DNA of 59,032 bases. It comes from a virus. The DNA is taken from the IMG/VR virus record IMGVR_UViG_3300025767_000019, positions 1-59,032 of that record. One strand, written 5' to 3'. The position numbers and the translations under genes were made by a program. The notes below the pieces were generated by a model. The model did no database searches. It was given only the letters and a program-made list of their open reading frames with translations, and was not told the origin of the DNA. Below, piece after piece: positions 1 through 59,032 of the stretch. Numbering within the stretch: the first letter of the stretch is position 1; each line of letters opens with the position of its first letter.

Positions 1-1
1 G

Positions 2-445
2 ATTATCTCTGGCGACAAGGACTTCGTGCAGCTTCAAAAGTTTCCTAACATTGCTCAGTACTCTCCTGTTCAACGCAAGTTCATTAAGACAGACAACCCA
101 CGTAAACAACTGATGGAGCTAATCCTAAAGGGTGATACATCCGATGGTGTACCCAACGTCCTATCTCCGGACAATACATTTGTTGATAAGATTCGTCAAA
201 CTGCCCTTCGTCAACCTGTTATAGATAAGATGATAGACGATCCAAATTCAATGGGCGAAGGTGTATATCGCAACTTCTTACGCAACAAAAAGTTGATAGA
301 TTTGGCAGAAACTCCCGATCGTCTAAAACAAGAAATTATAAATAAATTTCATGAGGAACCTATTGGGAAGAAGGGTGATGTATTGCCCTATCTCATTTCT
401 AAAAAATGTCGACAATTGGTCGAGTGCGTTGGAGATTTTGTTTAA
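2..445 (+). CDS. rnh: RNase H / 5'-3' exonuclease (T4 rnh type), 5' end missing
   Basis: The reading frame is open from base 2 and the first visible residues are IISGDKDFVQLQ, so the N-terminal half lies outside the window. The GDKDF motif and the later GDTSDGVPNVLS stretch match the metal-binding core and helix-3-turn region of the T4 RNase H / FEN-like family. That enzyme removes lagging-strand RNA primers and works with gp32 at the fork. The end (LISKKCRQLVECVGDF) also fits T4-like homologues. The stop is followed by 1 nt and the next ATG, with the Shine-Dalgarno of the next gene inside this frame. Identity is confident; completeness cannot be judged. Confidence 0.9.
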   Translation: MISGDKDFVQLQKFPNIAQYSPVQRKFIKTDNPRKQLMELILKGDTSDGVPNVLSPDNTFVDKIRQTALRQPVIDKMIDDPNSMGEGVYRNFLRNKKLIDLAETPDRLKQEIINKFHEEPIGKKGDVLPYLISKKCRQLVECVGDFV

Positions 446-446
446 T

Positions 447-878
447 ATGGCTTATAAAAACACCTTGCTAGTCTATGAAGTATTTGAAAAAGTAGGCAAG
501 GCAACTAAACGAGAAGATAAAATTAAAATTCTTCGTGAAAACGATACCATTGCTCTCAGAGATGTTCTGCAGGGTATGTACGACAGTCGAGTGTCGTGGC
601 TTCTGCCCGCGGGCTCTCCCCCTCCCTACGAACCAGCTGATGAGCGCACTGCTCCGTCCAACCTCCTTGGTCAGAACAAACAGTTCACGTACTTCGTCAA
701 GGGTGGCAAGGGAGATAACATCAAACCTCTCAAACGCGAATCAATATTCATCAGACTATTAGAGTCTATTCACCCCAAGGATGCTGAGCTGCTTATTAGC
801 ATGATTAATAGAAAAGCTCCAGCTAAAACAGTAACACTAAAACTTGTAGAGGAGGCCTTTCCTAATCTTATCCGTTAA
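447..878 (+). CDS. DUF6433 family protein
   Basis: A 143-residue protein, function unknown, of the family placed next to replication/recombination genes in marine T4-like phages. Recognisable segments are the N-terminal helical part (MAYKNTLLVYEVFEKVGKA), a central proline-rich turn (LPAGSPPPYEPADE) and the C-terminal FVKGG-KRESIF-LESIHPKDAELLI-MINRK-VEEAFPNLI pattern. Start chosen at ATG 447 with GGAGA 431-435; a longer in-frame version from 351 would sit deep inside rnh and lacks a ribosome site. It probably shares a transcript with rnh. The C-terminal charged/helical pattern suggests a protein- or nucleic-acid-binding role, but this is inference. Confidence 0.75.
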   Translation: MAYKNTLLVYEVFEKVGKATKREDKIKILRENDTIALRDVLQGMYDSRVSWLLPAGSPPPYEPADERTAPSNLLGQNKQFTYFVKGGKGDNIKPLKRESIFIRLLESIHPKDAELLISMINRKAPAKTVTLKLVEEAFPNLIR

Positions 879-907
879 CAACATGCTTAACTTATAAAGG
901 AGATTGC

Positions 908-1072
908 ATGCCCGTATCCCAGCTAGACAGACTTAGACAAGACATTTCAGAATTAGATCAATACATTGAAAGGCTTGTCGAAAAAGGTAAACAGGACTTA
1001 GTTTTAAAACTAAGAAAGAAGAGAGCTTTTTTGAGCTCATATGTAGCTGAACGAGAAACCGCAACGCAATAA
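908..1072 (+). CDS. small coiled-coil protein, unknown
   Basis: A 54-residue ORF with a strong ribosome site (AAAGGAG, 7 nt before the ATG). The sequence is almost entirely amphipathic helix with heptad-like spacing (LDRLRQDISELDQYIERLVE), rich in Lys/Arg/Glu. I do not recognise it. Its place between the DUF6433 gene and a small conserved gene upstream of phoH suggests a replication/recombination accessory, but nothing in the sequence shows that. Confidence 0.6.
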   Translation: MPVSQLDRLRQDISELDQYIERLVEKGKQDLVLKLRKKRAFLSSYVAERETATQ

Positions 1073-1080
1073 AATAATTA

Positions 1081-1106
1081 GGAGAGTGGCTGGGAAACCA
1101 GCCACT
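1081..1106 (+). promoter_or_regulatory. Shine-Dalgarno followed by GAAA-tetraloop hairpin (translation-bridging element)
   Basis: GGAG (1081-1084) is followed at once by a perfect 9-bp stem, AGTGGCTGG (1085-1093) with CCAGCCACT (1098-1106), closed by the GNRA loop GAAA. There is no U-run after it, so it is not an intrinsic terminator. The next good ATG is at 1117. Linear distance from GGAG is 32 nt, but about 10 nt if the 22-nt hairpin is folded out. T4 genes 25 and 38 are known to use this arrangement. Confidence 0.65.
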
Positions 1107-1116
1107 AGTGACTGCA

Positions 1117-1353
1117 ATGCCAACATATCTAATGATAAACAAAGAGACGCGTGAAGAAAAGGAAATGTTTCTTTCCATCTCTGCCCGTGAAGAATTCTTA
1201 AACAACAATCCCGAGTGGGAGTCTGGAATCACAGTACCTATGGGGTTTGTAAGTGATTCAAAGACATCATTACGCAAAGCCGGCTCTGGCTGGAGTGATC
1301 ATCTTAATCGAATGAAAAGTGGCTCAGGCTACACCAATACAATTAAAACATGA
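1117..1353 (+). CDS. small conserved T4-like phage protein (MPTY... type)
   Basis: A 78-residue protein starting MPTYLMINKETREEKEMFLS and ending GSGYTNTIKT. Both ends resemble a small family, unnamed and sometimes compared with FmdB zinc-ribbon proteins, that sits near phoH in marine T4-like phages; the cysteines of a zinc ribbon are absent here. ATG 1117 is preferred over the in-frame GTG 1108 because the hairpin at 1085-1106 puts the Shine-Dalgarno at a workable distance only for the ATG. The stop overlaps the phoH start region by 4 nt, suggesting coupled translation. Confidence 0.65.
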   Translation: MPTYLMINKETREEKEMFLSISAREEFLNNNPEWESGITVPMGFVSDSKTSLRKAGSGWSDHLNRMKSGSGYTNTIKT

Positions 1354-2087
1354 CATCAAAAAAACACAGAATGGAGCAGGCTGAAAATTCAAGTCGTTCT
1401 AAGAATAATTCAATGACAGTTCGTATTGATGATCTACGAACATTTGAACCAATCACACAGAATCAAGCAATTGCTTTCCAGGCATGGGATGAAGGAGATA
1501 ACCTTGTCCTGGCCGGATCGGCTGGTACAGGTAAAACATTCATTGCCATGTACCTGGCACTTGAAGAGGTTCTTGATCCCTCATTCCCTCAAGACAAAAT
1601 TGTGCTCATTAGGTCTATGGTTCCTACTCGGGATGTGGGATTCTTGCCTGGTACTCTTGAAGAGAAACAAGAGGCATATATTTCCTTATACAAATCTATG
1701 TGCTCCGAGTTGTTTGGTGACAACGTGTCATACAACAAGATGATTTCTGCTAAGCAACTTCAATTCGAATCGACCTCGTATATCCGCGGATCCACATTTA
1801 ATAATGCTATTATCATTGTTGATGAGATGCAGAATTTAAACTTCCATGAGCTTGACTCGGTTATTACTCGGGTAGGTAAGAACAGCAAGATTATTTTTAG
1901 CGGTGATTATTATCAATCGGATTTTCGATTTAAAGATGAGAAAGAAGGCATCTTTAAATTTTTATCGATTATTGAACAGCTCAAGGGCTTCACAGTTGTA
2001 AACTATGGCTGGGACGATATTGTTCGCTCTGGTTTAGTTCGCGACTATATTATGACAAAAGAAATGTTAGGAATTACAAATGATTAA
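1350..2087 (+). CDS. phoH: PhoH-like P-loop ATPase
   Basis: A 245-residue P-loop NTPase of the PhoH family. Walker A is GSAGTGKT (residues about 56-63) and Walker B is IIIVDEMQN (about 154-162), followed by the sensor region SKIIFSGDYYQSD. The N-terminal 25 residues are a charged, probably disordered extension. PhoH is a core gene of marine T4-like phages, although its reaction during infection is not settled (RNA helicase/ATPase activity and a link to phosphate stress have been proposed). It overlaps the upstream gene by 4 nt and the downstream glutaredoxin gene by 8 nt. Confidence 0.92.
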   Translation: MTSKKHRMEQAENSSRSKNNSMTVRIDDLRTFEPITQNQAIAFQAWDEGDNLVLAGSAGTGKTFIAMYLALEEVLDPSFPQDKIVLIRSMVPTRDVGFLPGTLEEKQEAYISLYKSMCSELFGDNVSYNKMISAKQLQFESTSYIRGSTFNNAIIIVDEMQNLNFHELDSVITRVGKNSKIIFSGDYYQSDFRFKDEKEGIFKFLSIIEQLKGFTVVNYGWDDIVRSGLVRDYIMTKEMLGITND

Positions 2088-2331
2088 AATTTATGGCAAA
2101 GATTGGTGTCCTTATTGTACCATGGCGCAAGACCTAGCGACCACCCATGGACTGAAATATGAATATGTTGACATCGAAACAAATGATCAGGCTCTTCAAG
2201 AGTATAAAACTAATTTTCCTGATCTCACCTCGGTTCCACAGATTGTGTGGGCAGGGAGACATGTAGGGGGGTATGATGACTTTGCTTTAGAAGTTGAGAA
2301 TACCAGAGCATATGGACAAGAGGCATTGTAG
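2080..2331 (+). CDS. grx: glutaredoxin
   Basis: An 83-residue thioredoxin-fold protein with the dithiol active site CPYC (residues 10-13 region, context KDWCPYCTMA), the TVP-like cis-proline region (LTSVPQIVWAGRHVGGYDDF) and a glutathione-site GGYDD. Family role: thiol-disulfide exchange, in T4-like phages typically the electron donor to ribonucleotide reductase. It overlaps phoH by 8 nt, so translation is probably coupled. No reductase gene is in the window. Confidence 0.93.
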   Translation: MIKIYGKDWCPYCTMAQDLATTHGLKYEYVDIETNDQALQEYKTNFPDLTSVPQIVWAGRHVGGYDDFALEVENTRAYGQEAL

Positions 2332-2339
2332 AGGTAAAT

Positions 2340-2525
2340 ATGGCCAAGTTTAGTCGTTTCGATCCCAGTAATAAGAAACGTGTGAAAGACAAGTACGAAT
2401 CTCGGGATCGGGATTCGAGGTTTGAAAAAACTAATCGCCAAGCGCGCAATCATCACAATCGACAGCATTTGGTGGCAGACGCTGAGGTATATTTTGCAAA
2501 ATCAAAAGAGCTTGATATGACCTAG
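2340..2525 (+). CDS. small basic protein, unknown
   Basis: 61 residues, highly charged (MAKFSRFDPSNKKRVKDKYE...), with many Arg, Lys, Asp and His and no hydrophobic core, so likely disordered or nucleic-acid binding. The ribosome site GAGG lies 7 nt before the ATG. It is the last gene of the phoH-grx group and its stop abuts the promoter of the glycan operon. I do not recognise a family. Confidence 0.6.
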   Translation: MAKFSRFDPSNKKRVKDKYESRDRDSRFEKTNRQARNHHNRQHLVADAEVYFAKSKELDMT

Positions 2526-2554
2526 TTGATTGTCACTGTGTAATATATTATAAT
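2526..2554 (+). promoter_or_regulatory. sigma70-type promoter for the glycan operon
   Basis: TTGATT (2526-2531), 17-nt spacer, TATAAT (2549-2554). It lies in the only sizeable gap before the operon, 20 nt upstream of the ATG at 2574, and begins directly after the preceding stop codon. The spacing and a perfect -10 make a host RNA polymerase promoter likely. Confidence 0.75.
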
Positions 2555-2573
2555 ATTTAATTATGGAGAAATT

Positions 2574-3152
2574 ATGAGTAATGTGATATTGACAGATGTT
2601 GATGGAGTCCTATTGAACTGGGAGTATGCATTCGATGTGTGGATGCTACGGAAGGGATACCGCCCAGCAACTAGCGCGTATACTGCTTATCAAATCGGTG
2701 AGCGCTATAAAATAACTCCCAAGCTATCCAGAGAGCTAATCCGCTACTTTAACGAGTCAGCTGCGATAGGCTTTCTTCCTCCTCTGCGAGATGCAATTCA
2801 CTACGTTCGAAAGCTACACGAAGAGTGTGGATATGTATTCCACGTGATTACTTCGTTGTCTGATGATACCGCATCCAGCGCTCTACGTACGATGAACTTG
2901 AAGAAGTTGTTCGGCGATACTGTATTTGAAAAGTTCGTGTTTTTAGATACAGGAGCTGATAAGGATAAGGAACTTGCTAAGTACAAGGATACGGGTTACT
3001 GGTGGGTAGAAGACAAGTTTGAGAATGCCGTTGAAGGTGCTAAACACGGTCTGCAGCCTCTGGTGATGGAACATGGATATAATATGCACAAGAAGCAGTT
3101 TCCTCTGATGAAGAATTGGAAACATGTGTATGAGACAGTGACGGGATTATAA
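2574..3152 (+). CDS. HAD-superfamily hydrolase
   Basis: 192 residues. The N-terminus VILTDVDGVLLNW carries the HAD motif I DxDG; motif II Thr/Ser is in FHVITSLSD (about 97-105); the acidic motif IV is probably in WWVEDKFENA (about 142-151), where the D/E pair would hold Mg2+. A helical cap lies between motifs I and II. HAD phosphatases of this type are widespread in marine T4-like phages; substrate unknown. Here it is the first gene of the glycan operon, so a sugar-phosphate or nucleotide substrate is a reasonable guess. Strong Shine-Dalgarno GGAG before ATG 2574. Confidence 0.85.
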   Translation: MSNVILTDVDGVLLNWEYAFDVWMLRKGYRPATSAYTAYQIGERYKITPKLSRELIRYFNESAAIGFLPPLRDAIHYVRKLHEECGYVFHVITSLSDDTASSALRTMNLKKLFGDTVFEKFVFLDTGADKDKELAKYKDTGYWWVEDKFENAVEGAKHGLQPLVMEHGYNMHKKQFPLMKNWKHVYETVTGL

Positions 3153-3153
3153 G

Positions 3154-3939
3154 ATGAAGCGACTGATCTATCAGGTATATGTGGGCCAGCAAAAGAGACT
3201 GTATGATCATTGTACAGCGTCGGTAGCCGCCTATTGTAAAGAGCATGGTATTGATCATATTGTTCAACGCACACCCATCCTCATGATTAAACCTGACATT
3301 TTCCTGACAAACCGCAGTAAGGAGTCATATGGGAAACATGGGGGATTCCTTCCGATCTACGAGAAAGAGAATGCCTTTGCATACCTTGACCAATACGATC
3401 AAGTGTTGATCTTAGATGGAGACATTTGGATCCGACCTGGTAGCCCTAATGTATTTGATGAGTTGGATCCCGATACCGACTTTGCAGGAGTTGTAGAGAG
3501 GGAGATGCCCCTCACACAAAAATACTTTGGTAAGATTACAGGGTATTCGAAAATGCAGTATTCACCAATCACCACAGTTGATTGGAAATGGAATGAGCAT
3601 GGAGCAGAGTTCTTTAATATGGGTCTCATGTTAATGAATAGTCACATCAAGAAGTATCTAAATGGCGAGTCGCCAAGAGAGTTTTTGATGCGTCCTAGGA
3701 ATAAAGACTTTATTGATGGCATTGGAGCGTGGAAGTGGTCAACCGATCAGACGCTTTTGAATACCTGGGTTAAAGAAGAAAAAATGAACGCCAAGCATCT
3801 TAGTTGGAAATGGAATGGTTTGTTTAATGCAATTCCTCATGACAAAATGAAAGAGGCTTATTTTGTACACTTTTTTCATAAGGATATTATTCCTAATGAA
3901 GGGGAAAATATAGAAGAGTTGATGAGGCTAGTTGTATGA
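3154..3939 (+). CDS. GT-A glycosyltransferase (GT8-like)
   Basis: 261 residues. The N-terminus (MKRLIYQVYVGQ) and the DxD motif in VLILDGDIWIRP (D88/D90) indicate a GT-A fold nucleotide-sugar transferase, with a later FNMGLMLMN and STDQTLLN pattern like GT8 acceptor regions and a closing VHFFHKD. N-terminal alignment with the genes at 4541 and 5197 shows that the three are paralogues (shared L-I-Q--Y-G---------S---AY----G). It starts 1 nt after the HAD gene stop and overlaps the next by 4 nt. Sugar donor and acceptor unknown. Confidence 0.8.
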   Translation: MKRLIYQVYVGQQKRLYDHCTASVAAYCKEHGIDHIVQRTPILMIKPDIFLTNRSKESYGKHGGFLPIYEKENAFAYLDQYDQVLILDGDIWIRPGSPNVFDELDPDTDFAGVVEREMPLTQKYFGKITGYSKMQYSPITTVDWKWNEHGAEFFNMGLMLMNSHIKKYLNGESPREFLMRPRNKDFIDGIGAWKWSTDQTLLNTWVKEEKMNAKHLSWKWNGLFNAIPHDKMKEAYFVHFFHKDIIPNEGENIEELMRLVV

Positions 3940-4550
3940 AATATTTAGAAATAGCTCCCAACAAAATTCGAGGATTGAATTGGGAAGGTGTGCGAGACGT
4001 ACCAGCACCTGGTTGTATTGTTTATGATATGAGAAACCTTCCCATGGATGGTGTAGCTGATAACACATACAGTGGGGTGTACAACGAACATTTTATTGAG
4101 CATCTTGAAAAAGATGAGGGTATCAACTTCTTGAAAGAAATGTTTCGAGTGATGACACCCAGTGGTGTAATCCGCATTGTTTGGCCATCGATGGATTTTG
4201 TGGATTATCTAAAGAGCGACCGAGACTTGACTGATGACCCATTTGTAGAACACTACTATAGGGTGTATATTCAAAAGCATAAATTTGCACCCAAGGGAAC
4301 AGAACATCTATCGCCACAGCTTCAATGTGCAGAAGGCTTGTTGTGGCAACAAGGTGAACACAAGCACCTTTGGTACAAGCAAGAATTAATTGATACATTG
4401 GTTGAGCTTGGATATCAAAATGTTAAAGAAATGCCGTATAGTAAAAGTGGCCTGATGGACTTCAACAATATTGATACTCCTGGTCAGATTAGAATGTTGC
4501 ACTCAACTGTAGTAGAGGCAACCAAACCTTGGAGCAACAATTGGATATAA
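3936..4550 (+). CDS. SAM-dependent methyltransferase-like protein (COG4627-like)
   Basis: 204 residues. It resembles class I methyltransferases found in polysaccharide clusters: an early beta strand (KYLEIAPNKIRGLNWEGV), YDMRNLPMDGVADNTYSGVYNEHFIEHL, then EMFRVMTPSGVIRIVWPSM, matching the post-motif I to motif III region. The glycine-rich GxGxG loop is not evident, so the cofactor site is either divergent or lost; the helix-EHFIEHL segment is the best anchor. ATG overlaps the preceding stop (ATGA). Likely modifies a sugar in the operon's product; this is inference. Confidence 0.65.
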   Translation: MKYLEIAPNKIRGLNWEGVRDVPAPGCIVYDMRNLPMDGVADNTYSGVYNEHFIEHLEKDEGINFLKEMFRVMTPSGVIRIVWPSMDFVDYLKSDRDLTDDPFVEHYYRVYIQKHKFAPKGTEHLSPQLQCAEGLLWQQGEHKHLWYKQELIDTLVELGYQNVKEMPYSKSGLMDFNNIDTPGQIRMLHSTVVEATKPWSNNWI

Positions 4551-5209
4551 TACTTCAACATTATGCAGGACAGATGGATGAACTGTCCAAGATGTCTGTT
4601 GCTAATATTAGCTCGTATGCAGAACGCATTGGTGCATCACACCGGTTGATTCTGGGTCAGGTGTTTAATTCCAACATATCAGCTCAGTCTCAAAAATTAA
4701 TAATGCTTGATAAGCAATTTGATGAGTATGAGACGGTAGTTATGGTAGATACGGACATGTTTGCGCGCTCTGATGAAAACATCTTTGAGGCTTCGGGTAT
4801 GGGAAGGCATACAAGGATACAATCGGAGTTGGTTGAGAAGATTAGTGCTCGTCGGCCTGACCTAGCAAACAGTAATGCACCATATTGGGGAGGGGCTGTT
4901 TATAAGTTTGATCAACAAACCCGGGAGCAGCTACGCAGCGCTATTCCGGATCAGTTTACTCTAAATGAATTGGATCGAATGTTAAAAGATGAAAGCATCA
5001 TGCATTACCTTGCATGGAAGTCCGGACTTACTGTTACCGACCAGACATACTTCTCTGGTAAGTGCGGCGGCGAAGAGTGGGACATGAATAGTTTTGATAA
5101 GCCGTCAGAAGGAAATATAATTCACATTCGACCCAAGTGGACTCTTACAGGTCCCAAGGCAACCAAACTTGAAATCTACAACGACCTGGTAACCAAATGC
5201 GTAATCTAA
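4541..5209 (+). CDS. GT-A glycosyltransferase, TTG start
   Basis: 222 residues with a DTD motif in VVMVDTDMFAR (D70/D72). TTG 4541 is chosen as start: GGAG (4531-4534) lies 6 nt upstream, and the resulting N-terminus MDIILQHYAGQMDELSKMSV aligns without gaps to the paralogues starting at 3154 and 5197. The upstream in-frame TTG 4529 has no ribosome site and would add four residues. The start overlaps the methyltransferase stop, so translation is coupled. Low-efficiency TTG may set a lower dose than its neighbours. Confidence 0.75.
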   Translation: MDIILQHYAGQMDELSKMSVANISSYAERIGASHRLILGQVFNSNISAQSQKLIMLDKQFDEYETVVMVDTDMFARSDENIFEASGMGRHTRIQSELVEKISARRPDLANSNAPYWGGAVYKFDQQTREQLRSAIPDQFTLNELDRMLKDESIMHYLAWKSGLTVTDQTYFSGKCGGEEWDMNSFDKPSEGNIIHIRPKWTLTGPKATKLEIYNDLVTKCVI

Positions 5210-5976
5210 TCTATCAATACTGGTACGGTGTACAGCCCTTCTATGCTATGGCTAGTTCAGTTAATATCAAAGCATATGCCGACCTTGTCGGTGCTGACTA
5301 TCGATGTGACATTAACAATCCCTTTATTGTAGGATCGAATGTTGAGTTCATGAACTGTCTCAGACCTATCCAGGACCCAGCATTCGATGAATACGACAAT
5401 GTGCTGTTTCTCGATATGGATATCTTTGCTACAGAGAACGCCCAGGATAACATATTCGATGTGTCGGTAGATGGTGTGGGGATGGTTCAAGAGGTATTGC
5501 AACCAGATCTACGACAAAAGTCTTCATCACGGATCAACGGAGTAAATGATAAGATCTGGGCTGCATCTGTCAAAAAAAGATTCGACATAGATGTTCCTGT
5601 CGATCACAAAAACAGACCATTGGTATACAACTCAGGTGTTGTAATGTATACAAAAGAAGCCCGTCAACAAGCCCGCCGTTGGATGAGCTATGAACAATAT
5701 AGAGGAGCTGTTACTCATCTAGATAGGTTTTATCAGTTAGATCAAAATTATTTGGGCGCGGTTGTGTTTTCTGGAGAGACCAAGTTCACAGAGCTTGACA
5801 TTAAGTGGAACTCTCAGGTATACTATACGGGAAACAATGAACCCCGGGACGTTGTTGATAACCGCGTCGACCAAACGGTGTTTGTGCATTTGCAGACACG
5901 TCCTCGCAACATTATGACAAATGACATGATTGATGACATTGTTAATAAACCGGTGAGCGAATGGAGACATAGGTGA
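5197..5976 (+). CDS. GT-A glycosyltransferase
   Basis: 259 residues, third member of the paralogous trio in this operon (MRNLIYQYWYGVQPFYAMAS). DMD motif in VLFLDMDIFAT (D73/D75), then a region with YNSGVVMYTKEARQQARRW as in GT8-like enzymes, and a C-terminal FVHLQTRPRN segment where the family usually has a metal-binding His. It overlaps the previous gene by 13 nt and the next by 4 nt. Donor and acceptor cannot be read from sequence. Confidence 0.78.
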   Translation: MRNLIYQYWYGVQPFYAMASSVNIKAYADLVGADYRCDINNPFIVGSNVEFMNCLRPIQDPAFDEYDNVLFLDMDIFATENAQDNIFDVSVDGVGMVQEVLQPDLRQKSSSRINGVNDKIWAASVKKRFDIDVPVDHKNRPLVYNSGVVMYTKEARQQARRWMSYEQYRGAVTHLDRFYQLDQNYLGAVVFSGETKFTELDIKWNSQVYYTGNNEPRDVVDNRVDQTVFVHLQTRPRNIMTNDMIDDIVNKPVSEWRHR

Positions 5977-6683
5977 GAACGGTGTATTGGGGAAGAGATA
6001 AGAACTTCGGTGATATCCTAACCAATGACCTGTTAAAGTATTGTGGAGTGGAATTCAAGCACAGCGAGCATACAAGGAACTCAGACACTTTTATTATTGG
6101 ATCTATAGCTCGACTAGCAAAAGCCCATGACCATGTATACGGTTCGGGTGTATATCGGAGCTCAGATAATCTCAATCCCAAAGTTAACTATCACTTTGTC
6201 CGCGGACCTCTAACGAGAGCAGCGGTGATTAAACAAGGTGGGATGTGTCCAGATGTATACGGAGATGCCGCGCTACTCCTTCCTAGGTTCTGTGAAGAAA
6301 GTGAGAAAGAATATGAGATTGGGTTTGTGCCGAATTACATTAGTATGAGAAAGTCGGCTGGTAACCGATTGCAATCCAGATATAAAGACGCCAAGATAAT
6401 TAATACTGAGAATCGAAACCCACTTGCTGTGGCTCGTGAGATTACTAAATGTAGAAAGATTATCTCCGGAAGTCTGCATGGGATTATATGTGCACACGCA
6501 TATGGCATTCCAGCTGCATATGCTGATATGGGTAAGATCTACGGAGACGGTATTAAGTTTGCCGACTATTATAAATCAGTGGGTCTGGATCAACTCACGT
6601 CCACAATTGACACCCCCATATACACGGACATTAAAACCCAGCCGGATTTGGATTTGATAGAACAGCTTTTGAAAAGTATGTAA
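5973..6683 (+). CDS. polysaccharide pyruvyltransferase-like protein
   Basis: 236 residues starting at GTG 5973, overlapping the previous stop. Features of the pyruvyltransferase (CsaB/WcaK-type, GT-B-like) family: NFGD near the N-terminus (11-14), VRGPLTR (76-82), YGDAALLLPRF (96-106) and the signature SGSLHGIICAHAYGIP (165-180), which forms the substrate pocket. Known members transfer pyruvate from PEP to a sugar, making ketal-pyruvylated, negatively charged glycans. It is shorter than many bacterial homologues (about 300). In this operon it implies that the glycan is acidified. Confidence 0.82.
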   Translation: MRTVYWGRDKNFGDILTNDLLKYCGVEFKHSEHTRNSDTFIIGSIARLAKAHDHVYGSGVYRSSDNLNPKVNYHFVRGPLTRAAVIKQGGMCPDVYGDAALLLPRFCEESEKEYEIGFVPNYISMRKSAGNRLQSRYKDAKIINTENRNPLAVAREITKCRKIISGSLHGIICAHAYGIPAAYADMGKIYGDGIKFADYYKSVGLDQLTSTIDTPIYTDIKTQPDLDLIEQLLKSM

Positions 6684-6697
6684 AGGGAAACAGTATA

Positions 6698-7288
6698 ATG
6701 CTAACAGCAAAATTAGATCACGTTGAAACCGTAGAAGAATTCTACAGAGAGATACGATCTCAACAAGAAGCTCATCATGGAGCTGATTATTGTGCTATGC
6801 ACGACGCTATGCGTAAGTTAATGAAAGAGTGTAAATCCTATAAGGAGATTGGTACTCATCAAGGAGGGTCTGCAGCTGCAATTCTATCGGGTGAGTATCT
6901 GCCTGAGTATATGGAGTTGATTGATATTAATCACGAGAAATATCGGTGGAAGCTAAAGGCTCTGGCGGAGCCATTTTGTGAAGCGAATAACATTCGTCTT
7001 GTTGTCCAGGATGTGGATTCAAGCAGCTTGGCCTCCATGTCAGGAGAGGTTGTGGATATGCTAATGATTGATTCATTGCACAAGCGATATCACATGGAGA
7101 AAGAACTTAAAATTCATGCTGGCTATGCGCGCAAGTATATCGTAGCTCACGATACCTCAATCTGCCAAGACTCTGCACCAGACGCTCTGTTCCAATGTTT
7201 GACAGACTTCTGTGCTGCAAACCCCGAGTGGAAAATTATTGAACGCGGAACAACTAATGTAGGCTACACCGTATTAAAGAAAGATTGA
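6698..7288 (+). CDS. class I SAM methyltransferase (CmcI / Methyltransf_24 type)
   Basis: 196 residues. EIGTHQGGSAAAIL (50-63) is motif I, LIDINHEKY is the acidic strand-2 region, and DMLMIDSLHKRYHMEKELK followed by GYARKYIVAHDT matches the metal-assisted O-methyltransferases of the CmcI/rhamnosyl methyltransferase group, where D, H and D residues hold a divalent metal. Such enzymes O-methylate sugars in cell-surface glycans. AGGGAAA lies upstream of ATG 6698, after a 14-nt gap, the largest gap inside this operon. Confidence 0.8.
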   Translation: MLTAKLDHVETVEEFYREIRSQQEAHHGADYCAMHDAMRKLMKECKSYKEIGTHQGGSAAAILSGEYLPEYMELIDINHEKYRWKLKALAEPFCEANNIRLVVQDVDSSSLASMSGEVVDMLMIDSLHKRYHMEKELKIHAGYARKYIVAHDTSICQDSAPDALFQCLTDFCAANPEWKIIERGTTNVGYTVLKKD

Positions 7289-7289
7289 G

Positions 7290-8000
7290 ATGCAAACATT
7301 TGCAATAGTGATTAGAGGCAATACTATATCAGAAGCAGCCTTTGAGACGTTACAAAGTAGTCCTCATGGCCTCAACCCAGACAGGTTTAATGTAATCGAT
7401 CGGTTTGATGCCATTACATCCAACGACGTGGACGTCGTTATGGAAGAGGAGGGATTGGAGTGGAACTACCCTTGGTCAGGTCGTCAAATAGACTTTAGTA
7501 CAGGTCTAATCAAGAGCGCCTATCCAACCACCGTCCGCAACGCTCGTATTGCATGCGCACTCAGTCATTATATGCTATGGAAGAAGTGCCGCGATAGTAA
7601 TGAGCAAATGTTGATCCTTGAGCACGATGCTCAGTTTATGGAACCTCTTCCCGACGAGACTGTACAAGAGTTTTATGACTCAAGTGCATTGATCGCTAGC
7701 ATCAACAGTCCTTTAGGAGCCACAAGGAAGGCGACGTTGTACCACACAAAGATACGTCAGTCTCACGGCAACTTTGTGCCTGTGCCGGAAATTGATGACA
7801 TGAAGATTCCCCAGGGTCTTCCTGGCAACTCAGCATACATGATTAAGCCAGCAGGCGCTCAAGCTATGATTGATCTTGTGGCTAACTTTGGTTTGTGGCC
7901 CAACGACGCCATTATGTGTAGACAGCTAATCCACGGTCTTTATTGCTCAGCTAGATACTATACAAGAGTTCAAGGAACGCAATCTACAACTACATTATGA
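7290..8000 (+). CDS. GT25-like glycosyltransferase
   Basis: 236 residues. The segment RIACALSHYMLWKKC (86-100) followed by EQMLILEHDAQF (105-116) is the GT25 (LPS biosynthesis, LpsA-type) hallmark, with EHDA as the catalytic/metal motif and a later LPGNSAYMIKPAGAQAMIDL as in the family. GT25 enzymes transfer galactose/glucose to LPS core or to protein hydroxylysine. It starts 1 nt after the methyltransferase stop and overlaps the next GT25-like gene by 4 nt; the two are tandem paralogues. Confidence 0.82.
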   Translation: MQTFAIVIRGNTISEAAFETLQSSPHGLNPDRFNVIDRFDAITSNDVDVVMEEEGLEWNYPWSGRQIDFSTGLIKSAYPTTVRNARIACALSHYMLWKKCRDSNEQMLILEHDAQFMEPLPDETVQEFYDSSALIASINSPLGATRKATLYHTKIRQSHGNFVPVPEIDDMKIPQGLPGNSAYMIKPAGAQAMIDLVANFGLWPNDAIMCRQLIHGLYCSARYYTRVQGTQSTTTL

Positions 8001-8638
8001 AGAATTATGTTATTACAATTTTCCACAACCCAAAGTCTGTGGAGGCAGCTGAAAGATGTATTAGCTCAGCTGCTTATCACGGACTCCAGGTGGAAAAGTT
8101 TGAGGCTATCACTCCTCGCTTAAACATAGAGGCGCTGTGCCGACAGTATAAAATAAACCCTGTGCGATTTGTCGAGCAATACTCTCGTACCCCAAACTGT
8201 ATTGCTGCATTCCTTTCCCATTACACATTGTGGCGAAAGTGTATTGAGGACAACGAAGAATACACAATCTTTGAACACGACGCGCATGTCACCACCCCTA
8301 TCCCCGATGACTTGAGGTACGATGCGGTTGTTAATCTTGGCATGCCGTCATACGGCAGGTTCAATCACCCCACATTTGGTGTGGGTCCACTAGTATCCAA
8401 AAGGTACTTCCCAGGAGCCCATGCGTATCGCTTGAATCCTCGAGGTGCGGCTGCTCTCGTTAAAACCGCTGAAACTCAAGCTGAGCCTACTGATGTATAC
8501 CTCAGCTTCAAGCGGTTCCCGTTCCTTCAAGAATACTATCCGTGGCCCGTGGAGGCAAGGGATCAATTTACAACTATCCAAACAAAGGTTGGATGTATAG
8601 CAAAACACAATTATAATAGTACCTATGAGATACTCTAA
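7997..8638 (+). CDS. GT25-like glycosyltransferase (tandem paralogue)
   Basis: 213 residues with NCIAAFLSHYTLWRKC (67-82), YTIFEHDAHVT (89-99) and PGAHAYRLNPRGAAAL, the same order of motifs as the preceding gene, so an internal duplication is likely. The C-terminal region is shorter and different, consistent with another acceptor. The ATGA overlap with the preceding stop suggests coupling. No Shine-Dalgarno of note, fitting coupled translation. Confidence 0.8.
   Translation: MKNYVITIFHNPKSVEAAERCISSAAYHGLQVEKFEAITPRLNIEALCRQYKINPVRFVEQYSRTPNCIAAFLSHYTLWRKCIEDNEEYTIFEHDAHVTTPIPDDLRYDAVVNLGMPSYGRFNHPTFGVGPLVSKRYFPGAHAYRLNPRGAAALVKTAETQAEPTDVYLSFKRFPFLQEYYPWPVEARDQFTTIQTKVGCIAKHNYNSTYEIL
8589..8617 (+). 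promoter_or_regulatory. possible internal sigma70 promoter
   Basis: TTGGAT (8589-8594), 17-nt spacer, TATAAT (8612-8617), inside the 3' end of the second GT25-like gene. The predicted start (about 8624) falls next to the ATG at 8625, which has no Shine-Dalgarno. Could give a separate, leaderless or very short-leader transcript for the last two operon genes; chance occurrence is possible. Confidence 0.35.
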
Positions 8639-9272
8639 TATGTTTGTTACTGGGTGTGATTTTAATACTCAGTGGCAGCTTCCCTTTTTTGTAGAGCATT
8701 ACAAAAAATATAATGACACACCTGTGGTAGTGGCTGACTTTGGTATGACTGGTGACACCCTACAGTTTTTACGAGACAATAATATTCCTGTGCTATCGAA
8801 TGAGGCGATCTATGCCAAGGGATGGTTTGCCAAGCCGCGCACTATGCAACTGGCGGCAGGTATGACCGATCGCTGGTGTTGGATTGATACAGATTGCCAA
8901 ACTCTGGGAGACATCAGCGGGATCTTTGATATGGTCGAATCTAATAAATTGGCTATGGTAGAAGACAAACCCTGGTCAAAACGCCGCGGAGAGAAGTGGC
9001 ATAACTCAGGGGTGGTTGCTGGCGAAGGTATTCCTACTATCCTTAGAAAATGGACAGAAGAGGTAGAGCGCAACCCACAGGTGGGAGACCAAGAGGTGCT
9101 TCATACAATGATTCGTGAGGGAATTAATAGACTTATACATATTACCGACCTGCCCAACAAATACAATTGGTTGAGGATACAGGTAGTGGATGGTGATGAT
9201 GATCCTACCAAGTTGGTAATGCATCACACCGGTCAAAAAGGAAATAATGAAATAATGAGGCTAATGAAATGA
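8625..9272 (+). CDS. GT-A glycosyltransferase-like protein
   Basis: 215 residues. RWCWIDTDCQTLGD (83-96) carries a DTD motif, followed by the HNSGVVAGEGI pattern (about 126-136) and a C-terminal KLVMHHTGQKG with histidines in the usual GT8 metal position. It is not closely similar to the trio at 3154-5976. ATG 8625 overlaps the preceding gene by 14 nt; the in-frame ATG 8640 is an alternative start (GAG 9 nt upstream). The 3' end overlaps the next gene by 4 nt. Confidence 0.75.
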   Translation: MRYSNMFVTGCDFNTQWQLPFFVEHYKKYNDTPVVVADFGMTGDTLQFLRDNNIPVLSNEAIYAKGWFAKPRTMQLAAGMTDRWCWIDTDCQTLGDISGIFDMVESNKLAMVEDKPWSKRRGEKWHNSGVVAGEGIPTILRKWTEEVERNPQVGDQEVLHTMIREGINRLIHITDLPNKYNWLRIQVVDGDDDPTKLVMHHTGQKGNNEIMRLMK

Positions 9273-9871
9273 ATAGAGTCGCTCATCTAATCGGCAATGG
9301 TGATAACGCCCTGCTGTATAAACCAGCTCCGGGTCTCAAGTTCGCGTGCAACGTTCCTCCGTTCCACATCGAGGATATGTACGCAACGTTTATCGTAGAC
9401 TTTAAGATGTGTAAAGCAATCCAGGAAGGCAGTGTATTACCTCCTGGGGAGTGGATCTGTGGCGCACGGCCCAAGAAGTTTTCGGAGATGCATCCTGGAT
9501 GGTATATGAAGTATGCTCAGAACATCAAGACCTTCTATTTGACGCTGCCAAAGTATGCAGAGAACTACACTGATTTTAATTGTGGTCATATGGGTGCGCA
9601 TTACATAGCTAGTCGAATTAAACCAGACGAGATTAATTTATATGGATTTGATTCAATGTTTGATCTTAATTTGAGATCTTATTCAGATACCATTTTAAAT
9701 TCCGATCGAGGAAATATGAATAATGTTCGGTTAAGTAATAATTGGAGATCTATTTGGCCAAAAATGTTTGAAGAGTTTCCTAACATTAAATGGAGATTAC
9801 ATCATAAGCACGATGCAATTAAATTCCCAATACCCAGTAATGTGGAAATAGTAGTACACAGCAGGAAATGA
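9269..9871 (+). CDS. putative Rossmann-type transferase (sialyltransferase/DUF115-like)
   Basis: 200 residues, last gene of the glycan operon. The N-terminus HLIGNGDNALLY resembles the GNGPS loop of CMP-sialic-acid-using GT42 and MptE/DUF115-like proteins, and EINLYGFDSMFDL is like the strand-loop GxD region where those families bind nucleotide. A His-rich end (LHHKHD) follows. I cannot assign it firmly; if related to GT42 it would point to a nonulosonic-acid-type sugar. It stops 5 nt before the terminator stem. Confidence 0.45.
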   Translation: MNRVAHLIGNGDNALLYKPAPGLKFACNVPPFHIEDMYATFIVDFKMCKAIQEGSVLPPGEWICGARPKKFSEMHPGWYMKYAQNIKTFYLTLPKYAENYTDFNCGHMGAHYIASRIKPDEINLYGFDSMFDLNLRSYSDTILNSDRGNMNNVRLSNNWRSIWPKMFEEFPNIKWRLHHKHDAIKFPIPSNVEIVVHSRK

Positions 9872-9875
9872 TAAT

Positions 9876-9902
9876 AAACCCGACCAAGTTGTCGGGTTTT
9901 TT
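9876..9902 (+). terminator. intrinsic terminator of the glycan operon
   Basis: A perfect 9-bp stem, AAACCCGAC (9876-9884) with GTCGGGTTT (9891-9899), a 6-nt loop CAAGTT, and a run of six T at 9897-9902, starting directly after the stop of the last glycan gene. Confidence 0.92.
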
Positions 9903-9958
9903 GTTTTGGGGGATAATTAGAGATGTGCCCGAGAAACAAAGTAACTATTCCTGCCCAC

Positions 9959-9987
9959 TTGTGCAGAATCTTGTTCTCGTGTATAAT
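9959..9987 (+). promoter_or_regulatory. sigma70-type promoter
   Basis: TTGTGC (9959-9964), 17-nt spacer, TATAAT (9982-9987), 25 nt before the ATG at 10012, with AAAGGA as ribosome site. It lies between the terminator and the next gene block. Confidence 0.65.
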
Positions 9988-10011
9988 TGAGTTTCACTCG
10001 AAAGGAATTGC

Positions 10012-10434
10012 ATGATATACTTCATAACCGGATCGAACCTTAAGCGCCGATCGCTACTCACGAGAGCGGTAGATCGAGCTGCGCCTAGACTCAATATTCC
10101 CAAGAATACAATTATTGAGATTGTGGTTCGCAAGGGTAAGTTGGAAGACAATGCCTATGGTTATTGTGAATATGAAGGCAAGACCAGAAATAATCATCAG
10201 ATTCGAATCGAGCTGTTTGGTCAGATAATGGACAGTGAGCTGGTGTCGACACTATTCCATGAACTAAAGCATGCAGAGCAGTTTACGACTGGTGCTTTAT
10301 CTCAGGATAATACTAGATACAAAGGTCGTGACTACTCGAACAGTCAAGCGTATCTCTCACTGCCTTGGGAGATCTCAGCTCGTGGGTTTGAGTCACGTAT
10401 GTTAAACCGTTGGATGGCCGAGGGGGGCTTATGA
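10012..10434 (+). CDS. zincin-like metalloprotease-like protein
   Basis: 140 residues. STLFHELKHAEQ (79-90) is an HExxH zinc site with a Gln three residues on, in a predicted helix, as in small phage SprT/M78-like zincins. The rest is a short alpha/beta domain (TGSNLKRRSLLTRAV at the N-terminus) and a C-terminal helix with E379-type acidic residues (PWEISARGFE) that could hold the third ligand. Proteolytic activity is not proven. First gene of the early block, with its own promoter; ATGA overlap with the next gene. Confidence 0.65.
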   Translation: MIYFITGSNLKRRSLLTRAVDRAAPRLNIPKNTIIEIVVRKGKLEDNAYGYCEYEGKTRNNHQIRIELFGQIMDSELVSTLFHELKHAEQFTTGALSQDNTRYKGRDYSNSQAYLSLPWEISARGFESRMLNRWMAEGGL

Positions 10435-10631
10435 ACAAATATCTAATTAGTCTGCGTGAGTTGAGGTACATTGAAATTGAAGCTGCAACCCCTGAGGAAG
10501 CTGAGGTGAAGGCGTTTGAGTCTGACGCTTGGAATATACTGGTTGAGGAATACGATATTAAGGTTACGCGTACGAGTGATCCTCAGGCTATACTTGAGAT
10601 GTTCAAAGAAGATTTTGACCATGATGAATAA
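10431..10631 (+). CDS. small acidic protein, unknown
   Basis: 66 residues (MNKYLISLRELRYIEIEAAT...), alpha/beta in appearance, with ATPEEAEVKAFE like small proteins in which a 'ATPEEA' helix follows a beta strand. Start ATG 10431 overlaps the preceding TGA; a longer in-frame start at 10410 lies in the zincin gene. Ends in a very acidic tail. No function can be given. Confidence 0.65.
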   Translation: MNKYLISLRELRYIEIEAATPEEAEVKAFESDAWNILVEEYDIKVTRTSDPQAILEMFKEDFDHDE

Positions 10632-10914
10632 TTTTGTTAAGCCGACTCTAGATTGGATTCGTAATGATTTTAAATCTAACTCTTTTCGCTTTTGTGTTGA
10701 GCTTTTCGCTTGGACTCTTAGCATCAGTTGCTCCCTTGTTATGGCAGCAACAGTCCCTAACCCGCCTCTTATTTGGTTGTATCCTGTTTTCATCTTGGGT
10801 TGCTCTCTCTACGCTTGGGCTGCTTACTCTCGGAAGTCATTTGGCATGCTTGCTAACTACATGCTCCTAGTAGGTATTGACACAGTGGGTTTGACACGAA
10901 TGGTAGTAGCATGA
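10621..10914 (+). CDS. membrane protein, 2-3 TM segments
   Basis: 97-residue protein from ATG 10621 (a second ATG follows at once). Three hydrophobic stretches: FCVELFAWTLSISCSLVMAA, PLIWLYPVFILGCSLYAWAA and MLANYMLLVGIDTVGLTRMV. The pattern, with a Trp/Pro-rich middle helix and a final GIDT-GL-R segment, is common in small membrane proteins of marine phages and faintly recalls half of a PnuC-type transporter. Overlaps the upstream gene by 11 nt and the downstream by 4 nt. Confidence 0.6.
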   Translation: MMNNFVKPTLDWIRNDFKSNSFRFCVELFAWTLSISCSLVMAATVPNPPLIWLYPVFILGCSLYAWAAYSRKSFGMLANYMLLVGIDTVGLTRMVVA

Positions 10915-11063
10915 ATCTGCAACAGCAGCAACAACGGTTTATCCAACAACGTACGTTACAACGTATACAACAACGGGTTATAGAATTAAATTTTCGAATT
11001 GCCGTGTTGAGAACCTCACGCCCGTGGATGTTTTTTAAGTTTAAGGATAAGAAAAATGGATGA
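10911..11063 (+). CDS. small Gln/Arg-rich protein
   Basis: 50 residues, MNLQQQQQRFIQQRTLQRIQ..., a single Gln/Arg-rich amphipathic helix followed by a basic tail (RPWMFFKFKDKKNG). The start overlaps the preceding stop (ATGA) and the end overlaps the next start by 8 nt, so it is held in the coupled series. Unknown; nucleic-acid or membrane-surface binding is conceivable. Confidence 0.5.
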   Translation: MNLQQQQQRFIQQRTLQRIQQRVIELNFRIAVLRTSRPWMFFKFKDKKNG

Positions 11064-11532
11064 ATATGATGAGAATGGTGGGTATGTTGCAAATCTGGAA
11101 AAGGTAGCTGGTGATGTAGACTATCTCCCTATTGTCCGCTTAACAGCAGCTGGATTGATATCGAATCCTTACAACACGGTGGGCAACTGGTTACAGAATG
11201 TTGCAAATGGTGATCTAAACGACTTGCTTGAAATAATCAATGAGCAGCACGATGCATATGAATTAGATCCTGATGCTATAATAGATGCGTATGACAACAT
11301 TGTTCTGCTCACATTGATACTTGCTCAGTCTGAGGGAGTTGACTTGGAGGACTTTGATGACCTTCACGACAATGTGGGTATCCTGTCAATATTGCTAACG
11401 ACGGAAGGACTGGCTCGTAAAGGGCTTGTTGACATTATGTACGACCAAGTCAGCTTTGGTTCTGAGTTCCGCGATGTGGTGGTAGCCAAACGCACAAAAT
11501 TATTTGATGATTACATGGGAGATGAAGAGTGA
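11056..11532 (+). CDS. acidic alpha-helical protein, unknown
   Basis: 158 residues, strongly acidic (start MDEYDENGGY, many Asp/Glu) and helical, with repeated LLEIIN/IDAYDNIVLLTLIL segments. No recognised motif. Acidic early proteins of this size often act as inhibitors of host DNA-binding proteins, but nothing here shows that. Overlaps its neighbours on both sides (8 nt and 4 nt). Confidence 0.6.
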   Translation: MDEYDENGGYVANLEKVAGDVDYLPIVRLTAAGLISNPYNTVGNWLQNVANGDLNDLLEIINEQHDAYELDPDAIIDAYDNIVLLTLILAQSEGVDLEDFDDLHDNVGILSILLTTEGLARKGLVDIMYDQVSFGSEFRDVVVAKRTKLFDDYMGDEE

Positions 11533-11705
11533 AGAAAGTTATAGAACAGAACGATGCTTTGAAGATTGCATATGCAGCGTTAAAGGATATCGAACGAGAC
11601 TTGGGTCAGACGTTTACCAAGAAAGTCCGGCCGCTTCAGTACGAAGCTCTGAAGACAATTAAGCAAGTGCTAGCAGCCAGTCCCACGGAGATCTTTACAC
11701 GATGA
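11529..11705 (+). CDS. small helical protein, GTG start
   Basis: 58 residues starting at GTG 11529 in overlap with the preceding TGA (11530-11532): VKKVIEQNDALKIAYAALKD..., two amphipathic helices, positively charged middle. It stops at 11705, overlapping ATG 11702 of the next gene. Supported by exact packing between neighbours and the absence of stops; function unknown. Confidence 0.5.
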   Translation: MKKVIEQNDALKIAYAALKDIERDLGQTFTKKVRPLQYEALKTIKQVLAASPTEIFTR

Positions 11706-11917
11706 AAGTAGATCAAGAATTCCTAGAGTGGTTTAATCAGATTGAAAGCTACGGACTCCGCTCGGAGCGATTTTACGATGAAACCACTCATAATCCTGCC
11801 CGGGGATATGAGTGGTTAAAAGCTGCTTTTGAGGCCGGGGCGCATGCCGCGCTGGGGCAAACTCCTGCCCGGTCCCCCCGGGTAGCCGCCCTGCTAAAAG
11901 GAGATAGTGCCACGTAA
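11702..11917 (+). CDS. small protein, unknown
   Basis: 71 residues (MKVDQEFLEWFNQIESYGLRSERFYD...), an N-terminal aromatic/acidic helix then a YEWLKAAFEAGAHAAL segment, of a type often seen in phage early regions (a WLKAAFEAG helix). The C-terminal third is Ala/Pro/Arg-rich. Overlaps the preceding gene by 4 nt and is the last gene before the repeated promoter at 11947. Confidence 0.55.
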   Translation: MKVDQEFLEWFNQIESYGLRSERFYDETTHNPARGYEWLKAAFEAGAHAALGQTPARSPRVAALLKGDSAT

Positions 11918-11934
11918 GTACCAGGACAAAGTTG

Positions 11935-11975
11935 AAGGTTAACCTGTTGACCTGATATCGAATACACCAGATAAT
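11935..11975 (+). promoter_or_regulatory. early sigma70 promoter, repeat-family copy 1
   Basis: AAGGTTA (11935-11941), TTGACC (11947-11952), 17-nt spacer, GATAAT (11970-11975). The stretch from CAGATAATAGACTCATAGC on to CAGGAGTTA is almost identical to that at 16837-16874, so both the promoter core and the untranslated leader with the ribosome site are repeated. Confidence 0.85.
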
Positions 11976-12008
11976 AGACTCATAGCAAACGAAAACAGGA
12001 GTTAGTAA

Positions 12009-12221
12009 ATGATTACGATTAACGAAGCAGCGATTGTATCTAGAGCCAACGAAGTCTTATCTCGCAAGGGTCTGACTCAGTTCTTTTCAGGCACTTTGTT
12101 TGCTACTTGCAGCGCTCGTGAAGCTGCAAAGATCGAAACGATGTTGATTGATGAGTACAAGTGCGGGGTGATTGTATCACCAATGCGCGGTACAGACGAA
12201 TATGCTTTTGACTTGGTATAA
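12009..12221 (+). CDS. small protein, unknown (MITINEAAIVSR...)
   Basis: 70 residues. One N-terminal helix, then FFSGTLFATCSAREAAKIETMLIDEY, and a short beta end (CGVIVSPMRGTDEYAFDLV), giving an alpha/beta ferredoxin-like impression. First gene after repeated early promoter copy 1, ribosome site ACAGGAG. Unknown function; probably expressed immediately on infection. Confidence 0.6.
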   Translation: MITINEAAIVSRANEVLSRKGLTQFFSGTLFATCSAREAAKIETMLIDEYKCGVIVSPMRGTDEYAFDLV

Positions 12222-12231
12222 GGAGATGACG

Positions 12232-12318
12232 ATGAAAGACTTGTTTGATGCGTCTGTGGTAGCAGCTATTATAGCCTCACCATTTGTTTACTACTTTGCT
12301 TTTGTAATGACACCCTAA
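12232..12318 (+). CDS. 28-residue membrane microprotein
   Basis: MKDLFDASVVAAIIASPFVY... is one transmembrane helix with a short charged N-terminus and the end TP. AAGGAG lies 8 nt before ATG 12232, and the ORF sits neatly between two genes, each with its own ribosome site. Too short for family assignment; the strong ribosome site makes it likely to be translated. Confidence 0.5.
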   Translation: MKDLFDASVVAAIIASPFVYYFAFVMTP

Positions 12319-12328
12319 GGAGAGCACT

Positions 12329-12580
12329 ATGTTATCAGAAATTTACTATCAGGAATTTGACGGCAAGACTTATGTCCAGACCCACGGAAATGCATTTGAC
12401 CGAGGCACGGCAGACTCTTACTATCACCGTGGTCGCGACCCCCATAAGGGCGGCGTTGGCGGTAACTCTGGTCCTCGAGTCAACAAAGACCAGTTGACGG
12501 CAACGGAGATTGAGGAGTACAATGCAGGGTATGACTACAACGAATACAACGGTGATAAAAAAGACTACGGCAGTTTTTAA
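12329..12580 (+). CDS. small Gly/Tyr/Asp-rich protein
   Basis: 83 residues, rich in Tyr, Gly, Asp and Asn, beginning MLSEIYYQEFDGKTYVQTHG. Contains ADSYYHRGRDPHKGG and the end YDYNEYNGDKKDYGSF, low-complexity and probably disordered. The arrangement AFDRGTADSYYHR is typical of a small phage protein family of unknown role. AAGGAG 6 nt before the start. Confidence 0.55.
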   Translation: MLSEIYYQEFDGKTYVQTHGNAFDRGTADSYYHRGRDPHKGGVGGNSGPRVNKDQLTATEIEEYNAGYDYNEYNGDKKDYGSF

Positions 12581-12590
12581 GGAGAATATA

Positions 12591-12761
12591 ATGACTGTAA
12601 AAGACACAATGCGCGAGTTCTTAGTTGATATGGTGGAGAATACTCCACTTGTGTTCAGCGACATTCAGCAACTGTTTGCTGAAAAATTCAGCGACCAGGA
12701 TACAGCTTTTGTGAGTGATGTGTTCGTTGAAACTATGGATGAGTTGCTGGGGTATGTGTGA
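12591..12761 (+). CDS. small acidic helical protein
   Basis: 56 residues from ATG 12591 (MTVKDTMREFLVDMVENTPL...), with AAGGAG 7 nt upstream; a longer in-frame start at 12510 lies within the preceding gene and is not preferred. All-helical and acidic. Overlaps the following gene by 4 nt (GTGTGA). Unknown. Confidence 0.6.
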   Translation: MTVKDTMREFLVDMVENTPLVFSDIQQLFAEKFSDQDTAFVSDVFVETMDELLGYV

Positions 12762-13300
12762 ACGTCTTCTATCTTGATTCCGACCCACGACGGTGTGCTG
12801 AGCAACATTGCGACAAGCACACTGTCAAAATGATTGTCGAATATGCACAACTTCTATCTACTGCTCATCGCATTATTGATGGTACTGTCGTTGTTGGTAC
12901 CAGTAAAACGGGACGCAGACAAAGAAAGTACGTTCTTCCTGATAACCGTGATAGCGTGCTCTATCTCTGTACTCATGGTAACCATCCTTCAGCTGTTTGG
13001 GTAAGACAGTCAAGCAAGAACTACGATTGGTTGTATGTCCTTTGGCGTGAGTTGATGTCAGAGTATACTTTCAGGTATAATAGACGTCATGCATGTGAGA
13101 AGCTGATCTTGCCGTTACGTAGGTTGCCGTACAACATTCCGTCTGGTGTGTTTACAGAGCCCCCTCCCGCTATGCCAGACTATTGTAAAATGCCTGGTAG
13201 TTCCGTTGAATCATACCGCAAGTACTATATAAAGGAAAAGGCGGCGTTTGCTACATGGAAGCGAGAGACCCCCATTTGGTTTAGGAGTGAATATGCTTGA
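12758..13300 (+). CDS. conserved phage protein, CDKH...HPSAVWVRQS family
   Basis: 180 residues, GTG start 12758 (MNVFYLDSDPRRCAEQHCDKHTVKM as translated). Distinct conserved blocks: CAEQHCDKHTVKMI, EYAQLLSTAHR, NHPSAVWVRQSSKNYDWLY, EYTFRYNRRH, EPPPAMPDYCK and SYRKYYIKEKAAFATWKRE. This family is common in large phages and usually left unnamed. The paired Cys/His in HCDKH and the H of the NHPSAVW block suggest a metal or catalytic centre, but I know no tested activity. Confidence 0.65.
   Translation: MNVFYLDSDPRRCAEQHCDKHTVKMIVEYAQLLSTAHRIIDGTVVVGTSKTGRRQRKYVLPDNRDSVLYLCTHGNHPSAVWVRQSSKNYDWLYVLWRELMSEYTFRYNRRHACEKLILPLRRLPYNIPSGVFTEPPPAMPDYCKMPGSSVESYRKYYIKEKAAFATWKRETPIWFRSEYA
13052..13081 (+). 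promoter_or_regulatory. possible internal sigma70 promoter
   Basis: TTGATG (13052-13057), 18-nt spacer, TATAAT (13076-13081) inside the preceding coding region. It would serve the genes at 13293 onwards. Spacing is one longer than in the clear promoters; kept at low confidence. Confidence 0.3.
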
Positions 13301-13358
13301 AGTTATCGTGTTAGTTTATTTGGTCAGTCTGGCGTTGGCAGTCGCGGACGCTGGTTAA
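13293..13358 (+). CDS. 21-residue hydrophobic microprotein
   Basis: MLEVIVLVYLVSLALAVADA... begins at ATG 13293, with AGGAG 6 nt upstream inside the previous gene, and overlaps that gene's end by 8 nt. It is a single hydrophobic helix resembling a signal anchor. The ribosome site is good, but such a short ORF may be chance. Confidence 0.35.
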   Translation: MLEVIVLVYLVSLALAVADAG

Positions 13359-13363
13359 TACTG

Positions 13364-13738
13364 ATGAAGAAGAGACCAGATCAGTTTGTGGATAACCCAA
13401 TGTCGTTGCCATATCCTACCAACGTTGGCGCACCTGCGTTTACAGTTCCGAATGTGTTATTGCACAAGGACGAACGTACCTCAAATGCTGCCCATCATTT
13501 TGAAACCAGATTCGATGAAATAAAAACATCGTATTATGAGCTAGTGTCCCGCGTACAAGACACCGAACTGGTTTACGGCGCCGAGTACAATTTTATTCCT
13601 ATTGTGGGCAGGGTGTACCATTTGTATGTGGGACCGACGGGTAAGTTGTTTCTTAGTCTTATAGAACCTGCGCACTGGACAATGGAATTCAAAGGCAGTT
13701 TTAAATTTACTTCAGACAACACTTGGGAAAGACAATAA
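13364..13738 (+). CDS. DUF2452 family protein
   Basis: 124 residues. NPMSLPYPTNVGAPAFTVPNV near the N-terminus (residues 11-31) and FIPIVGRVYHLYV, FLSLIEPAHW and FKGSFKFTSDNTW later are the DUF2452 pattern, a phage/bacterial family of unknown function with a likely beta-sandwich fold. The first visible block (residues 11-31) is diagnostic. Length is normal for phage members. Shares the early transcript with small neighbours. Confidence 0.85.
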   Translation: MKKRPDQFVDNPMSLPYPTNVGAPAFTVPNVLLHKDERTSNAAHHFETRFDEIKTSYYELVSRVQDTELVYGAEYNFIPIVGRVYHLYVGPTGKLFLSLIEPAHWTMEFKGSFKFTSDNTWERQ

Positions 13739-13757
13739 AACATTTTGGAGTTGAAGA

Positions 13758-13907
13758 ATGAACGACAATAAAGAGTTGATTGACCGAGGAACATACTACG
13801 AAATCAAAGACTATGACCCCGCGGTCAAGCGTGATGAACTGGGCAATATTGTCAGTGTAATCCACTGCCCGTATATTCCAAAGAGTTCGGAGTTGAAGAA
13901 TGATTGA
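13758..13907 (+). CDS. small protein, unknown
   Basis: 49 residues (MNDNKELIDRGTYYEIKDYD...). A GGAGTTGAAGA ribosome region lies just upstream, and the same GGAGTTGAAGAATGA string recurs at the start of the next gene (13890-13903), so the translation-start segment itself is duplicated. Overlaps the next start by 8 nt. Unknown function. Confidence 0.5.
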   Translation: MNDNKELIDRGTYYEIKDYDPAVKRDELGNIVSVIHCPYIPKSSELKND

Positions 13908-14127
13908 CGAAAGCAATTTACCTATTGAACAGCAGAGTCTGGTGTTCCGTCTGAAAAAACGTGCAGAGATTCGTAGACAAATTGCACACCGTAAGAGTGT
14001 TGCAGAAGGCAAGACTGATAGAATTGCTGATCTATTGGACGAAGCAGCCAAAGAGATTCTGATATTGCAGTCAACGTTAGCTGACGCAACTAGGCATACC
14101 ATAGGACGGGACAACTTTCAACCATGA
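13900..14127 (+). CDS. small helical basic protein
   Basis: 75 residues, MIDESNLPIEQQSLVFRLKKRAEIRRQIAHRK..., Arg/Lys-rich first half and acidic second half, almost wholly alpha-helical with heptad spacing (a possible coiled coil). GGAG 7 nt before the ATG. No recognised family. Confidence 0.55.
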   Translation: MIDESNLPIEQQSLVFRLKKRAEIRRQIAHRKSVAEGKTDRIADLLDEAAKEILILQSTLADATRHTIGRDNFQP

Positions 14128-14128
14128 C

Positions 14129-14278
14129 ATGCGCAATTTAGTAATTGATGCGATATTAAAGTTAATGCCATACAGTCCAATTAACTATGATATTAAACCA
14201 TGGAATCAGTGGAGCAATAAAGAGTTGTTATTATTTTATAGCAAACTTTTAATAGATATAGAGACTGAGGAATATTAA
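14129..14278 (+). CDS. small protein, unknown
   Basis: 49 residues (MRNLVIDAILKLMPYSPINY...), with a Trp-rich middle (KPWNQWSNKELLLFYSKLL) and an acidic end. The NKELL-FYSKLL helix resembles small early proteins of other phages. No clear ribosome site; it begins 1 nt after the preceding stop, so termination-reinitiation would be needed. Confidence 0.45.
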   Translation: MRNLVIDAILKLMPYSPINYDIKPWNQWSNKELLLFYSKLLIDIETEEY

Positions 14279-14285
14279 AAGAGTG

Positions 14286-14314
14286 TTTACTTTTGCTCAA
14301 CTTTGTGTTATAAT
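14286..14314 (+). promoter_or_regulatory. sigma70-type promoter, start point next to ATG
   Basis: TTTACT (14286-14291), 17-nt spacer, TATAAT (14309-14314). The expected transcription start, six to seven bases after the -10, is at about 14321, the A of the ATG of the next gene. No ribosome site is present in between. Confidence 0.65.
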
Positions 14315-14320
14315 ACTATT

Positions 14321-14938
14321 ATGAAAATCGAATTAGGTCCGTATAAAAATTGGTTTGGTCCATATCAGTTGGCTGAGAAGATCCTTTTCTGGAAAGACAA
14401 GGATGATGATATCATTATGACCTTGGGTGATTTTATTGCTCATGGCAAATGGGTACCATATACATCGGACTCTGATATCTTTAAAAAAGATGAACGACCA
14501 GAGACTTGGTTGTATAAACTGATGCAATGGTGGCAAAAGACCAACACTCGCAAAGAAGTAATCCGCATCGATCCGTATGATACGTGGTCTATGGATACTA
14601 CACTAGCCAAGATAGTGCATCCAATGTTATTACAGTTAAAAGCAACGAAGCATGGATATCCTATTGAAATTGATGTTGAAGATGTGCCGGAAAATCTACG
14701 AGCAATTGATAGGTCTGATGACTATTCATATGATCAAATGGATTTATTTGATGCGGAATTGTGCAACCCTGAATATATCTCTATAGCATCTGATCGATGG
14801 GACTGGGTACTGGATGAAATGATCTATGCCTTTAGTATTCTCCGCGACGACGATAAGGTATGGATTGCTGACGATAATGAACGCGTCAATAATGGTTGTC
14901 GACTCTTTGGCAAGTATTACCGAGCATTGTGGGATTAG
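14321..14938 (+). CDS. conserved large-phage protein (GPY-NW-GPYQ...RIDPYDTWSMD family)
   Basis: 205 residues from ATG 14321. The signature IELGPYKNWFGPYQLAE at the N-terminus, VIRIDPYDTWSMDTTLAKIV in the middle, QLKATKHGYPIEIDVEDVPE and finally DRWDWVLDEMIYAF form a family found widely in large phages without known function. The conserved Asp, His and Trp residues look functional. The in-frame TTG at 14303 lies within the promoter and is rejected. The transcript may be leaderless, since no Shine-Dalgarno is seen. Confidence 0.75.
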   Translation: MKIELGPYKNWFGPYQLAEKILFWKDKDDDIIMTLGDFIAHGKWVPYTSDSDIFKKDERPETWLYKLMQWWQKTNTRKEVIRIDPYDTWSMDTTLAKIVHPMLLQLKATKHGYPIEIDVEDVPENLRAIDRSDDYSYDQMDLFDAELCNPEYISIASDRWDWVLDEMIYAFSILRDDDKVWIADDNERVNNGCRLFGKYYRALWD

Positions 14939-14940
14939 AC

Positions 14941-15171
14941 ATGAACATCAAACACTATCCAATTTTAGATACTGAGAAAGTAATTAAGCACTATGAAGAA
15001 AAAGACAACGTTGCTATCACGTATATCTGTACCACTGACCTTCGGGTTAGCGATCACCCTGTTGACATTTTCTTTAGGGAATCCCCTCATCCTGAGTTTG
15101 GCAATCGTTATTTTGGGATGTACGCTGATAATGGAAATCTAATTGGCGCAATGGAATGGCTTGCAGTATGA
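14941..15171 (+). CDS. small protein, unknown
   Basis: 76 residues from ATG 14941 (MNIKHYPILDTEKVIKHYEE), alpha/beta with a beta-rich C-terminal half (YFGMYADNGNLIGAMEWLAV). It follows the preceding stop directly and ends in an ATGA overlap with dCMP deaminase, so it is probably translated with its neighbours. The family looks like a common phage hypothetical; function unknown. Confidence 0.6.
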   Translation: MNIKHYPILDTEKVIKHYEEKDNVAITYICTTDLRVSDHPVDIFFRESPHPEFGNRYFGMYADNGNLIGAMEWLAV

Positions 15172-15656
15172 AACAAAAATGGATTGATGCGTTTATGGAC
15201 ACTGCTGAGCGGTTCGCTCAGTTGTCTACAGCAAAGCGATTGCAGGTAGGATCAGTTGTTGTCAAAGATAACCGAATTATAAGTATTGGATACAACGGCA
15301 CGCCGGCAGGTTGGGATAATACGTGCGAGTATAGCGAATTTGTGGGTAGCGACGAACAGATCCCATCGCCTGGCGAGATGAAACGACTTGGGTTTACCGG
15401 TACTGACCATGGTTGGTGGCGGACACATACAAAAGACGAGGTTATCCATGCGGAAGCTAATGCAATCTCTAAGTTGGCAAGATCGATCGAATCTGGTCTT
15501 GGCAGCACTATGTTTGTTACTCATGCTCCATGTATTGACTGCGCCAAGTTAATTTACGGTGCTGGAGTAGAAAAAGTTTATTACCGAGATACATATAGAG
15601 AGACGACGGGAGTTGACTTTCTGGCTAAGTGTGGAGTTACTGTAGAACAGGTTTAA
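15168..15656 (+). CDS. cd: deoxycytidylate (dCMP) deaminase
   Basis: 162 residues. The cytidine/deoxycytidylate deaminase zinc site is complete: HAEAN (H94, E96 as proton shuttle) and PCIDCA (C122, C125). Also typical are KRLQVGSVVVKDNRIISIGYNGTP and the insert with Cys53. The enzyme makes dUMP from dCMP for thymidylate synthesis; T4-like homologues are allosterically controlled by dCTP/dTTP. ATG 15168 overlaps the preceding stop; the in-frame ATG 15156 would need deeper overlap. The stop is 1 nt before the tRNA gene. Confidence 0.93.
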   Translation: MKQKWIDAFMDTAERFAQLSTAKRLQVGSVVVKDNRIISIGYNGTPAGWDNTCEYSEFVGSDEQIPSPGEMKRLGFTGTDHGWWRTHTKDEVIHAEANAISKLARSIESGLGSTMFVTHAPCIDCAKLIYGAGVEKVYYRDTYRETTGVDFLAKCGVTVEQV

Positions 15657-15657
15657 T

Positions 15658-15734
<77 letters not shown>

Positions 15735-15751
15735 TTAACATAAGGATAGGA

Positions 15752-16225
15752 ATGCATCGCATGAAACTAAGTAAAAATTTTAGCATGGCTGAGTTCACCA
15801 AGTCACAGACTGCTGAACGCAAGGGTATCGACAACGTCCCACAGGGTGAGCATTTGGAAGCTGCAAAGGCTCTATTTGAAAATGTCGTGCAGAAGGTACG
15901 TGACCATTTTGGCCCTACCACAATTAACAGTGGTTACCGTTGTCCAGAGTTGAACGAAGCGGTCGGTGGTTCCGCAACATCACAACATTGCCATGGCGAG
16001 GCGGCCGACATTGAGGTACCTGGGGTTGCGAACAGCGACCTTGCAAACTGGATTGTGGACAACACCGATTTTGATCAGGTCATCTTGGAGTTCTACACAC
16101 CCGGTATTCCAGATTCTGGTTGGGTTCATGTGTCATACAAGGCCGACGGTAGTAACCGTGGCAAGGCGCTGACGGCAACTCGTGTGGGTCGCAAGACAGT
16201 GTATTCTGTTGGTATCCACGCCTAG
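15752..16225 (+). CDS. M15-family peptidase, likely endolysin
   Basis: 157 residues. SGYRCPELNEAVGGSATSQH and HGEAADIEV show the VanY/M15_3-type fold, with zinc ligands H81, D87 and H126 (GWVHVSY), and an acid (E113) in the catalytic position. Such enzymes cut L-Ala-D-Glu or D-Ala cross-links in peptidoglycan and serve as phage endolysins. There is no signal peptide, so a holin is needed; none is obvious beside it. Start 15752 has AAGGA upstream; ATG 15761 (MKLSKNFSMAEF) fits the family start equally well. Confidence 0.82.
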   Translation: MHRMKLSKNFSMAEFTKSQTAERKGIDNVPQGEHLEAAKALFENVVQKVRDHFGPTTINSGYRCPELNEAVGGSATSQHCHGEAADIEVPGVANSDLANWIVDNTDFDQVILEFYTPGIPDSGWVHVSYKADGSNRGKALTATRVGRKTVYSVGIHA

Positions 16226-16229
16226 CATC

Positions 16230-16490
16230 ATGGCCGACTTATTTGATTTTGGTTTTACTGCTGTTGATGAAGAAGAGCTTGAAGTTGTTCAGAAGGCTCA
16301 CGAACAAGTTAGTCAAGAGTCCACTGCAGCCAAAACCATTCAAGAGCGTTTAGATGGTCTGTACAATGCAATCACACCCCTACTAAACAATTTAAAGCAA
16401 AATCCTGAGAAGGATTACATTCTGTGGCCCAATCGACTAGAAAAAGTCGAGCAGTTCGAAACCATGCTACAGAAAATATATAAAGGATAG
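16230..16490 (+). CDS. conserved T4-like phage protein (MADLFDFGFTAVDEEE...)
   Basis: 86 residues from ATG 16230. The start (LFDFGFTAVDEEEL) and the end (NPEKDYILWPNRLEKVEQF...KIYKG) define a small, coiled, acidic protein found again and again in marine T4-like phages, where the WPNR motif is the best conserved part. It looks like a structural chaperone or adaptor, but no function is known to me. Follows the M15 gene with a 4-nt gap. Confidence 0.65.
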   Translation: MADLFDFGFTAVDEEELEVVQKAHEQVSQESTAAKTIQERLDGLYNAITPLLNNLKQNPEKDYILWPNRLEKVEQFETMLQKIYKG

Positions 16491-16493
16491 TAT

Positions 16494-16733
16494 ATGTGGA
16501 CTGGTATTGTATTGTGGTGCGCGCTCAGCAACGGAGTTGTGAGTATATGTGAAGCTAAGGCCAACGAGTTGGAATTGTATCCAAGTGAAATGGCATGTTA
16601 TGAGGATATCAACGCATTGCTGCGACACCCTGAAATTGTAGAGCAGAGTCAACGATCAAACAATCCCATAGTTCTCAAAGAGGCCAATTGCGTAGAGTGG
16701 GACACCAAAATTGAACTGAAAAACTCTTTGTAA
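16494..16733 (+). CDS. small protein with possible signal peptide
   Basis: 79 residues. The N-terminus MWTGIVLWCALSNGVVSICEA is hydrophobic and could act as a signal sequence or anchor, followed by an acidic, Cys-containing domain (SEMACYEDI, EANCVEWD), where two cysteines could form a disulphide in the periplasm. Placed right after the endolysin candidate, so an envelope or lysis accessory role is possible but unproven. Last gene before the terminator. Confidence 0.5.
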   Translation: MWTGIVLWCALSNGVVSICEAKANELELYPSEMACYEDINALLRHPEIVEQSQRSNNPIVLKEANCVEWDTKIELKNSL

Positions 16734-16754
16734 TTGAACGACACTAATATATTC

Positions 16755-16786
16755 ACCCCGCCCGGGACACCCCGCGCGGGGTTTTT
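16755..16786 (+). terminator. intrinsic terminator
   Basis: GC-rich hairpin. Either ACCCCGC (16755-16761) with GCGGGGT (16776-16782), or the compact ACCCC-GCGC-GGGGT, followed by a T-run to 16786. It ends the dCMP deaminase-tRNA-lysis block; the next promoter begins at 16815. Confidence 0.88.
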
Positions 16787-16814
16787 ATATGCTTACAGTT
16801 TAGTCAGGTACTTG

Positions 16815-16843
16815 TTGACCTAAAACCCAATAGACCAGATAAT
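16815..16843 (+). promoter_or_regulatory. early sigma70 promoter, repeat-family copy 2
   Basis: TTGACC (16815-16820), 17-nt spacer, GATAAT (16838-16843), with the leader after it nearly identical to copy 1. The AAGGTTA element of the other copies is replaced by CAGGTA. Confidence 0.88.
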
Positions 16844-16876
16844 AGACTCATAGCAAACGAAAACAGGAGTTACATT

Positions 16877-17239
16877 ATGACAACATCACCATCATTCACC
16901 AAAGAGTACTCAGACTACTGTGACCGTAAGTTGAAGCACTATAACTTCTGGTTGATGGATATGGGCCGCGAACTAGGCACTCCATACCCTGGCTTCCCGG
17001 AGGACATTCCTGCGGGCAAGACGTCAAAGACCACTGTTGTAAATAAAATTGCTACTCGCACAGTCCGCGTTAGCACTAAAGGTGCTACTAAGGCCGACCG
17101 CGCAGTGGAAATCCTCCGCAGCAATTCCAAGCTCGCCCGGGTGAACTTGATTGCTCTGCTGGAACAGCAATTGGGAATGAGCAAGGCTGGTGCAACAACG
17201 TATTACTACAATGCAATGAAGAAACTGGGCTACGCTTGA
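16877..17239 (+). CDS. putative DNA-binding protein, GMSKAGATTYYYNA type
   Basis: 120 residues. A variable acidic N-terminus (FWLMDMGRELGTPYPGFPED) is followed by a basic linker and a helical C-terminal domain DRAVEILRSN...LEQQLGMSKAGATTYYYNAMKK. This domain, about 45 residues, is shared by several phage proteins and looks like a helix-turn-helix (MSKAGATTYYYNAMKK as recognition helix). First gene after early promoter copy 2; a regulator of early transcription is plausible. Confidence 0.6.
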   Translation: MTTSPSFTKEYSDYCDRKLKHYNFWLMDMGRELGTPYPGFPEDIPAGKTSKTTVVNKIATRTVRVSTKGATKADRAVEILRSNSKLARVNLIALLEQQLGMSKAGATTYYYNAMKKLGYA

Positions 17240-17265
17240 TAAATACCCATCGAGGAGAAACAAAA

Positions 17266-17487
17266 ATGGCAATTATAGAACGAATTAGTGTGGGTAAACG
17301 GATCGAGGGTCGATACCTGGGAAAGGTGGTCACTGGGACCATAACCGACTCGCGGGTCGTTTACGGAGGGGACATTAAGTATACCGTGTCCTTGGATACT
17401 CCCCTGCAGCGGGAAATCTTCCTGGGGGATCAAGAGATAGAAGTAGTAGGTATTCGCCAAGGCCGAATCAATAAAGTAATTGACTGA
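17266..17487 (+). CDS. small beta-rich protein
   Basis: 73 residues from ATG 17266, with GAGGAG upstream; the in-frame start at 17236 lies within the previous gene. Sequence MAIIERISVGKRIEGRYLGK followed by VTGTITDSRVVYGGDIKYTV has the alternation of a small barrel (SH3- or KOW-like). Unknown family. A GATAAATA string 21 nt upstream resembles a weak late promoter. Confidence 0.55.
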   Translation: MAIIERISVGKRIEGRYLGKVVTGTITDSRVVYGGDIKYTVSLDTPLQREIFLGDQEIEVVGIRQGRINKVID

Positions 17488-17492
17488 GTTGT

Positions 17493-17532
17493 AAGGTTAC
17501 TAGTTGACGTGAATCCCATTATCAAAGATAAT
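17493..17532 (+). promoter_or_regulatory. early sigma70 promoter, repeat-family copy 3
   Basis: AAGGTTA (17493-17499), TTGACG (17504-17509), 17-nt spacer, GATAAT (17527-17532). The leader is shorter than in copies 1, 2 and 4 (GGGCATACTAAGGAGAAC). Confidence 0.82.
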
Positions 17533-17551
17533 AGGGCATACTAAGGAGAAC

Positions 17552-17779
17552 ATGATGATTACAACAGTACATACCCCCACCCCAACTCGGGCATACTCTG
17601 GTCTCAAGGGCTGCATGTGTGGTTGCCTAGGCAAGTACACGGAAGATCCAGTAGAGATGGCCAAGGCCCTCAAGCGGGTACTCAACAATCCCAACGCCAA
17701 GTATGATGCCGCGGCCAAGTGTTTCTATTACGAGACCAAGACCCGTAATAATGTTGTATATGTTGGAGAGTTGTCATGA
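17552..17779 (+). CDS. small Cys-containing protein (GLKGCMCGCLGKY)
   Basis: 75 residues. SGLKGCMCGCLGKYTEDP (residues 16-33) contains three cysteines in CMCGC, a possible metal site, and later AAAKCFYYETKTRNNVVYVGEL. The CMCGC-GKY motif recurs in phage proteins with an unknown function. ATG 17552 (double ATG) with AAGGAG. Overlaps the next start by 4 nt. Confidence 0.6.
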   Translation: MMITTVHTPTPTRAYSGLKGCMCGCLGKYTEDPVEMAKALKRVLNNPNAKYDAAAKCFYYETKTRNNVVYVGELS

Positions 17780-18003
17780 ATACCAAAGTTGAAGCAATCA
17801 TTGCAAAAAACTATTTGGAAGCAGAGTTCTTCCAGCTAGCGCCCCTGCCGCTGGATGAAGAGAACTACCCCGATGGCTTTACGATGCAGATTCGCTCCGG
17901 GGCAGGCACTAGCACCAAGTGGTTAACAATCTCCGCAGCGCAGCAGAAACTGATTGAACAAGTGCTACTAAAGGTGCCCCAAGAACACTTGACTGAATTG
18001 TAA
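17776..18003 (+). CDS. small protein, unknown
   Basis: 75 residues (MNTKVEAIIAKNYLEAEFFQLA...), acidic N-terminal helix, central beta hairpin (FTMQIRSGAGTSTKWLTISAAQ) and C-terminal helix. Translationally coupled to the gene before it (ATGA). No recognised family; its stop overlaps the AAGGTTA element of the next promoter by two bases. Confidence 0.55.
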   Translation: MNTKVEAIIAKNYLEAEFFQLAPLPLDEENYPDGFTMQIRSGAGTSTKWLTISAAQQKLIEQVLLKVPQEHLTEL

Positions 18004-18041
18004 GGTTATCTGTTGACTTGAACTCCAATATCGAAGATAAT
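18002..18041 (+). promoter_or_regulatory. early sigma70 promoter, repeat-family copy 4
   Basis: AAGGTTA (18002-18008), TTGACT (18013-18018), 17-nt spacer, GATAAT (18036-18041), then a leader (GGGCATAGCAAAAGAAAACAG) close to those of copies 1 and 2. The AAGGTTA overlaps the stop codon of the preceding gene. Confidence 0.85.
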
Positions 18042-18072
18042 GGGGCATAGCAAAAGAAAACAGGAGAATACA

Positions 18073-18198
18073 ATGACTATTACACGAAACATGATGATCA
18101 CGAGCTTGCACTATGCACTAGACTTGGACCATTACAAGTTGGCCATGTGCAGTACGGAAGAATTGTTGGAATTGTACAACAAGTACTGCACTCAGTAA
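18073..18198 (+). CDS. 41-residue protein, unknown
   Basis: MTITRNMMITSLHYALDLDH... , a helical protein with the ending STEELLELYNKYCTQ, resembling small phage proteins with an STEELLELYN helix. CAGGAG 7 nt before ATG 18073; it is the first gene after promoter copy 4, which supports its being real. Confidence 0.55.
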   Translation: MTITRNMMITSLHYALDLDHYKLAMCSTEELLELYNKYCTQ

Positions 18199-18232
18199 TA
18201 GTAACCTTCAACGACCCCAAAGGAGCAGCAAA

Positions 18233-18529
18233 ATGTCTAAGCTAATGATCTACACTCAGTGTCGTGAAAACTATGGTTCTGCTGAGGAGCCGTATTGGAA
18301 GTTCAAAGGCGGCTGTGAGTATGCTGTGAAGGACGTTGACATCAACATTGACCTGACAACTCTGGTCCAGCGACTGGCTAAGGAAAAGATCGAGATAATG
18401 GATGCAATGTTCGAAGAGTATGTGCTGGATTGGGAAGTAGTCAGCGATGATTTTATCACCGAATATGAGCAGAACCAACTTGACTGGCTGGGCCGAGTAA
18501 ACTACCCCACAACAGTCCTCGAGGCTTGA
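18233..18529 (+). CDS. conserved phage protein (IYTQCRENYG...)
   Basis: 98 residues. LMIYTQCRENYGSAEEPYWK near the N-terminus, then FKGGCEY, is a block that recurs in many phages in early regions. The rest is acidic and helical. Two Cys residues (C11 and C29) could be functional. Function unknown. AAAGGAG precedes ATG 18233. Confidence 0.65.
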   Translation: MSKLMIYTQCRENYGSAEEPYWKFKGGCEYAVKDVDINIDLTTLVQRLAKEKIEIMDAMFEEYVLDWEVVSDDFITEYEQNQLDWLGRVNYPTTVLEA

Positions 18530-18530
18530 G

Positions 18531-18647
18531 ATGAAAGTTGTCCTTGGAGTTGTGCTAATAGGGTTATTAGCTTATGATGATGGAGCTTTGTTTGTAGCAA
18601 TACACAAAGCATTGTTGAGAGTATTTGTTGAAACAATACCACTGTGA
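18531..18647 (+). CDS. 38-residue small membrane protein
   Basis: MKVVLGVVLIGLLAYDDGAL..., hydrophobic N-terminal segment and amphipathic C-terminal helix. It begins 1 nt after the preceding stop, so it could be translated by reinitiation (GAGG ribosome site inside the previous gene). Unknown; could act on the membrane. Confidence 0.45.
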   Translation: MKVVLGVVLIGLLAYDDGALFVAIHKALLRVFVETIPL

Positions 18648-18659
18648 TAGGAGCTTGAT

Positions 18660-18857
18660 ATGAAAACTGAATTTGAAACAGACCTGGAAAAGTTGACTAC
18701 TCTAACCAAAGAGAAGTACGGCAGCTATGCATATGCAACAGGATACTTGACTACATTGGCGGATGTAATGTATAATAGTCTTTCCTCTCACCAGCGTATG
18801 ATAGTTGCACAGCAAGTACGTCAAACGCTGAGTAAATACGAACCGGCTACTGTTTAA
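18660..18857 (+). CDS. small helical protein, unknown
   Basis: 65 residues (MKTEFETDLEKLTTLTKEKY...), helical with SHQRMIVAQQVRQTLSKYEP, resembling small early proteins of T4-like phages. AGGAG 7 nt upstream. An internal TTGACT-N18-TATAAT is present within its coding sequence. Confidence 0.55.
   Translation: MKTEFETDLEKLTTLTKEKYGSYAYATGYLTTLADVMYNSLSSHQRMIVAQQVRQTLSKYEPATV
18747..18776 (+). promoter_or_regulatory. possible internal sigma70 promoter
   Basis: TTGACT (18747-18752), 18-nt spacer, TATAAT (18771-18776), inside the coding region of the gene before 18869. A near-consensus pair, though the spacer is 18 rather than 17. Confidence 0.45.
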
Positions 18858-18868
18858 AGGAGTATATT

Positions 18869-19237
18869 ATGTCAATGCATATGATTTATGGGGTGCGAGA
18901 GCCCAAGTCCAAGATTAAGCCCAAGAAGAAACCCGGCTGGCAGCAGCGGGAGGCAGAGTACAATGCCTGGTTGAAGTCGGTGGGTGCTGACGTCACACCA
19001 AAGCGAAAAAATAAACGCGTATACGAGCCTCTGGTCGCTGAGAAGGCGGCTTATGTTCGCGAGACGCCCAAGTACAAGAGTGTGAGTACTGGTGGCCAGC
19101 AGGTTGCTGCTAAACATGAGAATCCTGTATACTCAGGTGATTACATTGTTGGGATTGCTACTATGCACAAGTCCAACATGGTAGCTGTGGGGGCCGAAGA
19201 TTGTCCTAAGAGCTATTCTACCATGCGGAGGTCATAA
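18869..19237 (+). CDS. conserved phage protein, basic
   Basis: 122 residues. Lys/Arg/Pro-rich N-terminus (REPKSKIKPKKKPGWQQREAE) with EYNAWLKSVG, then a linker and a small C-terminal beta domain containing NPVYSGDYIVGIATMHKSNM and PKSYSTMRRS. Such proteins (a basic tail plus a 'YIVGIATMHKSNMVAV' block) are frequent in large phages; no function is known. Overlaps the next gene by 1 nt (TAATG). Confidence 0.6.
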   Translation: MSMHMIYGVREPKSKIKPKKKPGWQQREAEYNAWLKSVGADVTPKRKNKRVYEPLVAEKAAYVRETPKYKSVSTGGQQVAAKHENPVYSGDYIVGIATMHKSNMVAVGAEDCPKSYSTMRRS

Positions 19238-19629
19238 TGGAAACAAGATCACTAACCATTGAAGTTGACGGTGGAATCGGAACAGATGGTGTATATGGTA
19301 GTGTGTGGATTGGCGACGGAAGTGAGCCTGTAGATGAATTCACAATCTCTTGGGAAGAGATCATCCAGAGGGAGATTGAGTGCTGGTCGCTACCGGCGCG
19401 CGCAGGGCGTGTCAATATTATTCCTTACGAAGATGAGAATGATCTAGATGCCAAATTTGATGTGGTGAAGACTCTCCGGGCCGTAGCTGATGAGATGGAA
19501 GAGCAGTTAATGTCCTGCGAAGCGTTTGATCGTGCAGCATGGATGGAGGCAAATGGGGGAGACTACCTTGGCCCTCGCTCCAAAGAAGAATTTTGTAAAC
19601 CAATGAAGGAGTTTTTTAATGACGCGTGA
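19237..19629 (+). CDS. acidic protein, unknown
   Basis: 130 residues (METRSLTIEVDGGIGTDGVY), with an N-terminal beta hairpin domain and an acidic helical second half (TLRAVADEMEEQL). The last residues overlap the start of the next gene by 11 nt. No recognised family. Confidence 0.55.
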   Translation: METRSLTIEVDGGIGTDGVYGSVWIGDGSEPVDEFTISWEEIIQREIECWSLPARAGRVNIIPYEDENDLDAKFDVVKTLRAVADEMEEQLMSCEAFDRAAWMEANGGDYLGPRSKEEFCKPMKEFFNDA

Positions 19630-19858
19630 TGAAATGATTAATGTACTACGTACACAAACTGCTCGAGTAGTGTTTACCAAGATTGATGGTGACACTCGTG
19701 ACATGATGTGTACCCTGGGTGAAGAGTTTATTCCTGAGGATAAGCGTCCCAAGGGTACTGGCCGAGTGCCCCCCGAGTCTGTGATCCGAGCCTATGATGT
19801 CAATAAGCAGGAGTGGCGAGCGTTCCGAGTTGAAAATGTGGTATCCTTTTCCTACTAA
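19619..19858 (+). CDS. SH3-fold-like small protein
   Basis: 79 residues. ARVVFTKIDGDTRDMMCTLGEEFIPEDKRP and AYDVNKQEWRAFRVENVVSF match the pattern of small phage proteins annotated as SH3 beta-barrel fold (DUF2693-like): a KxDGxxRxMxCTL strand-turn and a final xWRxFRxxxV strand. They are unassigned in function, possibly RNA- or peptide-binding. The start overlaps the preceding gene. Confidence 0.7.
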   Translation: MTRDEMINVLRTQTARVVFTKIDGDTRDMMCTLGEEFIPEDKRPKGTGRVPPESVIRAYDVNKQEWRAFRVENVVSFSY

Positions 19859-19886
19859 ATACTCTTATCAATAGAGGAGGATGTCC

Positions 19887-20123
19887 ATGGAATTTATTTT
19901 AGATCCCGTAACTGCTACGATATTATTTGGTGCCATTACAGTAGGATGTGGATACATCTTGGGTAAATGGAAGGGTGAAGGCAGCAAAGAAGATACGGTC
20001 AATAACACAATTGATTGGCTAATTGAATCTGGTTTTATCAAGGCCGTGGAGGAAGCGGACGGAAGCGTTTCATTAATTCCTCTCAAAGAACAAAGGAAGC
20101 GACGTACTAAGAGTAGCTCTTAA
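19887..20123 (+). CDS. single-pass membrane protein
   Basis: 78 residues from ATG 19887 (MEFILDPVTATILFGAITVG); the in-frame ATG 19881 is too near the GAGGAGG ribosome site. One hydrophobic helix (TATILFGAITVGCGYILG), then a cytoplasmic acidic/basic domain ending in KEQRKRRTKSSS. Of a kind often found near gp33/gp32 in T4-like phages, function unknown. Confidence 0.6.
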   Translation: MEFILDPVTATILFGAITVGCGYILGKWKGEGSKEDTVNNTIDWLIESGFIKAVEEADGSVSLIPLKEQRKRRTKSSS

Positions 20124-20138
20124 TCTAAGAGGTTTGTT

Positions 20139-20729
20139 ATGGCATTGACTGAAGAACAAAAGAAAACTAGGGCCGAGAAGGCAGCTCAGACTCGTAAGCG
20201 TAAGCTCGAGGCTACTGCTAAGGCAATGGGTATCGATAAAGACCTTAAGCGAAAGAAGGTTCGTCGTGGGCGTACAATGACAGTTGAGCAAAAAGCTGCT
20301 GCCGTGGAACGTTTGCGTAAGGCGAGAGAAGCTAAGGGTCCTTCCAAAAGCAGTCAATACAGTCCGGCAGTTGCAGCGCTGCCGGATACTGATCCACTGT
20401 CCCTAAGCAAAGTGAAGCTTTGGATTAAGAAAGTCCAAGAAGAACTGGAGGCCATGAAGAACTGGGACCGAAGTACAGATGCTAGCCAGCGTTCTAAATA
20501 TCTCGACGCAGAGACGTACCTATATAATATGAAGCAGTATATTACGTACGGCGAGTGGTTAGACTTTAGGTTTGGTGAGAACCGAGAGTTTATTACAGTA
20601 CGGAGATCGTTGGCGCCGGCATATGATATGCAAGGCAATATAAAGCGGAACGTCGGAACCTTTTATGATGACCTTGGTCAAATATGGACCAAAGAAATGG
20701 ATAAACGTGATAGAGAATCAAGAGGGTAG
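20139..20729 (+). CDS. conserved protein upstream of gp33, basic N-terminus
   Basis: 196 residues. Lys/Arg/Ala-rich N-terminal third (MALTEEQKKTRAEKAAQTRK..) that is probably disordered and nucleic-acid binding, then a helical and beta domain (YLYNMKQYITYGEWLDFRFG; PAYDMQGNIKRNVGTFYDDLGQIW). In marine T4-like phages a related gene sits just before gene 33, which suggests a link with late transcription or replication. Overlaps gp33 by 23 nt from the preferred gp33 start. Confidence 0.6.
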   Translation: MALTEEQKKTRAEKAAQTRKRKLEATAKAMGIDKDLKRKKVRRGRTMTVEQKAAAVERLRKAREAKGPSKSSQYSPAVAALPDTDPLSLSKVKLWIKKVQEELEAMKNWDRSTDASQRSKYLDAETYLYNMKQYITYGEWLDFRFGENREFITVRRSLAPAYDMQGNIKRNVGTFYDDLGQIWTKEMDKRDRESRG

Positions 20730-20946
20730 TTTTTTAACTAAGTCAAAATTTACGGGACTGATTGAAGAGTCAGTTCGTATAAATCGGCATTCATATATGG
20801 ATGCTGTGATCGGAGTGTGCGAGCAACATGGTATCGCTTTGGAGGAGATAAAGAAATTTATCTCGCCGATCATCAAGGATAAGATCGAGGCGGAGGCGCG
20901 TGAGCTCAACTTCCTGCCGAAGACCAATACCTTGCCTATAGAATGA
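20707..20946 (+). CDS. 33: gp33-like late transcription co-activator
   Basis: 79 residues from GTG 20707, or 93 from ATG 20665 (no clear ribosome site for either). The C-terminal half HSYMDAVIGVCEQHGIALEE, KKFISPIIKDKIEAEARELN and the terminal NTLPIE match marine T4-like gp33. In T4, gp33 bridges RNA polymerase and the gp45 sliding clamp so that the gp55 factor can fire late promoters; the hydrophobic/acidic C-terminal tail binds the clamp. The late promoters in this window (TATAAATA) are its predicted targets. gp55 is not in the window. Confidence 0.85.
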   Translation: MIENQEGSFLTKSKFTGLIEESVRINRHSYMDAVIGVCEQHGIALEEIKKFISPIIKDKIEAEARELNFLPKTNTLPIE

Positions 20947-20960
20947 ATACAGAGTATAAT
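20932..20960 (+). promoter_or_regulatory. sigma70-type promoter for gp32
   Basis: TTGCCT (20932-20937), 17-nt spacer, TATAAT (20955-20960), overlapping the end of gene 33; ATG of gp32 is 39 nt on, with GGAGAA as ribosome site. Gives gp32 its own strong expression. Confidence 0.7.
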
Positions 20961-20998
20961 ACAATTTTACATACAACCTAAACACATACGGAGAATAT

Positions 20999-21889
20999 AT
21001 GTCTTTTGCAAACTTAAAACGCGGTCGTACCGACGTATCTAAACTAGTCGAAGCTGCTAATGGCAGCGGTGCTACTAACAAACAAAATCCTGGTAAGGAT
21101 GAGCGCTTCTGGCAGCCTACAGTTGATAAAGCTGGTAATGGTTATGCTGTGTTGCGTTTCTTGCCTGGTGATGCTGATGCAGCGACCCCATGGGTCCGCT
21201 ATTGGGATCATGGGTTCAAGGGTCCAACTGGTCAGTGGTACATTGAGAAGTCTTTGAGCTCAATTGGTCAGGCCGATCCTGTAGGCGAAGCTAATGCTTT
21301 GTTGTGGAACTCTGGTATCGAATCCAACAAGTCTATTGTCCGTGAGCGTAAGCGTAACCTGCGTTATGTTGCTAACGTGGTGGTGGTATCTGATCCATCT
21401 AATCCAGCCAACGAAGGACAAGTAAAGCTGTTCCGCTTTGGTAAGAAGATCTTTGATAAGATTATGGATGTAATGCAGCCTCAATTCCCTGACGAGAAAC
21501 CCGTTAATCCATTTGATATGTGGGAAGGTGCTGACTTCGTTCTGAAGATTCGCAACGTCGAGGGTTATCGCAACTACGATAAGTCGGAGTTTAAATCCCC
21601 AGCCGCTATTATGGATGACGATGACCAGCTTGAGGGCCTGTACAACAAGCAGCACGATCTTGCTGAGTGGACGGATCCCAAGAACTTTAAGTCGTACGAC
21701 GAACTGAAGACGCGTCTGGCTGCTGTGTTGGGCGAATCAGCTCCTCGTACAGCAAAGGCTGAAGTTGCCCTGGACGAAGTAGCGGAAGCTCCTTCCATGC
21801 CTACGCGACGGTCTGCTGTAGAGACCAGCGATGCGGCTGGCGAAGATGATACCCTATCATACTTCGCGAAGCTGGCTGCTGAAGATTAA
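20999..21889 (+). CDS. 32: single-stranded DNA-binding protein gp32
   Basis: 296 residues. N-terminal LAST-like basic segment (FANLKRGRTDVSKL), OB core with GNGYAVLRFLPGD (48-60), DHGFKGPTGQWYIE, FRFGKKIFDKI, NPFDMWEGADFVLKIRNVEG-YRNYDKSEF, and an acidic C-terminal tail ending LSYFAKLAAED for protein contacts. gp32 coats ssDNA in replication and recombination. The protein has no cysteine at all, so the T4-type zinc ligands are gone, as in other marine T4-like gp32. The gene abuts a convergent gene with 1 bp between stops. Confidence 0.96.
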   Translation: MSFANLKRGRTDVSKLVEAANGSGATNKQNPGKDERFWQPTVDKAGNGYAVLRFLPGDADAATPWVRYWDHGFKGPTGQWYIEKSLSSIGQADPVGEANALLWNSGIESNKSIVRERKRNLRYVANVVVVSDPSNPANEGQVKLFRFGKKIFDKIMDVMQPQFPDEKPVNPFDMWEGADFVLKIRNVEGYRNYDKSEFKSPAAIMDDDDQLEGLYNKQHDLAEWTDPKNFKSYDELKTRLAAVLGESAPRTAKAEVALDEVAEAPSMPTRRSAVETSDAAGEDDTLSYFAKLAAED

Positions 21890-21890
21890 G

Positions 21891-23660
21891 TTAGTAAATA
21901 ACTGGATCTGAGCTGTTGAGGTCATTGCCGCCAGGCATGACTACATTGACGGGGGCATTGGTAGTATTTGAACTACTGTTGCCTCCGTTTTGTACGACTA
22001 CAGGAGCCGTTGCTCTAGCTCTCTGATCATCCAAAGCCTTACGTCTAGTTTCAACCTCAGCTGTTTGAGCACCTCTATTAGATTGGACTGAGGTTATGGC
22101 AGCAGACGTAGCGCTTGCATTAACAGCCGAACGATTGGTTGCCGCGGCTAAGGTATCATTGAGTCCTAATGTCTTAAATGCAGTAGGCGAGAATTCTTTC
22201 ATAGAATTCAATGCGCCAATCAAAATTTGATTGGGTAAATCTTTTACAAAAGCACCAAACCTAATCCACCCTATTTCAATCTCTTTTAATAGTTTTACCC
22301 AACCATCTTCAAAGAACAAAGAGATACGAGTAGGTAGCTGTGCAAAGAACGTTTTCGTCGAGTTCCACGTGGAGCTCATCCAGTTCATTATATCAGTTGT
22401 CCATCCCGAGACGGTGGTATAGAGATCAAACGGAGGTGCGTCTTCATCTCTCCAACTCAGTTTCTTGGTAATCCAGTCAAATGCTTTGCTGAGAGGTTTC
22501 CAAATAAATGTATTGAGAAATCCATCTTTACCGTATGTACCTGTCCATAGATCAGACAGGGCTTGACCTGGGTCTTCAAATAGTTTTTCAAACCATTTAA
22601 CAGTCTTTTTACCAAAAGCAAACACACCTTCAACTAACTCTTTGATCATCTTGTTGAAGTCAAGTCCATCCAGGAACTTCTCAGCGTTCTTAAATCCGAA
22701 TTTGCCAAGAACCCATGACACGGCGCTCTTGATTAGGTTCATGAACCCACCAAAGAAGTCTCCTAAGAATCCTCCAATACCAGCACCGAGCTTGTCATAT
22801 GTGTCGCCCTTTTTGGATTGATACGACTTGACACCAGCCCAAGCAGAAAAGATAAATCCAATAGGCTTCAATATAGCAAGTACCTTTGCACCAAAGCTCT
22901 TTAGAATGCCACCCATCTTAGTTCCGCCCATACCTCCAAACGATTTCATTAATTTGGTCAACCCACCACCCAGTACATTTGTACCGGCGGTGCCAATGTA
23001 GCGGATAATAGAAATAGGACCGTCAAAGATTGTACGGAGGAATGTACCGAAGCCTTTTAATACCTTAGTAGATACTCCCCCCTTACCAGGAGCAAACGAT
23101 GTCTTTAGGGATTTGCCCAAGTCATCAATGGGTTTGAATATCTTGTTCAGGTCCGCCTTGATACCATCAAGAGCTAGTCGTATCTTACGAATGACATTAA
23201 ACTCTCTACCCTTTGTAAAGCGACCTTTTGAATCTCTTTTTTGAACTTCTTCGATGCCAAGGGCTTTCAAGATACCCGTTGACAGATTCTTTACACCACC
23301 GACAATGTTTGTTTTAAATTTAGTAGCCGTGTCCTTTAGAGACTTGATTGCATCAACTTCCCATCCACGCAGACCTATTCCAGCCAATGACAGCGCACTG
23401 AGGCCGGCCAGCAAGCCAGTGAGCATTGGATATATGCTTGTCGTGGAAGAAGAATTATTTGTACCAGTGGCAGCATCGCGCTTGGTTGACGCGCCGGCGC
23501 TCTTTTTCATTTCACGCTGGTTCTCCAGCTGATCTAACCGCTGACGCTCGAGATACTTGAAGTAACTATTGAGATTCTTATTAGTCTGCTCAGACGTAGA
23601 GTTGTTGACCTTTAGTTGATCAACGACATCGTTAAGGGTTATACTTGCGTTACCAGCCAT
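21891..23660 (-). CDS. 29: tail tape measure / baseplate hub protein (gp29-like)
   Basis: 589 residues, almost the length of T4 gp29 (590). An N-terminal helical stretch (NDVVDQLKVNNSTSEQTNKN), glycine/phenylalanine-rich hydrophobic segments (LLAGLSALSLAGIGL; GAGIGGFLGDFFGGFMNL), KRDSKGRFTKG, and long helical parts with Trp-Phe repeats are typical of tape measure proteins, which set tail length. The C-terminus has Ala/Asn/Ser-rich low complexity ending NDLNSSDPVIY. Its position after the gp26/gp51-like pair fits. Sequence-level identity with T4 gp29 is not visible, so the name is by position and type. Confidence 0.75.
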   Translation of the reverse strand: MAGNASITLNDVVDQLKVNNSTSEQTNKNLNSYFKYLERQRLDQLENQREMKKSAGASTKRDAATGTNNSSSTTSIYPMLTGLLAGLSALSLAGIGLRGWEVDAIKSLKDTATKFKTNIVGGVKNLSTGILKALGIEEVQKRDSKGRFTKGREFNVIRKIRLALDGIKADLNKIFKPIDDLGKSLKTSFAPGKGGVSTKVLKGFGTFLRTIFDGPISIIRYIGTAGTNVLGGGLTKLMKSFGGMGGTKMGGILKSFGAKVLAILKPIGFIFSAWAGVKSYQSKKGDTYDKLGAGIGGFLGDFFGGFMNLIKSAVSWVLGKFGFKNAEKFLDGLDFNKMIKELVEGVFAFGKKTVKWFEKLFEDPGQALSDLWTGTYGKDGFLNTFIWKPLSKAFDWITKKLSWRDEDAPPFDLYTTVSGWTTDIMNWMSSTWNSTKTFFAQLPTRISLFFEDGWVKLLKEIEIGWIRFGAFVKDLPNQILIGALNSMKEFSPTAFKTLGLNDTLAAATNRSAVNASATSAAITSVQSNRGAQTAEVETRRKALDDQRARATAPVVVQNGGNSSSNTTNAPVNVVMPGGNDLNSSDPVIY

Positions 23661-23844
23661 TTTTATTCTTTTCTGCTTTAGCTCTGTCTTCTTCTTCTTT
23701 TAAATGCTCGACGAGCATACTTAAATAAACTTCCTTCTCCCAAGGCATCATATTGTCTATCTCAGTCAAACTATATTTATGATGTTGCATCAACTGAAAC
23801 TTAGTTGTGTAATGATTAAATAAATCATCGTGAGATAGACACAC
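23650..23844 (-). CDS. 51: gp51-like baseplate hub assembly protein
   Basis: 64 residues starting at GTG 23844 in overlap with the gp26 stop (TAGTG). HHKYSLTEIDNMMPWEKEVYLSMLVEHL is the type of short tail-assembly chaperone found before tape measure genes (MPWE-E-Y-L pattern), corresponding to the gp51 position. It overlaps the tape measure ATG by 11 nt. Likely role: chaperoning hub or tape measure assembly. A CATAAATA string (minus, 23774-23781) inside could act as a late promoter for the tape measure gene. Confidence 0.6.
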   Translation of the reverse strand: MCLSHDDLFNHYTTKFQLMQHHKYSLTEIDNMMPWEKEVYLSMLVEHLKEEEDRAKAEKNKNGW

Positions 23845-24542
23845 TAGAAAAAACTCTGCATTCCCTCCAGCACCCGGTCATTATGATGATTGCATTTAAC
23901 ACAATCAAACTCTACCTTGTGCTTCAACGAAGGCATGTTATCCATAAAGTCTCTGATCTTGGCAAATTGATTTGTATTCATCGACTCAATAAACGCTTCA
24001 ATCTCTTGATCAGAATAGTCGCCTAGGTCAATTCTGTCATCCGGAGTATGAAGGGCTACCATTGCAATGCGCAACATGGACAACATGTTTTCGGTTGTCG
24101 ACTCCGTGGGCATGGCCATAATACCTTCTAGAGTGGGCCAGCGCATCTCAAGTGTGTAGTCCTCTGTAATAACAATTTTCATGTCAGTACTCTTTACTGG
24201 TATCTTAATTTGATCAACATCGATGTCAATCTCATTTGATTCTTTACACTCGGTACATTCGATACCCACATGCACCACTTCGCCCACCGACTTTGATCTA
24301 ATCTTAGTAAATAGATACTCAATATCAAATGATGTTAACTTACCCTTGTCGATAGGCTCCTCGAGACAAGCAATGATTGTATCACCCACTGCATCGAGAA
24401 TCTGTCTCTCATCCTTGGACTCCATGGCGAGCAATAGGACTTTTTCTTCTTTGACAAGAAATGGCCGAAAGCGAGTCTCTTTGCCAGTTGAAGGGATTGT
24501 AATTCTAAATTTCGGTTCACTATTTAATTGCGGTAAAGACAT
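23844..24542 (-). CDS. 26: baseplate hub subunit gp26
   Basis: 232 residues. LPQLNSEPKFRITIPSTGKE and TRFRPFLVKEEKVLLLAMES (first 45 residues) are the T4 gp26 signature (T4_baseplate family), with a zinc-finger-like C-x2-C pair in IECTECKESN (about 106-115) and CVKCNHHND at the C-terminus. gp26 is needed for assembly of the baseplate hub. Located between a tube-like gene and the gp51-like gene on the minus strand. ATG 24540-24542; the region before it gives no clear ribosome site. Confidence 0.88.
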   Translation of the reverse strand: MSLPQLNSEPKFRITIPSTGKETRFRPFLVKEEKVLLLAMESKDERQILDAVGDTIIACLEEPIDKGKLTSFDIEYLFTKIRSKSVGEVVHVGIECTECKESNEIDIDVDQIKIPVKSTDMKIVITEDYTLEMRWPTLEGIMAMPTESTTENMLSMLRIAMVALHTPDDRIDLGDYSDQEIEAFIESMNTNQFAKIRDFMDNMPSLKHKVEFDCVKCNHHNDRVLEGMQSFF

Positions 24543-24562
24543 GATTTAATTCACTCCATAGT

Positions 24563-25273
24563 TTAAAAAATTCTTGCTGCTATTCCACCTATAACTGATG
24601 CAGCAAGTGTGTCGGTTAAAGTACTACCTTGAGAAAAGTAGGTACCTTCCCAATCATCATAAGATAATTGTATGTTTAATTCTGTGATTCCTGAAAGCTC
24701 GTTGCCTAGGTTAATGGCATTCATTGTTGTGCAGAATGCATTTTTTAATTTAACCTGATAGATCTCATCATCTTTGGTTGCAAAGTCGAGATCAAACTCG
24801 CCTTGAGCAAGATCAAAAGGTCCAATCTTAGGCAATCTATTTTGCAACTCAGGAGGCAATTTAGGAATACCCAATTGAGTAGAATAGATTGGTAAAGAGA
24901 ATCCTTTTTTCAACGCTGAGATGGTAACATCCTTTGCATACTTCTCTTTGTAGCTTACTTCGTATGTAGCTGGGTTGACAGCCAACCCCTGCCAGATCTC
25001 AAAGTACTTCCTGATACCATAGTCATTCATAACATAGAATGTTAAGCTGACATCTTCTACAGCAAAGCCGTACGGTACCTTCACGCTCTTCATTCCTACC
25101 TGACGCTCTTGGGTCATGATCTGACGACCAGGCAGGTTTACATCTTTGCATAGCAAATTAACATCGCGTGACGTTGCTCCGGGCAGGGATGGAAGAGTAA
25201 CCTTGAATAGATTACTTCTAGCAGCTCCTCCCTTGGCTGACATAAGACCTTTGAATTCTTCGATAGAAGCCAC
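24563..25273 (-). CDS. tail tube-like baseplate protein (gp54/gp19 type)
   Basis: 236 residues. RSNLFKVTLPSLPGA, LLCKDVNLPGRQI, VPYGFAVEDVSLTFYVMNDYGIRKYFEIWQG and LKNAFCTTMNAINLGNELSGITELNIQLSYDDW follow the contractile-tail tube fold (T4 gp19/gp54 group): an N-terminal strand, the PGRQ loop, and the W-G loop. At 236 residues it is longer than a typical gp19 (163) and shorter than T4 gp54 (320), so it may be the tube initiator on the hub (gp54) rather than the tube. Follows its neighbour without a gap. Confidence 0.72.
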   Translation of the reverse strand: MASIEEFKGLMSAKGGAARSNLFKVTLPSLPGATSRDVNLLCKDVNLPGRQIMTQERQVGMKSVKVPYGFAVEDVSLTFYVMNDYGIRKYFEIWQGLAVNPATYEVSYKEKYAKDVTISALKKGFSLPIYSTQLGIPKLPPELQNRLPKIGPFDLAQGEFDLDFATKDDEIYQVKLKNAFCTTMNAINLGNELSGITELNIQLSYDDWEGTYFSQGSTLTDTLAASVIGGIAARIF

Positions 25274-25855
25274 TTACATTCTCCTGGAATCAGCATACAC
25301 CTTATTTGCGGATGCTTTCTTAAATACAGCTGTGGGCATAAACGTAGCAATCTCCCACTCGGGCGCCTCTACAATGCCAAACTGACTCCTCACTTGGGTA
25401 TTCAAGTAATGTTTAAAGCAAGGCTTGTAGTGGCTCAATGTAGCAACGCTGCTGAGCAAACTGTATTTTAATTTAAATCTGGTTGTGTCGTCATACGACT
25501 TGTTGTTTGTATAATCAAGCAGCCTATCCAACATCTTAGCACGAAGAAGCGGTGGCAGATAATGCAAGTTCAATCCATAGAACCCACCTTCTGCTGGTCC
25601 CACAACCACCACTAAAGGGAATGTGTCATAATACGGCAACGTGTCTTTTGTCTTAGGATCGTAAAAGAACATACACATCGAGCCTACTATCTGAGAGTTG
25701 CGTCTTTTGATAGCCCCCTCTTTCATAAGAGACTCTCTGTTAATTCGCTTTAGACCAGCTACACGCTTACGGAACCACTCACGCGATTCTTTCGTACGAG
25801 GATTGACCCCAGCTCTAAATGCCTCTAGTTCTAATTTTTGAAAAAGATTACTCAT
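25274..25855 (-). CDS. conserved virion-associated protein next to gp4
   Basis: 193 residues. Conserved features: an N-terminal helix with FRAGVNPRTKESREWFRKR, then MCMFFYDPKTKDTLPYYDTFPLVVVV, FYGLNLHYLPPLLRAKMLDRLLDY and near the end YADSRRM. The family is frequent in marine T4-like phages, adjacent to gene 4. In T4 the gene at this place is gene 2 (DNA end protector), but I see no sequence proof, so no name is assigned. A minus-strand late promoter lies 6 nt before its ATG. Confidence 0.6.
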   Translation of the reverse strand: MSNLFQKLELEAFRAGVNPRTKESREWFRKRVAGLKRINRESLMKEGAIKRRNSQIVGSMCMFFYDPKTKDTLPYYDTFPLVVVVGPAEGGFYGLNLHYLPPLLRAKMLDRLLDYTNNKSYDDTTRFKLKYSLLSSVATLSHYKPCFKHYLNTQVRSQFGIVEAPEWEIATFMPTAVFKKASANKVYADSRRM

Positions 25856-25860
25856 GGTAT

Positions 25861-25868
25861 TATTTATA
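25861..25868 (-). promoter_or_regulatory. late promoter TATAAATA
   Basis: A perfect T4-type late promoter on the minus strand. With T4 spacing, the start point is at about 25855, the A of the ATG of the downstream gene. Confidence 0.65.
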
Positions 25869-25875
25869 TGTTATT

Positions 25876-26379
25876 TTAGATCTTTTTCTTTTTCACTCTG
25901 AGGGGCTTCATTTTCTTCATGGGCTTAATTGTCTTTGGAAGATCTTTGGTCATGATACCCATTTGCTTTAACGTATCCTCTGTCCATATCTGAAACTCCC
26001 AACCTCTCTCTCTAGCATATTTGGTCGCGGCTTCCCACTTATTCATGTTCTTCACATATGTCAGAGATTCGGAAATATATCGTCTTGATCTGTCTGGTTT
26101 CTTGGGTGGCTCTGTTTCTTTTGCTGGCTTAATTTCAACCAGTATAGTTTTACCACCTCCCAATACAATTTTAAGATCAACAAAGTATCGGTGGTACTTC
26201 TTGTCAACATCATAGTAATAAGGAACGACAGTTTCCTCACTGGACCATCTAATGACCATTGGGTTATCATCACACCACTTGAAGCAATGTCTCTCCCACA
26301 TCGAGCGATATACAATCTTAGTATAGTCTCCAGAATACTTGTTTAGGTTCTTTGGTACAAACTTGCCTGAATAAGCCAT
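25876..26379 (-). CDS. 4: head completion protein gp4 (PD-(D/E)XK nuclease fold)
   Basis: 167 residues. MAYSGKFVPKNLNKYSGDYT followed by KIVYRSMWERHCFKWCDDNP, VIRWSSEETVVPYY, HRYFVDLKI and KTILVEIKPAKETEPPKKP is the gp4 pattern. D68 and E82-x-K84 with E48/E49 form the active-site arrangement of PD-(D/E)XK nucleases. gp4 finishes heads before tail joining, probably trimming DNA after packaging. A long basic C-terminus (KKMKPLRVKKKKI) is extra to the T4 protein and may bind DNA. Divergent from gene 48 across a 53-nt gap with two late promoters. Confidence 0.9.
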   Translation of the reverse strand: MAYSGKFVPKNLNKYSGDYTKIVYRSMWERHCFKWCDDNPMVIRWSSEETVVPYYYDVDKKYHRYFVDLKIVLGGGKTILVEIKPAKETEPPKKPDRSRRYISESLTYVKNMNKWEAATKYARERGWEFQIWTEDTLKQMGIMTKDLPKTIKPMKKMKPLRVKKKKI

Positions 26380-26389
26380 TGAGTTTCCA

Positions 26390-26397
26390 TATAAATA
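26390..26397 (+). promoter_or_regulatory. late promoter TATAAATA for gp48 onward
   Basis: Perfect late consensus, 35 nt before ATG 26433. Expected start about 26403. It faces the minus-strand element at 26416-26423, so their transcripts overlap by a few bases. Confidence 0.8.
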
Positions 26398-26415
26398 ATG
26401 TTGTTAACACTCCAC

Positions 26416-26423
26416 TATTTATT
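26416..26423 (-). promoter_or_regulatory. late promoter AATAAATA for gp4
   Basis: Minus-strand AATAAATA (one mismatch), expected start about 26410, 31 nt before the gp4 ATG. Faces the plus-strand late promoter at 26390-26397. Confidence 0.6.
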
Positions 26424-26432
26424 AGGACAAAT

Positions 26433-27374
26433 ATGGAATTCAAATTCCCACTCGCGCGCGAGACAGATTACAAGGCTACCATATCGTTTAGAGCGATCAT
26501 TGAAGAGCCGTTGGACCAACAAGCGATTGCTGCCATTAACCAATCGGCCGAGCAAGCTCGACAGGCAGGTGAGCGAGCAAAAGAGAGTGGTAACCCAACT
26601 CCCACCGCTGCTGAGATGGGAGAGTTTAACGGATGGAATGATGGCAGATCCACTTTCTCGCGCCAGGTACCTGGAGGCAATAGTCCGGACTTCGTTACTT
26701 TATACCTTCCACAAGCAATTCAATTTAGAGATGGTGCTCAGTATGACAACGTTGATCTGGGAGCACCGGGGGGTGTGGCTGAAGCTGCAATACAAGGCGG
26801 ATCTGGTTTGGCAAGTGCAGCCATGAAGGGATTGGCTAGTGAAGGTGGCTCTTTAATTGATGCCTTTAAGAGCGGCGTTAATTCCGGTGCAGGTGGATTA
26901 GCTGCTGTTCGAGCGTCACGATACTTTGGCGATACCGCCCAGAACGTAGTTAAGTCTGCTGTTAGAGTGACAACCAACCCCAACACACGATCACTGTTTA
27001 AGTCAGTCGCCATGAGAGAGTTTTCATTTCAATTTAGGCTGATACCTGAGACTCGTAAAGAGACTGAGTCTATTAAGAATATTGTCAAGTGGTTCCGCAC
27101 AGAGTTGTATCCCGAGTCTATCCCTGTGGCTCAAGGAGGTCCTTCAATAGGATATAGATTCCCAAACAAGATGGATATTACCATGATGTATGGTGGCCGG
27201 CCCATTCCCATGACCAAGATCTTACCAGCGTACCTCCGAGACATTACAATTACATACAACGGCAATGGCATGTCGTTTTATGAAGGTGGAGAGTTCACAT
27301 CTGTCGATCTCTCACTATCCTTCATGGAAACCAGACCACTCACCAAAGCAGAAGTTAAGACAGGTGTATACTAA
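26433..27374 (+). CDS. 48: baseplate tail tube cap gp48
   Basis: 313 residues from ATG 26433; an upstream in-frame start inside the divergent late promoter is not credible. FKFPLARETDYKATISFRA at the N-terminus, LFKSVAMREFSFQFRLIPETRKETESIKNIVKWFRTELYPE and FLPN-like YRFPNKMDITMMYGG and the end FMETRPLTKAEV are the gp48 pattern: tube-fold with the long insert forming the cap on the hub, onto which tail tube polymerises. A glycine/alanine-rich middle (residues 100-180) is typical of this position. Next gene follows with the stop and start overlapping by 1 nt (TAATG). Confidence 0.88.
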   Translation: MEFKFPLARETDYKATISFRAIIEEPLDQQAIAAINQSAEQARQAGERAKESGNPTPTAAEMGEFNGWNDGRSTFSRQVPGGNSPDFVTLYLPQAIQFRDGAQYDNVDLGAPGGVAEAAIQGGSGLASAAMKGLASEGGSLIDAFKSGVNSGAGGLAAVRASRYFGDTAQNVVKSAVRVTTNPNTRSLFKSVAMREFSFQFRLIPETRKETESIKNIVKWFRTELYPESIPVAQGGPSIGYRFPNKMDITMMYGGRPIPMTKILPAYLRDITITYNGNGMSFYEGGEFTSVDLSLSFMETRPLTKAEVKTGVY

Positions 27375-28411
27375 TGAGTTATTTTGCTAACTTTCCTCTC
27401 CAGTATTATTCTTTTGGAAATAAAGAGACTCCAGTACTATTTCAAGATTTGACGGTGTACTTAGACTTGATTGATCAGTTGAAAGATCAATCAAGCTTCT
27501 ATCAATATCATAACATCTTTGATGGTGATAGACCCGATACGTTATCACATAAGATATATGGCGACAGCAGGTACTATTGGACATTCTTCTTAATGAATGA
27601 CCATCTCCGAGTATCGGGGTGGCCATTGCCCGTTCAATCGTTAGATGCTGTTATTAAAGACAACTACCCCCACTGGACCATAGTTACCAAAGACAATATC
27701 AGCAACTCTGAGTTTGTTCCTGGGAGTGTGGTTAAAGGTAGTGTGTCAGGCACTACTGGAACTATCATCGAAGTCAATTTGGAAATGAACCAGATTGTTG
27801 TTGATACCAAGGGATATGAGATCCGCCGGACCACCGAGCTGCAAGAGGGGGTACCCAGCTTTACTCTGAAGACAGAAGCTGAGACAGGATTCCGATACTT
27901 TGACCTAACAGAAATTTTGGTTTGGCAACCCGATTATTCTGTCAACTCAGTAGCTGCAGTATACAATGCAAATCCCACAGAGAATATATTAACACCTCTT
28001 TCTAACTTGGCATCCCAATATGAATTGAGAAACAATAAACTATATCTAAAAGCTAGCATACCCCCGCCGGCCGTTCCATACTACGTTGATTATTTTTACA
28101 GGTTCTTTACCAATAGAAATTTTAACAGTGGAGAAGAACTTGTCTTACAGAATGTTGATACGCCAGAGCTCGAATCTATTAAAGTGTTGAGATCTACCAG
28201 ACAATACAACTCGGTTCATCACTATGAAAATACAAATGGCGAATATGTTGATATTGATCCGTTCACACAAAGTGTGTCAGGTCTAATTCCTGTTACATAC
28301 AATGAGCGGGCCATTGCGCGCAACGATACATTGAAGCAAATTAAAATTATTAAGCCTGATGCTATCAACCAAGTCGTTAGCGAATTTAGAAAATATTTGA
28401 AGGACAACTAA
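27374..28411 (+). CDS. 53: baseplate wedge protein gp53
   Basis: 345 residues, longer than T4 gp53 (196). DTLSHKIYGDSRYYWTFFLMND near the N-terminus is the LysM-like gp53 motif and NDTLKQIKIIKPDAINQVVSEFRKYL is the C-terminal gp53 signature. The additional 150 residues between them form an insertion (VVKGSVSGTTGTIIEV...), probably a beta domain. gp53 joins wedges around the hub. TAATG start, overlap with gp48 by 1 nt. Confidence 0.86.
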   Translation: MSYFANFPLQYYSFGNKETPVLFQDLTVYLDLIDQLKDQSSFYQYHNIFDGDRPDTLSHKIYGDSRYYWTFFLMNDHLRVSGWPLPVQSLDAVIKDNYPHWTIVTKDNISNSEFVPGSVVKGSVSGTTGTIIEVNLEMNQIVVDTKGYEIRRTTELQEGVPSFTLKTEAETGFRYFDLTEILVWQPDYSVNSVAAVYNANPTENILTPLSNLASQYELRNNKLYLKASIPPPAVPYYVDYFYRFFTNRNFNSGEELVLQNVDTPELESIKVLRSTRQYNSVHHYENTNGEYVDIDPFTQSVSGLIPVTYNERAIARNDTLKQIKIIKPDAINQVVSEFRKYLKDN

Positions 28412-29700
28412 TGGCGCGCTCTGAAGATTATCAGATAACCCAAGCGGATATTATTACTGCTGATGGAGCAACTGTGGACGTACGTGCGTCAATAATGGAG
28501 CTGGTAATCTTCGAAGATATTCGTAAGGCGTTCCTCACAGGTAGTGTGTTGATTGTTGACACATCCAACTTTATGAATCAGATTAAGTTTACTGGTACAG
28601 AGAAGTTGATCGTCGAAGTGTCGAGCGGTGATTTGCAAATCACTACCAGGACCAAGACGTTTATCATGACATGTATTGATAGGGCGGAGAAGACTAATGA
28701 TTATACAACGGTATTTTCTTTCTCGTTGTTGGAAGAGTATGCTTTTGCCAGCCGTATTACAAAAATATCCCAGGCGTTTAACGGAATGCCGCTTGATATT
28801 ATTAATGTTATTCTAAGCCAGCTGCAACAAGGGCTGGCTTTAGATAAGACGCTAATAGGCAATGAACCTATTCAACAGTCGATGCGAGTTATTACACCGT
28901 ACATTACCCCCCTCCAAGCGGTTGAGTGGATAAGGGATAGAACAACTACAGCAGAAGGATTTCCATTCTTCTTGTACGGCTCTTTAAAGACAGATGGAGT
29001 GTATGTTAACTCACTTGCAAACATTCTAAAGAAAACTCCATGGAACACACAACCCTTTGTTTATTCCCAGGCTGCAACTAACACAGATATGTCTTCGCAA
29101 GAGAATATATATTACATGTCTAAGTACGATCCGGGCAAGACAGATGACACTCTTACGGCCACTATGAACGGAGCTGTCAGCGCTCGTTGGCAAACTCTCG
29201 ATCTTTTGTATCAGAAGTTTAACTCGTCGAGAGCTCAGAATTTTGGTATTGAAAAGGTGTTGCCAAACAATACTGTATTCAATACAGACTTTGTTATTAA
29301 CAATAAGCCGTTAAACGAATACGTGCCCAAAGCCTTCTTCCATGTTGTTAGCAGTAGTCTGTACAGCGATAATATTGGCAATTATCATGTAGGAGAGAGT
29401 CTGGATCAACTAACGTCTAAGATTACTAACAAAGGTCTTCGGAATGCAATGTTTAAGAATGAAGCAAGTTTGGAGCTACAGGGAATATCTTTCTTGGCTT
29501 CTGCTGATGCGACTGTAGGATCAACAATTAACATACACATATTAGGTGTGGAGCGAGACCAAGCGGTGGATGAAAAGAAATCTGGACCACACATCATTGT
29601 AGGTTTGAGGCATTCATTTGCCAATGGCCGGCATGATGTTGGGGCCAGAGTAACCAAGATGACCAACAAGTTGCAGTACTCATCTCCAGAGAATAATTAA
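28411..29700 (+). CDS. 27: baseplate hub protein, gp27-like
   Basis: 429 residues, near the length of T4 gp27 (391). N-terminal barrel features DYQITQADIITADGATVDVRASIMELVIFEDIRKAFLTG (an element that recurs in hub/tail-tip proteins), VITPYITPLQAVEWIRDRTTTAEGFPFFLY, and the C-terminal FLASADATVGSTINIHILG...VGLRHSFANGRHDV typical of gp27/GpD hub proteins. It is followed by gp5 modules in the usual hub order. Name from fold type and context; sequence identity with T4 gp27 is low. Confidence 0.75.
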   Translation: MARSEDYQITQADIITADGATVDVRASIMELVIFEDIRKAFLTGSVLIVDTSNFMNQIKFTGTEKLIVEVSSGDLQITTRTKTFIMTCIDRAEKTNDYTTVFSFSLLEEYAFASRITKISQAFNGMPLDIINVILSQLQQGLALDKTLIGNEPIQQSMRVITPYITPLQAVEWIRDRTTTAEGFPFFLYGSLKTDGVYVNSLANILKKTPWNTQPFVYSQAATNTDMSSQENIYYMSKYDPGKTDDTLTATMNGAVSARWQTLDLLYQKFNSSRAQNFGIEKVLPNNTVFNTDFVINNKPLNEYVPKAFFHVVSSSLYSDNIGNYHVGESLDQLTSKITNKGLRNAMFKNEASLELQGISFLASADATVGSTINIHILGVERDQAVDEKKSGPHIIVGLRHSFANGRHDVGARVTKMTNKLQYSSPENN

Positions 29701-29701
29701 T

Positions 29702-30619
29702 ATGGATACCTTTAACCCTAAATCAATACAAACCGAATACTACGGTGACATCTTTCGTTGGTGGATAGGTGTTGTAGTCAACAACAACGATCCTCTCCAA
29801 GCAGGCCGGGTGAGGGTAAGAATTTATGGTGTTCATACAGAAGATCTAAATTTGATTCCTGAAGAGTCGTTGCCATGGGCCATCCCAATTATACCGACTA
29901 CGGAGGATGGAGTATCAGGACTAGGAAGATCAAGCAAGCTCAAACCTGGTGCTATGGTTATGGGGTATTTTGCCGATGGTTCTCAATCTCAAATTCCGGT
30001 TGTTATGGGATCCATTCCTCGGTTTGCAGAACCCAGTCCAGGTCAGCTTGGTGAGGGCAGTCGGTATCCATCATCTAGTATTGTTCCTTCATTGAATGCT
30101 CCTCGTAACAAAAATACTAATGATGGAATGAGAGGAGCTCAGGGTCAAAGTTACTCTACAGCAAGTGCTGTGGGTAAAACAAATACGGAAAAGGCGTTTA
30201 ACTTTTTTGTGTCAACGGGGTTGTTCAACGCATCACAGTCAGCTGCTATATGCGGATGTTTAATTAAAGTATCAAATATGGATCCCAAGTTTAGCACATC
30301 GGATACTGGTAGCACTTCGTTTGGTATTGCAGGCTGGGGAGACAAGTTTTTTAGACTTGATGAACTAAAGGGGTTCTGTGCTGACCGCAACTTGAAGATA
30401 TTAGAGGTTGAATCTCAACTTCAATTTTTAATGTATGATTTTGCCGAAAGAATGCCACGTTGGTTTAAGTTCTCTAAATTTGTATCTGCACAAGATATTA
30501 GAAACGCAACAGCGGTGTTTTTAGATTATTATATTAGACCTACACCCAAAGGATCGATTGATTTCCTAAGCACGGTCAAGATATCCAAAGATGTTTACGA
30601 GACTTACAGCAAGGCATAA
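29702..30619 (+). CDS. 5: gp5-like hub protein: OB domain plus tail-lysozyme-like domain
   Basis: 305 residues. Residues 1-105: OB-fold of gp5/VgrG (WWIGVVVNNNDPLQAGRVRV then IYGV, LPWAIPI, LKPGAMVMGYFADG, IPVVMGSIP). Residues 160-300: helical domain (NTEKAFNFFVSTGLFNASQS, GFGIAGWG-like TSFGIAGWG, FAERMPRWF) with the layout of Phage_lysozyme2/tail lysozyme. The position where the family has the catalytic Glu (ESxxxP) reads VSNMDP (V190-P195), so lytic activity is doubtful. The needle (C-terminal beta-helix of T4 gp5) is absent here and appears in the gene at 32657. Confidence 0.72.
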   Translation: MDTFNPKSIQTEYYGDIFRWWIGVVVNNNDPLQAGRVRVRIYGVHTEDLNLIPEESLPWAIPIIPTTEDGVSGLGRSSKLKPGAMVMGYFADGSQSQIPVVMGSIPRFAEPSPGQLGEGSRYPSSSIVPSLNAPRNKNTNDGMRGAQGQSYSTASAVGKTNTEKAFNFFVSTGLFNASQSAAICGCLIKVSNMDPKFSTSDTGSTSFGIAGWGDKFFRLDELKGFCADRNLKILEVESQLQFLMYDFAERMPRWFKFSKFVSAQDIRNATAVFLDYYIRPTPKGSIDFLSTVKISKDVYETYSKA

Positions 30620-30621
30620 TT

Positions 30622-32637
30622 ATGGCAATTGATATCAGCACAATTAATAGTGAGTCTAACAGACTTAACAAAACAGGTCAGACAGCTCAGCTAGCGCAAA
30701 AGTCGGAAGCGGCAAAGGCGGCGTCCGATCTAAAGAACAAAGCGGTCATTGGTTCTCCAGGTAAAACGGTCAATGGTGTAAAGGCCCTGTCAGGGGGTAA
30801 TGATGCTGGCACAGGTGATCCTGTAAAAGCGGCAGAAGATCGGTATTATTATTACGTCGACATAGAGGAAGAAGCGTTCTATGATTATGGAAAAGATTCC
30901 CCAGAATATCTTGCCGCTCGTGCAAACACAGACCCATACTTAAAAGAATGGGAAAGACTGAAGGCGTTGCGGGCGGCTGGTAAGATCCCTCCTGCAGAGC
31001 CGGTCTCGGTGCCTGCCGAAGATTCAATTGTTGAGGTGACAGGGGATGTTCCGGGGTTAAAGGAAGATCTCCAACAGGAAGTGCCCGCTCAAGAAGCAAG
31101 TAGTCTCAATGCTATTATAGGGTATTCGGATGATAATGCCCAAGCCCAAAATGCCGCTGTTCGCACAGGTAAGCTAAAGAAAACAATTAGTAGTGGCAGT
31201 CCTCAAGCCATTGCAAAGGCGTTGACGCAGGCCACTGGCAAAGCAGCTTCTACTTTTAAAGAGGCGCTAAGAGGTATAGCGCCCGCTGGAAGCGAGTCAG
31301 CGATTGACACTGTTGATGTGGCAAACGACAAGGGAATTGCTACTGCAAGTGAAGTAGCTACCGCCACTAAGAATATTCTAGACGATTTTACTGCAGCAGT
31401 GGATGATATTGTCGGAGACTTGTTTGGTAACCTGACTCTTAAAAATGATACCACATTTGGAGACACGTTTAAAAAGTTTGTTAATTTTGCTGATCCTGCA
31501 GTCAGTGAAAAGTTGTCTATTAACGATCTGTTCAGAGATCTCTCTAATAACAAACAGGGAGATATTGTAGATAAACTAGTTAGCTTTGGCGGCAAGGCGG
31601 CAAGTGAGATTGAAGGGACTATTAGAGGGTTGTCTATGAACCCAAATAGAGTAATAGGATCTGATACAATAGCAGCTGTAGGCGAAAAAACTATTCCATG
31701 CTATATTATTGGATCTAATGATAACACATGGGATGGAGCTGAAACGCCCACAACAGCTCCAACTGTGCCTGAGGCGTCATCAACGCCTGGTCCACTGACG
31801 TCAGGTCAAGCATTCTCTAAAGCACTGGATGCAATTGTCAAAAAATCTTTGCTTACTCCAGGGACAAATGCATGGCTTGAAGCAGAATATGAAAGGGCCA
31901 AGTGGGAGGCAGAGTATCAGCGATTGCTAGACCTGGAGAGCAAAGGAGTCACACCCGCAGCTGTCACACCAAGTGTTACACCCAAAGCCGCTCCTGTTAC
32001 TCGATCAATTGCCACAAACAATTCTCAGTTTACATTTGTTAACTCAAGAGAAGAAATGGATGCAGAGTTTGCTTCTGTAACCCGGGACATTACAGAAGTT
32101 GTGGTACACTGGACAGGAACGTACAACAATCAAGACATTGGTTCCGAAGAGGTTCATCAGTGGCACAAGCAGCGTGGGTGGAGTGGTATTGGATATCATT
32201 TTATTATTAGACGTGATGGTAGACTGCAACGCGGCCGTCCTCTAAACAAGACGGGTGCTCATGCAGGGGCCAACGGACACAATAAGTACTCAGTTGGTAT
32301 TTCATTTGCTGCTGGCTATAATTGTCCGTCTGGCACAAAGAACGCCAATAAGTTTATCAGCGCCGACTCAATCACAGCCGAGCAAATGAAAACCTTTGAT
32401 ATGTTTATGGGAGCATTTTACGATGAGTTTCCTGGTGGGCAGGCGTACGGACACGTTGATACAGACAACAAAGGTAAGATTGATCCTGGATTTGATGTAC
32501 AAGACTATGTACAGGCTAAGTTTAACAAATACAATGTAAATGAAGACGGACAACAACAACCGCTATCACCCAAACAACTTGCGCAAGCAAGACCTGCAAC
32601 AGTTCTTGCAGCAACATCTCCTAGACCAGCTACCTAA
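30622..32637 (+). CDS. virion-associated protein with C-terminal amidase (PGRP/Amidase_2) domain
   Basis: 671 residues. The first 480 are Ala/Lys/Asp-rich, helical, with Pro/Thr/Ala-rich linkers (APAEPVSVPAEDS, TPAAVTPSVTPKAAPV) and some tube-like CYIIGSNDNTWDG. The C-terminal 160 residues are an N-acetylmuramoyl-L-alanine amidase: VVVHWTGTY (His about 495), KTGAHAGANG (His about 546), YGHVDTDNKGKIDPGFD (His about 610, Asp about 618), a complete H-H-D zinc set as in AmpD. It most likely cuts peptidoglycan when the tail enters. Placed between the two gp5-module genes. Confidence 0.78.
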   Translation: MAIDISTINSESNRLNKTGQTAQLAQKSEAAKAASDLKNKAVIGSPGKTVNGVKALSGGNDAGTGDPVKAAEDRYYYYVDIEEEAFYDYGKDSPEYLAARANTDPYLKEWERLKALRAAGKIPPAEPVSVPAEDSIVEVTGDVPGLKEDLQQEVPAQEASSLNAIIGYSDDNAQAQNAAVRTGKLKKTISSGSPQAIAKALTQATGKAASTFKEALRGIAPAGSESAIDTVDVANDKGIATASEVATATKNILDDFTAAVDDIVGDLFGNLTLKNDTTFGDTFKKFVNFADPAVSEKLSINDLFRDLSNNKQGDIVDKLVSFGGKAASEIEGTIRGLSMNPNRVIGSDTIAAVGEKTIPCYIIGSNDNTWDGAETPTTAPTVPEASSTPGPLTSGQAFSKALDAIVKKSLLTPGTNAWLEAEYERAKWEAEYQRLLDLESKGVTPAAVTPSVTPKAAPVTRSIATNNSQFTFVNSREEMDAEFASVTRDITEVVVHWTGTYNNQDIGSEEVHQWHKQRGWSGIGYHFIIRRDGRLQRGRPLNKTGAHAGANGHNKYSVGISFAAGYNCPSGTKNANKFISADSITAEQMKTFDMFMGAFYDEFPGGQAYGHVDTDNKGKIDPGFDVQDYVQAKFNKYNVNEDGQQQPLSPKQLAQARPATVLAATSPRPAT

Positions 32638-32656
32638 TATAATACAAGGGACATAG

Positions 32657-34978
32657 ATGACTTCAGTAAATGATGATCTAAAAGATCGGGCCAATAACCT
32701 AGGGAAGGGTCGTACCCTTACAGATGGCGTTACCCAAACAGCATTTGGCGATCCAACGGGTGAGCATCCTAGATTCGAATACCAACATTCGTCGTCCGTC
32801 AACATTGGTGCTCGTACGGGTAAGATGCACAAGCTGTCATTTGGCGGTGCGGTATCAGGGTTGCCGGCAAGTGCTACAGGTGCACTCGGAAACCAGTATC
32901 CTCTCAATGATGTTCGTGAAACTGTATCAGGACATGTGTTAGAATTTAACGATACTCCTGGCGGTGAGCGTATACTCATTAGACACAATAGCGGTTCTGG
33001 TGTAGAGATGAGACCAGACGGCACAATTGTTGTTAGTGCATTGGGCAATAAAATTGAAGTGTGTGGAGGAGACAATACAGTAATTGTAGAAGGCGATGCA
33101 AAGCTCGTATACAAAGGTAACCTCTCACTTGATGTAACAGGCGATCTCAATATTAACTGTATGAATTATAATGTTAATGCCCGTGGTGATAAGAAAGAGG
33201 ATGTTGCTGGCTCATCGCGCAGCACAGTGTTTGGTAACTACGGCATGAAGATATCTGGCAATAAGACAGAGACCGTTGCTCAAACAGTAACCCACACATA
33301 CTTGGGCAAGACTAGTCAAATCATTAAGGGTGGATACCTCACATCAGTTCAGGGCAAGTATGAAATGTCAGCTAGCGATTGTGTGTGTACAACATCTGAG
33401 AAAGAAGTAATTATATCGACCCCCAACCTTAACATGGCAGCAACAAGTCTGTCAGTGTTTGGAGCTACTGGCACTATTGGCGGGGAAAATATTATTCACT
33501 ATGGCAAGAACTATTATGGTGTGTCAGCTACAATGAGTGAAGGAGTTACGGCTCCTACATTCCATGGCGACCTGGATGGTACAGCCCTATTAGCAATTGA
33601 TGCCGACACAGCTCATTCTCAGAGTTACGGCGACTTCCACGGCGATGTAGGAACTTCACCTGGATACTCGATTACAAATACAGCAACCAATACTGATGAG
33701 ACTGCGCAACCTACTGCAGGACTTCTTACTACATATCTGACAAAGAGCTCAAAGGGTGTAAAGCAGGTGTTAATTGACGCCGGCGACTTTATTAAGAATG
33801 CGCTGCAAACAAAGAAAGCGCCGACCCCTAAAGAAGCTACTGCAGTAGTTAGAGCCAAACTCAGAGATCCTGTTAACCTTGCTAACCCAGACTTTACCGC
33901 AGCCGCTATTGGAGACGGACTACTCAGTCCTAACTTTACAAAGCAGGCGCCTCCTAATGGGTTTGGACGTATTCGAGCACCCGAGCCCGGATGCGAGAGA
34001 GGTACTGTTCAGGCAGGAAACACTGATAAGGCTGGTGCAAACAAGACGTTTAGAAGACAAGAAGAGTTTCAGAGAAGGGGGCGGACTCTGCTTCCCGATC
34101 CTCTATACAATGTCGATTTCAAATCTGAAATTACAATGAATACCAAACTGGCTCCAGGCATTACTATGGCCAAGTTTATTGGTACAAAAACAGCTGGTGA
34201 CTTTAAGAGTGTTAATCGTATCGACAAGTTAAATATTGCGCGCAATTACTATCTACACTCTCAGATTCTAAAGTTTGTAATGACTAGACCTGGTCAACAG
34301 CCATCTCAGTTTGCCGACTTCAGAGTTGAGGTCGCTGAGGCCTTCTACACTCCTGATCGGTATGGCGTACCTGTTGCCGGAAATCTTTTGCGGCCAGAAG
34401 TGGTCACAGAAGATAGTCTGTTGGGAAAACGGGGTAAGGGTCTAGTAGTTGTATATGAGGTAATTAATGAAAAAGGTGAACTTGATCCAGATGCCACATT
34501 TGATATTGCTTCTTACCTGAAGGATAAGTGCGGTCACCTGTTTGAAAAAATGACCCTTGACTATGACGAGTATGAGCCTGATGGGAGTCTCAATGTGCAG
34601 TTAATTATTGAGATTAAGCAACTCGAGAAAGACTACGCTGTTAACTCAAGTGGTTTGGTAGAGACTCTTTATAACGGCAAGCTACAAGGAAAGAACTCCT
34701 TAATTGAAATTGTTGCAGATGTAACTGAAACACCCCCTGTTGTGCCAGAAGTCCCTGAAGTTGTTGCGCCAGCCGAACCCCCTCCTCCTGCTGAGCCTGC
34801 ATTGACAAAAGAGCAAAAAATTGCAAACGCTAAGGCTGTTCTGGACGCCGCCATGGCTGCCCGTAATGCAGCCGTACCGGGCTTTAAGGATGGGACTGTT
34901 TCGGGGGATGAGTGGGCAAAATTAAATGATGCTGCTGGTGAGGCATCTATTCAGTATGACCTCGCAAAGAGATCATAA
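32657..34978 (+). CDS. gp5 C-terminal-like spike (beta-helix needle) protein
   Basis: 773 residues. Residues about 95-300: LEFNDTPGGERILIRHNSGS, GVEMRPDGTIVVSALGNKIEVCGGDNTVIVEGDAKLVYKGNLSLDVTGDLNI..., short repeats of about 8-10 residues that form a triangular beta-helix as in gp5C/VgrG. The rest includes a large domain (380-660) unknown to me and a Pro/Ala-rich C-terminal linker with a helix. So the cell-puncturing needle is encoded apart from the OB-lysozyme part. CGGD and CVCTTSEKEV contain cysteines. ATG follows with GGGACATAG; a late promoter lies beyond its end. Confidence 0.72.
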   Translation: MTSVNDDLKDRANNLGKGRTLTDGVTQTAFGDPTGEHPRFEYQHSSSVNIGARTGKMHKLSFGGAVSGLPASATGALGNQYPLNDVRETVSGHVLEFNDTPGGERILIRHNSGSGVEMRPDGTIVVSALGNKIEVCGGDNTVIVEGDAKLVYKGNLSLDVTGDLNINCMNYNVNARGDKKEDVAGSSRSTVFGNYGMKISGNKTETVAQTVTHTYLGKTSQIIKGGYLTSVQGKYEMSASDCVCTTSEKEVIISTPNLNMAATSLSVFGATGTIGGENIIHYGKNYYGVSATMSEGVTAPTFHGDLDGTALLAIDADTAHSQSYGDFHGDVGTSPGYSITNTATNTDETAQPTAGLLTTYLTKSSKGVKQVLIDAGDFIKNALQTKKAPTPKEATAVVRAKLRDPVNLANPDFTAAAIGDGLLSPNFTKQAPPNGFGRIRAPEPGCERGTVQAGNTDKAGANKTFRRQEEFQRRGRTLLPDPLYNVDFKSEITMNTKLAPGITMAKFIGTKTAGDFKSVNRIDKLNIARNYYLHSQILKFVMTRPGQQPSQFADFRVEVAEAFYTPDRYGVPVAGNLLRPEVVTEDSLLGKRGKGLVVVYEVINEKGELDPDATFDIASYLKDKCGHLFEKMTLDYDEYEPDGSLNVQLIIEIKQLEKDYAVNSSGLVETLYNGKLQGKNSLIEIVADVTETPPVVPEVPEVVAPAEPPPPAEPALTKEQKIANAKAVLDAAMAARNAAVPGFKDGTVSGDEWAKLNDAAGEASIQYDLAKRS

Positions 34979-34983
34979 ACCCA

Positions 34984-34991
34984 TATAAATA
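34984..34991 (+). promoter_or_regulatory. late promoter TATAAATA for gp25-gp6
   Basis: Perfect late consensus directly after the spike gene stop, 25 nt before ATG 35017 with AAGGAT as ribosome site. Confidence 0.82.
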
Positions 34992-35016
34992 ATACACAGT
35001 AACATAAGGATTTCCG

Positions 35017-35466
35017 ATGGCCACCTCTCGCGCCCTATCTATCGAGGATAAACAACTTGGCACAGTATCGCTGGTAACATCTGCCGATCGGGCTTATAAG
35101 GATATTGACTTGACTTTTGAGCGCAAGGGTGGTACTAACGATATCTACAAGAAGACAGATGCGGCTGCTGTAAAGCAAGCTGTTAAAAATCTTATTTCAA
35201 CTAACCACTTTGAAAAACCATTTGTTCCGAACTATGGTGGAAACATACGAGCTCTTTTATTTGAGCTAGCTGATGACAACTCTTCTGTAGAGATTGAACG
35301 GAACATCCGCAATTCAATTTACCAATATGAGCCTAGAGCCGAAGTGCTGGGGGTTGACTGTGTAGTTGAGCCCGACAGGAACAATGTAAGAGTGACATTG
35401 ACATTTAGAGTGGTTAGCACGCAACAGCTCATCACCTTCACAACAGTTGTAAACAGGTTAAGATAA
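35017..35466 (+). CDS. 25: baseplate wedge protein gp25
   Basis: 149 residues, slightly longer than T4 gp25 (132). YKDIDLTFERKGGTNDIYKK, AVKQAVKNLISTNHFEKPFVPNYGGNIRALLFEL and IRNSIYQYEPRAEVLGVDCVVE are the gp25 (GPW/gp25, EPR motif) signature; the YEPR motif binds the core of gp6 and starts sheath polymerisation. It begins the wedge operon after a late promoter and precedes gp6 by 1 nt. Confidence 0.94.
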   Translation: MATSRALSIEDKQLGTVSLVTSADRAYKDIDLTFERKGGTNDIYKKTDAAAVKQAVKNLISTNHFEKPFVPNYGGNIRALLFELADDNSSVEIERNIRNSIYQYEPRAEVLGVDCVVEPDRNNVRVTLTFRVVSTQQLITFTTVVNRLR

Positions 35467-35467
35467 T

Positions 35468-37297
35468 ATGGCAACTACTATTAAATCCACCGCATTAGAT
35501 TTTGAGTCTATAAAGAACAATCTAAAAACATTTCTCCAGGCTAAGCCTGAGTTTGAAGATTATAATTTTGAGGCGTCTGGTCTATCCAACTTGTTGGATG
35601 TCTTGGCGTACAACACACACTATAATGGTCTAATTGCTAACTTTGCACTCAACGAATCTTATTTGTCAACTGCGCAACTAAGAAGTTCATTGGTATCGTT
35701 GGCAGAGGGCATTGGATACATTCCCAAATCAAAAACTTCTTCACGCGCTGTAGTCAATCTTTCTATTAACACTGGGGATTTGGCTGGTCGTCCATCTTCT
35801 ATTAGTTTACCTGCTGGAACAACTCTTACATCTACGGTAGGGGATACAACATACACATACCAGACCGACCAAGCAATTACTGCTACCGAACAGGGTGGGG
35901 GTTTCTATGAATTTAAAAACCTTTCAGGATCATCTAATATTACTATCTATGAAGGGGTTGCGAAGACCAAGACTTTCTTTGTAGGATCCGATGCAGCAAA
36001 CACCATTTATATTATTCCGGATAATAACCTAGATCTTGAAACAGCAGTCATTAAAGTATATGATACAGCCACAAGTACATCATTTGTGACATATAATAGT
36101 CTTGTAAACGCGACTATTATTAATGAAAATTCTACGTTGTATATTCTCAAAGAATCCGCTAATGGATATTTTGAACTGGCGTTTAGTGATGGTACAACTT
36201 TGGGCAAGACTCCTCAAGCTGGCAACAAGGTGGTCGTTGAGTATCTTTCAGTGTCTGGTGTTGATGCTAATAGGGCTCAGGTATTTAAAGCGACTAACCG
36301 AGTGCTTGTCACAGAGGGTAACACATACAACCTCAACGTCACTACAATCTCTGACTCTGTTGGAGGATCCGAAAAAGAGGCAATTGAATCTATTCGCAAG
36401 AATGCACCATTCCAATACGCTACTCAAAACCGTATGGTTACAGCTGCTGATTACTCAGCTTTGGTATTGCGCAACTTCCCTAGCATCATCAAAGACATTA
36501 AGTCTTGGGGCGGTGAAGATGCTTTAAAACCTCAGTACGGGGTTATTTTCATGTCAATTGTATTCAACGATGATATTGCTCTAGAGCAACAGTTGAGTGT
36601 CAAGCAACAAGTGTTGGATCTAGCTGAGCAGCTCGCTGTAATTTCTTTTGAGTTGGAATTTGATGACCCAATTACTACATGGATTGAGACAGGGGTATTC
36701 TTCCAATTCAATCCTAGATTGACTAGCCAAAGCGTCAATAGTGCAAGAGATCAAATTGCATCTGTCGTTACTAATTACTTCGAAGAGTACACCGGTAAGT
36801 TTGATCGAGCGTTCCGCCGATCCAATTTACTGACTCTTGTAGATGAGGTTAACCCAGCCGTACTATCAAGCAGAGCTGAGGTTAAGATGCAACAAAGGGT
36901 CACACCGTTGTTGGACGCGCCGAACGACTTTGCCCTTCGCTTTCCTGTATCTATTGCTAGTCCTGATGACGATGAGTACATGATTGTGTCATCACCGTTC
37001 CAATATAACGGAAGAGTGTGTAACATTCGCAATAGATTGAGTAGCTCTACACTTCAGGTAATTGCTTTATCCGACTTGACAGTGGTAGTTGATAACATTG
37101 GATCGTATAATGCAGCAGCTGGAACACTCAACCTCGTCGGTTTTGAACCAGCTGAGGTCTTGGGCGGGTTCAACTATGTCAAGCTGTCTGCAACCCCTGC
37201 AAATCAAAGTGCTATTGCTCCAACACGGAATGATGTTATTATCCACGATGTTGATGCATCATACATAAGACCTGTAACAGTAGCAGCGGCGTACTAA
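35468..37297 (+). CDS. 6: baseplate wedge protein gp6
   Basis: 609 residues (T4 gp6: 660). FLQAKPEFEDYNFEASGLSNLLDVLAYNTHYNGLIANFALNES is the gp6/BaseplateJ N-terminus; NAPFQYATQNRMVTAADYSALV and SIIKDIKSWGGEDA, then ELEFDDPI and the EVN-S-AEVK region are the BaseplateJ-like core. gp6 dimers form the inner iris of the baseplate and contact gp25, gp53 and gp7. ATG 2 nt after gp25 stop. Confidence 0.92.
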   Translation: MATTIKSTALDFESIKNNLKTFLQAKPEFEDYNFEASGLSNLLDVLAYNTHYNGLIANFALNESYLSTAQLRSSLVSLAEGIGYIPKSKTSSRAVVNLSINTGDLAGRPSSISLPAGTTLTSTVGDTTYTYQTDQAITATEQGGGFYEFKNLSGSSNITIYEGVAKTKTFFVGSDAANTIYIIPDNNLDLETAVIKVYDTATSTSFVTYNSLVNATIINENSTLYILKESANGYFELAFSDGTTLGKTPQAGNKVVVEYLSVSGVDANRAQVFKATNRVLVTEGNTYNLNVTTISDSVGGSEKEAIESIRKNAPFQYATQNRMVTAADYSALVLRNFPSIIKDIKSWGGEDALKPQYGVIFMSIVFNDDIALEQQLSVKQQVLDLAEQLAVISFELEFDDPITTWIETGVFFQFNPRLTSQSVNSARDQIASVVTNYFEEYTGKFDRAFRRSNLLTLVDEVNPAVLSSRAEVKMQQRVTPLLDAPNDFALRFPVSIASPDDDEYMIVSSPFQYNGRVCNIRNRLSSSTLQVIALSDLTVVVDNIGSYNAAAGTLNLVGFEPAEVLGGFNYVKLSATPANQSAIAPTRNDVIIHDVDASYIRPVTVAAAY

Positions 37298-37298
37298 T

Positions 37299-38336
37299 AT
37301 GTATACGAGTCCAGATAAGACCCTCGAGGATGATGGCAGAAGAGAGTTATCTTTTGTTGATTACCACCGCATCAAGGAAACTCTTCCTGAGTTTTTTATT
37401 GAGGCCTATCCAAAATTTATTGAATTCTTAGAAGCATACTATGAGTACGAGCATGGAGGCAGTGCGCCTTCGCGTTTGATACATGACATCTTAAAAGCTA
37501 AAGATATTTCAGCTGCTGATACCGAGTTGTTGACTTACATAGAAGATGAGTTGCTGTTAGGTGAACAGCACTTCGAAGGATTTAAAGATAAGAGAGCTGC
37601 AGCTAAAGTATCTAGCACAATGTATCAGTCAAAGGGCACTTTGTTCTCGATGCAGCAGTTCTTTAGAATGTTTTATGGATTAAATCCAGACATTACCTAT
37701 CCCAAAAAGTTTATATTCGAGGTAGGTTCAACTAAATCTGTTATTGGACCAGAGGGTGATAAGTTTATTTTAAATAATACTCTATATCAGAAATACTCAG
37801 TCTTAATCAAAATTGGTATACCACTTAGTGTCTGGAGAGATACCTTTAAGCTATTTGTACATCCAGCTGGGATGTATCTCGGATCCGAAATCCAAATGGT
37901 TGGAGATGGAAACCTCGATGTGTTTGCACCAGATGTCATCCCAGCAGTATTTGGAGGACTTGCAGTACACAGCGTTGCTTCTCTTGCGCCTCAAGCGTTG
38001 CCCGAAATATCCGGTTTGGCTCAAGCTCGTTCCGGTAAAGAATTCTTATCTCCAGAGGACGATTTGACTGATAGTGATTACACATCTAATATTGTAACAA
38101 GAGTGAGGGTATCAAAGAATTACAACTACGACACCCTCACTATTGATCAATTTGATTTGATCTATGATACAATTAATGAGGCTGGTGGTCTCAACTCTCC
38201 CACATTTGATGAGGATTCAGCAGTTGGCGATATCCGAGTTCCACGCTTCTCAGAAACAATTGACACAATGGACGAAGAAAAAATTGGCGTGTATGATCCA
38301 ACAGATACTTCAAATGAAGTGGGATTAGCGACATAA
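37299..38336 (+). CDS. baseplate wedge/structural protein in gp7 position
   Basis: 345 residues. LPEFFIEAYPKFIEFLEAYYEYEH near the N-terminus, DISAADTELLTYIEDELL, RAAAKVSSTMYQSKGTLFSMQQFFRMFYGLNPDI and later KFILNNTLYQKYSVLIKI form a family seen in marine T4-like phages next to gp6. It takes the place of T4 gp7 but is one third its length, and I see no gp7 similarity. The KGT-S-FFR-MYG motif is the anchor. Most likely a wedge component. Confidence 0.65.
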   Translation: MYTSPDKTLEDDGRRELSFVDYHRIKETLPEFFIEAYPKFIEFLEAYYEYEHGGSAPSRLIHDILKAKDISAADTELLTYIEDELLLGEQHFEGFKDKRAAAKVSSTMYQSKGTLFSMQQFFRMFYGLNPDITYPKKFIFEVGSTKSVIGPEGDKFILNNTLYQKYSVLIKIGIPLSVWRDTFKLFVHPAGMYLGSEIQMVGDGNLDVFAPDVIPAVFGGLAVHSVASLAPQALPEISGLAQARSGKEFLSPEDDLTDSDYTSNIVTRVRVSKNYNYDTLTIDQFDLIYDTINEAGGLNSPTFDEDSAVGDIRVPRFSETIDTMDEEKIGVYDPTDTSNEVGLAT

Positions 38337-38339
38337 ATA
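38332..38339 (+). promoter_or_regulatory. late promoter variant CATAAATA
   Basis: CATAAATAC, one mismatch from the late consensus, overlapping the preceding stop codon and 28 nt before ATG 38368. Confidence 0.6.
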
Positions 38340-38367
38340 CTAATGATAACTTATAACGGGCTATAAA

Positions 38368-39357
38368 ATGGCAAGACAAAATCTTAATCTAGGATCTTTA
38401 GCAAATGATGGTACAGGTGATACGCTACGTGCTGCTGGCCAAAAGATCAACCAAAACTTTGCTGAGTTGTATAAAACTCTCAGTGGTGATTCAGGTCAGG
38501 TAGCGACAGGGGTTAGCTTGACTAACACCGGTGTTGCTTTTGAGGGAACATCGATCAATGGTACTAAGACAACACTGACCGTAACCAATCCCACGGCTGC
38601 AAGAACTGTCACCATTCCTGATGTGACAGGAAACGTAGTGGTGGATGTGGCTACTCAAACCCTTACAAACAAAACGCTCACCTCTCCGTCTATTGCACTA
38701 CCCTCTATCAAGGACGACGATAGTTCTCATAGTTATAACATCATACCTGGTTCACTAACCAGCAATGTTAACCTTAACATTCCCTCTCTGAGTGATAGCG
38801 ACACATTTGTAACGCTGGGCAGTACACAGATTCTAACGAATAAAACGTTAACAGATGCTGTTCTTAGCGCACCAAGTATTCAAACATCTATTGAAGATGC
38901 TAATGGCAATGAGTTAATCAAGGTTGTCGCCACTAGCAGCGCTGTAAACGAATTTACAATTGCCAACAGCGCAACAGGGTCTAGTCCTGCCCTATCTGTT
39001 ACAGGAACAGATTTAGATGTAAATATGGCATTAACTGCCAAGGGTACCGGATCAGTACAGATTAGTAAAGTGTCTCTTACTCCTAGTGCGGCAATGACCT
39101 TGCCTGGTGCGGCATCGGCATCGGCATCGTATGTTATTGCTAACAGGGCAACGGCGCTGGCAATCTCACTAGCTGATGGCACTACTGCTGGTGAGGTGAA
39201 GGTGTTTACAAACAAAGGAGCAGGCGTTGCAACAATTACGCCAGCAAACTTTGCGCAAGGTACCACAGTTGCATTGGACCAATATGATGCAGCAACCTTG
39301 GTGTGGGATGGAATTAATTGGTATGTGTCCGGTCATTACGGCGCAACAGTAGCTTAA
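38368..39357 (+). CDS. baseplate/fibre structural protein (RQNLNLGSLANDGTGDTLR type)
   Basis: 329 residues. The N-terminus ARQNLNLGSLANDGTGDTLR followed by AAGQKINQNFAELYKTL is a module of T4-like phage fibre or wedge proteins (an attachment helix and GDTLR motif). Afterwards beta-rich repeats: NKTLTSPSIALPSI, NKTLTDAVLSAPSI, and a C-terminal globular domain ending WDGINWYVSGHYGATVA. Repeats with 'LTNKTLT' are typical of trimeric fibre shafts. Likely a short fibre or wedge extension. Confidence 0.7.
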   Translation: MARQNLNLGSLANDGTGDTLRAAGQKINQNFAELYKTLSGDSGQVATGVSLTNTGVAFEGTSINGTKTTLTVTNPTAARTVTIPDVTGNVVVDVATQTLTNKTLTSPSIALPSIKDDDSSHSYNIIPGSLTSNVNLNIPSLSDSDTFVTLGSTQILTNKTLTDAVLSAPSIQTSIEDANGNELIKVVATSSAVNEFTIANSATGSSPALSVTGTDLDVNMALTAKGTGSVQISKVSLTPSAAMTLPGAASASASYVIANRATALAISLADGTTAGEVKVFTNKGAGVATITPANFAQGTTVALDQYDAATLVWDGINWYVSGHYGATVA

Positions 39358-39369
39358 CAGGAAATAAAA

Positions 39370-40779
39370 ATGGCAGCAATTATAACTGACGCTTTAAAGA
39401 AGCAATTTATTGTAGACGCAATAGATAACATTAAAGACGCCTCCAATTACTACTATGTGGGCTTGGGTAAGAACGAAGAGTGGACTAGTGACTCTGACAC
39501 TCCTATTACTCCTGTCAATAGTCTGCGTGAAGCTCAAGCTGCACGATACGGTATCCAATCTATTAAGCTAGTAACAGATGCGACCATGGTTGTGCCTCGT
39601 AGTAACTGGACTACCGGCGCAGTTTTTAGTGGGTGGGATGATGCTAGTGTGGGTCATCCTACAAACAAGTTTTATGTTCTGACAGCTTCTAACCAAGTGT
39701 ATGTGTGTTTACAGCAAGGTAGAAATACTTCGGGACAATCCGTTCCATCTACAATTGAGCCAGCAGCAACTACTGTTGCACCCTTCTACACCGCAGATGG
39801 TTATCTGTGGAAGTACATATATACAATCGGTGCCATTTCCGCAAATAAGTTTTTAGCAGCCGAATACATGCCTGTTCAATTTATTGACAGCGCTGGCCCT
39901 ACTGCACCTGCATCCGAACAAAATCAAATTCTTATTCAGAATGGTGCAATCGGAGGGCAGTTGTTGGGGTATGAGGTCGTCACTTCTGGTAACGGATATG
40001 AAGAAGCGACACCCACAATTTCGATTTTTGGAGATGGCACTGGAGCAGCAGCTCGAGCGTATGTAGAGGGTGGTGCGGTTGTTAAGGTAACAATTGATTC
40101 TGATGGATCATCTAATCCCAGACTGGGCTCAGGATACAATACCGCATCGGTCGAGATCGCAGCTCCTACAGGGCCTGGAGGTACTGCTGCTGTGATTCGT
40201 CCAATTATTGGCCCACGAGCTGGTATAGGATCTGATCCTCGTGTAGACCTCAAGGCTAGTGCTTTGATGTTAAACGTTAAAACAGAAGGCGACGAAAACG
40301 GAGATTTCATTGTCGCAGCCGGCAATCAAATTCGTCAGGTGTCATTGTTAAGGAATCCAGACAAATGGCAAGATATTGATTCAGACTTTACTAGCGCATC
40401 GGGATCATCATTAAAATATTTCCAAGTTACAGACGGCGAAACAGCACCCTCACTCCGGAGTGTTGTAGAAGGATCTCTAACGGGCGCTAAGGCGTATGTT
40501 GATAATGTTGTGGATGATGGCGTTGGAGGACGTAAGATTTACTTCCATCAAACAGAAGCTACAGGATTTAGAAAATTCCAAGAAGCGGAAACCCTGACTG
40601 AAGTTAATGGCGCAGGTTCAGCAACCTTAGAATCCGAGGGTACCGACGCAGACAGTGATGCTTATAAGTTGGGAGCTGTCAACCCGTTCACAGGTGATTT
40701 ATTGTATATAGATAATAGAGCAGCGATTGATCGCTCAGCAGGACAAACAGAAGACATAAAAATTGTCATCCAACTATAA
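39370..40779 (+). CDS. 8: baseplate wedge protein gp8
   Basis: 469 residues (T4 gp8: 334). MAAIITDALKKQFIVDAIDN, YYYVGLGKNEEWTSDSDTP, VVPRSNWTTGAVFSGWDD, KFYVLTASNQVYVCLQQGRN and GYLWKYIYTIGAISANKFLAAEYMPVQF show the gp8 family. The second half, beta-rich (PTISIFGDGTGAAARAYVEGGAVV...), is longer than in T4. gp8 dimers bind gp10 and gp7 in the wedge. SD AGGAAA before ATG 39370. Confidence 0.9.
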   Translation: MAAIITDALKKQFIVDAIDNIKDASNYYYVGLGKNEEWTSDSDTPITPVNSLREAQAARYGIQSIKLVTDATMVVPRSNWTTGAVFSGWDDASVGHPTNKFYVLTASNQVYVCLQQGRNTSGQSVPSTIEPAATTVAPFYTADGYLWKYIYTIGAISANKFLAAEYMPVQFIDSAGPTAPASEQNQILIQNGAIGGQLLGYEVVTSGNGYEEATPTISIFGDGTGAAARAYVEGGAVVKVTIDSDGSSNPRLGSGYNTASVEIAAPTGPGGTAAVIRPIIGPRAGIGSDPRVDLKASALMLNVKTEGDENGDFIVAAGNQIRQVSLLRNPDKWQDIDSDFTSASGSSLKYFQVTDGETAPSLRSVVEGSLTGAKAYVDNVVDDGVGGRKIYFHQTEATGFRKFQEAETLTEVNGAGSATLESEGTDADSDAYKLGAVNPFTGDLLYIDNRAAIDRSAGQTEDIKIVIQL

Positions 40780-40792
40780 AGAGTAGAAAAGA

Positions 40793-43700
40793 ATGGCCAC
40801 AAGTTTTACCAAATCGGTTTTTGCGTCTACATACAAAGACGATTATAGAGACAGCGACAACTATCACCGCATTCTTTTTAACAGTGGTAGATCTCTGCAA
40901 GCTCGCGAGCTTACACAGATGCAAACCATTACTCAGCGCGAGTTGACTAGATTGCTAACTCATTTATTTAAAGATGGATCCCCAGTTAATCCGGGTGGAC
41001 CTTCAATAAACAATGCATATGAGTTTATTAAGCTGAATACAACTGTTAACCTTTTTCCCACAGGGGACTCGTTATCAAATCTGCCAGGTACCACACTTAC
41101 TGCAACTAATGGTGTTAAGGTAAGGGTCCTACAAGCCGTTGCCGCAACCGCAACCGACCCAGCAACCCTATACGTAGAATATACTGATACGTCAGCAGGC
41201 ACCTCCGGAGCAAGTGCTATTCGGGTCACGCCTGGTACCACCCTTGGTGGCGGAGAGTATACTTTTACTGTTCAAACCACAAACACTACAACTAATCCGG
41301 CTGTTGGTGCCGGCACGCAATTCTCAGTCCATGGTGGGGATTTCTTTACCAAAGACCGCATTGTATTTGTTGGCCAGCAGTCTATTATCCTATCAAAGTA
41401 CTCTAGCACTCCTAGCGCTGTTGTGGGATTTAAGGTCACTGAAAGTATTGTGACTGTTGCTGATGATCCTAACCTATATGACAATCAAGGCGTTACATTA
41501 AATAGATCAGCTCCAGGGGCCGATAGATATAAGATTAAGTTAGACTTGACGACAGAAGATCAAATATTGTCCTCCGATAACTTTATGTATTTTGCTGAAG
41601 TAGAAGATGGCAAAATTATTACTCAGGTTGTAGCAGGAGAGAATTATAATGTTCTTGAGGATAGTTTAGCAACAAGGACAAGAGAAGAGTCTGGTGATTA
41701 CATTGTTAATCCCTTTACAGCTAAGTTTACAACTCAAGCGACCGACGCTACATCCGTAAATTTGAGTTTAAGTAACGGCACGGCATATGTTAACGGTTAT
41801 AGAGCAACAATTGATCGCCCCACATCATTTGCACTGTCTAAGCCCAGAACAATTCGCACACTGACAGATGAGGCAATTGGTATAACATTTGGCAACTACT
41901 TGGTTGTCAACAAAGATACAAATAAGGGTTTGCCCAACTTGTATCAGACAGTTACTTTTAAGGATAGTAGCAACTTTACCGGCAATACTATTGGTACAGG
42001 AGTCGTAAGCGCTGTTGATGAAAACATCGATGGAAACGTGCAAGTGTATTTTATTAACATTGTAATGCAGACGGGTACCAATAGAAGAAATATTGCATCG
42101 TTTGGTACTAGTGTTACTGACTATTGCAATCCTGTACGTGAGTTGGGAAAAACAGTATTCAAAAATATTGATCAACAAGTTTATGTTTACAGCCTTCCTT
42201 TGTTTAGACCTCAATCCGTAACCGGAGTTGATCTTGATTATCAACGCAGAGTAACAGCAACTGTTGATGCTAGCCAGCAAATTACGCTGAACCCTGGCCT
42301 GGACACCAATCCAGACACCAAGGAAGTATTTACAAATGTAAACGATTGGATCGTGACAGTAGCCACCGGCGCTGTTGACACATCATGGAGTGTTATATCG
42401 GGAGGGGCCGGACAAAATACTGCAGTGTTGCAGACAACGCTTGCCCAAGGAGTGCAAGTAGAGGTTTACACATTTGTTAACAAAGCAAATGCGGAATCCA
42501 AGTCAAAGACGTTGGTAGAAACCACCGACACCATTACACCGTCTGCAGATGGTACAATTGCACTAGGCAAGCCTGACATCTATCGAGTAACCCGGATTAC
42601 TCTAGCAGACTCTGATGGTGAAGATGTCTCTAACAGGTATACGGTTGATAATGGTCAAAGAGACACCCACTACGACCTGGGTAGCTTGAAGTTAAAGGCC
42701 GGCCAGTCTGTACCAGCTGGTGATGTATTTGTTCGGTATGAATATTTTAGTCATGGTGTTGGCGGGTGGTTCTTTGGAGTAAATTCTTACGGAGGACAGG
42801 TTGCGTATCAAGATATTCCTTCATATACACGTCAAACCGATGGTGCAATAGTCCAGCTCCGAGACAGCATTGACTTCCGACCTGTTGTTAACTCATCAGG
42901 CACTTTTGGATCTGGCGCTATTGTTTGGTATCAGCCGGCTAACACTAGTGTTGTACAAGCTACAGTAAATTATTACTTGGGCAAGTCTGTGCGTGTGATT
43001 ATCGATCAAGAAGGAGTAGCTCAAGCTATTGAAGGTGTTGCCGCGCTAACCCCTCAGCTCCCCCCAAAGCCCAACAAAGCACTGGATCTGTTTTATATCA
43101 ACATGAATCCTTATATGCTGAGCGACACTGATGTGGTTACAAGACCCATAAAGACAAAGCGATATACAATGAAGGACATTGATGATTTGGCGCAGCGTCT
43201 TGCAAATCTGGAAGAAGTCACCTCATTGTCATTATTGGAAACCACCACAGACAGTTTGTTCGTACTTGACTCTGACGGATTGCCTAGAAGCAAGTCAGGG
43301 TTCTTTGTAGACAACTTTGCTGATCACCTAAGATCTTTAGTTATCGCTCCAGATTACAGAGCTTCAATTGATCCTCAACAGCGGGTATTGAGACCCACTT
43401 TCCTGTCGGACAACATTAGATTGTTGTATGACAACGCCAATTCAGTTAATACTGTGTTGAGAGGTGACAACATTTACCTCAACTATACTCACACAAATCA
43501 TACCAATCAGAAATTGGCTACTGAGACAATGAACATTAACCCATTTGCGGTAGTTCGAAAAACAGGGATGATACAACTGTCTCCAGCTTCTGATTCGTGG
43601 GTGGAGACAGAGTATCAGCCAGAAAATATTATAGATGGTGGCAATCGAATTGTTAACAACTTTAATAACAACTGGTCAAATTGGATGTGGAACTGGTTTG

Positions 43701-45940
43701 GCTCGTCTCAGACTGCATTAGCTGAGCGTGCAATTAATTCTGCTCCTGGTAGTGCTGTGGGTCAAAGCAGCAGCGGCAATGGTGGAACTACTACTACTAC
43801 GGGCATGAACATGTTGATCACCACAACTCGATCAGCAGTTGCTAGAGTTGTTGCTGATGAGACAATCCGCACTTTTGTTGAGGACCGTCTACTCGATACC
43901 AAGTTGTTGCCATTCATGCGGTCTAGAAAGATTTATTTCCGCGCATATGGCATGAGACCTAATACCCGAGTGTTTGCATTCTTCAACAACGTCCCAGTTG
44001 CGAACTTTGTTAGATCTGAGCCGTTCACATTTATGAGTGGTGACCCCGTTGATCCTGGTAACACCAATAATAACGCGACCGCCCATCCAGATGGAGCTAC
44101 GACGCTTCAGTCAGATGCTACCGGTACAGTTACCGGATCATTTGTTATCCCATCCACTGGCTCGTTGAAATTTAGAACTGGTAGTCTACAATTTAAGTTG
44201 TTGGACATCAGCGTTCCCAATGACGCCGATGCGTTGTCATCGGCACGTGCAACGTTTACCTCAACTGGCATATTAGAAATTCGGCAGCAGTCGTGGCTTT
44301 CTACTAGACAGATAACAATCGGGGGTACAGACACCTCCACTACACGCGTTACGGCATTTCAAGCCGAGGGAGGTGGCGACCCACTGGCTCAAACATTTGT
44401 AGTCGAGACGGGCGAAGGCATTTTTGTCACAAAGATTGGTATTAAGTTTGCCACTGCAAGCGCTACAGTTCCAGTAATATGTCAACTCCGTGCAACTGTT
44501 AACGGTGTGCCTTCTGCAAGCGCTATCCTGGCAACCAAGGCTCTTGGAGGGGCTACGGTTCAAGCAGATATTGATGCAACACCGGCAACTCCTACCGTAG
44601 ACACCTTGGTCACCACATACTTTGAATTTGACGAGCCAGTGTATCTAAGCGGAGGAGTTGAATATGCTATTGTATTGTTGACAGACTCCGTAGATTATAA
44701 CGTATATGTTGCTCAGACGGAACAATTCTTGCTCAACTCAACAGAGCTGAGAGTATCCCGTCAACCCACATTAGGTTCACTGTTTAAATCTCAAAACTCT
44801 AGAGTGTGGGAGCCGGATCAAACCCGCGACTTGACTTTTGAAATCGAAAAGGCGGTATTTAGTACAGCTGGTGGTACAGCAAGACTTGTTAACGCAGACT
44901 TGCCGTCTCATTTATTGTCCGCCGGTAGCTTATCAACTGCTGTGGGCGATTCAGATGTAACAGTTCAAATTCCCAATCATGGCATGACAGTATCGGACGA
45001 AGTTTTGATTGCTGGCACACCAGGTACAGTTGGAGGTGTTGATTCATCTGCTATTGTAGGTTTGCGGACCGTTACTGCTATAGATGGCTTTGGATTCAAG
45101 TTCCAATCAGATTCAGCTGCGACTGCTGCGACTATTGGCGGTGGTAGTATTATTGTTGAAAAGCAAATGATGTATGACATTGGTGTCCCATCCATACAAA
45201 CAATGATTCCAGATCGGACTTCTGTTCAGTATTCTCATAGAACTACTTCGGGTAGATCTTTAGCTAGTGGTACAGCTTATCAACATGATATTGGGTTCTC
45301 ATCACTGTCAAACAACGAGGAAAACTATTACGTATCTCCTAGATTGATTGCTACAAGTCGAAACGAGACTCGATCTCTTGACGGAGAAAAATCATTACAG
45401 ATTAATGGTGAGTTGACAACAACTTCTGCTAATGTGTCTCCTGTAATTGATTTACAGCGTGCCACATTTACAACTATTAATAACCTTATTGATAATCCCC
45501 AATCCCTTGATTCAGATAAGTCTGGGTTTAATAAAGGATTGACATACATTTCCGAAACAGTACCATCTGGTGGCACATCGTTGGCGAAGCATATTACTCA
45601 GCCAGTGGGATTAGCTCAGAATGCTGTGGGATTAAAAATCTTTATGGCTGTTAATAGACCGTCCGGATCAAATGTTGATATGTATTACAGAACTGATCAG
45701 AGTGATGACTCAGCTGATGGTACTTTACTCACGTCAGACTGGTCGCTCGTTGCTCCTGTGAGTTCTATTAAGATTGATGACAATCCTACCATCTTTAGAG
45801 AGTACGAGTATCTCGTAGGTGGCAATACAGGCACGATGACTCCATTTGATCAATATCAAATTAAAATTGTTATGAGATCTACTAACTCCTCTAAGGTGCC
45901 TGTTATCAGGGATTTAAGAACTATTGCCATGGCCACATAA
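40793..45940 (+). CDS. giant baseplate/fibre protein (DUF4815 type, gp10-like place)
   Basis: 1715 residues, the longest gene in the window. DUF4815 N-terminus: FTKSVFASTYKDDYRDSDNYHRILFNSGRSLQARELTQMQTI, FKDGSPVNPG, DRIVFVGQQSIIL and CNPVRELGKTVF. Centre: a coiled segment (DDLAQRLANLEEVTSLSLLE) and FLSDNIRLLYDNANSVNTVLRG; end: beta domains (ARVVADETIRTFVEDRLLDTKLLPFMRSRKIYFRAYGMRPNTRVFAFFNNVPV; FLLNSTELRVSRQPTLGSLFKSQNS). In related phages this family is a virion protein at the gp10 position, holding the long-fibre attachment. SD GAGTAGAAAAG is weak. Confidence 0.78.
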   Translation: MATSFTKSVFASTYKDDYRDSDNYHRILFNSGRSLQARELTQMQTITQRELTRLLTHLFKDGSPVNPGGPSINNAYEFIKLNTTVNLFPTGDSLSNLPGTTLTATNGVKVRVLQAVAATATDPATLYVEYTDTSAGTSGASAIRVTPGTTLGGGEYTFTVQTTNTTTNPAVGAGTQFSVHGGDFFTKDRIVFVGQQSIILSKYSSTPSAVVGFKVTESIVTVADDPNLYDNQGVTLNRSAPGADRYKIKLDLTTEDQILSSDNFMYFAEVEDGKIITQVVAGENYNVLEDSLATRTREESGDYIVNPFTAKFTTQATDATSVNLSLSNGTAYVNGYRATIDRPTSFALSKPRTIRTLTDEAIGITFGNYLVVNKDTNKGLPNLYQTVTFKDSSNFTGNTIGTGVVSAVDENIDGNVQVYFINIVMQTGTNRRNIASFGTSVTDYCNPVRELGKTVFKNIDQQVYVYSLPLFRPQSVTGVDLDYQRRVTATVDASQQITLNPGLDTNPDTKEVFTNVNDWIVTVATGAVDTSWSVISGGAGQNTAVLQTTLAQGVQVEVYTFVNKANAESKSKTLVETTDTITPSADGTIALGKPDIYRVTRITLADSDGEDVSNRYTVDNGQRDTHYDLGSLKLKAGQSVPAGDVFVRYEYFSHGVGGWFFGVNSYGGQVAYQDIPSYTRQTDGAIVQLRDSIDFRPVVNSSGTFGSGAIVWYQPANTSVVQATVNYYLGKSVRVIIDQEGVAQAIEGVAALTPQLPPKPNKALDLFYINMNPYMLSDTDVVTRPIKTKRYTMKDIDDLAQRLANLEEVTSLSLLETTTDSLFVLDSDGLPRSKSGFFVDNFADHLRSLVIAPDYRASIDPQQRVLRPTFLSDNIRLLYDNANSVNTVLRGDNIYLNYTHTNHTNQKLATETMNINPFAVVRKTGMIQLSPASDSWVETEYQPENIIDGGNRIVNNFNNNWSNWMWNWFGSSQTALAERAINSAPGSAVGQSSSGNGGTTTTTGMNMLITTTRSAVARVVADETIRTFVEDRLLDTKLLPFMRSRKIYFRAYGMRPNTRVFAFFNNVPVANFVRSEPFTFMSGDPVDPGNTNNNATAHPDGATTLQSDATGTVTGSFVIPSTGSLKFRTGSLQFKLLDISVPNDADALSSARATFTSTGILEIRQQSWLSTRQITIGGTDTSTTRVTAFQAEGGGDPLAQTFVVETGEGIFVTKIGIKFATASATVPVICQLRATVNGVPSASAILATKALGGATVQADIDATPATPTVDTLVTTYFEFDEPVYLSGGVEYAIVLLTDSVDYNVYVAQTEQFLLNSTELRVSRQPTLGSLFKSQNSRVWEPDQTRDLTFEIEKAVFSTAGGTARLVNADLPSHLLSAGSLSTAVGDSDVTVQIPNHGMTVSDEVLIAGTPGTVGGVDSSAIVGLRTVTAIDGFGFKFQSDSAATAATIGGGSIIVEKQMMYDIGVPSIQTMIPDRTSVQYSHRTTSGRSLASGTAYQHDIGFSSLSNNEENYYVSPRLIATSRNETRSLDGEKSLQINGELTTTSANVSPVIDLQRATFTTINNLIDNPQSLDSDKSGFNKGLTYISETVPSGGTSLAKHITQPVGLAQNAVGLKIFMAVNRPSGSNVDMYYRTDQSDDSADGTLLTSDWSLVAPVSSIKIDDNPTIFREYEYLVGGNTGTMTPFDQYQIKIVMRSTNSSKVPVIRDLRTIAMAT

Positions 45941-45941
45941 T

Positions 45942-46169
45942 ATGAGTGAGTTTATTCCTGTAACAGATAAACCCGGTCTCGTTAGAGACCCGAGATCGGG
46001 TGCCATTTTGAATATAAATAAGAGTGACGTAGAGAAAGCACGAGCGGCAAAACAGGCTCGTCTAAACAAAGAACAACAGCAAGCACAGCTTCGCCGTGAT
46101 GTAGATAATTTGAAAAGTGATATTAGTGATATAAAAAGCATGCTCGCACAATTAGTAGAGAAGATCTAA
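45942..46169 (+). CDS. small coiled-coil conserved protein
   Basis: 75 residues from ATG 45942 (TAATATG after the previous stop). PGLVRDPRSGAILNINKSDVEKARAAKQARL followed by a coiled coil (AQLRRDVDNLKSDISDIKSMLAQLVEKI). Conserved between the DUF4815 gene and the fibre gene in marine T4-like phages. Probably a fibre assembly or attachment helper. The coding region contains a TATAAATA late promoter and a hairpin GGTCTC-GTTA-GAGACC (45975-45990). Confidence 0.68.
   Translation: MSEFIPVTDKPGLVRDPRSGAILNINKSDVEKARAAKQARLNKEQQQAQLRRDVDNLKSDISDIKSMLAQLVEKI
46013..46020 (+). promoter_or_regulatory. late promoter TATAAATA internal to the small gene
   Basis: Perfect late consensus within the coding sequence of the 75-residue protein, 148 nt before the fibre gene at 46169. 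Would give extra transcript for the fibre. Confidence 0.55.
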
Positions 46170-49111
46170 TGGCTATTACAATTGTTACATCCAGCGATAC
46201 AATTAATGCGTGGAAAGAAAAGACGAACGACATCTCTGCTGATGTTGGAGATATTACTCAACTAACAACCGACTCTGATGCGGATGTTGTTCGTGCCATT
46301 AACAGTATTGATTCTAATCTAGGTGCGCGCGAAACTCTAACCACAATCGACAACTCTAACGTTGTTGCGGCTATCAATGAGCACGATGCTGAGCTTGGCG
46401 ACTCTGCTCTTACCACTACGGCTCAAACAATTCGTGGAGCAATCAACGAACATGATGCAGAGATTGGTGATTCTGCTTTAACCACAACTGGCCAGACTCT
46501 AAGATCCGCCATTAATGAACATGATGCTGAAATTGGCAACATGACGTTAACTGGATTAACAGCAACTGATTTATCAGCAGCTGCTAGAGAGTTGAGAACC
46601 GAGGTGGGTGATGTAACTGCTCTTACTACTGCAGAGAAAACAAATACGGTGGGTGCAATCGTTGAGGTTGTGGATAGAGTTGATTCTTTAGATGCACTAC
46701 TGGATCAGCCTGTCTTGCGTACTTCCGCAGTCGACTTTGCAAGAGTCACCACAGGCGACACAGTTCTCGATGGCAACGGCATCGCTCATACGAGCACATA
46801 CACCATTGATGCCGGCGTTAACATTATACTGGATGCAGCTAGCTCCGGTGGTGTTATCATGAGAAGAAGTGGTGTTACCAAGTTTACGTTCAAAGACTCT
46901 GGTTCGCAACATCAGGTAATTGATGTTCCCGGGACCATGCATCTTCACGCTGGAGATGATATAAGACTTGATGCTGGCGGCGGTGACTGGATTCTAGAAG
47001 ATCAGGACATTACTCAGTTTCAGTTTAGTGGTGTAGGCGTAGGCAACAAGCGGATGTCTATACCTACAGGCAACTTCGAAATTGATACGCAAGCAGCTAC
47101 TGGCCAAATAAATCTGCAAGCTGGTGCTAACGGTAAAGTTGTTCACAGTGCCGGTGGTACTGAGATGATGAATTTTACGACTGGGTCTATCAACAGAACC
47201 GGTTCATTAACAATTGATGCCTCTGCTAATATTACCTTGGATGCTGATGGAGGTAACGTCTATTTTAAGGATGGCGGCGCCACCCAGATGACGTTTACTG
47301 GCGGTACCAATAAAGAGATTGTGGTTGCAAGTGGCGATCTTACTGTCGATGTACCAGGCAATGTTACAATTGATGCAGATGGCGGCAATGTATATTTTAC
47401 TGGACTCAGTGGAAATAATCAGTTTTTGTTTGCTGGTGGTGTCAACAAAGAAATAGATATCCCCACTGGAGACCTAACTATTGACGTTGCTGGTGATGTT
47501 AGTATTGATGCCGACGGCGGTAATATTACGTTTAAAGATGATGGCACAACAACATTGGCATTTAGTGGCGGTACGGTTGCTAGGACTGGTACATTTACAA
47601 TTGATGCTTCAGCAGACATTGTGTTGGATGCAGGCGGTGCTGATGTATTACTAAAAGATGATGGCACTGCATATGGCTCTTTGACCAATTCAGGATCCAA
47701 CCTCACGATTAAGTCTGGTACTCAAACGGCTCTCACATTTAGCGGAGCTGTTAGTGGTGCGACTAAAAGGGCCGCTACATTTAATGGTCCTATATTTGCT
47801 ACAGACAGTGCACTGAGCGACAGTATGGGTGGCAGATCTCTTGTTGGTGCAATGAACTACTTGTTTACCAACTTGCAGTCGGCGTCGGAATATGCAGGTA
47901 CGCTGAGCCTAAACACTTCAGCAACCAATCTTACTGCTGCTGTTAACGAGTTGGATGCAGAGCATGGTGTTCTTGCCAATTTAACCACAACATCTAATAG
48001 TACATTTGTTGGAGCAATTAACGAGCTTGATGGTGATATTGGTAATAAAACCTCCTTGACAACAACTGCTAAAACAACTTTGGTTGCTGCTATCAACGAG
48101 CTTGATGGTGATATTGGTAATAAAACCTCCTTGACAACAACTAATAAAACAAATTTGGTTGCTGCTATCAACGAGCTGGATGCAATGACCACCGACAGGG
48201 TTGGTGAAGGGTCAACTAATTTATATTATACAGATGCTAGAGCTCGTGGTGCAATAAGCGTTACAAGCAGCACCGGTTTGTCATATAATAGTAGTACAGG
48301 TAAAATGGCTGGTGTTAATGCTACAAATTCGGTTAAGGGCGTTGCATCATTTGAGTCTGATAACTTTATTGTTAGTAGCGGTGCTGTTAGATTAAGAATA
48401 AGTGCCACAAATAGTGGTGCTGGATATGGTTCACTGGCATATGATAGCGATACAAGTGTATTTACCTTTTCAAAAGTTACTGATGCTAATATTCGCGGAA
48501 GAATAAGTGCCACAAATAGTGGTGCTGGATATGGTTCACTGGCATACAGCAGTTCTACAGGTGCAATAACATATAGTAAAGTTACGGATGCTAATATTAG
48601 AGGTGCATTCAGCGGCACCTCTCCAGTATCAATCAGTGCAGGTGGTGCAATCAGTGTGGGTGACGCATCTACTACTACTAAAGGCGTTGCATCTTTTGAT
48701 GATACCTCGTTCAGCGTTAGTAGTGGTAAAGTATCATTGAATTCAACAGGATTTATTGGTAATGCTCAAATTACATCGACTGCCGGAATTGATTTTTCCA
48801 AACTAGCCAATATTACAACTGCTAATAGGTTGTTGGGTTCAACAACACCTAATGGTGCTGTATCCGAAGTGCAAGTTGCAAGCGCCATGATTGCTAACAA
48901 TGCAGTCTCATACACTAAGATGCAAAAAGTGGTAACAGCAAATCGATTATTGGGATCCACATCAGCCAATAGTGCCGTATCTGAAGTGCAAGTACAGTCC
49001 GACATGATTGCTTCTGGTGCTGTTACTACAGCAAAACTTAGCAATAGTACTACCCTAAATATAAAAAATAGCAGCGGCACTACGTTGTTTAGTGTAACAG
49101 GCATTGGTTAA
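46169..49111 (+). CDS. tail fibre protein with repeats
   Basis: 980 residues. N-terminal tandem 25-residue repeats (ALTTTAQTIRGAINEHDAEIGDS type), a middle region of beta-helix-like repeats of about 40 residues (TIDADGGNVYFKDGG, TIDVAGDVSIDADGG) and a second set of 25-residue repeats (LTTTAKTTLVAAINELDGDI), then 35-residue repeats RISATNSGAGYGSLAY, LYYTDARARGAI, and a C-terminal NSSGTTLFSVTGIG. This is typical of trimeric fibres with a coiled and beta-helical shaft. Short C-terminal end suggests it joins to another fibre part rather than binding a receptor. Confidence 0.8.
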   Translation: MAITIVTSSDTINAWKEKTNDISADVGDITQLTTDSDADVVRAINSIDSNLGARETLTTIDNSNVVAAINEHDAELGDSALTTTAQTIRGAINEHDAEIGDSALTTTGQTLRSAINEHDAEIGNMTLTGLTATDLSAAARELRTEVGDVTALTTAEKTNTVGAIVEVVDRVDSLDALLDQPVLRTSAVDFARVTTGDTVLDGNGIAHTSTYTIDAGVNIILDAASSGGVIMRRSGVTKFTFKDSGSQHQVIDVPGTMHLHAGDDIRLDAGGGDWILEDQDITQFQFSGVGVGNKRMSIPTGNFEIDTQAATGQINLQAGANGKVVHSAGGTEMMNFTTGSINRTGSLTIDASANITLDADGGNVYFKDGGATQMTFTGGTNKEIVVASGDLTVDVPGNVTIDADGGNVYFTGLSGNNQFLFAGGVNKEIDIPTGDLTIDVAGDVSIDADGGNITFKDDGTTTLAFSGGTVARTGTFTIDASADIVLDAGGADVLLKDDGTAYGSLTNSGSNLTIKSGTQTALTFSGAVSGATKRAATFNGPIFATDSALSDSMGGRSLVGAMNYLFTNLQSASEYAGTLSLNTSATNLTAAVNELDAEHGVLANLTTTSNSTFVGAINELDGDIGNKTSLTTTAKTTLVAAINELDGDIGNKTSLTTTNKTNLVAAINELDAMTTDRVGEGSTNLYYTDARARGAISVTSSTGLSYNSSTGKMAGVNATNSVKGVASFESDNFIVSSGAVRLRISATNSGAGYGSLAYDSDTSVFTFSKVTDANIRGRISATNSGAGYGSLAYSSSTGAITYSKVTDANIRGAFSGTSPVSISAGGAISVGDASTTTKGVASFDDTSFSVSSGKVSLNSTGFIGNAQITSTAGIDFSKLANITTANRLLGSTTPNGAVSEVQVASAMIANNAVSYTKMQKVVTANRLLGSTSANSAVSEVQVQSDMIASGAVTTAKLSNSTTLNIKNSSGTTLFSVTGIG
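48023..48172 (+). repeat. tandem 75-bp repeat in fibre gene
   Basis: Two 75-nt units (48023-48097 and 48098-48172) differing at three positions, each encoding a 25-residue fibre repeat beginning ELDGDIGNKTSLTTT. Near-identity at nucleotide level, including third positions, shows recent duplication. Confidence 0.95.
48395..48546 (+). repeat. direct repeat, 47 bp at 105-bp period, in fibre gene
   Basis: Identical 47-nt blocks (48395-48441 and 48500-48546), encoding RISATNSGAGYGSLAY, within two 35-residue protein repeats; the following bases are similar but diverged. Confidence 0.9.
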
Positions 49112-49126
49112 TAATAAGGATTTTGA

Positions 49127-50983
49127 ATGACAATACGTTACCCACAAAAGTATACTACTCTATCGCGAGCTATTCGATCGGAAATAACAACATACACCTT
49201 TTCTGGTGTAAAAAGCGGAGTTACATTAACACAAATTAAGCTATTGCGGTTGACACCAGCACAAGCTGTTGATTCATGGAGCAATGGAGAAATAAATAAA
49301 AGTATTGGGGGTAGTAGCTATACTACTACAATGAATGCTAGAATGTCCACAGAGGCTAATGCTCGTGTGTGGTCTATTAATATGGACACCACCGTCAATG
49401 GTACTAGCAATGGATGGATATTCGTAAAAACATCTGATAACCAAGGGAACGAATTAGTAAACGGTTGGGAGTTGTGGTGGCCCAAAGAATCGGCCACCCA
49501 CAGCTACTATGACTTAAACGCCGCGTCGGCCGCCAATGCAGCGCTGGCGTTTGATAGATGGCCAGGTAACTTTACGGTAGTGGAGAATGATGATATTCTA
49601 TCTCCTCTTGTTGCTATACAAGACTTTCAAGAGACTGGCGAAGACAACAGAAAATATCAAGTGTATGCATTATATGATGCCTGGTTAAAGAGCCGTGGTA
49701 GCGACCCACTTGACGGTGAAAAAAATACAATTTCTGGAGTAGAGCTTGTTGTTCATCCGGTACGACACACCTTCTATACTGATAACCAAGGCGGTAACGC
49801 CGATCTCTTTATGGAACTAGGATACCGTTCCGACGAAACGAAGGAAGCCGCTGTGCTATCGGGTCCCGTAAATACTGATTTTACTCTTGGACTGGCATAC
49901 GCTTTAATTGGTCTCCAAACCAATTCATGGAGCCGAAGTATGAAAACTAGAGTGCTGGGCTCCCGCGAAATATATTATTTAAAATTGGGGTATCAGTGGG
50001 GAGTTATTAACGATCCAACGGACGCCCGCACAAACCAATTTATGTTGAAAGACAATAGGGTTATAGCTGGAGAACAACGGATAAGTGCCACAGATTATAT
50101 ATTTCCAGCCACATCTAGTGAGTATAATCTCACCACTCAATTCAATTTCAGAGCAACTCTTGATCAGTGGATTGACAGATCATATCGCGATAGATCGGTC
50201 ACGGGGAGTAGTCTGATGCCGGCCGATAATTTAATTCCGTTGTACTGGGACGGAACATCTCTTAAAAGGATGTCGTACGCTGACATTGTAGACACTTTTA
50301 TTGTTCCGACGTTGCAAACAATGAAGGGTGATGGTTTTGCAGATCAGACAGAAGATTTTAAACCATACACTGTTAGTACTTCAACATCAATTTCAAACTA
50401 TTATCCTGGTAAACCAATTTATTTTGATTCACGTATTGATAAAGACCAATATCAGTTTACTCTATCCCCAGACCAATACAAAGGAAACGACTTTGGTTAT
50501 TTACTAACGGTTGGGGCTGAAGAAACAAGAGATCAGCCAATCACAATAACTACCTATAGATTATTTACTAAAAACAACTGTAGAGCGGCAACAACCCAAT
50601 CTTCTAATTCTGTTGAATATATGGCGTTTGATGCCACGTCTAATAGTATTGTGGGTGTAACAAACAGTCAGCTAGCAACAGCACTTCTTCCTTTACTTAA
50701 TTTTCATATGTGTAGCGATGGTGCATATTCAATTAGATACAGTATGACAAATTCCGCAATTGCTAACTCCGAACCTGATACATCGTTGTATAATTCATCC
50801 ATCTCGTTGGGGTCTGTAATGCAAGACACATCATTTAATGAAGATACAGCAGGATTGGTTATTGGTTATTATGGAGGTACAGATGACTATAGAACCCAAG
50901 TCATGCCTGTAGCAGCAAACCAAACTGCTAGCAATACCACCAATACCATTCGCTTAAAAATGTATACCGTCTCAACCCCTTGA
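49127..50983 (+). CDS. fibre/virion structural protein, unknown
   Basis: 618 residues. MTIRYPQKYTTLSRAIRSEI at the start, then mixed alpha/beta: NGWELWWPKESATHSYYDLN, ADLFMELGYRSDETKEAAVL, YLKLGYQWGVINDPTDARTN, LIPLYWDGTSLKRMSYADIV; the last 150 residues resemble a Ser/Thr/Asn-rich beta domain (ISNYYPGKPIYFDSRI; FNEDTAGLVIGYYGGTDDYR). A plausible receptor-binding or distal fibre part after the shaft gene. No similarity I can name. SD AAGGAT before ATG 49127. Confidence 0.6.
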   Translation: MTIRYPQKYTTLSRAIRSEITTYTFSGVKSGVTLTQIKLLRLTPAQAVDSWSNGEINKSIGGSSYTTTMNARMSTEANARVWSINMDTTVNGTSNGWIFVKTSDNQGNELVNGWELWWPKESATHSYYDLNAASAANAALAFDRWPGNFTVVENDDILSPLVAIQDFQETGEDNRKYQVYALYDAWLKSRGSDPLDGEKNTISGVELVVHPVRHTFYTDNQGGNADLFMELGYRSDETKEAAVLSGPVNTDFTLGLAYALIGLQTNSWSRSMKTRVLGSREIYYLKLGYQWGVINDPTDARTNQFMLKDNRVIAGEQRISATDYIFPATSSEYNLTTQFNFRATLDQWIDRSYRDRSVTGSSLMPADNLIPLYWDGTSLKRMSYADIVDTFIVPTLQTMKGDGFADQTEDFKPYTVSTSTSISNYYPGKPIYFDSRIDKDQYQFTLSPDQYKGNDFGYLLTVGAEETRDQPITITTYRLFTKNNCRAATTQSSNSVEYMAFDATSNSIVGVTNSQLATALLPLLNFHMCSDGAYSIRYSMTNSAIANSEPDTSLYNSSISLGSVMQDTSFNEDTAGLVIGYYGGTDDYRTQVMPVAANQTASNTTNTIRLKMYTVSTP

Positions 50984-51003
50984 TTGTAATTATTGGAATA
51001 AAA

Positions 51004-51498
51004 ATGTTAGATACAAAAGATAAAGTAGTCAGCGCAATTTTTGGTAATACGGAACAAACAATGATCCGTGCTACAATTCAAAAGAGCAAAACAAAAGAAA
51101 TTCATGAAGTCAATGTTACCAGTATTGACGGGGACCCCTTTTTGTGGAATCAAATTATTTCCCAAGTACCGCTAGAAAGTATTGCGGAACAAACAAGAGA
51201 TTTCCAAGCGGGGCAGCGAAGAGCGCTTGCCGATACCCTAATAAATTATGCTAAGAAAAATAACTTAGTGTATGATCCCAGTACGTGGAGTCCCAATACC
51301 AAGTTATCTATTGATAACATCTTCGTTTTGCCTGAGGGCGACGTGGGATCAGATTTCTTATTTGAATTGAAACTAAGAGTATTTGATATGCCAAAAATTG
51401 CTGCCTCAAGTGATCAGGCAGTTAAGGTAGCAATTCGCGAAGCAGAGTCACCCATCGAAGTATTCTATCACGCCGGCAAGATTCTATTTAACAAATAA
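51004..51498 (+). CDS. protein downstream of fibre gene (possible chaperone), unknown
   Basis: 164 residues from ATG 51004, with GGA 6 nt upstream; an in-frame TTG start at 50980 overlapping the previous stop is possible. Helical and acidic, e.g. EQTRDFQAGQRRALADTLINYAKKNNLVYDPSTW and the end FYHAGKILFNK. Located directly after the likely receptor-binding protein, the usual place of a fibre assembly chaperone; sequence alone does not show it. It overlaps the convergent gene by 15 nt. Confidence 0.55.
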   Translation: MLDTKDKVVSAIFGNTEQTMIRATIQKSKTKEIHEVNVTSIDGDPFLWNQIISQVPLESIAEQTRDFQAGQRRALADTLINYAKKNNLVYDPSTWSPNTKLSIDNIFVLPEGDVGSDFLFELKLRVFDMPKIAASSDQAVKVAIREAESPIEVFYHAGKILFNK

Positions 51499-52185
51499 AT
51501 TATAATCGGCCCACTTGTGGGGATGATTGGCCATGTGAGTAAAGTGAACAAACTTTATCGATGGCCAGAACTCTCCTCCCAAGTATGCATATGGGTTACC
51601 AGTCACTTGTTTGAATCTAGTGTTCAATTTGGATACACTGGTTGTAAACTCTGGACCCTGTCTAGCTTCCATACGACAGAACCATTCTTTGGGGAGTGTG
51701 ATCAATTCCAACTGTTCCTTAACAGTATCATTGATAAAATGCTGCTCGCCGTTCACAGGACCAGATGTGAATCCTTCTTTAATATAAATTGTTTGCCAGT
51801 GTTCTGGATCCGACATGAATTTATCAAAGATATATCTACAATCCTTGGGATAATATTTGTAGAACCCTCCGTTGATGGTGAATCGGGTTTCTAAGTCCTC
51901 AAACCCCCAACGCCACCAACCAGGTGCTGCTAAAAATTGGCCTCGTTCAATGGGATAGTCGAATATCTTTTTATAGTCCCCCAACAACAGCACGTCAATA
52001 TCCATTACGCATACTGGTTCGTCCTGATCCAAAGTCATACCGATCATTTTGTTCCACTGTAGCTTGACTCTGGGGTCAAATGCTTCACGAATCCAAACAA
52101 ATTCGTACTCTGGTAACTTAGACTCGAGATACGTCTCATACTCCGGACCGTATCGATCACCAATTCTAACTGCTATGATTTTCAT
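51484..52185 (-). CDS. GT-A glycosyltransferase-like protein
   Basis: 233 residues. MKIIAVRIGDRYGPEYETYL and the DxD in EPVCVMDIDVLLLGDY (D62/D64), FTINGGFYKYYP and C-terminal KFVHFTHMANHPHKW with His residues. N-terminus aligns with the gene at 54719 (M-I--V--GD-Y--EY---L), so the two are paralogues. Last gene of the minus-strand cassette; its end overlaps the plus-strand gene at 51004. Substrates unknown; a virion protein or fibre acceptor is suggested by location. Confidence 0.72.
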   Translation of the reverse strand: MKIIAVRIGDRYGPEYETYLESKLPEYEFVWIREAFDPRVKLQWNKMIGMTLDQDEPVCVMDIDVLLLGDYKKIFDYPIERGQFLAAPGWWRWGFEDLETRFTINGGFYKYYPKDCRYIFDKFMSDPEHWQTIYIKEGFTSGPVNGEQHFINDTVKEQLELITLPKEWFCRMEARQGPEFTTSVSKLNTRFKQVTGNPYAYLGGEFWPSIKFVHFTHMANHPHKWADYNLFVK

Positions 52186-53488
52186 ATAGTATATTCAATC
52201 TAAAGGGGGTCTGTCCAATTACCGTTGTGTTGGGTAAATCCAAAAGCTGGTTGAACTGCTCATTCATGTGTTCCAATGAGTACTTATGATATGAAAAGAT
52301 ATAAGAGAATATATTAGTCAAGTAGATCAAGTTAGACTTCGAAGGGTTAACTTCGAGTGTTTGAGTGAAGTAATCAAATTGCTTTATCTCAACATCCTTT
52401 ATCTGCTGCATAGCAGCAATCCAATCATGATCGGAAAAGATATCATCATTCTCTTCAATAAAACCAGATGGTTTATATGACGCGTCGTCAATTCGACTAT
52501 TGTATACTTTAGCTACAATCTTTGTAATTCGCTCAATATCATTAACGGTTTTGGCGCCGTACAAATTAAATAGCCCATCTTTCCACTTTAGAGACGGTTC
52601 GTGGTTGTCCACTATTACTAGTTTGCTATTCTCGTGACCAAACCGTTTCCACAAATACTCTGCAACATTACCAGCGGCGGGTGCGTAGATAACATCATAC
52701 TTTCTCGACAGCGGAATCTTATCAATCTGTGATAACTTCGATGTGTTACGTCTGTAAATAATATTGGGCGATTTTTGCTGATCGGCAACTAACGGGGCAC
52801 TCAACTCTTCACGTTGAGGATACGTAAAGTATTTGGAGCTACGTTCCGGTGATGTGAAGTTTGTTATTGTATCACCTCCTGCTACCACCTTGCTAATATA
52901 TTCAGCCATTTCAGCATTTTTAACTTCACGTGTTTCAGTACCTGGTTGTAGCCACGTCGGAGTATAGTCGTCGTGAATATTATCTTGTGACACTTTGGGT
53001 ATTGTCGCGATACCACTCCATTTGCCAAATGTGGGTCGATCAATATCGCGCCAGTGTCGAAGATTTAAAAACATTGATTGTAGGTGCATCCTACCATATT
53101 GCTTATCCGGGTGCCACAAAATATGACCACGGCACGGACTATCGTTACGCTCAATCCACTTGTCTAGGTAGTGGTAAATGCTGTATTCAGAAGAACTAGC
53201 AGGAAAACGATATACCGTTCCAACATAGGATACCAGAGCGTAATCATACTCGTCAGCAAGAGTTGCACCCTCGTCTAACGTCTTTGCAAAAATAACATTA
53301 TGTTCGTCATTACCACCTCTAGACCACCCAATGCCTGTCATCCAGGTCAAAGTCATTAAGTATTTTTTAAAGTCACCCCACTCGAGTTGTGGGTAGTCGA
53401 CAATGATGTGAACTTGATTACGCTTATTAATTTTATTATGGCCCGCGTGGTCCAAAATATACTTTGCGTACTCCTCAAATGACTGCAT
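52166..53488 (-). CDS. unknown cassette protein, 440 residues
   Basis: 440 residues (MQSFEEYAKYILDHAGHNKI). N-terminal part has HIIVDYPQLEWGDFKKYLMT, EYDYALVSYVGTVYRFPASS, GHILWHPDKQYGRMHLQSMFLNLRHW; C-terminal half has KYDVIYAPAAGNVAEYLWKR and KLVIVDNHEPSLKWKDGLFNLYGAK, which could form a Rossmann-like binding unit. The N-terminal part and the VxPKV-type segment resemble 'rhamnosyl/glycosyl' accessory proteins only weakly; I assign no family. Starts in overlap with the oxygenase gene, ends in overlap with the glycosyltransferase. Confidence 0.55.
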   Translation of the reverse strand: MQSFEEYAKYILDHAGHNKINKRNQVHIIVDYPQLEWGDFKKYLMTLTWMTGIGWSRGGNDEHNVIFAKTLDEGATLADEYDYALVSYVGTVYRFPASSSEYSIYHYLDKWIERNDSPCRGHILWHPDKQYGRMHLQSMFLNLRHWRDIDRPTFGKWSGIATIPKVSQDNIHDDYTPTWLQPGTETREVKNAEMAEYISKVVAGGDTITNFTSPERSSKYFTYPQREELSAPLVADQQKSPNIIYRRNTSKLSQIDKIPLSRKYDVIYAPAAGNVAEYLWKRFGHENSKLVIVDNHEPSLKWKDGLFNLYGAKTVNDIERITKIVAKVYNSRIDDASYKPSGFIEENDDIFSDHDWIAAMQQIKDVEIKQFDYFTQTLEVNPSKSNLIYLTNIFSYIFSYHKYSLEHMNEQFNQLLDLPNTTVIGQTPFRLNILYENHSS

Positions 53489-54137
53489 CTGGGTATTCTT
53501 TCTTAAATGATCTAATAAACAACTTCAACCGTTCTTCGTTGGATCCCCCATGAACAATAAAGTGGATCCTTGGTTGTTTCGAAAAGTTGGCTGCCTCGTG
53601 AAACGGCCCGTTGTTAAACCAGTACACCTCAAGAGGAGAAAACGGTACTTCTAGCTTATCTTCGACCCTTCGAAGGTAGCAGTTGTCTGGTTGTGTAATG
53701 CAAATGTTTATCGCTGACATAATATCATCTTTTAACGGCATACCTTCTTTCCATTGATGAGTATCGGTATGAGACCTAATGAACCCACCAGACTCTAATA
53801 ACATAAAACGAGCTCTGCCATACTTCCCATTATTAGGAAAGTCTTCTCTCAACCAACGAGTCATTTCAGGTGCGAGATCAGCCAGCTTAGTCCATTTATA
53901 AAAATCTTTAGCAGTGGGATTGTAATGTGTAATATTCCAATCCTCACCATGCAGAGTAGCAGAGGACCAACCCCTCCCGTGGGATTCTCGGTGGGCCGTA
54001 AACAGTCCTTGATTATAAATTGTTTTTGCTTCATCAACAACAGCCTCCGGGATTGTAATATCTGCTTTGAGGTAGAAGACTTTATTGTCTCTACACCACT
54101 GTTTAATTTTTTCTACTTCATCCAAACATTGCATCAT
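53475..54137 (-). CDS. 2-oxoglutarate/Fe(II) oxygenase, Asp/Asn beta-hydroxylase type
   Basis: 220 residues. RSHTDTHQW (H123, D125) is the facial-triad HxD, H180 in FNNGPFHEAANF is the distal His, and R190 in KQPRIHFIVHGG the 2-oxoglutarate-binding Arg, as in aspartyl/asparaginyl hydroxylases (PF05118). FMLLESGGFIRSHTD is the strand before the triad. Such enzymes hydroxylate Asp, Asn or Pro in proteins. In a cassette with glycosyltransferases under a late promoter, it would create or prime hydroxylated residues on virion proteins for glycosylation; inference. Confidence 0.82.
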   Translation of the reverse strand: MMQCLDEVEKIKQWCRDNKVFYLKADITIPEAVVDEAKTIYNQGLFTAHRESHGRGWSSATLHGEDWNITHYNPTAKDFYKWTKLADLAPEMTRWLREDFPNNGKYGRARFMLLESGGFIRSHTDTHQWKEGMPLKDDIMSAINICITQPDNCYLRRVEDKLEVPFSPLEVYWFNNGPFHEAANFSKQPRIHFIVHGGSNEERLKLFIRSFKKEYPDAVI

Positions 54138-54669
54138 ATGTACTGTGAGTTATTTTATCAACTGTTAATAATGAGAGATCACCTCTATAGAATATACGCC
54201 GCCACGAATCTTTAGAAGTCTTTGGAGAGGCAACGCAGTAATAGTAATTAGGATCTTCTGTGTATCCAAAGCTAGTATACCAACGCGACACTAGTTTTGT
54301 ACGTCGATGCCAGTTTGCGGTTATTATAGATAACTTATAATCTGTGTGATTGTCAATCAAATCGCATATAGCGTATTTAAAACCTTCTCGTCTGTGCTCA
54401 GTGGGCGCGATGGACAAGTTATTTCGAAACACTTGAGATATGTATAGATCACTAACCCTACACACCCTAGGGTCGTACAACCCTCCATTTACAAATGTTG
54501 CGGACGCTCCTGGAACTCCGTTGTAATATACTAATAAGAAGTAATCGCGATTGTGCAAATCTTTGGGTTGTACGCCCTCTTGCTGAGCTTGTTCAACAAA
54601 GCTATTGTATTCGTCAAATGGCTCGGTGCTCAGTATATGTTTAAAGCAACTAAATGTTTCTATTATCAT
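54118..54669 (-). CDS. GNAT-like acetyltransferase-type protein
   Basis: 183 residues. HNRDYFLLVYYNGVPGASATFVNGG resembles the beta2-beta4 part of a GNAT domain, RVSDLYISQVFRNNLSIAPTEHRREGFKYAICDLI the helix-loop region, and ANWHRRTKLVSRWYTSFGYTED the C-terminal 'GF' helix-strand of GNATs. The acetyl-CoA pyrophosphate loop (Q/RxxGxG/A) is not plain, hence moderate confidence. Start overlaps no neighbour; 20-nt overlap with the oxygenase gene at its end. Would modify an amino or hydroxyl group of the cassette's substrate. Confidence 0.5.
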   Translation of the reverse strand: MIIETFSCFKHILSTEPFDEYNSFVEQAQQEGVQPKDLHNRDYFLLVYYNGVPGASATFVNGGLYDPRVCRVSDLYISQVFRNNLSIAPTEHRREGFKYAICDLIDNHTDYKLSIITANWHRRTKLVSRWYTSFGYTEDPNYYYCVASPKTSKDSWRRIFYRGDLSLLTVDKITHSTYDAMFG

Positions 54670-54718
54670 GTATATCCCTGCCTAACCGGCGGTATGGTAT
54701 TATACCATTAAAACTCAA

Positions 54719-55384
54719 TTAAGTCCAGTATTTTTTTACCCAAGGTTGTGCCAAACAAATGTCGGCACCCTCATTAAATAAACAGACTTCGTACGCCGGT
54801 CTGTGTAATCCGATCTGACTGTCGGTTTTGTAGTGCGTACCTTTGTTATACGAGTAAGCGATATTGATTGGTAAGGTTTCGAGTTCCAACTGCTCGTTGT
54901 ACAGGAACCTGTCCACACCTTTGTATTTGAATAGACTGTCGATTTTTTTTCGTTGGAAGAGTTCATACGCTGGTAATCCTTGGTTATCTTTCCACATCAT
55001 AATTGAAGAGTTGTACACTGTCGGATATCGATCATCCGAACAGGGCTGATACATTCCGTCTTTCCAAGCTGTATATAATACAGACAACTTGGAGGGGGTA
55101 TGATTCATTAACTTACTTAGCGGATTGATAATAACAATATCAAGATCAAAAAGTATATTAGTTCCGTGGCCATTAAATTTTCCCAATAGGTCTATCTTGA
55201 GCCACCACTTTTCGAGATCGGACTCAATGGGAATAACTTTAACCTCTTCACGAATCTCTGATGGATCCTCTGTATAGCAATAGAAGTCAAAATCGCGTGG
55301 TAGATTTCGCTTGACCATACTATAGAGTTTGTTAACATATTCAGCAGAGTACTTATCACCCCACTTCACACATAATATATTCAT
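54719..55384 (-). CDS. GT-A glycosyltransferase
   Basis: 221 residues. MNILCVKWGDKYSAEYVNKLYSM with DFYCYTEDPS, then TNILFDLDIVIINPLS (DLD, D80/D82), YNSSIMMWKD and the final DICLAQPWVKKYW. The 'KWGDKYSAEYV' start and DLD motif are typical of a glycosyltransferase family widespread in marine phages and bacteria. It is a paralogue of the gene at 51484. A hairpin ATGGTA-TAA-TACCAT (54691-54711, approximately) in the 49-nt gap after its stop could be a weak transcript end. Confidence 0.76.
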   Translation of the reverse strand: MNILCVKWGDKYSAEYVNKLYSMVKRNLPRDFDFYCYTEDPSEIREEVKVIPIESDLEKWWLKIDLLGKFNGHGTNILFDLDIVIINPLSKLMNHTPSKLSVLYTAWKDGMYQPCSDDRYPTVYNSSIMMWKDNQGLPAYELFQRKKIDSLFKYKGVDRFLYNEQLELETLPINIAYSYNKGTHYKTDSQIGLHRPAYEVCLFNEGADICLAQPWVKKYWT

Positions 55385-55390
55385 TGTATT

Positions 55391-56098
55391 TTAATTGTAT
55401 CCCATCTTTTGTGACAGTTGATCCAAATCAGCAGAGGTCAAATCTTTGAAAGGAAAGTACAACAAGGAGTAGAATCTGTCTGGTGTAAGACCGTTACCCA
55501 GATCCGGAAATGATGCAATGTCGGCGCGAGGAGAACCATCCGCAGTGTTAATTTGTTCTTGGGTAACATTCCCAGAATTCAGTAACTTATTAACAACATG
55601 ATCTGGATTAGATCTCAAGTATTCAGCAATTGTTACCCCGTTTTCTGAAGCTGTGTGACGCAACTTCCACATGTAATACATGTCCTGGAGGTGTGGAGCA
55701 ACCACTACTACCTCATTAGCCAATTGCTCAAAGCTACGGCCAGTGTGTTTTGACAGAGCTTGAGCTTCTAAAAGATACAGGTTAAAGTTTGAAGAAGATT
55801 TGCGCGCTGGGGGAAGACTCGATTTATTAATAAATATCTTTTGACAGTGGTATTTTTCTAACTCATTGTATGCGTTATTAACTAAATCCTCATATCTAAC
55901 TGGCAGCTCATCATTGTTGGCAAATATTTCATTGAACCCCACAAGACAAAGAACTATAGTATTATTTACGCCGTAATAATCAATACAGATATCCAACAAC
56001 AATTTAGAAGACTCATCTTCTGTATATGAGACAACCACCTTTTGACCAGCACTCAGTTGTGGTAAATTATCAAATGTGTTCCACGTTTCTAAAGACAT
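55391..56098 (-). CDS. unknown; possible degenerate PP-loop protein
   Basis: 235 residues. KVVVSYTEDESSKLLLDICI near the N-terminus looks like a PP-loop (SGGxDS) of N-type ATP pyrophosphatases in place but not in sequence (SYTEDESS), followed by a strand NNTIVLCLVGFNEIF as in that fold. Later KHTGRSFEQLANEVVVVAPH is helical. If it is an ATP pyrophosphatase relative, the nucleotide-binding serine-glycine pair is lost. First gene of the cassette, 29 nt from the inverted-repeat late promoter (56127). Function not known. Confidence 0.5.
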   Translation of the reverse strand: MSLETWNTFDNLPQLSAGQKVVVSYTEDESSKLLLDICIDYYGVNNTIVLCLVGFNEIFANNDELPVRYEDLVNNAYNELEKYHCQKIFINKSSLPPARKSSSNFNLYLLEAQALSKHTGRSFEQLANEVVVVAPHLQDMYYMWKLRHTASENGVTIAEYLRSNPDHVVNKLLNSGNVTQEQINTADGSPRADIASFPDLGNGLTPDRFYSLLYFPFKDLTSADLDQLSQKMGYN

Positions 56099-56126
56099 TA
56101 TTAAACTCCGTATAAATGTACTCTAA

Positions 56127-56134
56127 TATTTATA
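56127..56134 (-). promoter_or_regulatory. late promoter TATAAATA (minus) of the modification cassette
   Basis: Perfect late consensus reading leftwards, expected start about 56121, 23 nt before the ATG of the first cassette gene. It is one arm of the inverted repeat 56127-56164. Confidence 0.82.
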
Positions 56135-56156
56135 ATGGTTTTGTTTATAAAACCAT

Positions 56157-56164
56157 TATAAATA
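56157..56164 (+). promoter_or_regulatory. late promoter TATAAATA (plus)
   Basis: Perfect late consensus reading rightwards, right arm of the inverted repeat, 33 nt before ATG 56198. Confidence 0.82.
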
Positions 56165-56197
56165 AAGGGAGTAGGCAACAACGTTCACAGGTTTAAC

Positions 56198-56551
56198 ATG
56201 GCACAATACGAAGAATTTACAATAGATCAAGGAACTGATGTATCCATTGAGATTCATCTCACCAACACTGATGGTTCAAAGAAAAACCTCAATGGTTATG
56301 ATATCGCAGCTGTCATGAAGAAAAACTATAATAGTGGTGATTCCGATTCCTTGGCATTTACAGGTATAGTAGCGGAGCCCGTGACAGCTGGTATTATCAA
56401 CCTGTCTTTGACTAATGTACAAACAGATAGTCTACGACCTGGCAAGTATGTTTATGATGTAGAAATTTCTTACGATGAAGATAGTGCTACAGTTATCCGA
56501 GAGAGAGTGTTGGAGGGTAAAATATTTGTAACCCCTTCTGTCACAAGGTAA
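56198..56551 (+). CDS. structural protein, conserved (IDQGTDVSIEIHL type)
   Basis: 117 residues. FTIDQGTDVSIEIHLTNTDG, NLNGYDIAAVMKKNYNS, LRPGKYVYDVEIS and EGKIFVTPSVTR match a small beta-sandwich protein found in marine T4-like phages with fibre genes; the GKYVYDV motif and VTPSVTR end are distinctive. Probably virion-associated (fibre attachment or decoration). SD not strong; late promoter 33 nt before. Confidence 0.7.
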   Translation: MAQYEEFTIDQGTDVSIEIHLTNTDGSKKNLNGYDIAAVMKKNYNSGDSDSLAFTGIVAEPVTAGIINLSLTNVQTDSLRPGKYVYDVEISYDEDSATVIRERVLEGKIFVTPSVTR

Positions 56552-56555
56552 ATAA

Positions 56556-57413
56556 ATGTCTTCAGAAAAGTTTAACGTCAGTGTAAGTCAAAAGACTACT
56601 GTTAAGATATCGGAGGGTCAAACTCTTGTATCGAAGGTAGTTATTGGAACTCCGATTCGCTCTATTGAGCAAGCCCGGTTTGACGCTGCCACGTTAAACC
56701 GCTTCCCAGGTTCTCATTATCTAGATTGGAATAATTTTACTAATGTTCCAGATAAGGCTATTCTTGAACGAATAGATGAGATTGATGAGTCCGCTGCCGG
56801 CGATGGTTTTTTTGGCGCAGGATTGAAGCTCAATGGTACCATACGGGTTGCCGGCTCTATCATTCCCGACTCTAACGAGCGGTACAACCTGGGTACTCCT
56901 AACTATCGTTGGGGAGCTTTGTATGTAAAAGGACAAACGATTTATGTGGGTTCCCTTGCCATTAGTGATCAGGGAACCGGTCAATTAGCAATTTCAAATA
57001 TTGTGTTTGATCCAACCGGTGAGCCTGACGTTGATTCTGCCGGCAACATTTTAACCATTGGCGCGCAAATTGTAGGTTATTCTGATGAACCCGAAGCGGA
57101 CTTGCTAACAGCTGTTCCCAATCAAATTGTTGATGAATATGATGCGGAATTATATCGAACAAGTAAGTATGTTATTCAAGTAGAACATGATAGTGATAGT
57201 AAATATCAAACCAGCGAGTTGCTGTTGACTCATAACAATACTGACGTATTTTTAACAGAGTTTGCTGTTGTCCAAGCTCAAGATTCATCCATTGCTGAAT
57301 TCACCGCCACGATGGCAACCGGAGCTGCAGATAGTTCTATTGTTACCCTACTAATGAGTCCTGTATACACTAATACCAGTTTTAAATCAAAACGGTTTAG
57401 TATACAATCTTAA
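56556..57413 (+). CDS. structural/fibre protein
   Basis: 285 residues. Middle block: LKLNGTIRVAGSIIPDSNERYNLGTPNYRWGALYVKGQTI, where IIP-YNLG--YRWGALYV is a recurring fibre module; the C-terminal 110 residues (YRTSKYVIQVEHDSDSKYQT and TNTSFKSKRFSIQS) form a beta domain that resembles a fibre tip or a head-like decoration. The N-terminal helix (KTTVKISEGQTLVSKVVIGT) would be the attachment part. 4 nt after the preceding gene. Confidence 0.68.
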   Translation: MSSEKFNVSVSQKTTVKISEGQTLVSKVVIGTPIRSIEQARFDAATLNRFPGSHYLDWNNFTNVPDKAILERIDEIDESAAGDGFFGAGLKLNGTIRVAGSIIPDSNERYNLGTPNYRWGALYVKGQTIYVGSLAISDQGTGQLAISNIVFDPTGEPDVDSAGNILTIGAQIVGYSDEPEADLLTAVPNQIVDEYDAELYRTSKYVIQVEHDSDSKYQTSELLLTHNNTDVFLTEFAVVQAQDSSIAEFTATMATGAADSSIVTLLMSPVYTNTSFKSKRFSIQS

Positions 57414-57429
57414 TAGCGTAATTAAAACA

Positions 57430-57437
57430 TATAAATA
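57430..57437 (+). promoter_or_regulatory. late promoter TATAAATA
   Basis: Perfect consensus in the 68-nt gap after the structural gene, 44 nt before ATG 57482. Confidence 0.82.
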
Positions 57438-57481
57438 ATCAAGTAAATACATGCGTAGCCAAATGTGGAAAGTGAAGCTAG

Positions 57482-57787
57482 ATGGCTGTTAATAAAAATT
57501 TTATTGTAAAACGAGGGATTGAGATCAACGACAGTGCGATCGTGCACGGTGTTCTTTCAGCTTCGGGATTGCGATATCCTGTAACAGACGGTAGTAATAA
57601 TGATGTTGTAAAAACCAATGGTAATGGAATATTATCGTTGGGTAAACTTGCACTTAGAGATCTATCTGATATAGATGTGCAAAGTCTTGCGGATGAAGGG
57701 TTACTTGCGTATGATTCTGCGACCAGTAAATGGGTTGCGACAAACGAAATTTCAGTGGATGTTAATTCCGACGGAGGCTTTTATTAA
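57482..57787 (+). CDS. small structural protein, fibre N-terminal module
   Basis: 101 residues. MAVNKNFIVKRGIEINDSAI is the start of fibre-type proteins with FIVKxGxE; later LALRDLSDIDVQSLADEGLL and YDSATSKWVAT are a short domain. The protein ends where others continue into a shaft, so it is either a short separate piece or the product of a split fibre gene. It overlaps the next start by 1 nt (TAATG). Confidence 0.62.
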   Translation: MAVNKNFIVKRGIEINDSAIVHGVLSASGLRYPVTDGSNNDVVKTNGNGILSLGKLALRDLSDIDVQSLADEGLLAYDSATSKWVATNEISVDVNSDGGFY

Positions 57788-59032
57788 TGGCATCAATAAT
57801 TAAAATTAAACGGTCAGGTACCTCAGGGGCCCCCAGTTCGCTAAAACAAGGCGAATTAGCATATTCCTACTTAGCTGGAGACCAGTCCAACGGTGGTGAC
57901 AGGCTGTATGTGGGTACGGGTGCCGTTGACGGCAATGGCAATGCTACAAGTTTGGATGTCGTGGGTGGTAAGTACTTTACTGATCAGTTGGATCATGTAA
58001 AAGGCGCGCTGACGGCAAATAGTGCTATAGTAGTTGATGCTAACAGCAAGATCGACAACATAAGGATTGACAACATTGACATTGACGGTAATACTATTAG
58101 CTCTACTAATGCTAATGGTAATATTGTTATTGATCCCAATGGTATCGGTACAGTTGATGTTTCGGGTGCTCGGGTCACTAATGCTGGGACCCCTTCGGCA
58201 GGTACAGACCTAGCAACTAAAGATTACGTTGATAATAACGTAGGTGCTACACAGTTGACGATTATCGGTAATACCGGCACTGATACTATCAACACGCAAG
58301 ATTCGGATGTTACCTTTACTGGTACAGATGGTATTGTTACAGCGGTCACCGATAACACAGTTACATATTCTATATCAGACGGTGGTATTGCCAGTGCAAA
58401 GCTAGCCAACTCAGGTGTTACCCTTGGAACGTATGGCGGCGCTAGCGCAGTTCCTATTATAACTGTTAATGCCAAGGGTCAAATCACCGGCGTATCTACA
58501 GCTACAATCTCTGGCGAGATGAGCATTACCGGTGACACTGGTTCGGATACTGTCAGCCTTAGAGATTCTGGACTAGATTTTGCCGGCGGTACTGGTCTCA
58601 CAACAGCGGTTACTAATAATGTTGTAACCATCAACCTTGATAATACAGGGGTTACACCAGCCTCATATGGCGATGCTACAAACATTCCCACGTTTACTGT
58701 TGATCAGCAAGGTCGATTAACAGCTGCCGGCACAGTTGCTGTTGCAGGTACACTAACAACTGCTGGTACAAGTGGTACGGGGGACGTTAGCTTACTTGAC
58801 TCATCACTGACCGTTGATGGAGCTGATGGTATTAATACTACCGCTTCTGGCGCATCTATTACTGTGGGGTTGACGGATGGTGGCATTGCAAGTGCTAAGT
58901 TAGCCGACACAACTGTTGTTGCTGGAGCTTACGGATCTGAAGCTGCAATCCCAACGTTCACTGTTAACGCAAAAGGTCAGATAACTGCTGCTGGTACAGT
59001 AAGTGTTTCATCAACTTTAACTACTGCTGGCG
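57787..59032 (+). CDS. long tail fibre protein, 3' end beyond window
   Basis: Open from ATG 57787 to the window end without a stop (415 codons so far). MASIIKIKRSGTSGAPSSLK and QGELAYSYLAGDQSNGGDRL, then VVGGKYFTDQLDHVKGALTANSAIVVD..., is the N-terminus of marine T4-like phage fibres. After TKDYVDNNV a series of roughly 75-residue repeats follows (LTIIGNTGTDTINTQDSDVTF, SDGGIASAKLANSGVTLGTYGG, VTINLDNTGVTPASYGDATN, IPTFTVDQQGRLTAAGTV). They form a repetitive beta shaft. The receptor-binding end lies outside. Confidence 0.82.
   Translation, partial: MASIIKIKRSGTSGAPSSLKQGELAYSYLAGDQSNGGDRLYVGTGAVDGNGNATSLDVVGGKYFTDQLDHVKGALTANSAIVVDANSKIDNIRIDNIDIDGNTISSTNANGNIVIDPNGIGTVDVSGARVTNAGTPSAGTDLATKDYVDNNVGATQLTIIGNTGTDTINTQDSDVTFTGTDGIVTAVTDNTVTYSISDGGIASAKLANSGVTLGTYGGASAVPIITVNAKGQITGVSTATISGEMSITGDTGSDTVSLRDSGLDFAGGTGLTTAVTNNVVTINLDNTGVTPASYGDATNIPTFTVDQQGRLTAAGTVAVAGTLTTAGTSGTGDVSLLDSSLTVDGADGINTTASGASITVGLTDGGIASAKLADTTVVAGAYGSEAAIPTFTVNAKGQITAAGTVSVSSTLTTAG

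Follow-up and report, generated by a model that had tools for sequence, protein, structure and literature searches.

Pelagimyophages and cyanomyophages have an already described genome region, the host recognition cluster (HRC), with VrlC as its left border gene according to the region definition; its glycosyltransferases, mainly GT8, were read as modifiers of the host LPS (PMC7029224). We analysed a fragment of an uncultivated marine T4-like myovirus (59,032 nt, hereafter the window) in which a cassette of modification genes lies among fibre genes. The HRC follows VrlC, precedes gp14 and holds fibre genes among GT8-type glycosyltransferases and radical SAM cassettes, a place that the cassette appears to share. 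However, oxygenases are absent from the main text of that paper apart from one 2OGFeDO note (PMC7029224), and it does not describe the unit found here, namely the oxygenase OX, the protein U440 and the glycosyltransferase GTb next to c1, a fibre-like gene, and P50, the partner of c1.

Among named phages, a close counterpart is the post-fibre cassette of Pelagibacter phage Mosig EXVC030M (MT647606.1, 61.5-71.3 kb). Mosig carries c1 (48% identical to the copy in the related locus L125), P50 and homologues of both glycosyltransferases of the window, GTa and GTb, and its cassette is also convergent to P50. It has neither OX nor U440; instead we find radical SAM/MoaA-like, aminotransferase, carbamoyltransferase, methyltransferase and nitroreductase genes. 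In HTVC008M (NC_020484.1, 56.4-59.7 kb), a minus-strand oxygenase operon likewise converges on the end of the fibre run, but it consists of four other 2OG/phytanoyl-CoA-type oxygenases and a ferrochelatase, with no glycosyltransferase. The asparaginyl beta-hydroxylases of cyanophages P-HM1 and P-HM2 (T4-GC 536 and 546), known since 2010 (PMC3037559), also belong to PF05118 and to T4-like marine phages. They were, however, undetected by tblastn with OX, and the P-HM2 gene of T4-GC 536 lies near mazG and cytidyltransferase genes, outside the fibre region. Finally, the collagen systems (LH3, COLGALT1, mimivirus L230 and its relatives) share the logic of a fibrous protein that is hydroxylated and then glycosylated on the hydroxyl, with GT-A glycosyltransferases. 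The resemblance is one of logic only, as their oxygenase is of another family, the cassette encodes separate polypeptides and the fibres have no collagen repeats.

The original prediction was that a phage-coded hydroxylase and glycosyltransferase pathway for fibres would be a new system if confirmed, which holds in part. Asp/Asn-hydroxylases of phages had been described before, as had the region and the glycosyltransferases in it; we found no earlier description of OX, U440 and GTb as a conserved module linked to c1-P50. Neither OX nor U440 (tblastn, window and L125 versions) had a match in 50,697 named phages, and a search of the same phages with the whole cassette (blastn) and with OX, U440 and GTb (tblastn) returned a single weak GTb match, in Mosig. 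GTb searched against 84,980 genomes gave one match, on a 10.7-kb contig of a marine MAG.

Layout of the locus and its late promoter

The features of the locus are as follows.

40793..45940, plus strand: VrlC homologue, 1715 aa (E 3.5e-170 to VrlC of Pelagibacter phage Mosig)
49127..50983, plus strand: c1, fibre-like protein, directly before P50
50980..51498, plus strand: P50, 172 aa, partner of c1 and convergent neighbour of the cassette, with a homologue in Mosig
51484..52185, minus strand: GTb, DxD glycosyltransferase, predicted GT-A fold (model)
52166..53488, minus strand: U440, GT-A-like N half and methyltransferase-like C half
53475..54137, minus strand: OX, PF05118 Fe(II)/2OG oxygenase
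54118..54669, minus strand: 183-aa protein of family c23, whose sister versions are fused to a C-terminal methyltransferase
54719..55384, minus strand: GTa, DxD glycosyltransferase, PHROG 1962
55391..56098, minus strand: diverged relative of ATP-pyrophosphatase-like (QueC-like) proteins (hhalign to family c14)
56127..56134, minus strand: late promoter motif of the cassette, TATAAATA, exact match, 28 bases before the first gene
56157..56164, plus strand: exact late promoter motif ahead of the downstream fibre genes, divergent from that of the cassette

Six minus-strand open reading frames span 51484-56098 and run convergent to the fibre genes, exactly at the positions first proposed. As neighbouring genes either overlap by 14-20 nt or are spaced by 6-49 nt, the cassette looks like a single operon. 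Its placement between plus-strand fibre genes was also borne out: the VrlC homologue lies upstream, and downstream the plus-strand 117-aa and 285-aa proteins match PHROGs for L-shaped tail-fibre assembly and for the baseplate wedge-tail fibre connector. The window stops before gp13/gp14, which in the relatives directly follow the cassette.

The late promoter that had been claimed is indeed present, and in L002, the nearest relative, an exact late motif also stands before the cassette. In the window, the cassette motif and that of the downstream fibre genes face away from each other within a 99-bp divergent gap, and 6 of the 8 exact sites of the whole window precede an ORF start by 8-80 nt, where random positions would give 0.3. 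We do not claim generality for the motif, since it was present in just 2 of 20 convergent cassettes, with start codons there taken from a simple ORF caller.

The cassette enzymes

OX matches Asp_Arg_Hydrox (PF05118) at 9e-8 and 32.6 bits, above the curated Pfam cut-off of 22.6; all eight of its close relatives also match this family. The residues H123xD125, H180 and R190 are invariant across 23 sequences, down to 23% identity. The predicted Asp/Asn hydroxylase-type enzyme with a complete HxD..H..R is thus confirmed at this level: profile and active-site residues place OX among the Fe(II)/2OG oxygenases, in the Asp/Asn beta-hydroxylase family. Among solved sequences the closest to OX is human AspH, followed by L-proline cis-4-hydroxylase (E 0.12). 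Human AspH aligns with HxG where OX has HxD, which makes OX the triad form.

The claim of two homologous DxD glycosyltransferases also stands. GTa matches PHROG 1962, glycosyltransferase (1.2e-10), and its D80xD82 is invariant in 11 relatives, as is D62xD64 of GTb in 12. Homology between the two was found by profile-profile comparison (hhalign, 94% and 97.5% probability), plain BLASTP being marginal (E 0.003). Neither protein matched a Pfam GT family, GTb matched no PHROG, and PDB sequence searches with the GTa, GTb and U440 profiles returned nothing meaningful. The AF2 model of GTb (pLDDT 86) gave Foldseek probabilities of 1.00 to the GT-A enzymes UGGT, GlyE, glycogenin and LgtC; as modelled, GTb is a GT-A fold glycosyltransferase with a DxD metal motif. 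Among its fold neighbours are glycosyltransferases that act on proteins or glycoproteins (UGGT, GlyE, glycogenin and LARGE1), along with LgtC and other GT8/GT6 enzymes.

The oxygenase and both glycosyltransferases were therefore correctly classed, but the GNAT-like call for the 183-aa product of 54118-54669 was not upheld: this protein had no Pfam, PHROG or PADLOC match and no profile match to c13, the GNAT-looking family of sister cassettes. Conversely, the two genes first listed as unknowns now both have homology. The product of 55391-56098 aligns with family c14 of sister cassettes (hhalign 96.2%, E 2.5e-9), itself weakly QueC-like. Over its full length, U440 matches viral GT/methyltransferase proteins and uncharacterised proteins of phages, and its AF2 model (pLDDT 84.8, weak PDB fold matches) suggests a GT-A-like N half devoid of DxD and a Rossmann methyltransferase-like C half. 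An LH3/COLGALT1-type identity was rejected, as the model matches have an rmsd of 12-17 A and a TM of about 0.2; we hence take the N half simply as GT-A-like.

Conservation beside c1 and P50

Across 73 non-redundant IMG/VR loci, OX and U440 lie within three genes of each other in 26 of 27 loci and OX and GTb within five genes in 25 of 27; loci retrieved by OX alone carry the same set. This unit accompanies c1 and P50, which stand side by side, c1 first, in 44 of 47 loci; P50 is a conserved border of the cassette. The unit is either convergent to the pair or placed ahead of gp13/gp14 within a late virion operon. In four loci with co-directional genes, one strand carries P50, the cassette and a gp13-like gene in this order, with maximal gaps of 26-48 nt. 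Internal gene order is the same in both orientations, which indicates that the block was inverted whole and yet stayed at P50. A virion-type gene occurs within 6 kb of GTb in all 67 loci considered. The other members of sister cassettes vary, and include methyltransferases, radical SAM proteins, a carbamoyltransferase, and sugar-aminotransferase-like and ATP-pyrophosphatase-like proteins.

Because synonymous sites between the window and L002 are saturated, and dN/dS was mostly not computable for this pair, we used closer pairs. Values of about 0.05-0.09 for OX and GTb, similar to the gp13-like (neck) gene, indicate purifying selection as strong as on that gene. With the motif in L002, the virion-operon lineage, the 67 GTb loci and this selection, predicted late, virion-linked expression of the cassette is well supported, in agreement with the timing and fibre link first proposed. 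None of the six proteins has a membrane-type segment (the highest 19-residue Kyte-Doolittle mean is 1.42, below transmembrane strength). Judged from the sequence, then, this is a set of soluble enzymes behind a late promoter, conserved together next to c1 and P50. An anti-phage defence role was dropped, PADLOC giving no match for the cassette.

Candidate targets of the cassette

The most likely job of the cassette, to which we give a probability of roughly 0.45, is the decoration of a phage virion protein. On this view the genes form a late modification set, located where this T4-like marine myovirus encodes its fibres for host recognition. With nucleotide sugars as donors and in a metal-dependent manner via DxD, GTa and GTb would glycosylate a protein of the fibre or adhesin type encoded in the same late region, c1 and P50 being the first candidate targets. 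OX would take part in this decoration by hydroxylating either a side chain or a small building block, and U440 may attach another group or another sugar. Enzymes that vary between sister cassettes would alter the end product, so that receptor binding or fibre protection may vary. This reading is supported by the late motif, the embedding in a virion operon, the OX-U440-GTb linkage, the GTb neighbourhoods and the purifying selection, and also by the lack of any transmembrane-strength stretch, the protein-glycosyltransferase fold neighbours of GTb and AspH as the nearest relative of OX.

Several observations weaken it. Identity between the window and L002 is 29% for c1 and 37% for P50, against 73% for OX and 81% for GTb; as the fibre proteins diverge far faster than the enzymes, a common target would need to be a conserved motif. 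The invariant motifs of c1 include MxxxDxxDTF and DYRxQxxP, but its conserved Asp residues were discarded as OX targets: they are conserved equally in loci devoid of OX, and so lend no support. The fibre proteins of the window contain neither an AspH-type EGF motif nor collagen repeats. The rarity of the late motif in convergent cassettes, and the service of GT8-like folds and PF05118 on LPS and lipids, weigh in the same direction. A specific version, in which OX makes a hydroxyl on a conserved side chain of a virion adhesin, GTa and GTb add sugar to this hydroxyl, and further decoration by U440 and by exchangeable neighbours tunes host recognition, would be a bacterial-virus counterpart to the modification of collagen; it seems to us distinctly unlikely.

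The main alternative, less likely but to be taken seriously, is a role at the host surface. During infection the glycosyltransferases would alter the host LPS or another envelope glycan, perhaps together with OX acting as a hydroxylase of lipids or aminoacyl groups, and so block superinfection or the sticking of progeny to debris. The glycosyltransferases of the same pelagimyophage region have been read in this way (PMC7029224), LgtC and other GT8/GT6 enzymes are among the fold neighbours of GTb, and PF05118 holds lipid A and ornithine-lipid hydroxylases (LpxO, OlsC), to which 3 of the 23 OX relatives have weak NCBIfam matches. The radical SAM, carbamoyltransferase and sugar-aminotransferase-like genes of sister cassettes would suit general glycan decoration. 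However, the timing is late rather than early, one lineage has the cassette within a virion operon, the six genes include no flippase or membrane protein, and the link to c1-P50 is fixed.

Tailoring of a small molecule or peptide, with OX acting on a free amino acid or peptide and the glycosyltransferases and their partners building a secreted or intracellular metabolite in an auxiliary pathway, is improbable. PF05118 does contain free amino-acid hydroxylases, the L-proline cis-4-hydroxylase match points the same way, and the mixed enzymes of sister cassettes recall natural-product clusters; yet the cassette of the window has no carrier, precursor peptide or exporter, and the tie to the fibre region and late genes is strict. 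We find it still harder to accept that OX serves 2OG/nitrogen status, oxidative metabolism or DNA repair, with the glycosyltransferases as passengers of a variable region. Such a role has been proposed for cyanophage 2OG oxygenases (PMC3037559), and the HTVC008M oxygenases occupy the equivalent place, but the 2OG-level proposal covers other oxygenase families. The near-constant linkage of overlapping, co-conserved OX, U440 and GTb genes argues against passengers. DNA hypermodification through oxidation and glycosylation is very improbable: some DNA modifications also pair an oxygenase with a glycosyltransferase, but the T4 DNA glucosyltransferases have a GT-B fold, whereas GTb models as GT-A, the timing is late, and OX belongs to PF05118 and not to TET/JBP.

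The virion-target reading can be tested against the published one of host LPS modification, and a possible starting point is Mosig EXVC030M, which is in culture and has c1, P50 and the two glycosyltransferases. If the virion-target reading is true, marine T4-like viruses would modify their own host-recognition apparatus post-translationally with exchangeable enzymes, which would account for the glycosyltransferases, oxygenases and radical SAM enzymes that pile up near fibre genes and would change the prediction of host range from fibre sequence.

Layout and probable late transcription of the cassette

The 59,032-base IMG/VR record is part of a T4-like myovirus genome and includes a baseplate hub, a tail tube, gp25/gp6/gp8-type baseplate genes and a DNA-end protector; its gp6 is nearest to that of Phage C48C1 (41%), then to those of Pelagibacter phage HTVC008M and cyanophages. 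The six predicted minus-strand genes were found exactly at 51484-56098, and there is hardly any doubt that the cassette is real. GTb, U440, OX and the 183-aa gene overlap by 14-20 nt, and the 99-bp gap upstream of the cassette holds two divergent, exact T4-type late promoters, including the one claimed for it.

49127-50983, plus: c1, fibre-like gene
50980-51498, plus: P50, 172-aa partner of c1
51484-52185, minus: GTb, glycosyltransferase
52166-53488, minus: U440
53475-54137, minus: OX, 2OG oxygenase
54118-54669, minus: 183-aa gene
54719-55384, minus: GTa, glycosyltransferase
55391-56098, minus: diverged ATP-pyrophosphatase-like gene
56127-56134, minus: late promoter motif, cassette side, exact match
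56157-56164, plus: late promoter motif, opposite direction, exact match

As six of the eight exact late motifs in the window sit 8-80 nt upstream of an ORF start (0.3 expected at random), this motif very probably functions as the phage's late promoter, judging from its placement. We consider it highly likely that the cassette is late and virion-linked.

The cassette enzymes

OX lies above the Pfam threshold for Asp_Arg_Hydrox, as do its close relatives and one distant relative, and the complete HxD..H..R described originally stands, H123-x-D125, H180 and R190 being invariant in 23 sequences. In a profile search the nearest solved structure to OX was human AspH (E 0.0017), followed by L-proline cis-4-hydroxylase (0.12). 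Lipid and amino-acid hydroxylases likewise belong to PF05118, and therefore the family name does not set the OX substrate; weak OlsC/LpxO matches occur in three OX relatives. In three distant paralogues (G005, G007 and G015, from loci L095, L103 and L111) the profile match crosses one in-frame TAA, which may reflect a start-site effect or a broken or recoded frame.

GTa and GTb, described originally as paralogous DxD glycosyltransferases, are homologous by profile comparison, and the DxD is invariant in both. GTa matches a PHROG glycosyltransferase family; GTb gave no match by sequence, and its predicted structure (pLDDT 86) resembles the GT-A enzymes UGGT, GlyE, glycogenin, LgtC and LARGE1. 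The U440 model (pLDDT 84.8) suggests two halves, the N-terminal one GT-A-like and the C-terminal one of a Rossmann, methyltransferase-like type, a likeness at fold level with weak PDB matches. Among viral models, its full-length matches are uncharacterised phage proteins, then viral glycosyltransferase and glycosyltransferase-plus-methyltransferase proteins. In L002, the nearest relative of the window, U440 is tandemly duplicated (10611-12994; 449 and 349 aa). By profile, the gene at 55391 is a diverged homologue of ATP-pyrophosphatase-like proteins in sister cassettes; the QueC match of that family is weak. The 'GNAT-like' label of the 183-aa gene found no support; this gene is the counterpart of the N-terminal half of longer proteins continuing into a methyltransferase.

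Conservation and relation to known systems

Searching viral contigs with OX, P50 and GTb as baits gave us 73 non-redundant loci. Their genes were predicted with a simple ORF caller; profiles served to score OX, U440, GTb, GTa and P50, and BLAST to cluster the others. In 26 of 27 loci U440 comes no more than three genes after OX, and in 25 of 27 GTb comes no more than five after it. Loci retrieved with OX as sole bait show the same gene set, so the linkage is not merely a bait effect. The cassette is either convergent, as in the window, or co-directional, in the order P50, GTa, methyltransferase-like gene, OX, U440, GTb, then gp13/gp14-type genes, with largest gaps of 26-48 nt (four loci). Internal order is identical in both arrangements, and the block was therefore inverted as a whole while staying in place. 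A virion-type gene lies no farther than 6 kb away in each of the 67 GTb loci, c1/P50 being counted as such by context, and dN/dS is about 0.05-0.09 for OX and GTb, comparable to the gp13-like neck gene.

P50 borders the cassette; it directly follows c1 in 44 of 47 cases, and neither of the two has a PHROG match. The c1 of the window has 618 aa, against about 318 in most relatives, the surplus lying in the N-terminal half; its short motifs MxxxDxxDTF and DYRxQ hardly vary, although the protein otherwise evolves fast.

Other cassettes at this site, some devoid of OX, carry radical SAM proteins, more oxygenases, and carbamoyltransferase, nitroreductase-like and methyltransferase genes. By eye, L125 (14562-17267) has two neighbouring asparagine-synthetase-like genes downstream of gp13/gp14-like genes, and one lineage has a desaturase-like membrane protein after GTb (L013, 5445-6008), a hint that lipids may be substrates of some cassettes as well.

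In pelagimyophages and cyanomyophages this region is known as the 'host recognition cluster' (PMC7029224). A 2010 study (PMC3037559) described asparaginyl hydroxylases from P-HM1/P-HM2 along with many 2OG oxygenases from marine T4-like phages, and proposed functions in nitrogen status or DNA repair. The P-HM2 T4-GC 536 gene (TlmH) matches PF05118; it lies near mazG and away from fibres. HTVC008M has a minus-strand block convergent to the fibre run, in the same layout (L018, NC_020484.1 56402-59681), but with four other 2OG-Fe(II) oxygenases and a ferrochelatase-annotated gene. In Pelagibacter phage Mosig EXVC030M, c1, P50, GTa-like and GTb-like genes are arranged as in the window, the 12-gene cassette occupying the equivalent place (L015, MT647606.1 61562-71305), but the partner enzymes are radical SAM/MoaA-like, aminotransferase, carbamoyltransferase, methyltransferase and nitroreductase genes. 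Outside that cassette Mosig has further PF05118 matches, two above the curated cut-off (54737-55036 and 92436-92708) and one under it (60391-60711).

The claim of a new system holds only in part: the region, its glycosyltransferases and phage PF05118 hydroxylases were known, but we found no description of the OX-U440-GTb-c1-P50 module in the open-access literature.

Possible target of the modification

Because the glycosyltransferases are late, soluble, virion-linked and conserved, and stand alongside a PF05118 oxygenase, modification of a virion protein is the best explanation, to which we give a probability of about 0.45. Several observations argue against such a target: between the window and L002, fibre-type proteins (29-37% identity) diverge far faster than the enzymes (73-81%), the presence of OX is not mirrored in the c1 motifs, and we saw neither an AspH-type nor a collagen-type target motif. 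Alternatively, the glycosyltransferases of this region could modify host LPS, a reading already published (PMC7029224). That the sugar would be attached to a hydroxyl made by OX seems unlikely. If a virion protein is the target, the cassette would be a machine for its modification, and c1/P50 or another fibre would be the candidates to consider first.

Follow-up and report, generated by a model that had tools for sequence, protein, structure and literature searches.

Predicted divergent T4-type late promoters within a perfect 16-bp inverted repeat between a modification cassette and tail-fibre genes of a T4-like phage

Genome context of the strand switch

The window, meaning the whole 59,032-nt stretch of viral DNA that was analysed, belongs to a T4-like phage. 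It contains homologues of gp2 (DNA end protector), gp4 (head closure), and gp32, together with homologues of the tail tube cap, several baseplate wedge and hub proteins, and fibre proteins. The 59-kb record is presumably a fragment; the genomes of cultured relatives range from 140 to 240 kb. The only tRNA gene of the window, a tRNA-Arg gene (anticodon TCT), was located at positions 15658–15734, and tRNA was the only known RNA family found in the window.

A leftward cassette and rightward genes, namely an L-shaped tail fibre assembly-like gene and further fibre genes, diverge from a 121-bp intergenic region (Table 1). The matches to PF05118, phrog_1962, phrog_3304, and phrog_967 agree with the initial annotation, which had placed a modification cassette on the left and fibre genes on the right. 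Apart from the hydroxylase and the glycosyltransferase-like gene, no cassette gene was assigned a function by the searches made. At the corresponding position, the related contig L124 encodes a diverged homologue of the 235-aa product of the first cassette gene (26% identity; tblastn E 5e-5). A protein-level search of the phage collection with the hydroxylase gave no match within the cut-off applied.

The content of the cassette is variable, and many viral contigs (L198–L202 and L238–L310) carry portions of it. In Pelagibacter phage Mosig, a cassette with an Asp/Arg hydroxylase and an acetyltransferase lies upstream of the same fibre gene and runs in the same direction. The far end of the cassette in the window is arranged tail-to-tail, where a plus-strand ORF (50980–51498) overlaps the last minus-strand ORF (51484–52185) by 15 nt. 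In several relatives, the corresponding two genes also converge and either adjoin or overlap.

Table 1. Genes, promoter cores, and repeat elements around the strand switch
Feature	Position	Strand	Remarks
Leftward cassette, six genes	51484–56098	-	
233-aa protein gene	51484–52185	-	
440-aa protein gene	52166–53488	-	
Asp/Arg beta-hydroxylase gene	53475–54137	-	PF05118
183-aa protein gene	54118–54669	-	no function assigned
Glycosyltransferase-like gene	54719–55384	-	phrog_1962
First gene of leftward cassette, 235 aa	55391–56098	-	GGAG ribosome-binding site 56109–56106
Wider imperfect symmetric zone	~56119–56173		from folding; outer stem TACTCT / GGGAGTA
Left arm of inverted repeat, TATTTATAATGGTTTT	56127–56142	-	minus strand reads AAAACCATTATAAATA
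Predicted leftward late promoter core, TATAAATA	56134–56127	-	core also at the same place in L123/L124
Loop, GTTTAT (6 nt)	56143–56148		separates the arms
Right arm of inverted repeat, AAAACCATTATAAATA	56149–56164	+	
Predicted rightward late promoter core, TATAAATA	56157–56164	+	kept in most of 71 relatives
L-shaped tail fibre assembly-like protein gene, 117 aa	56198–56551	+	phrog_3304, phrog_1084
Tail-fibre / baseplate connector-like protein gene, 285 aa	56556–57413	+	phrog_967

Divergent late promoter cores

Exact TATAAATA cores were found on both strands of the intergenic region, facing outward with 22 bp between them. Each core ends about 30 nt ahead of a start codon (56098 leftward and 56198 rightward), so that both sides show the exact core, the short distance, and the late gene with a ribosome-binding site that characterise a T4-type late promoter. 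In T4, gp55 recognises the late promoter at its -10 box; there is no upstream element, and the TATA box precedes the transcription start by about one turn (PMC2988020). Late transcripts of T4 run in either direction (PMC2988020, PMC2984593). By analogy with the T4 spacing, the start sites are predicted near 56121 for the leftward transcript and near 56170 for the rightward one, 49 bp apart.

The sites resemble the gp55/gp33/gp45-dependent late promoters in their 8-bp core, which is that of T4 (the cyanophage S-PM2 version reads NATAAATA), in the AT-rich region downstream, and in standing a short way ahead of T4-like late genes. They differ in that the outward pair, with its 22-bp spacing, is contained in a perfect 16-bp inverted repeat, a symmetry that the definition of the T4-type late promoter family does not include and that is absent from the relatives found. 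The sequence supports two divergent T4-type late promoters at the cassette boundary, whose activity is predicted. It lends no support to the equal strength that the initial annotation gave to the two promoters.

Elsewhere, TATAAATA sites adjoining late-type genes recur at equivalent positions in the nearest relative; cores in the region of gp2, gp4, and the tail tube cap, for example, lie at 25861–26397 of the window and at 2373–2894 of contig L216. Several late promoters of the subclade have CCA or ACA directly before the core and AGTA within about 5 nt after it, a context that may represent a weak extended late-promoter motif.

Structure and rarity of the inverted repeat

The initial annotation had described a perfect 16-bp inverted repeat holding two divergent late promoters, and this description was confirmed: the arms TATTTATAATGGTTTT and AAAACCATTATAAATA are exact reverse complements over 16 bp, and there is one TATAAATA core per strand. 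Folding extended the symmetry imperfectly outward, and the outer stem reaches the start sites predicted from T4 spacing for both transcripts. The predicted RNA fold of the repeat had a free energy of -24.2 kcal/mol (z -4.5).

This was the sole perfect inverted repeat with arms of at least 16 bp in the 59-kb window when loops of 3–60 nt were allowed, and it has no second copy there. About 0.001 such repeats were expected in the window from base composition, and none with arms of at least 14 bp appeared in 12 first-order Markov simulations. Shuffling only the flanks, with both TATAAATA cores kept in place, reached the observed inverted-repeat score in 63 of 20,000 trials. Among random pairs of late-promoter-like sites, a count that includes the window's own pair, at least eight bases upstream of the core were shared at a frequency of about 0.0008. 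The probability of the arm match was about 0.00002 from base composition, 0.0008 from promoter pairs, and 0.003 from flank shuffles, all of these being local values for a repeat picked post hoc from a large scan. The 16-bp symmetry exceeds chance locally, though it was chosen after the fact.

The whole palindrome, with a loop of 0–20 nt, had no exact match in a scan of viral contigs. One 16-mer arm alone matched at least 120 stretches there, a number that is uninformative at that database size. The intergenic region gave only weak, chance-like DNA matches among cultured phages.

Conservation among relatives

Relatives were collected by the fibre-gene protein, which yielded 71 loci. The TATAAATA core is present upstream of the fibre assembly-like gene in most of these loci, and the next gene upstream and its orientation vary among them. 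On this comparison of sequences, the promoter at the rightward late core is conserved, and the module boundary where it stands is variable.

The nearest relative found is represented by L123 and L124 (fibre protein 81% identity), which look like one virus and thus give one independent relative with both the cassette and the boundary. Searches with the hydroxylase, glycosyltransferase-like, and fibre proteins found both sides of the boundary only in this relative. It has most of the cassette genes in the same order and orientation (contigs L196 and L197 correspond to L123 and L124) and the same strand switch. An assembly chimera was rejected on the basis of the shared synteny across the site. 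Both divergent cores are present in L123/L124, 21 bp apart, in a sequence that reads TATTTATAaatgttcacaaccacaaccatTATAAATA and lacks the extended symmetry. The initial annotation had named relatives with the cores only as evidence against its reading of the extension, and L123/L124 is such a relative.

Only five exact divergent core pairs with a spacer of 5–35 bp occurred in 52 related records, and all fetched loci (2.39 Mb) held eight distinct exact pairs. The inward symmetric extension of these eight pairs was 0, 0, 0, 0, 1, 1, 1, and 8 bp, the last being that of the window. Among 99 late-promoter-like sites drawn from the window and its relatives, no other had AAAACCAT before the core. AACCAT beside the rightward core is common to the window and L124. 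The minus promoter of the window (CAAAACCATTATAAATATTA) is identical to the plus promoter of L124 (CACAACCATTATAAATAATA) at 18 of 20 positions. Compared with the minus promoter of L124, its likeness is confined to the core and leader and excludes the upstream flank.

Origin and meaning of the symmetry

The locus is probably an ordinary back-to-back pair of T4-type late promoters, whose flanks were made identical in this lineage by a local template switch or by coincidence. The polymerase footprints at such a pair should overlap, so that only a single polymerase would be able to fire at any moment, into the cassette on the left or the fibre genes on the right; with predicted starts 49 bp apart, two polymerases could hardly bind together. 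The divergent pair probably predates the palindrome, and the eight extra matching bases on each side would be a lineage-specific change. Most likely, a local template switch while the phage was replicating would have rewritten one arm to match the other (quasi-palindrome homogenisation), with coincidence as the alternative source. Since T4 late promoters lack an upstream element (PMC2988020), no factor is known that would read the extra eight bases, and we found no support for a function of the palindrome itself.

Template switching homogenises short inverted repeats, with arms of up to 16 bp in yeast (PMC8604942). As in the documented cases (PMC8604942, PMC7202029), an imperfect repeat, here the two cores, would have been made perfect by clustered changes in one arm. 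The match between the window minus promoter and the L124 plus promoter fits what arm copying predicts, and the clustered one-arm pattern appears when L124, a single relative of unfixed polarity, is taken as ancestor-like. Unlike the documented cases, the change would be read from one diverged relative whose state does not fix the ancestral one. Given a single independent relative, change in either direction is conceivable: the arm match may be due to chance, or L124 may have lost a formerly symmetric state. A weak clade preference for CCA or ACA before the core could also have given part of the likeness instead of copying, but it covers only part of the arm match.

Coincidence, in which the 8-bp flanks of two AT-rich late promoters are alike by chance, keeps a minor share of the probability. 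The post hoc selection of the repeat from a large scan and the roughly 8 in 10,000 random promoter pairs that match as far both leave room for it. However, the local probability is low under every null, and the upstream flank of the minus arm is nearer to the L124 plus promoter than to its own L124 counterpart. An inverted duplication of the rightward promoter, which would have created the leftward promoter and the strand switch upon cassette insertion, is unlikely. The likeness of the two promoters does cover the flank, the core, and the imperfect outer stem (~56119–56173), and the similar cassette of phage Mosig is codirectional with the same fibre gene. However, L123/L124 already have the inverted cassette and both cores with a diverged flank, so the strand switch is older than the present symmetry unless the symmetry of L124 decayed. 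The duplication-inversion that the initial annotation had offered as the source of the strand switch is accordingly disfavoured, and its other proposal, a shared factor site, is unsupported. In that proposal, the palindrome is an operator whose symmetric halves ATGGTTTT and AAAACCAT bind a dimeric factor co-regulating the cassette and fibre genes, and we regard this as very unlikely. It draws on the perfect symmetry past the cores, above local chance, and on the AACCAT next to the rightward core that recurs in L124. Against it, a shared operator would have its half-site recur at co-regulated promoters or be kept in relatives, and AAAACCAT was seen at no other site among 99, L123/L124 have no symmetric half on the minus side, and T4 late transcription depends on gp55 at a -10 box with no upstream element (PMC2988020). 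There is a slimmer chance still that the palindrome is a lineage-specific control element, where a bound dimeric phage factor, or a cruciform in supercoiled DNA, would balance late firing between the cassette and the fibre genes.

A role in RNA is the most improbable of the readings considered. The repeat would act as a bidirectional terminator, or as a structure that masks ribosome-binding sites on read-through transcripts, as at T4 gene e or soc. The strong predicted fold is in its favour, and T4 late promoters ahead of gene e do lie within stems of this kind (PMC3014915). However, the stem is clear of both start codons and both likely Shine-Dalgarno sites, and transcripts of both late promoters would begin outside the 16-bp stem. 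An intrinsic terminator, which requires a G+C-rich stem and a T-run, was rejected: the stem is AT-rich, neither arm is followed by a T-run, and terminator calling gave none here. A PeSL cassette was likewise rejected. PeSLs, the promoter/stem-loop shuffling cassettes of T4-type phages as summarised in PMC4503421 after Arbiol 2010 and Comeau 2014, combine an early promoter with a stem-loop. The window resembles them, on that summary, in having a promoter and a stem-loop at a module boundary of a T4-like phage. In place of the sigma-70-type early promoter and stem-loop terminator found at several boundaries in that description, it has a late-type core pair that is unrepeated in the window and no called terminator.

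Taken as an ordinary promoter pair, the locus provides an example of how a swappable modification cassette, running the other way, can be joined to the conserved late promoter that serves a T4-like tail-fibre operon. Its symmetry is real and locally improbable but unconserved, a decoration of a promoter pair of known type, and it warns against assigning function to a palindrome that is missing in relatives. Arm homogenisation, if confirmed, would neatly illustrate how template switching can remodel a pair of phage promoters.

A leader hairpin in most relatives

The leader hairpin of most relatives may merit more attention than the palindrome. Just downstream of the rightward late promoter, a hairpin of the form GCAGGG-stem-loop-CCGACAA(AG) was found in 43 of the loci available for this count. 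Neither the window nor L124 nor any of the cultured phages tested has the hairpin, which had no Rfam match and is apparently undescribed so far. In a search of 20 whole records, seven were positive, each with a single occurrence.

The 29 distinct versions of the hairpin were compared for base pairing. The first two variable pairs were standard in 29 of 29 versions, and the third in all 23 that were long enough for it, where about 16 standard pairs would be expected from shuffling. The pair types were AT/GT/TA at the first position, CG/AT/GT/GC at the second, and AT/GC/CG/GT at the third. In alignment A3, which has five misaligned rows, 84.7% of cells were paired, compared to 73.9% after shuffling and 33–60% in slid versions. 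This covariation suggests that the hairpin is possibly a new structured 5' leader element, and a natural guess is that it serves as a leader of late transcripts for fibre-gene expression. Examples of the form GCAGGG-stem-loop-CCGACAAAG lie at positions 4957–4981 of both L125 and L127, and in 41 other loci.
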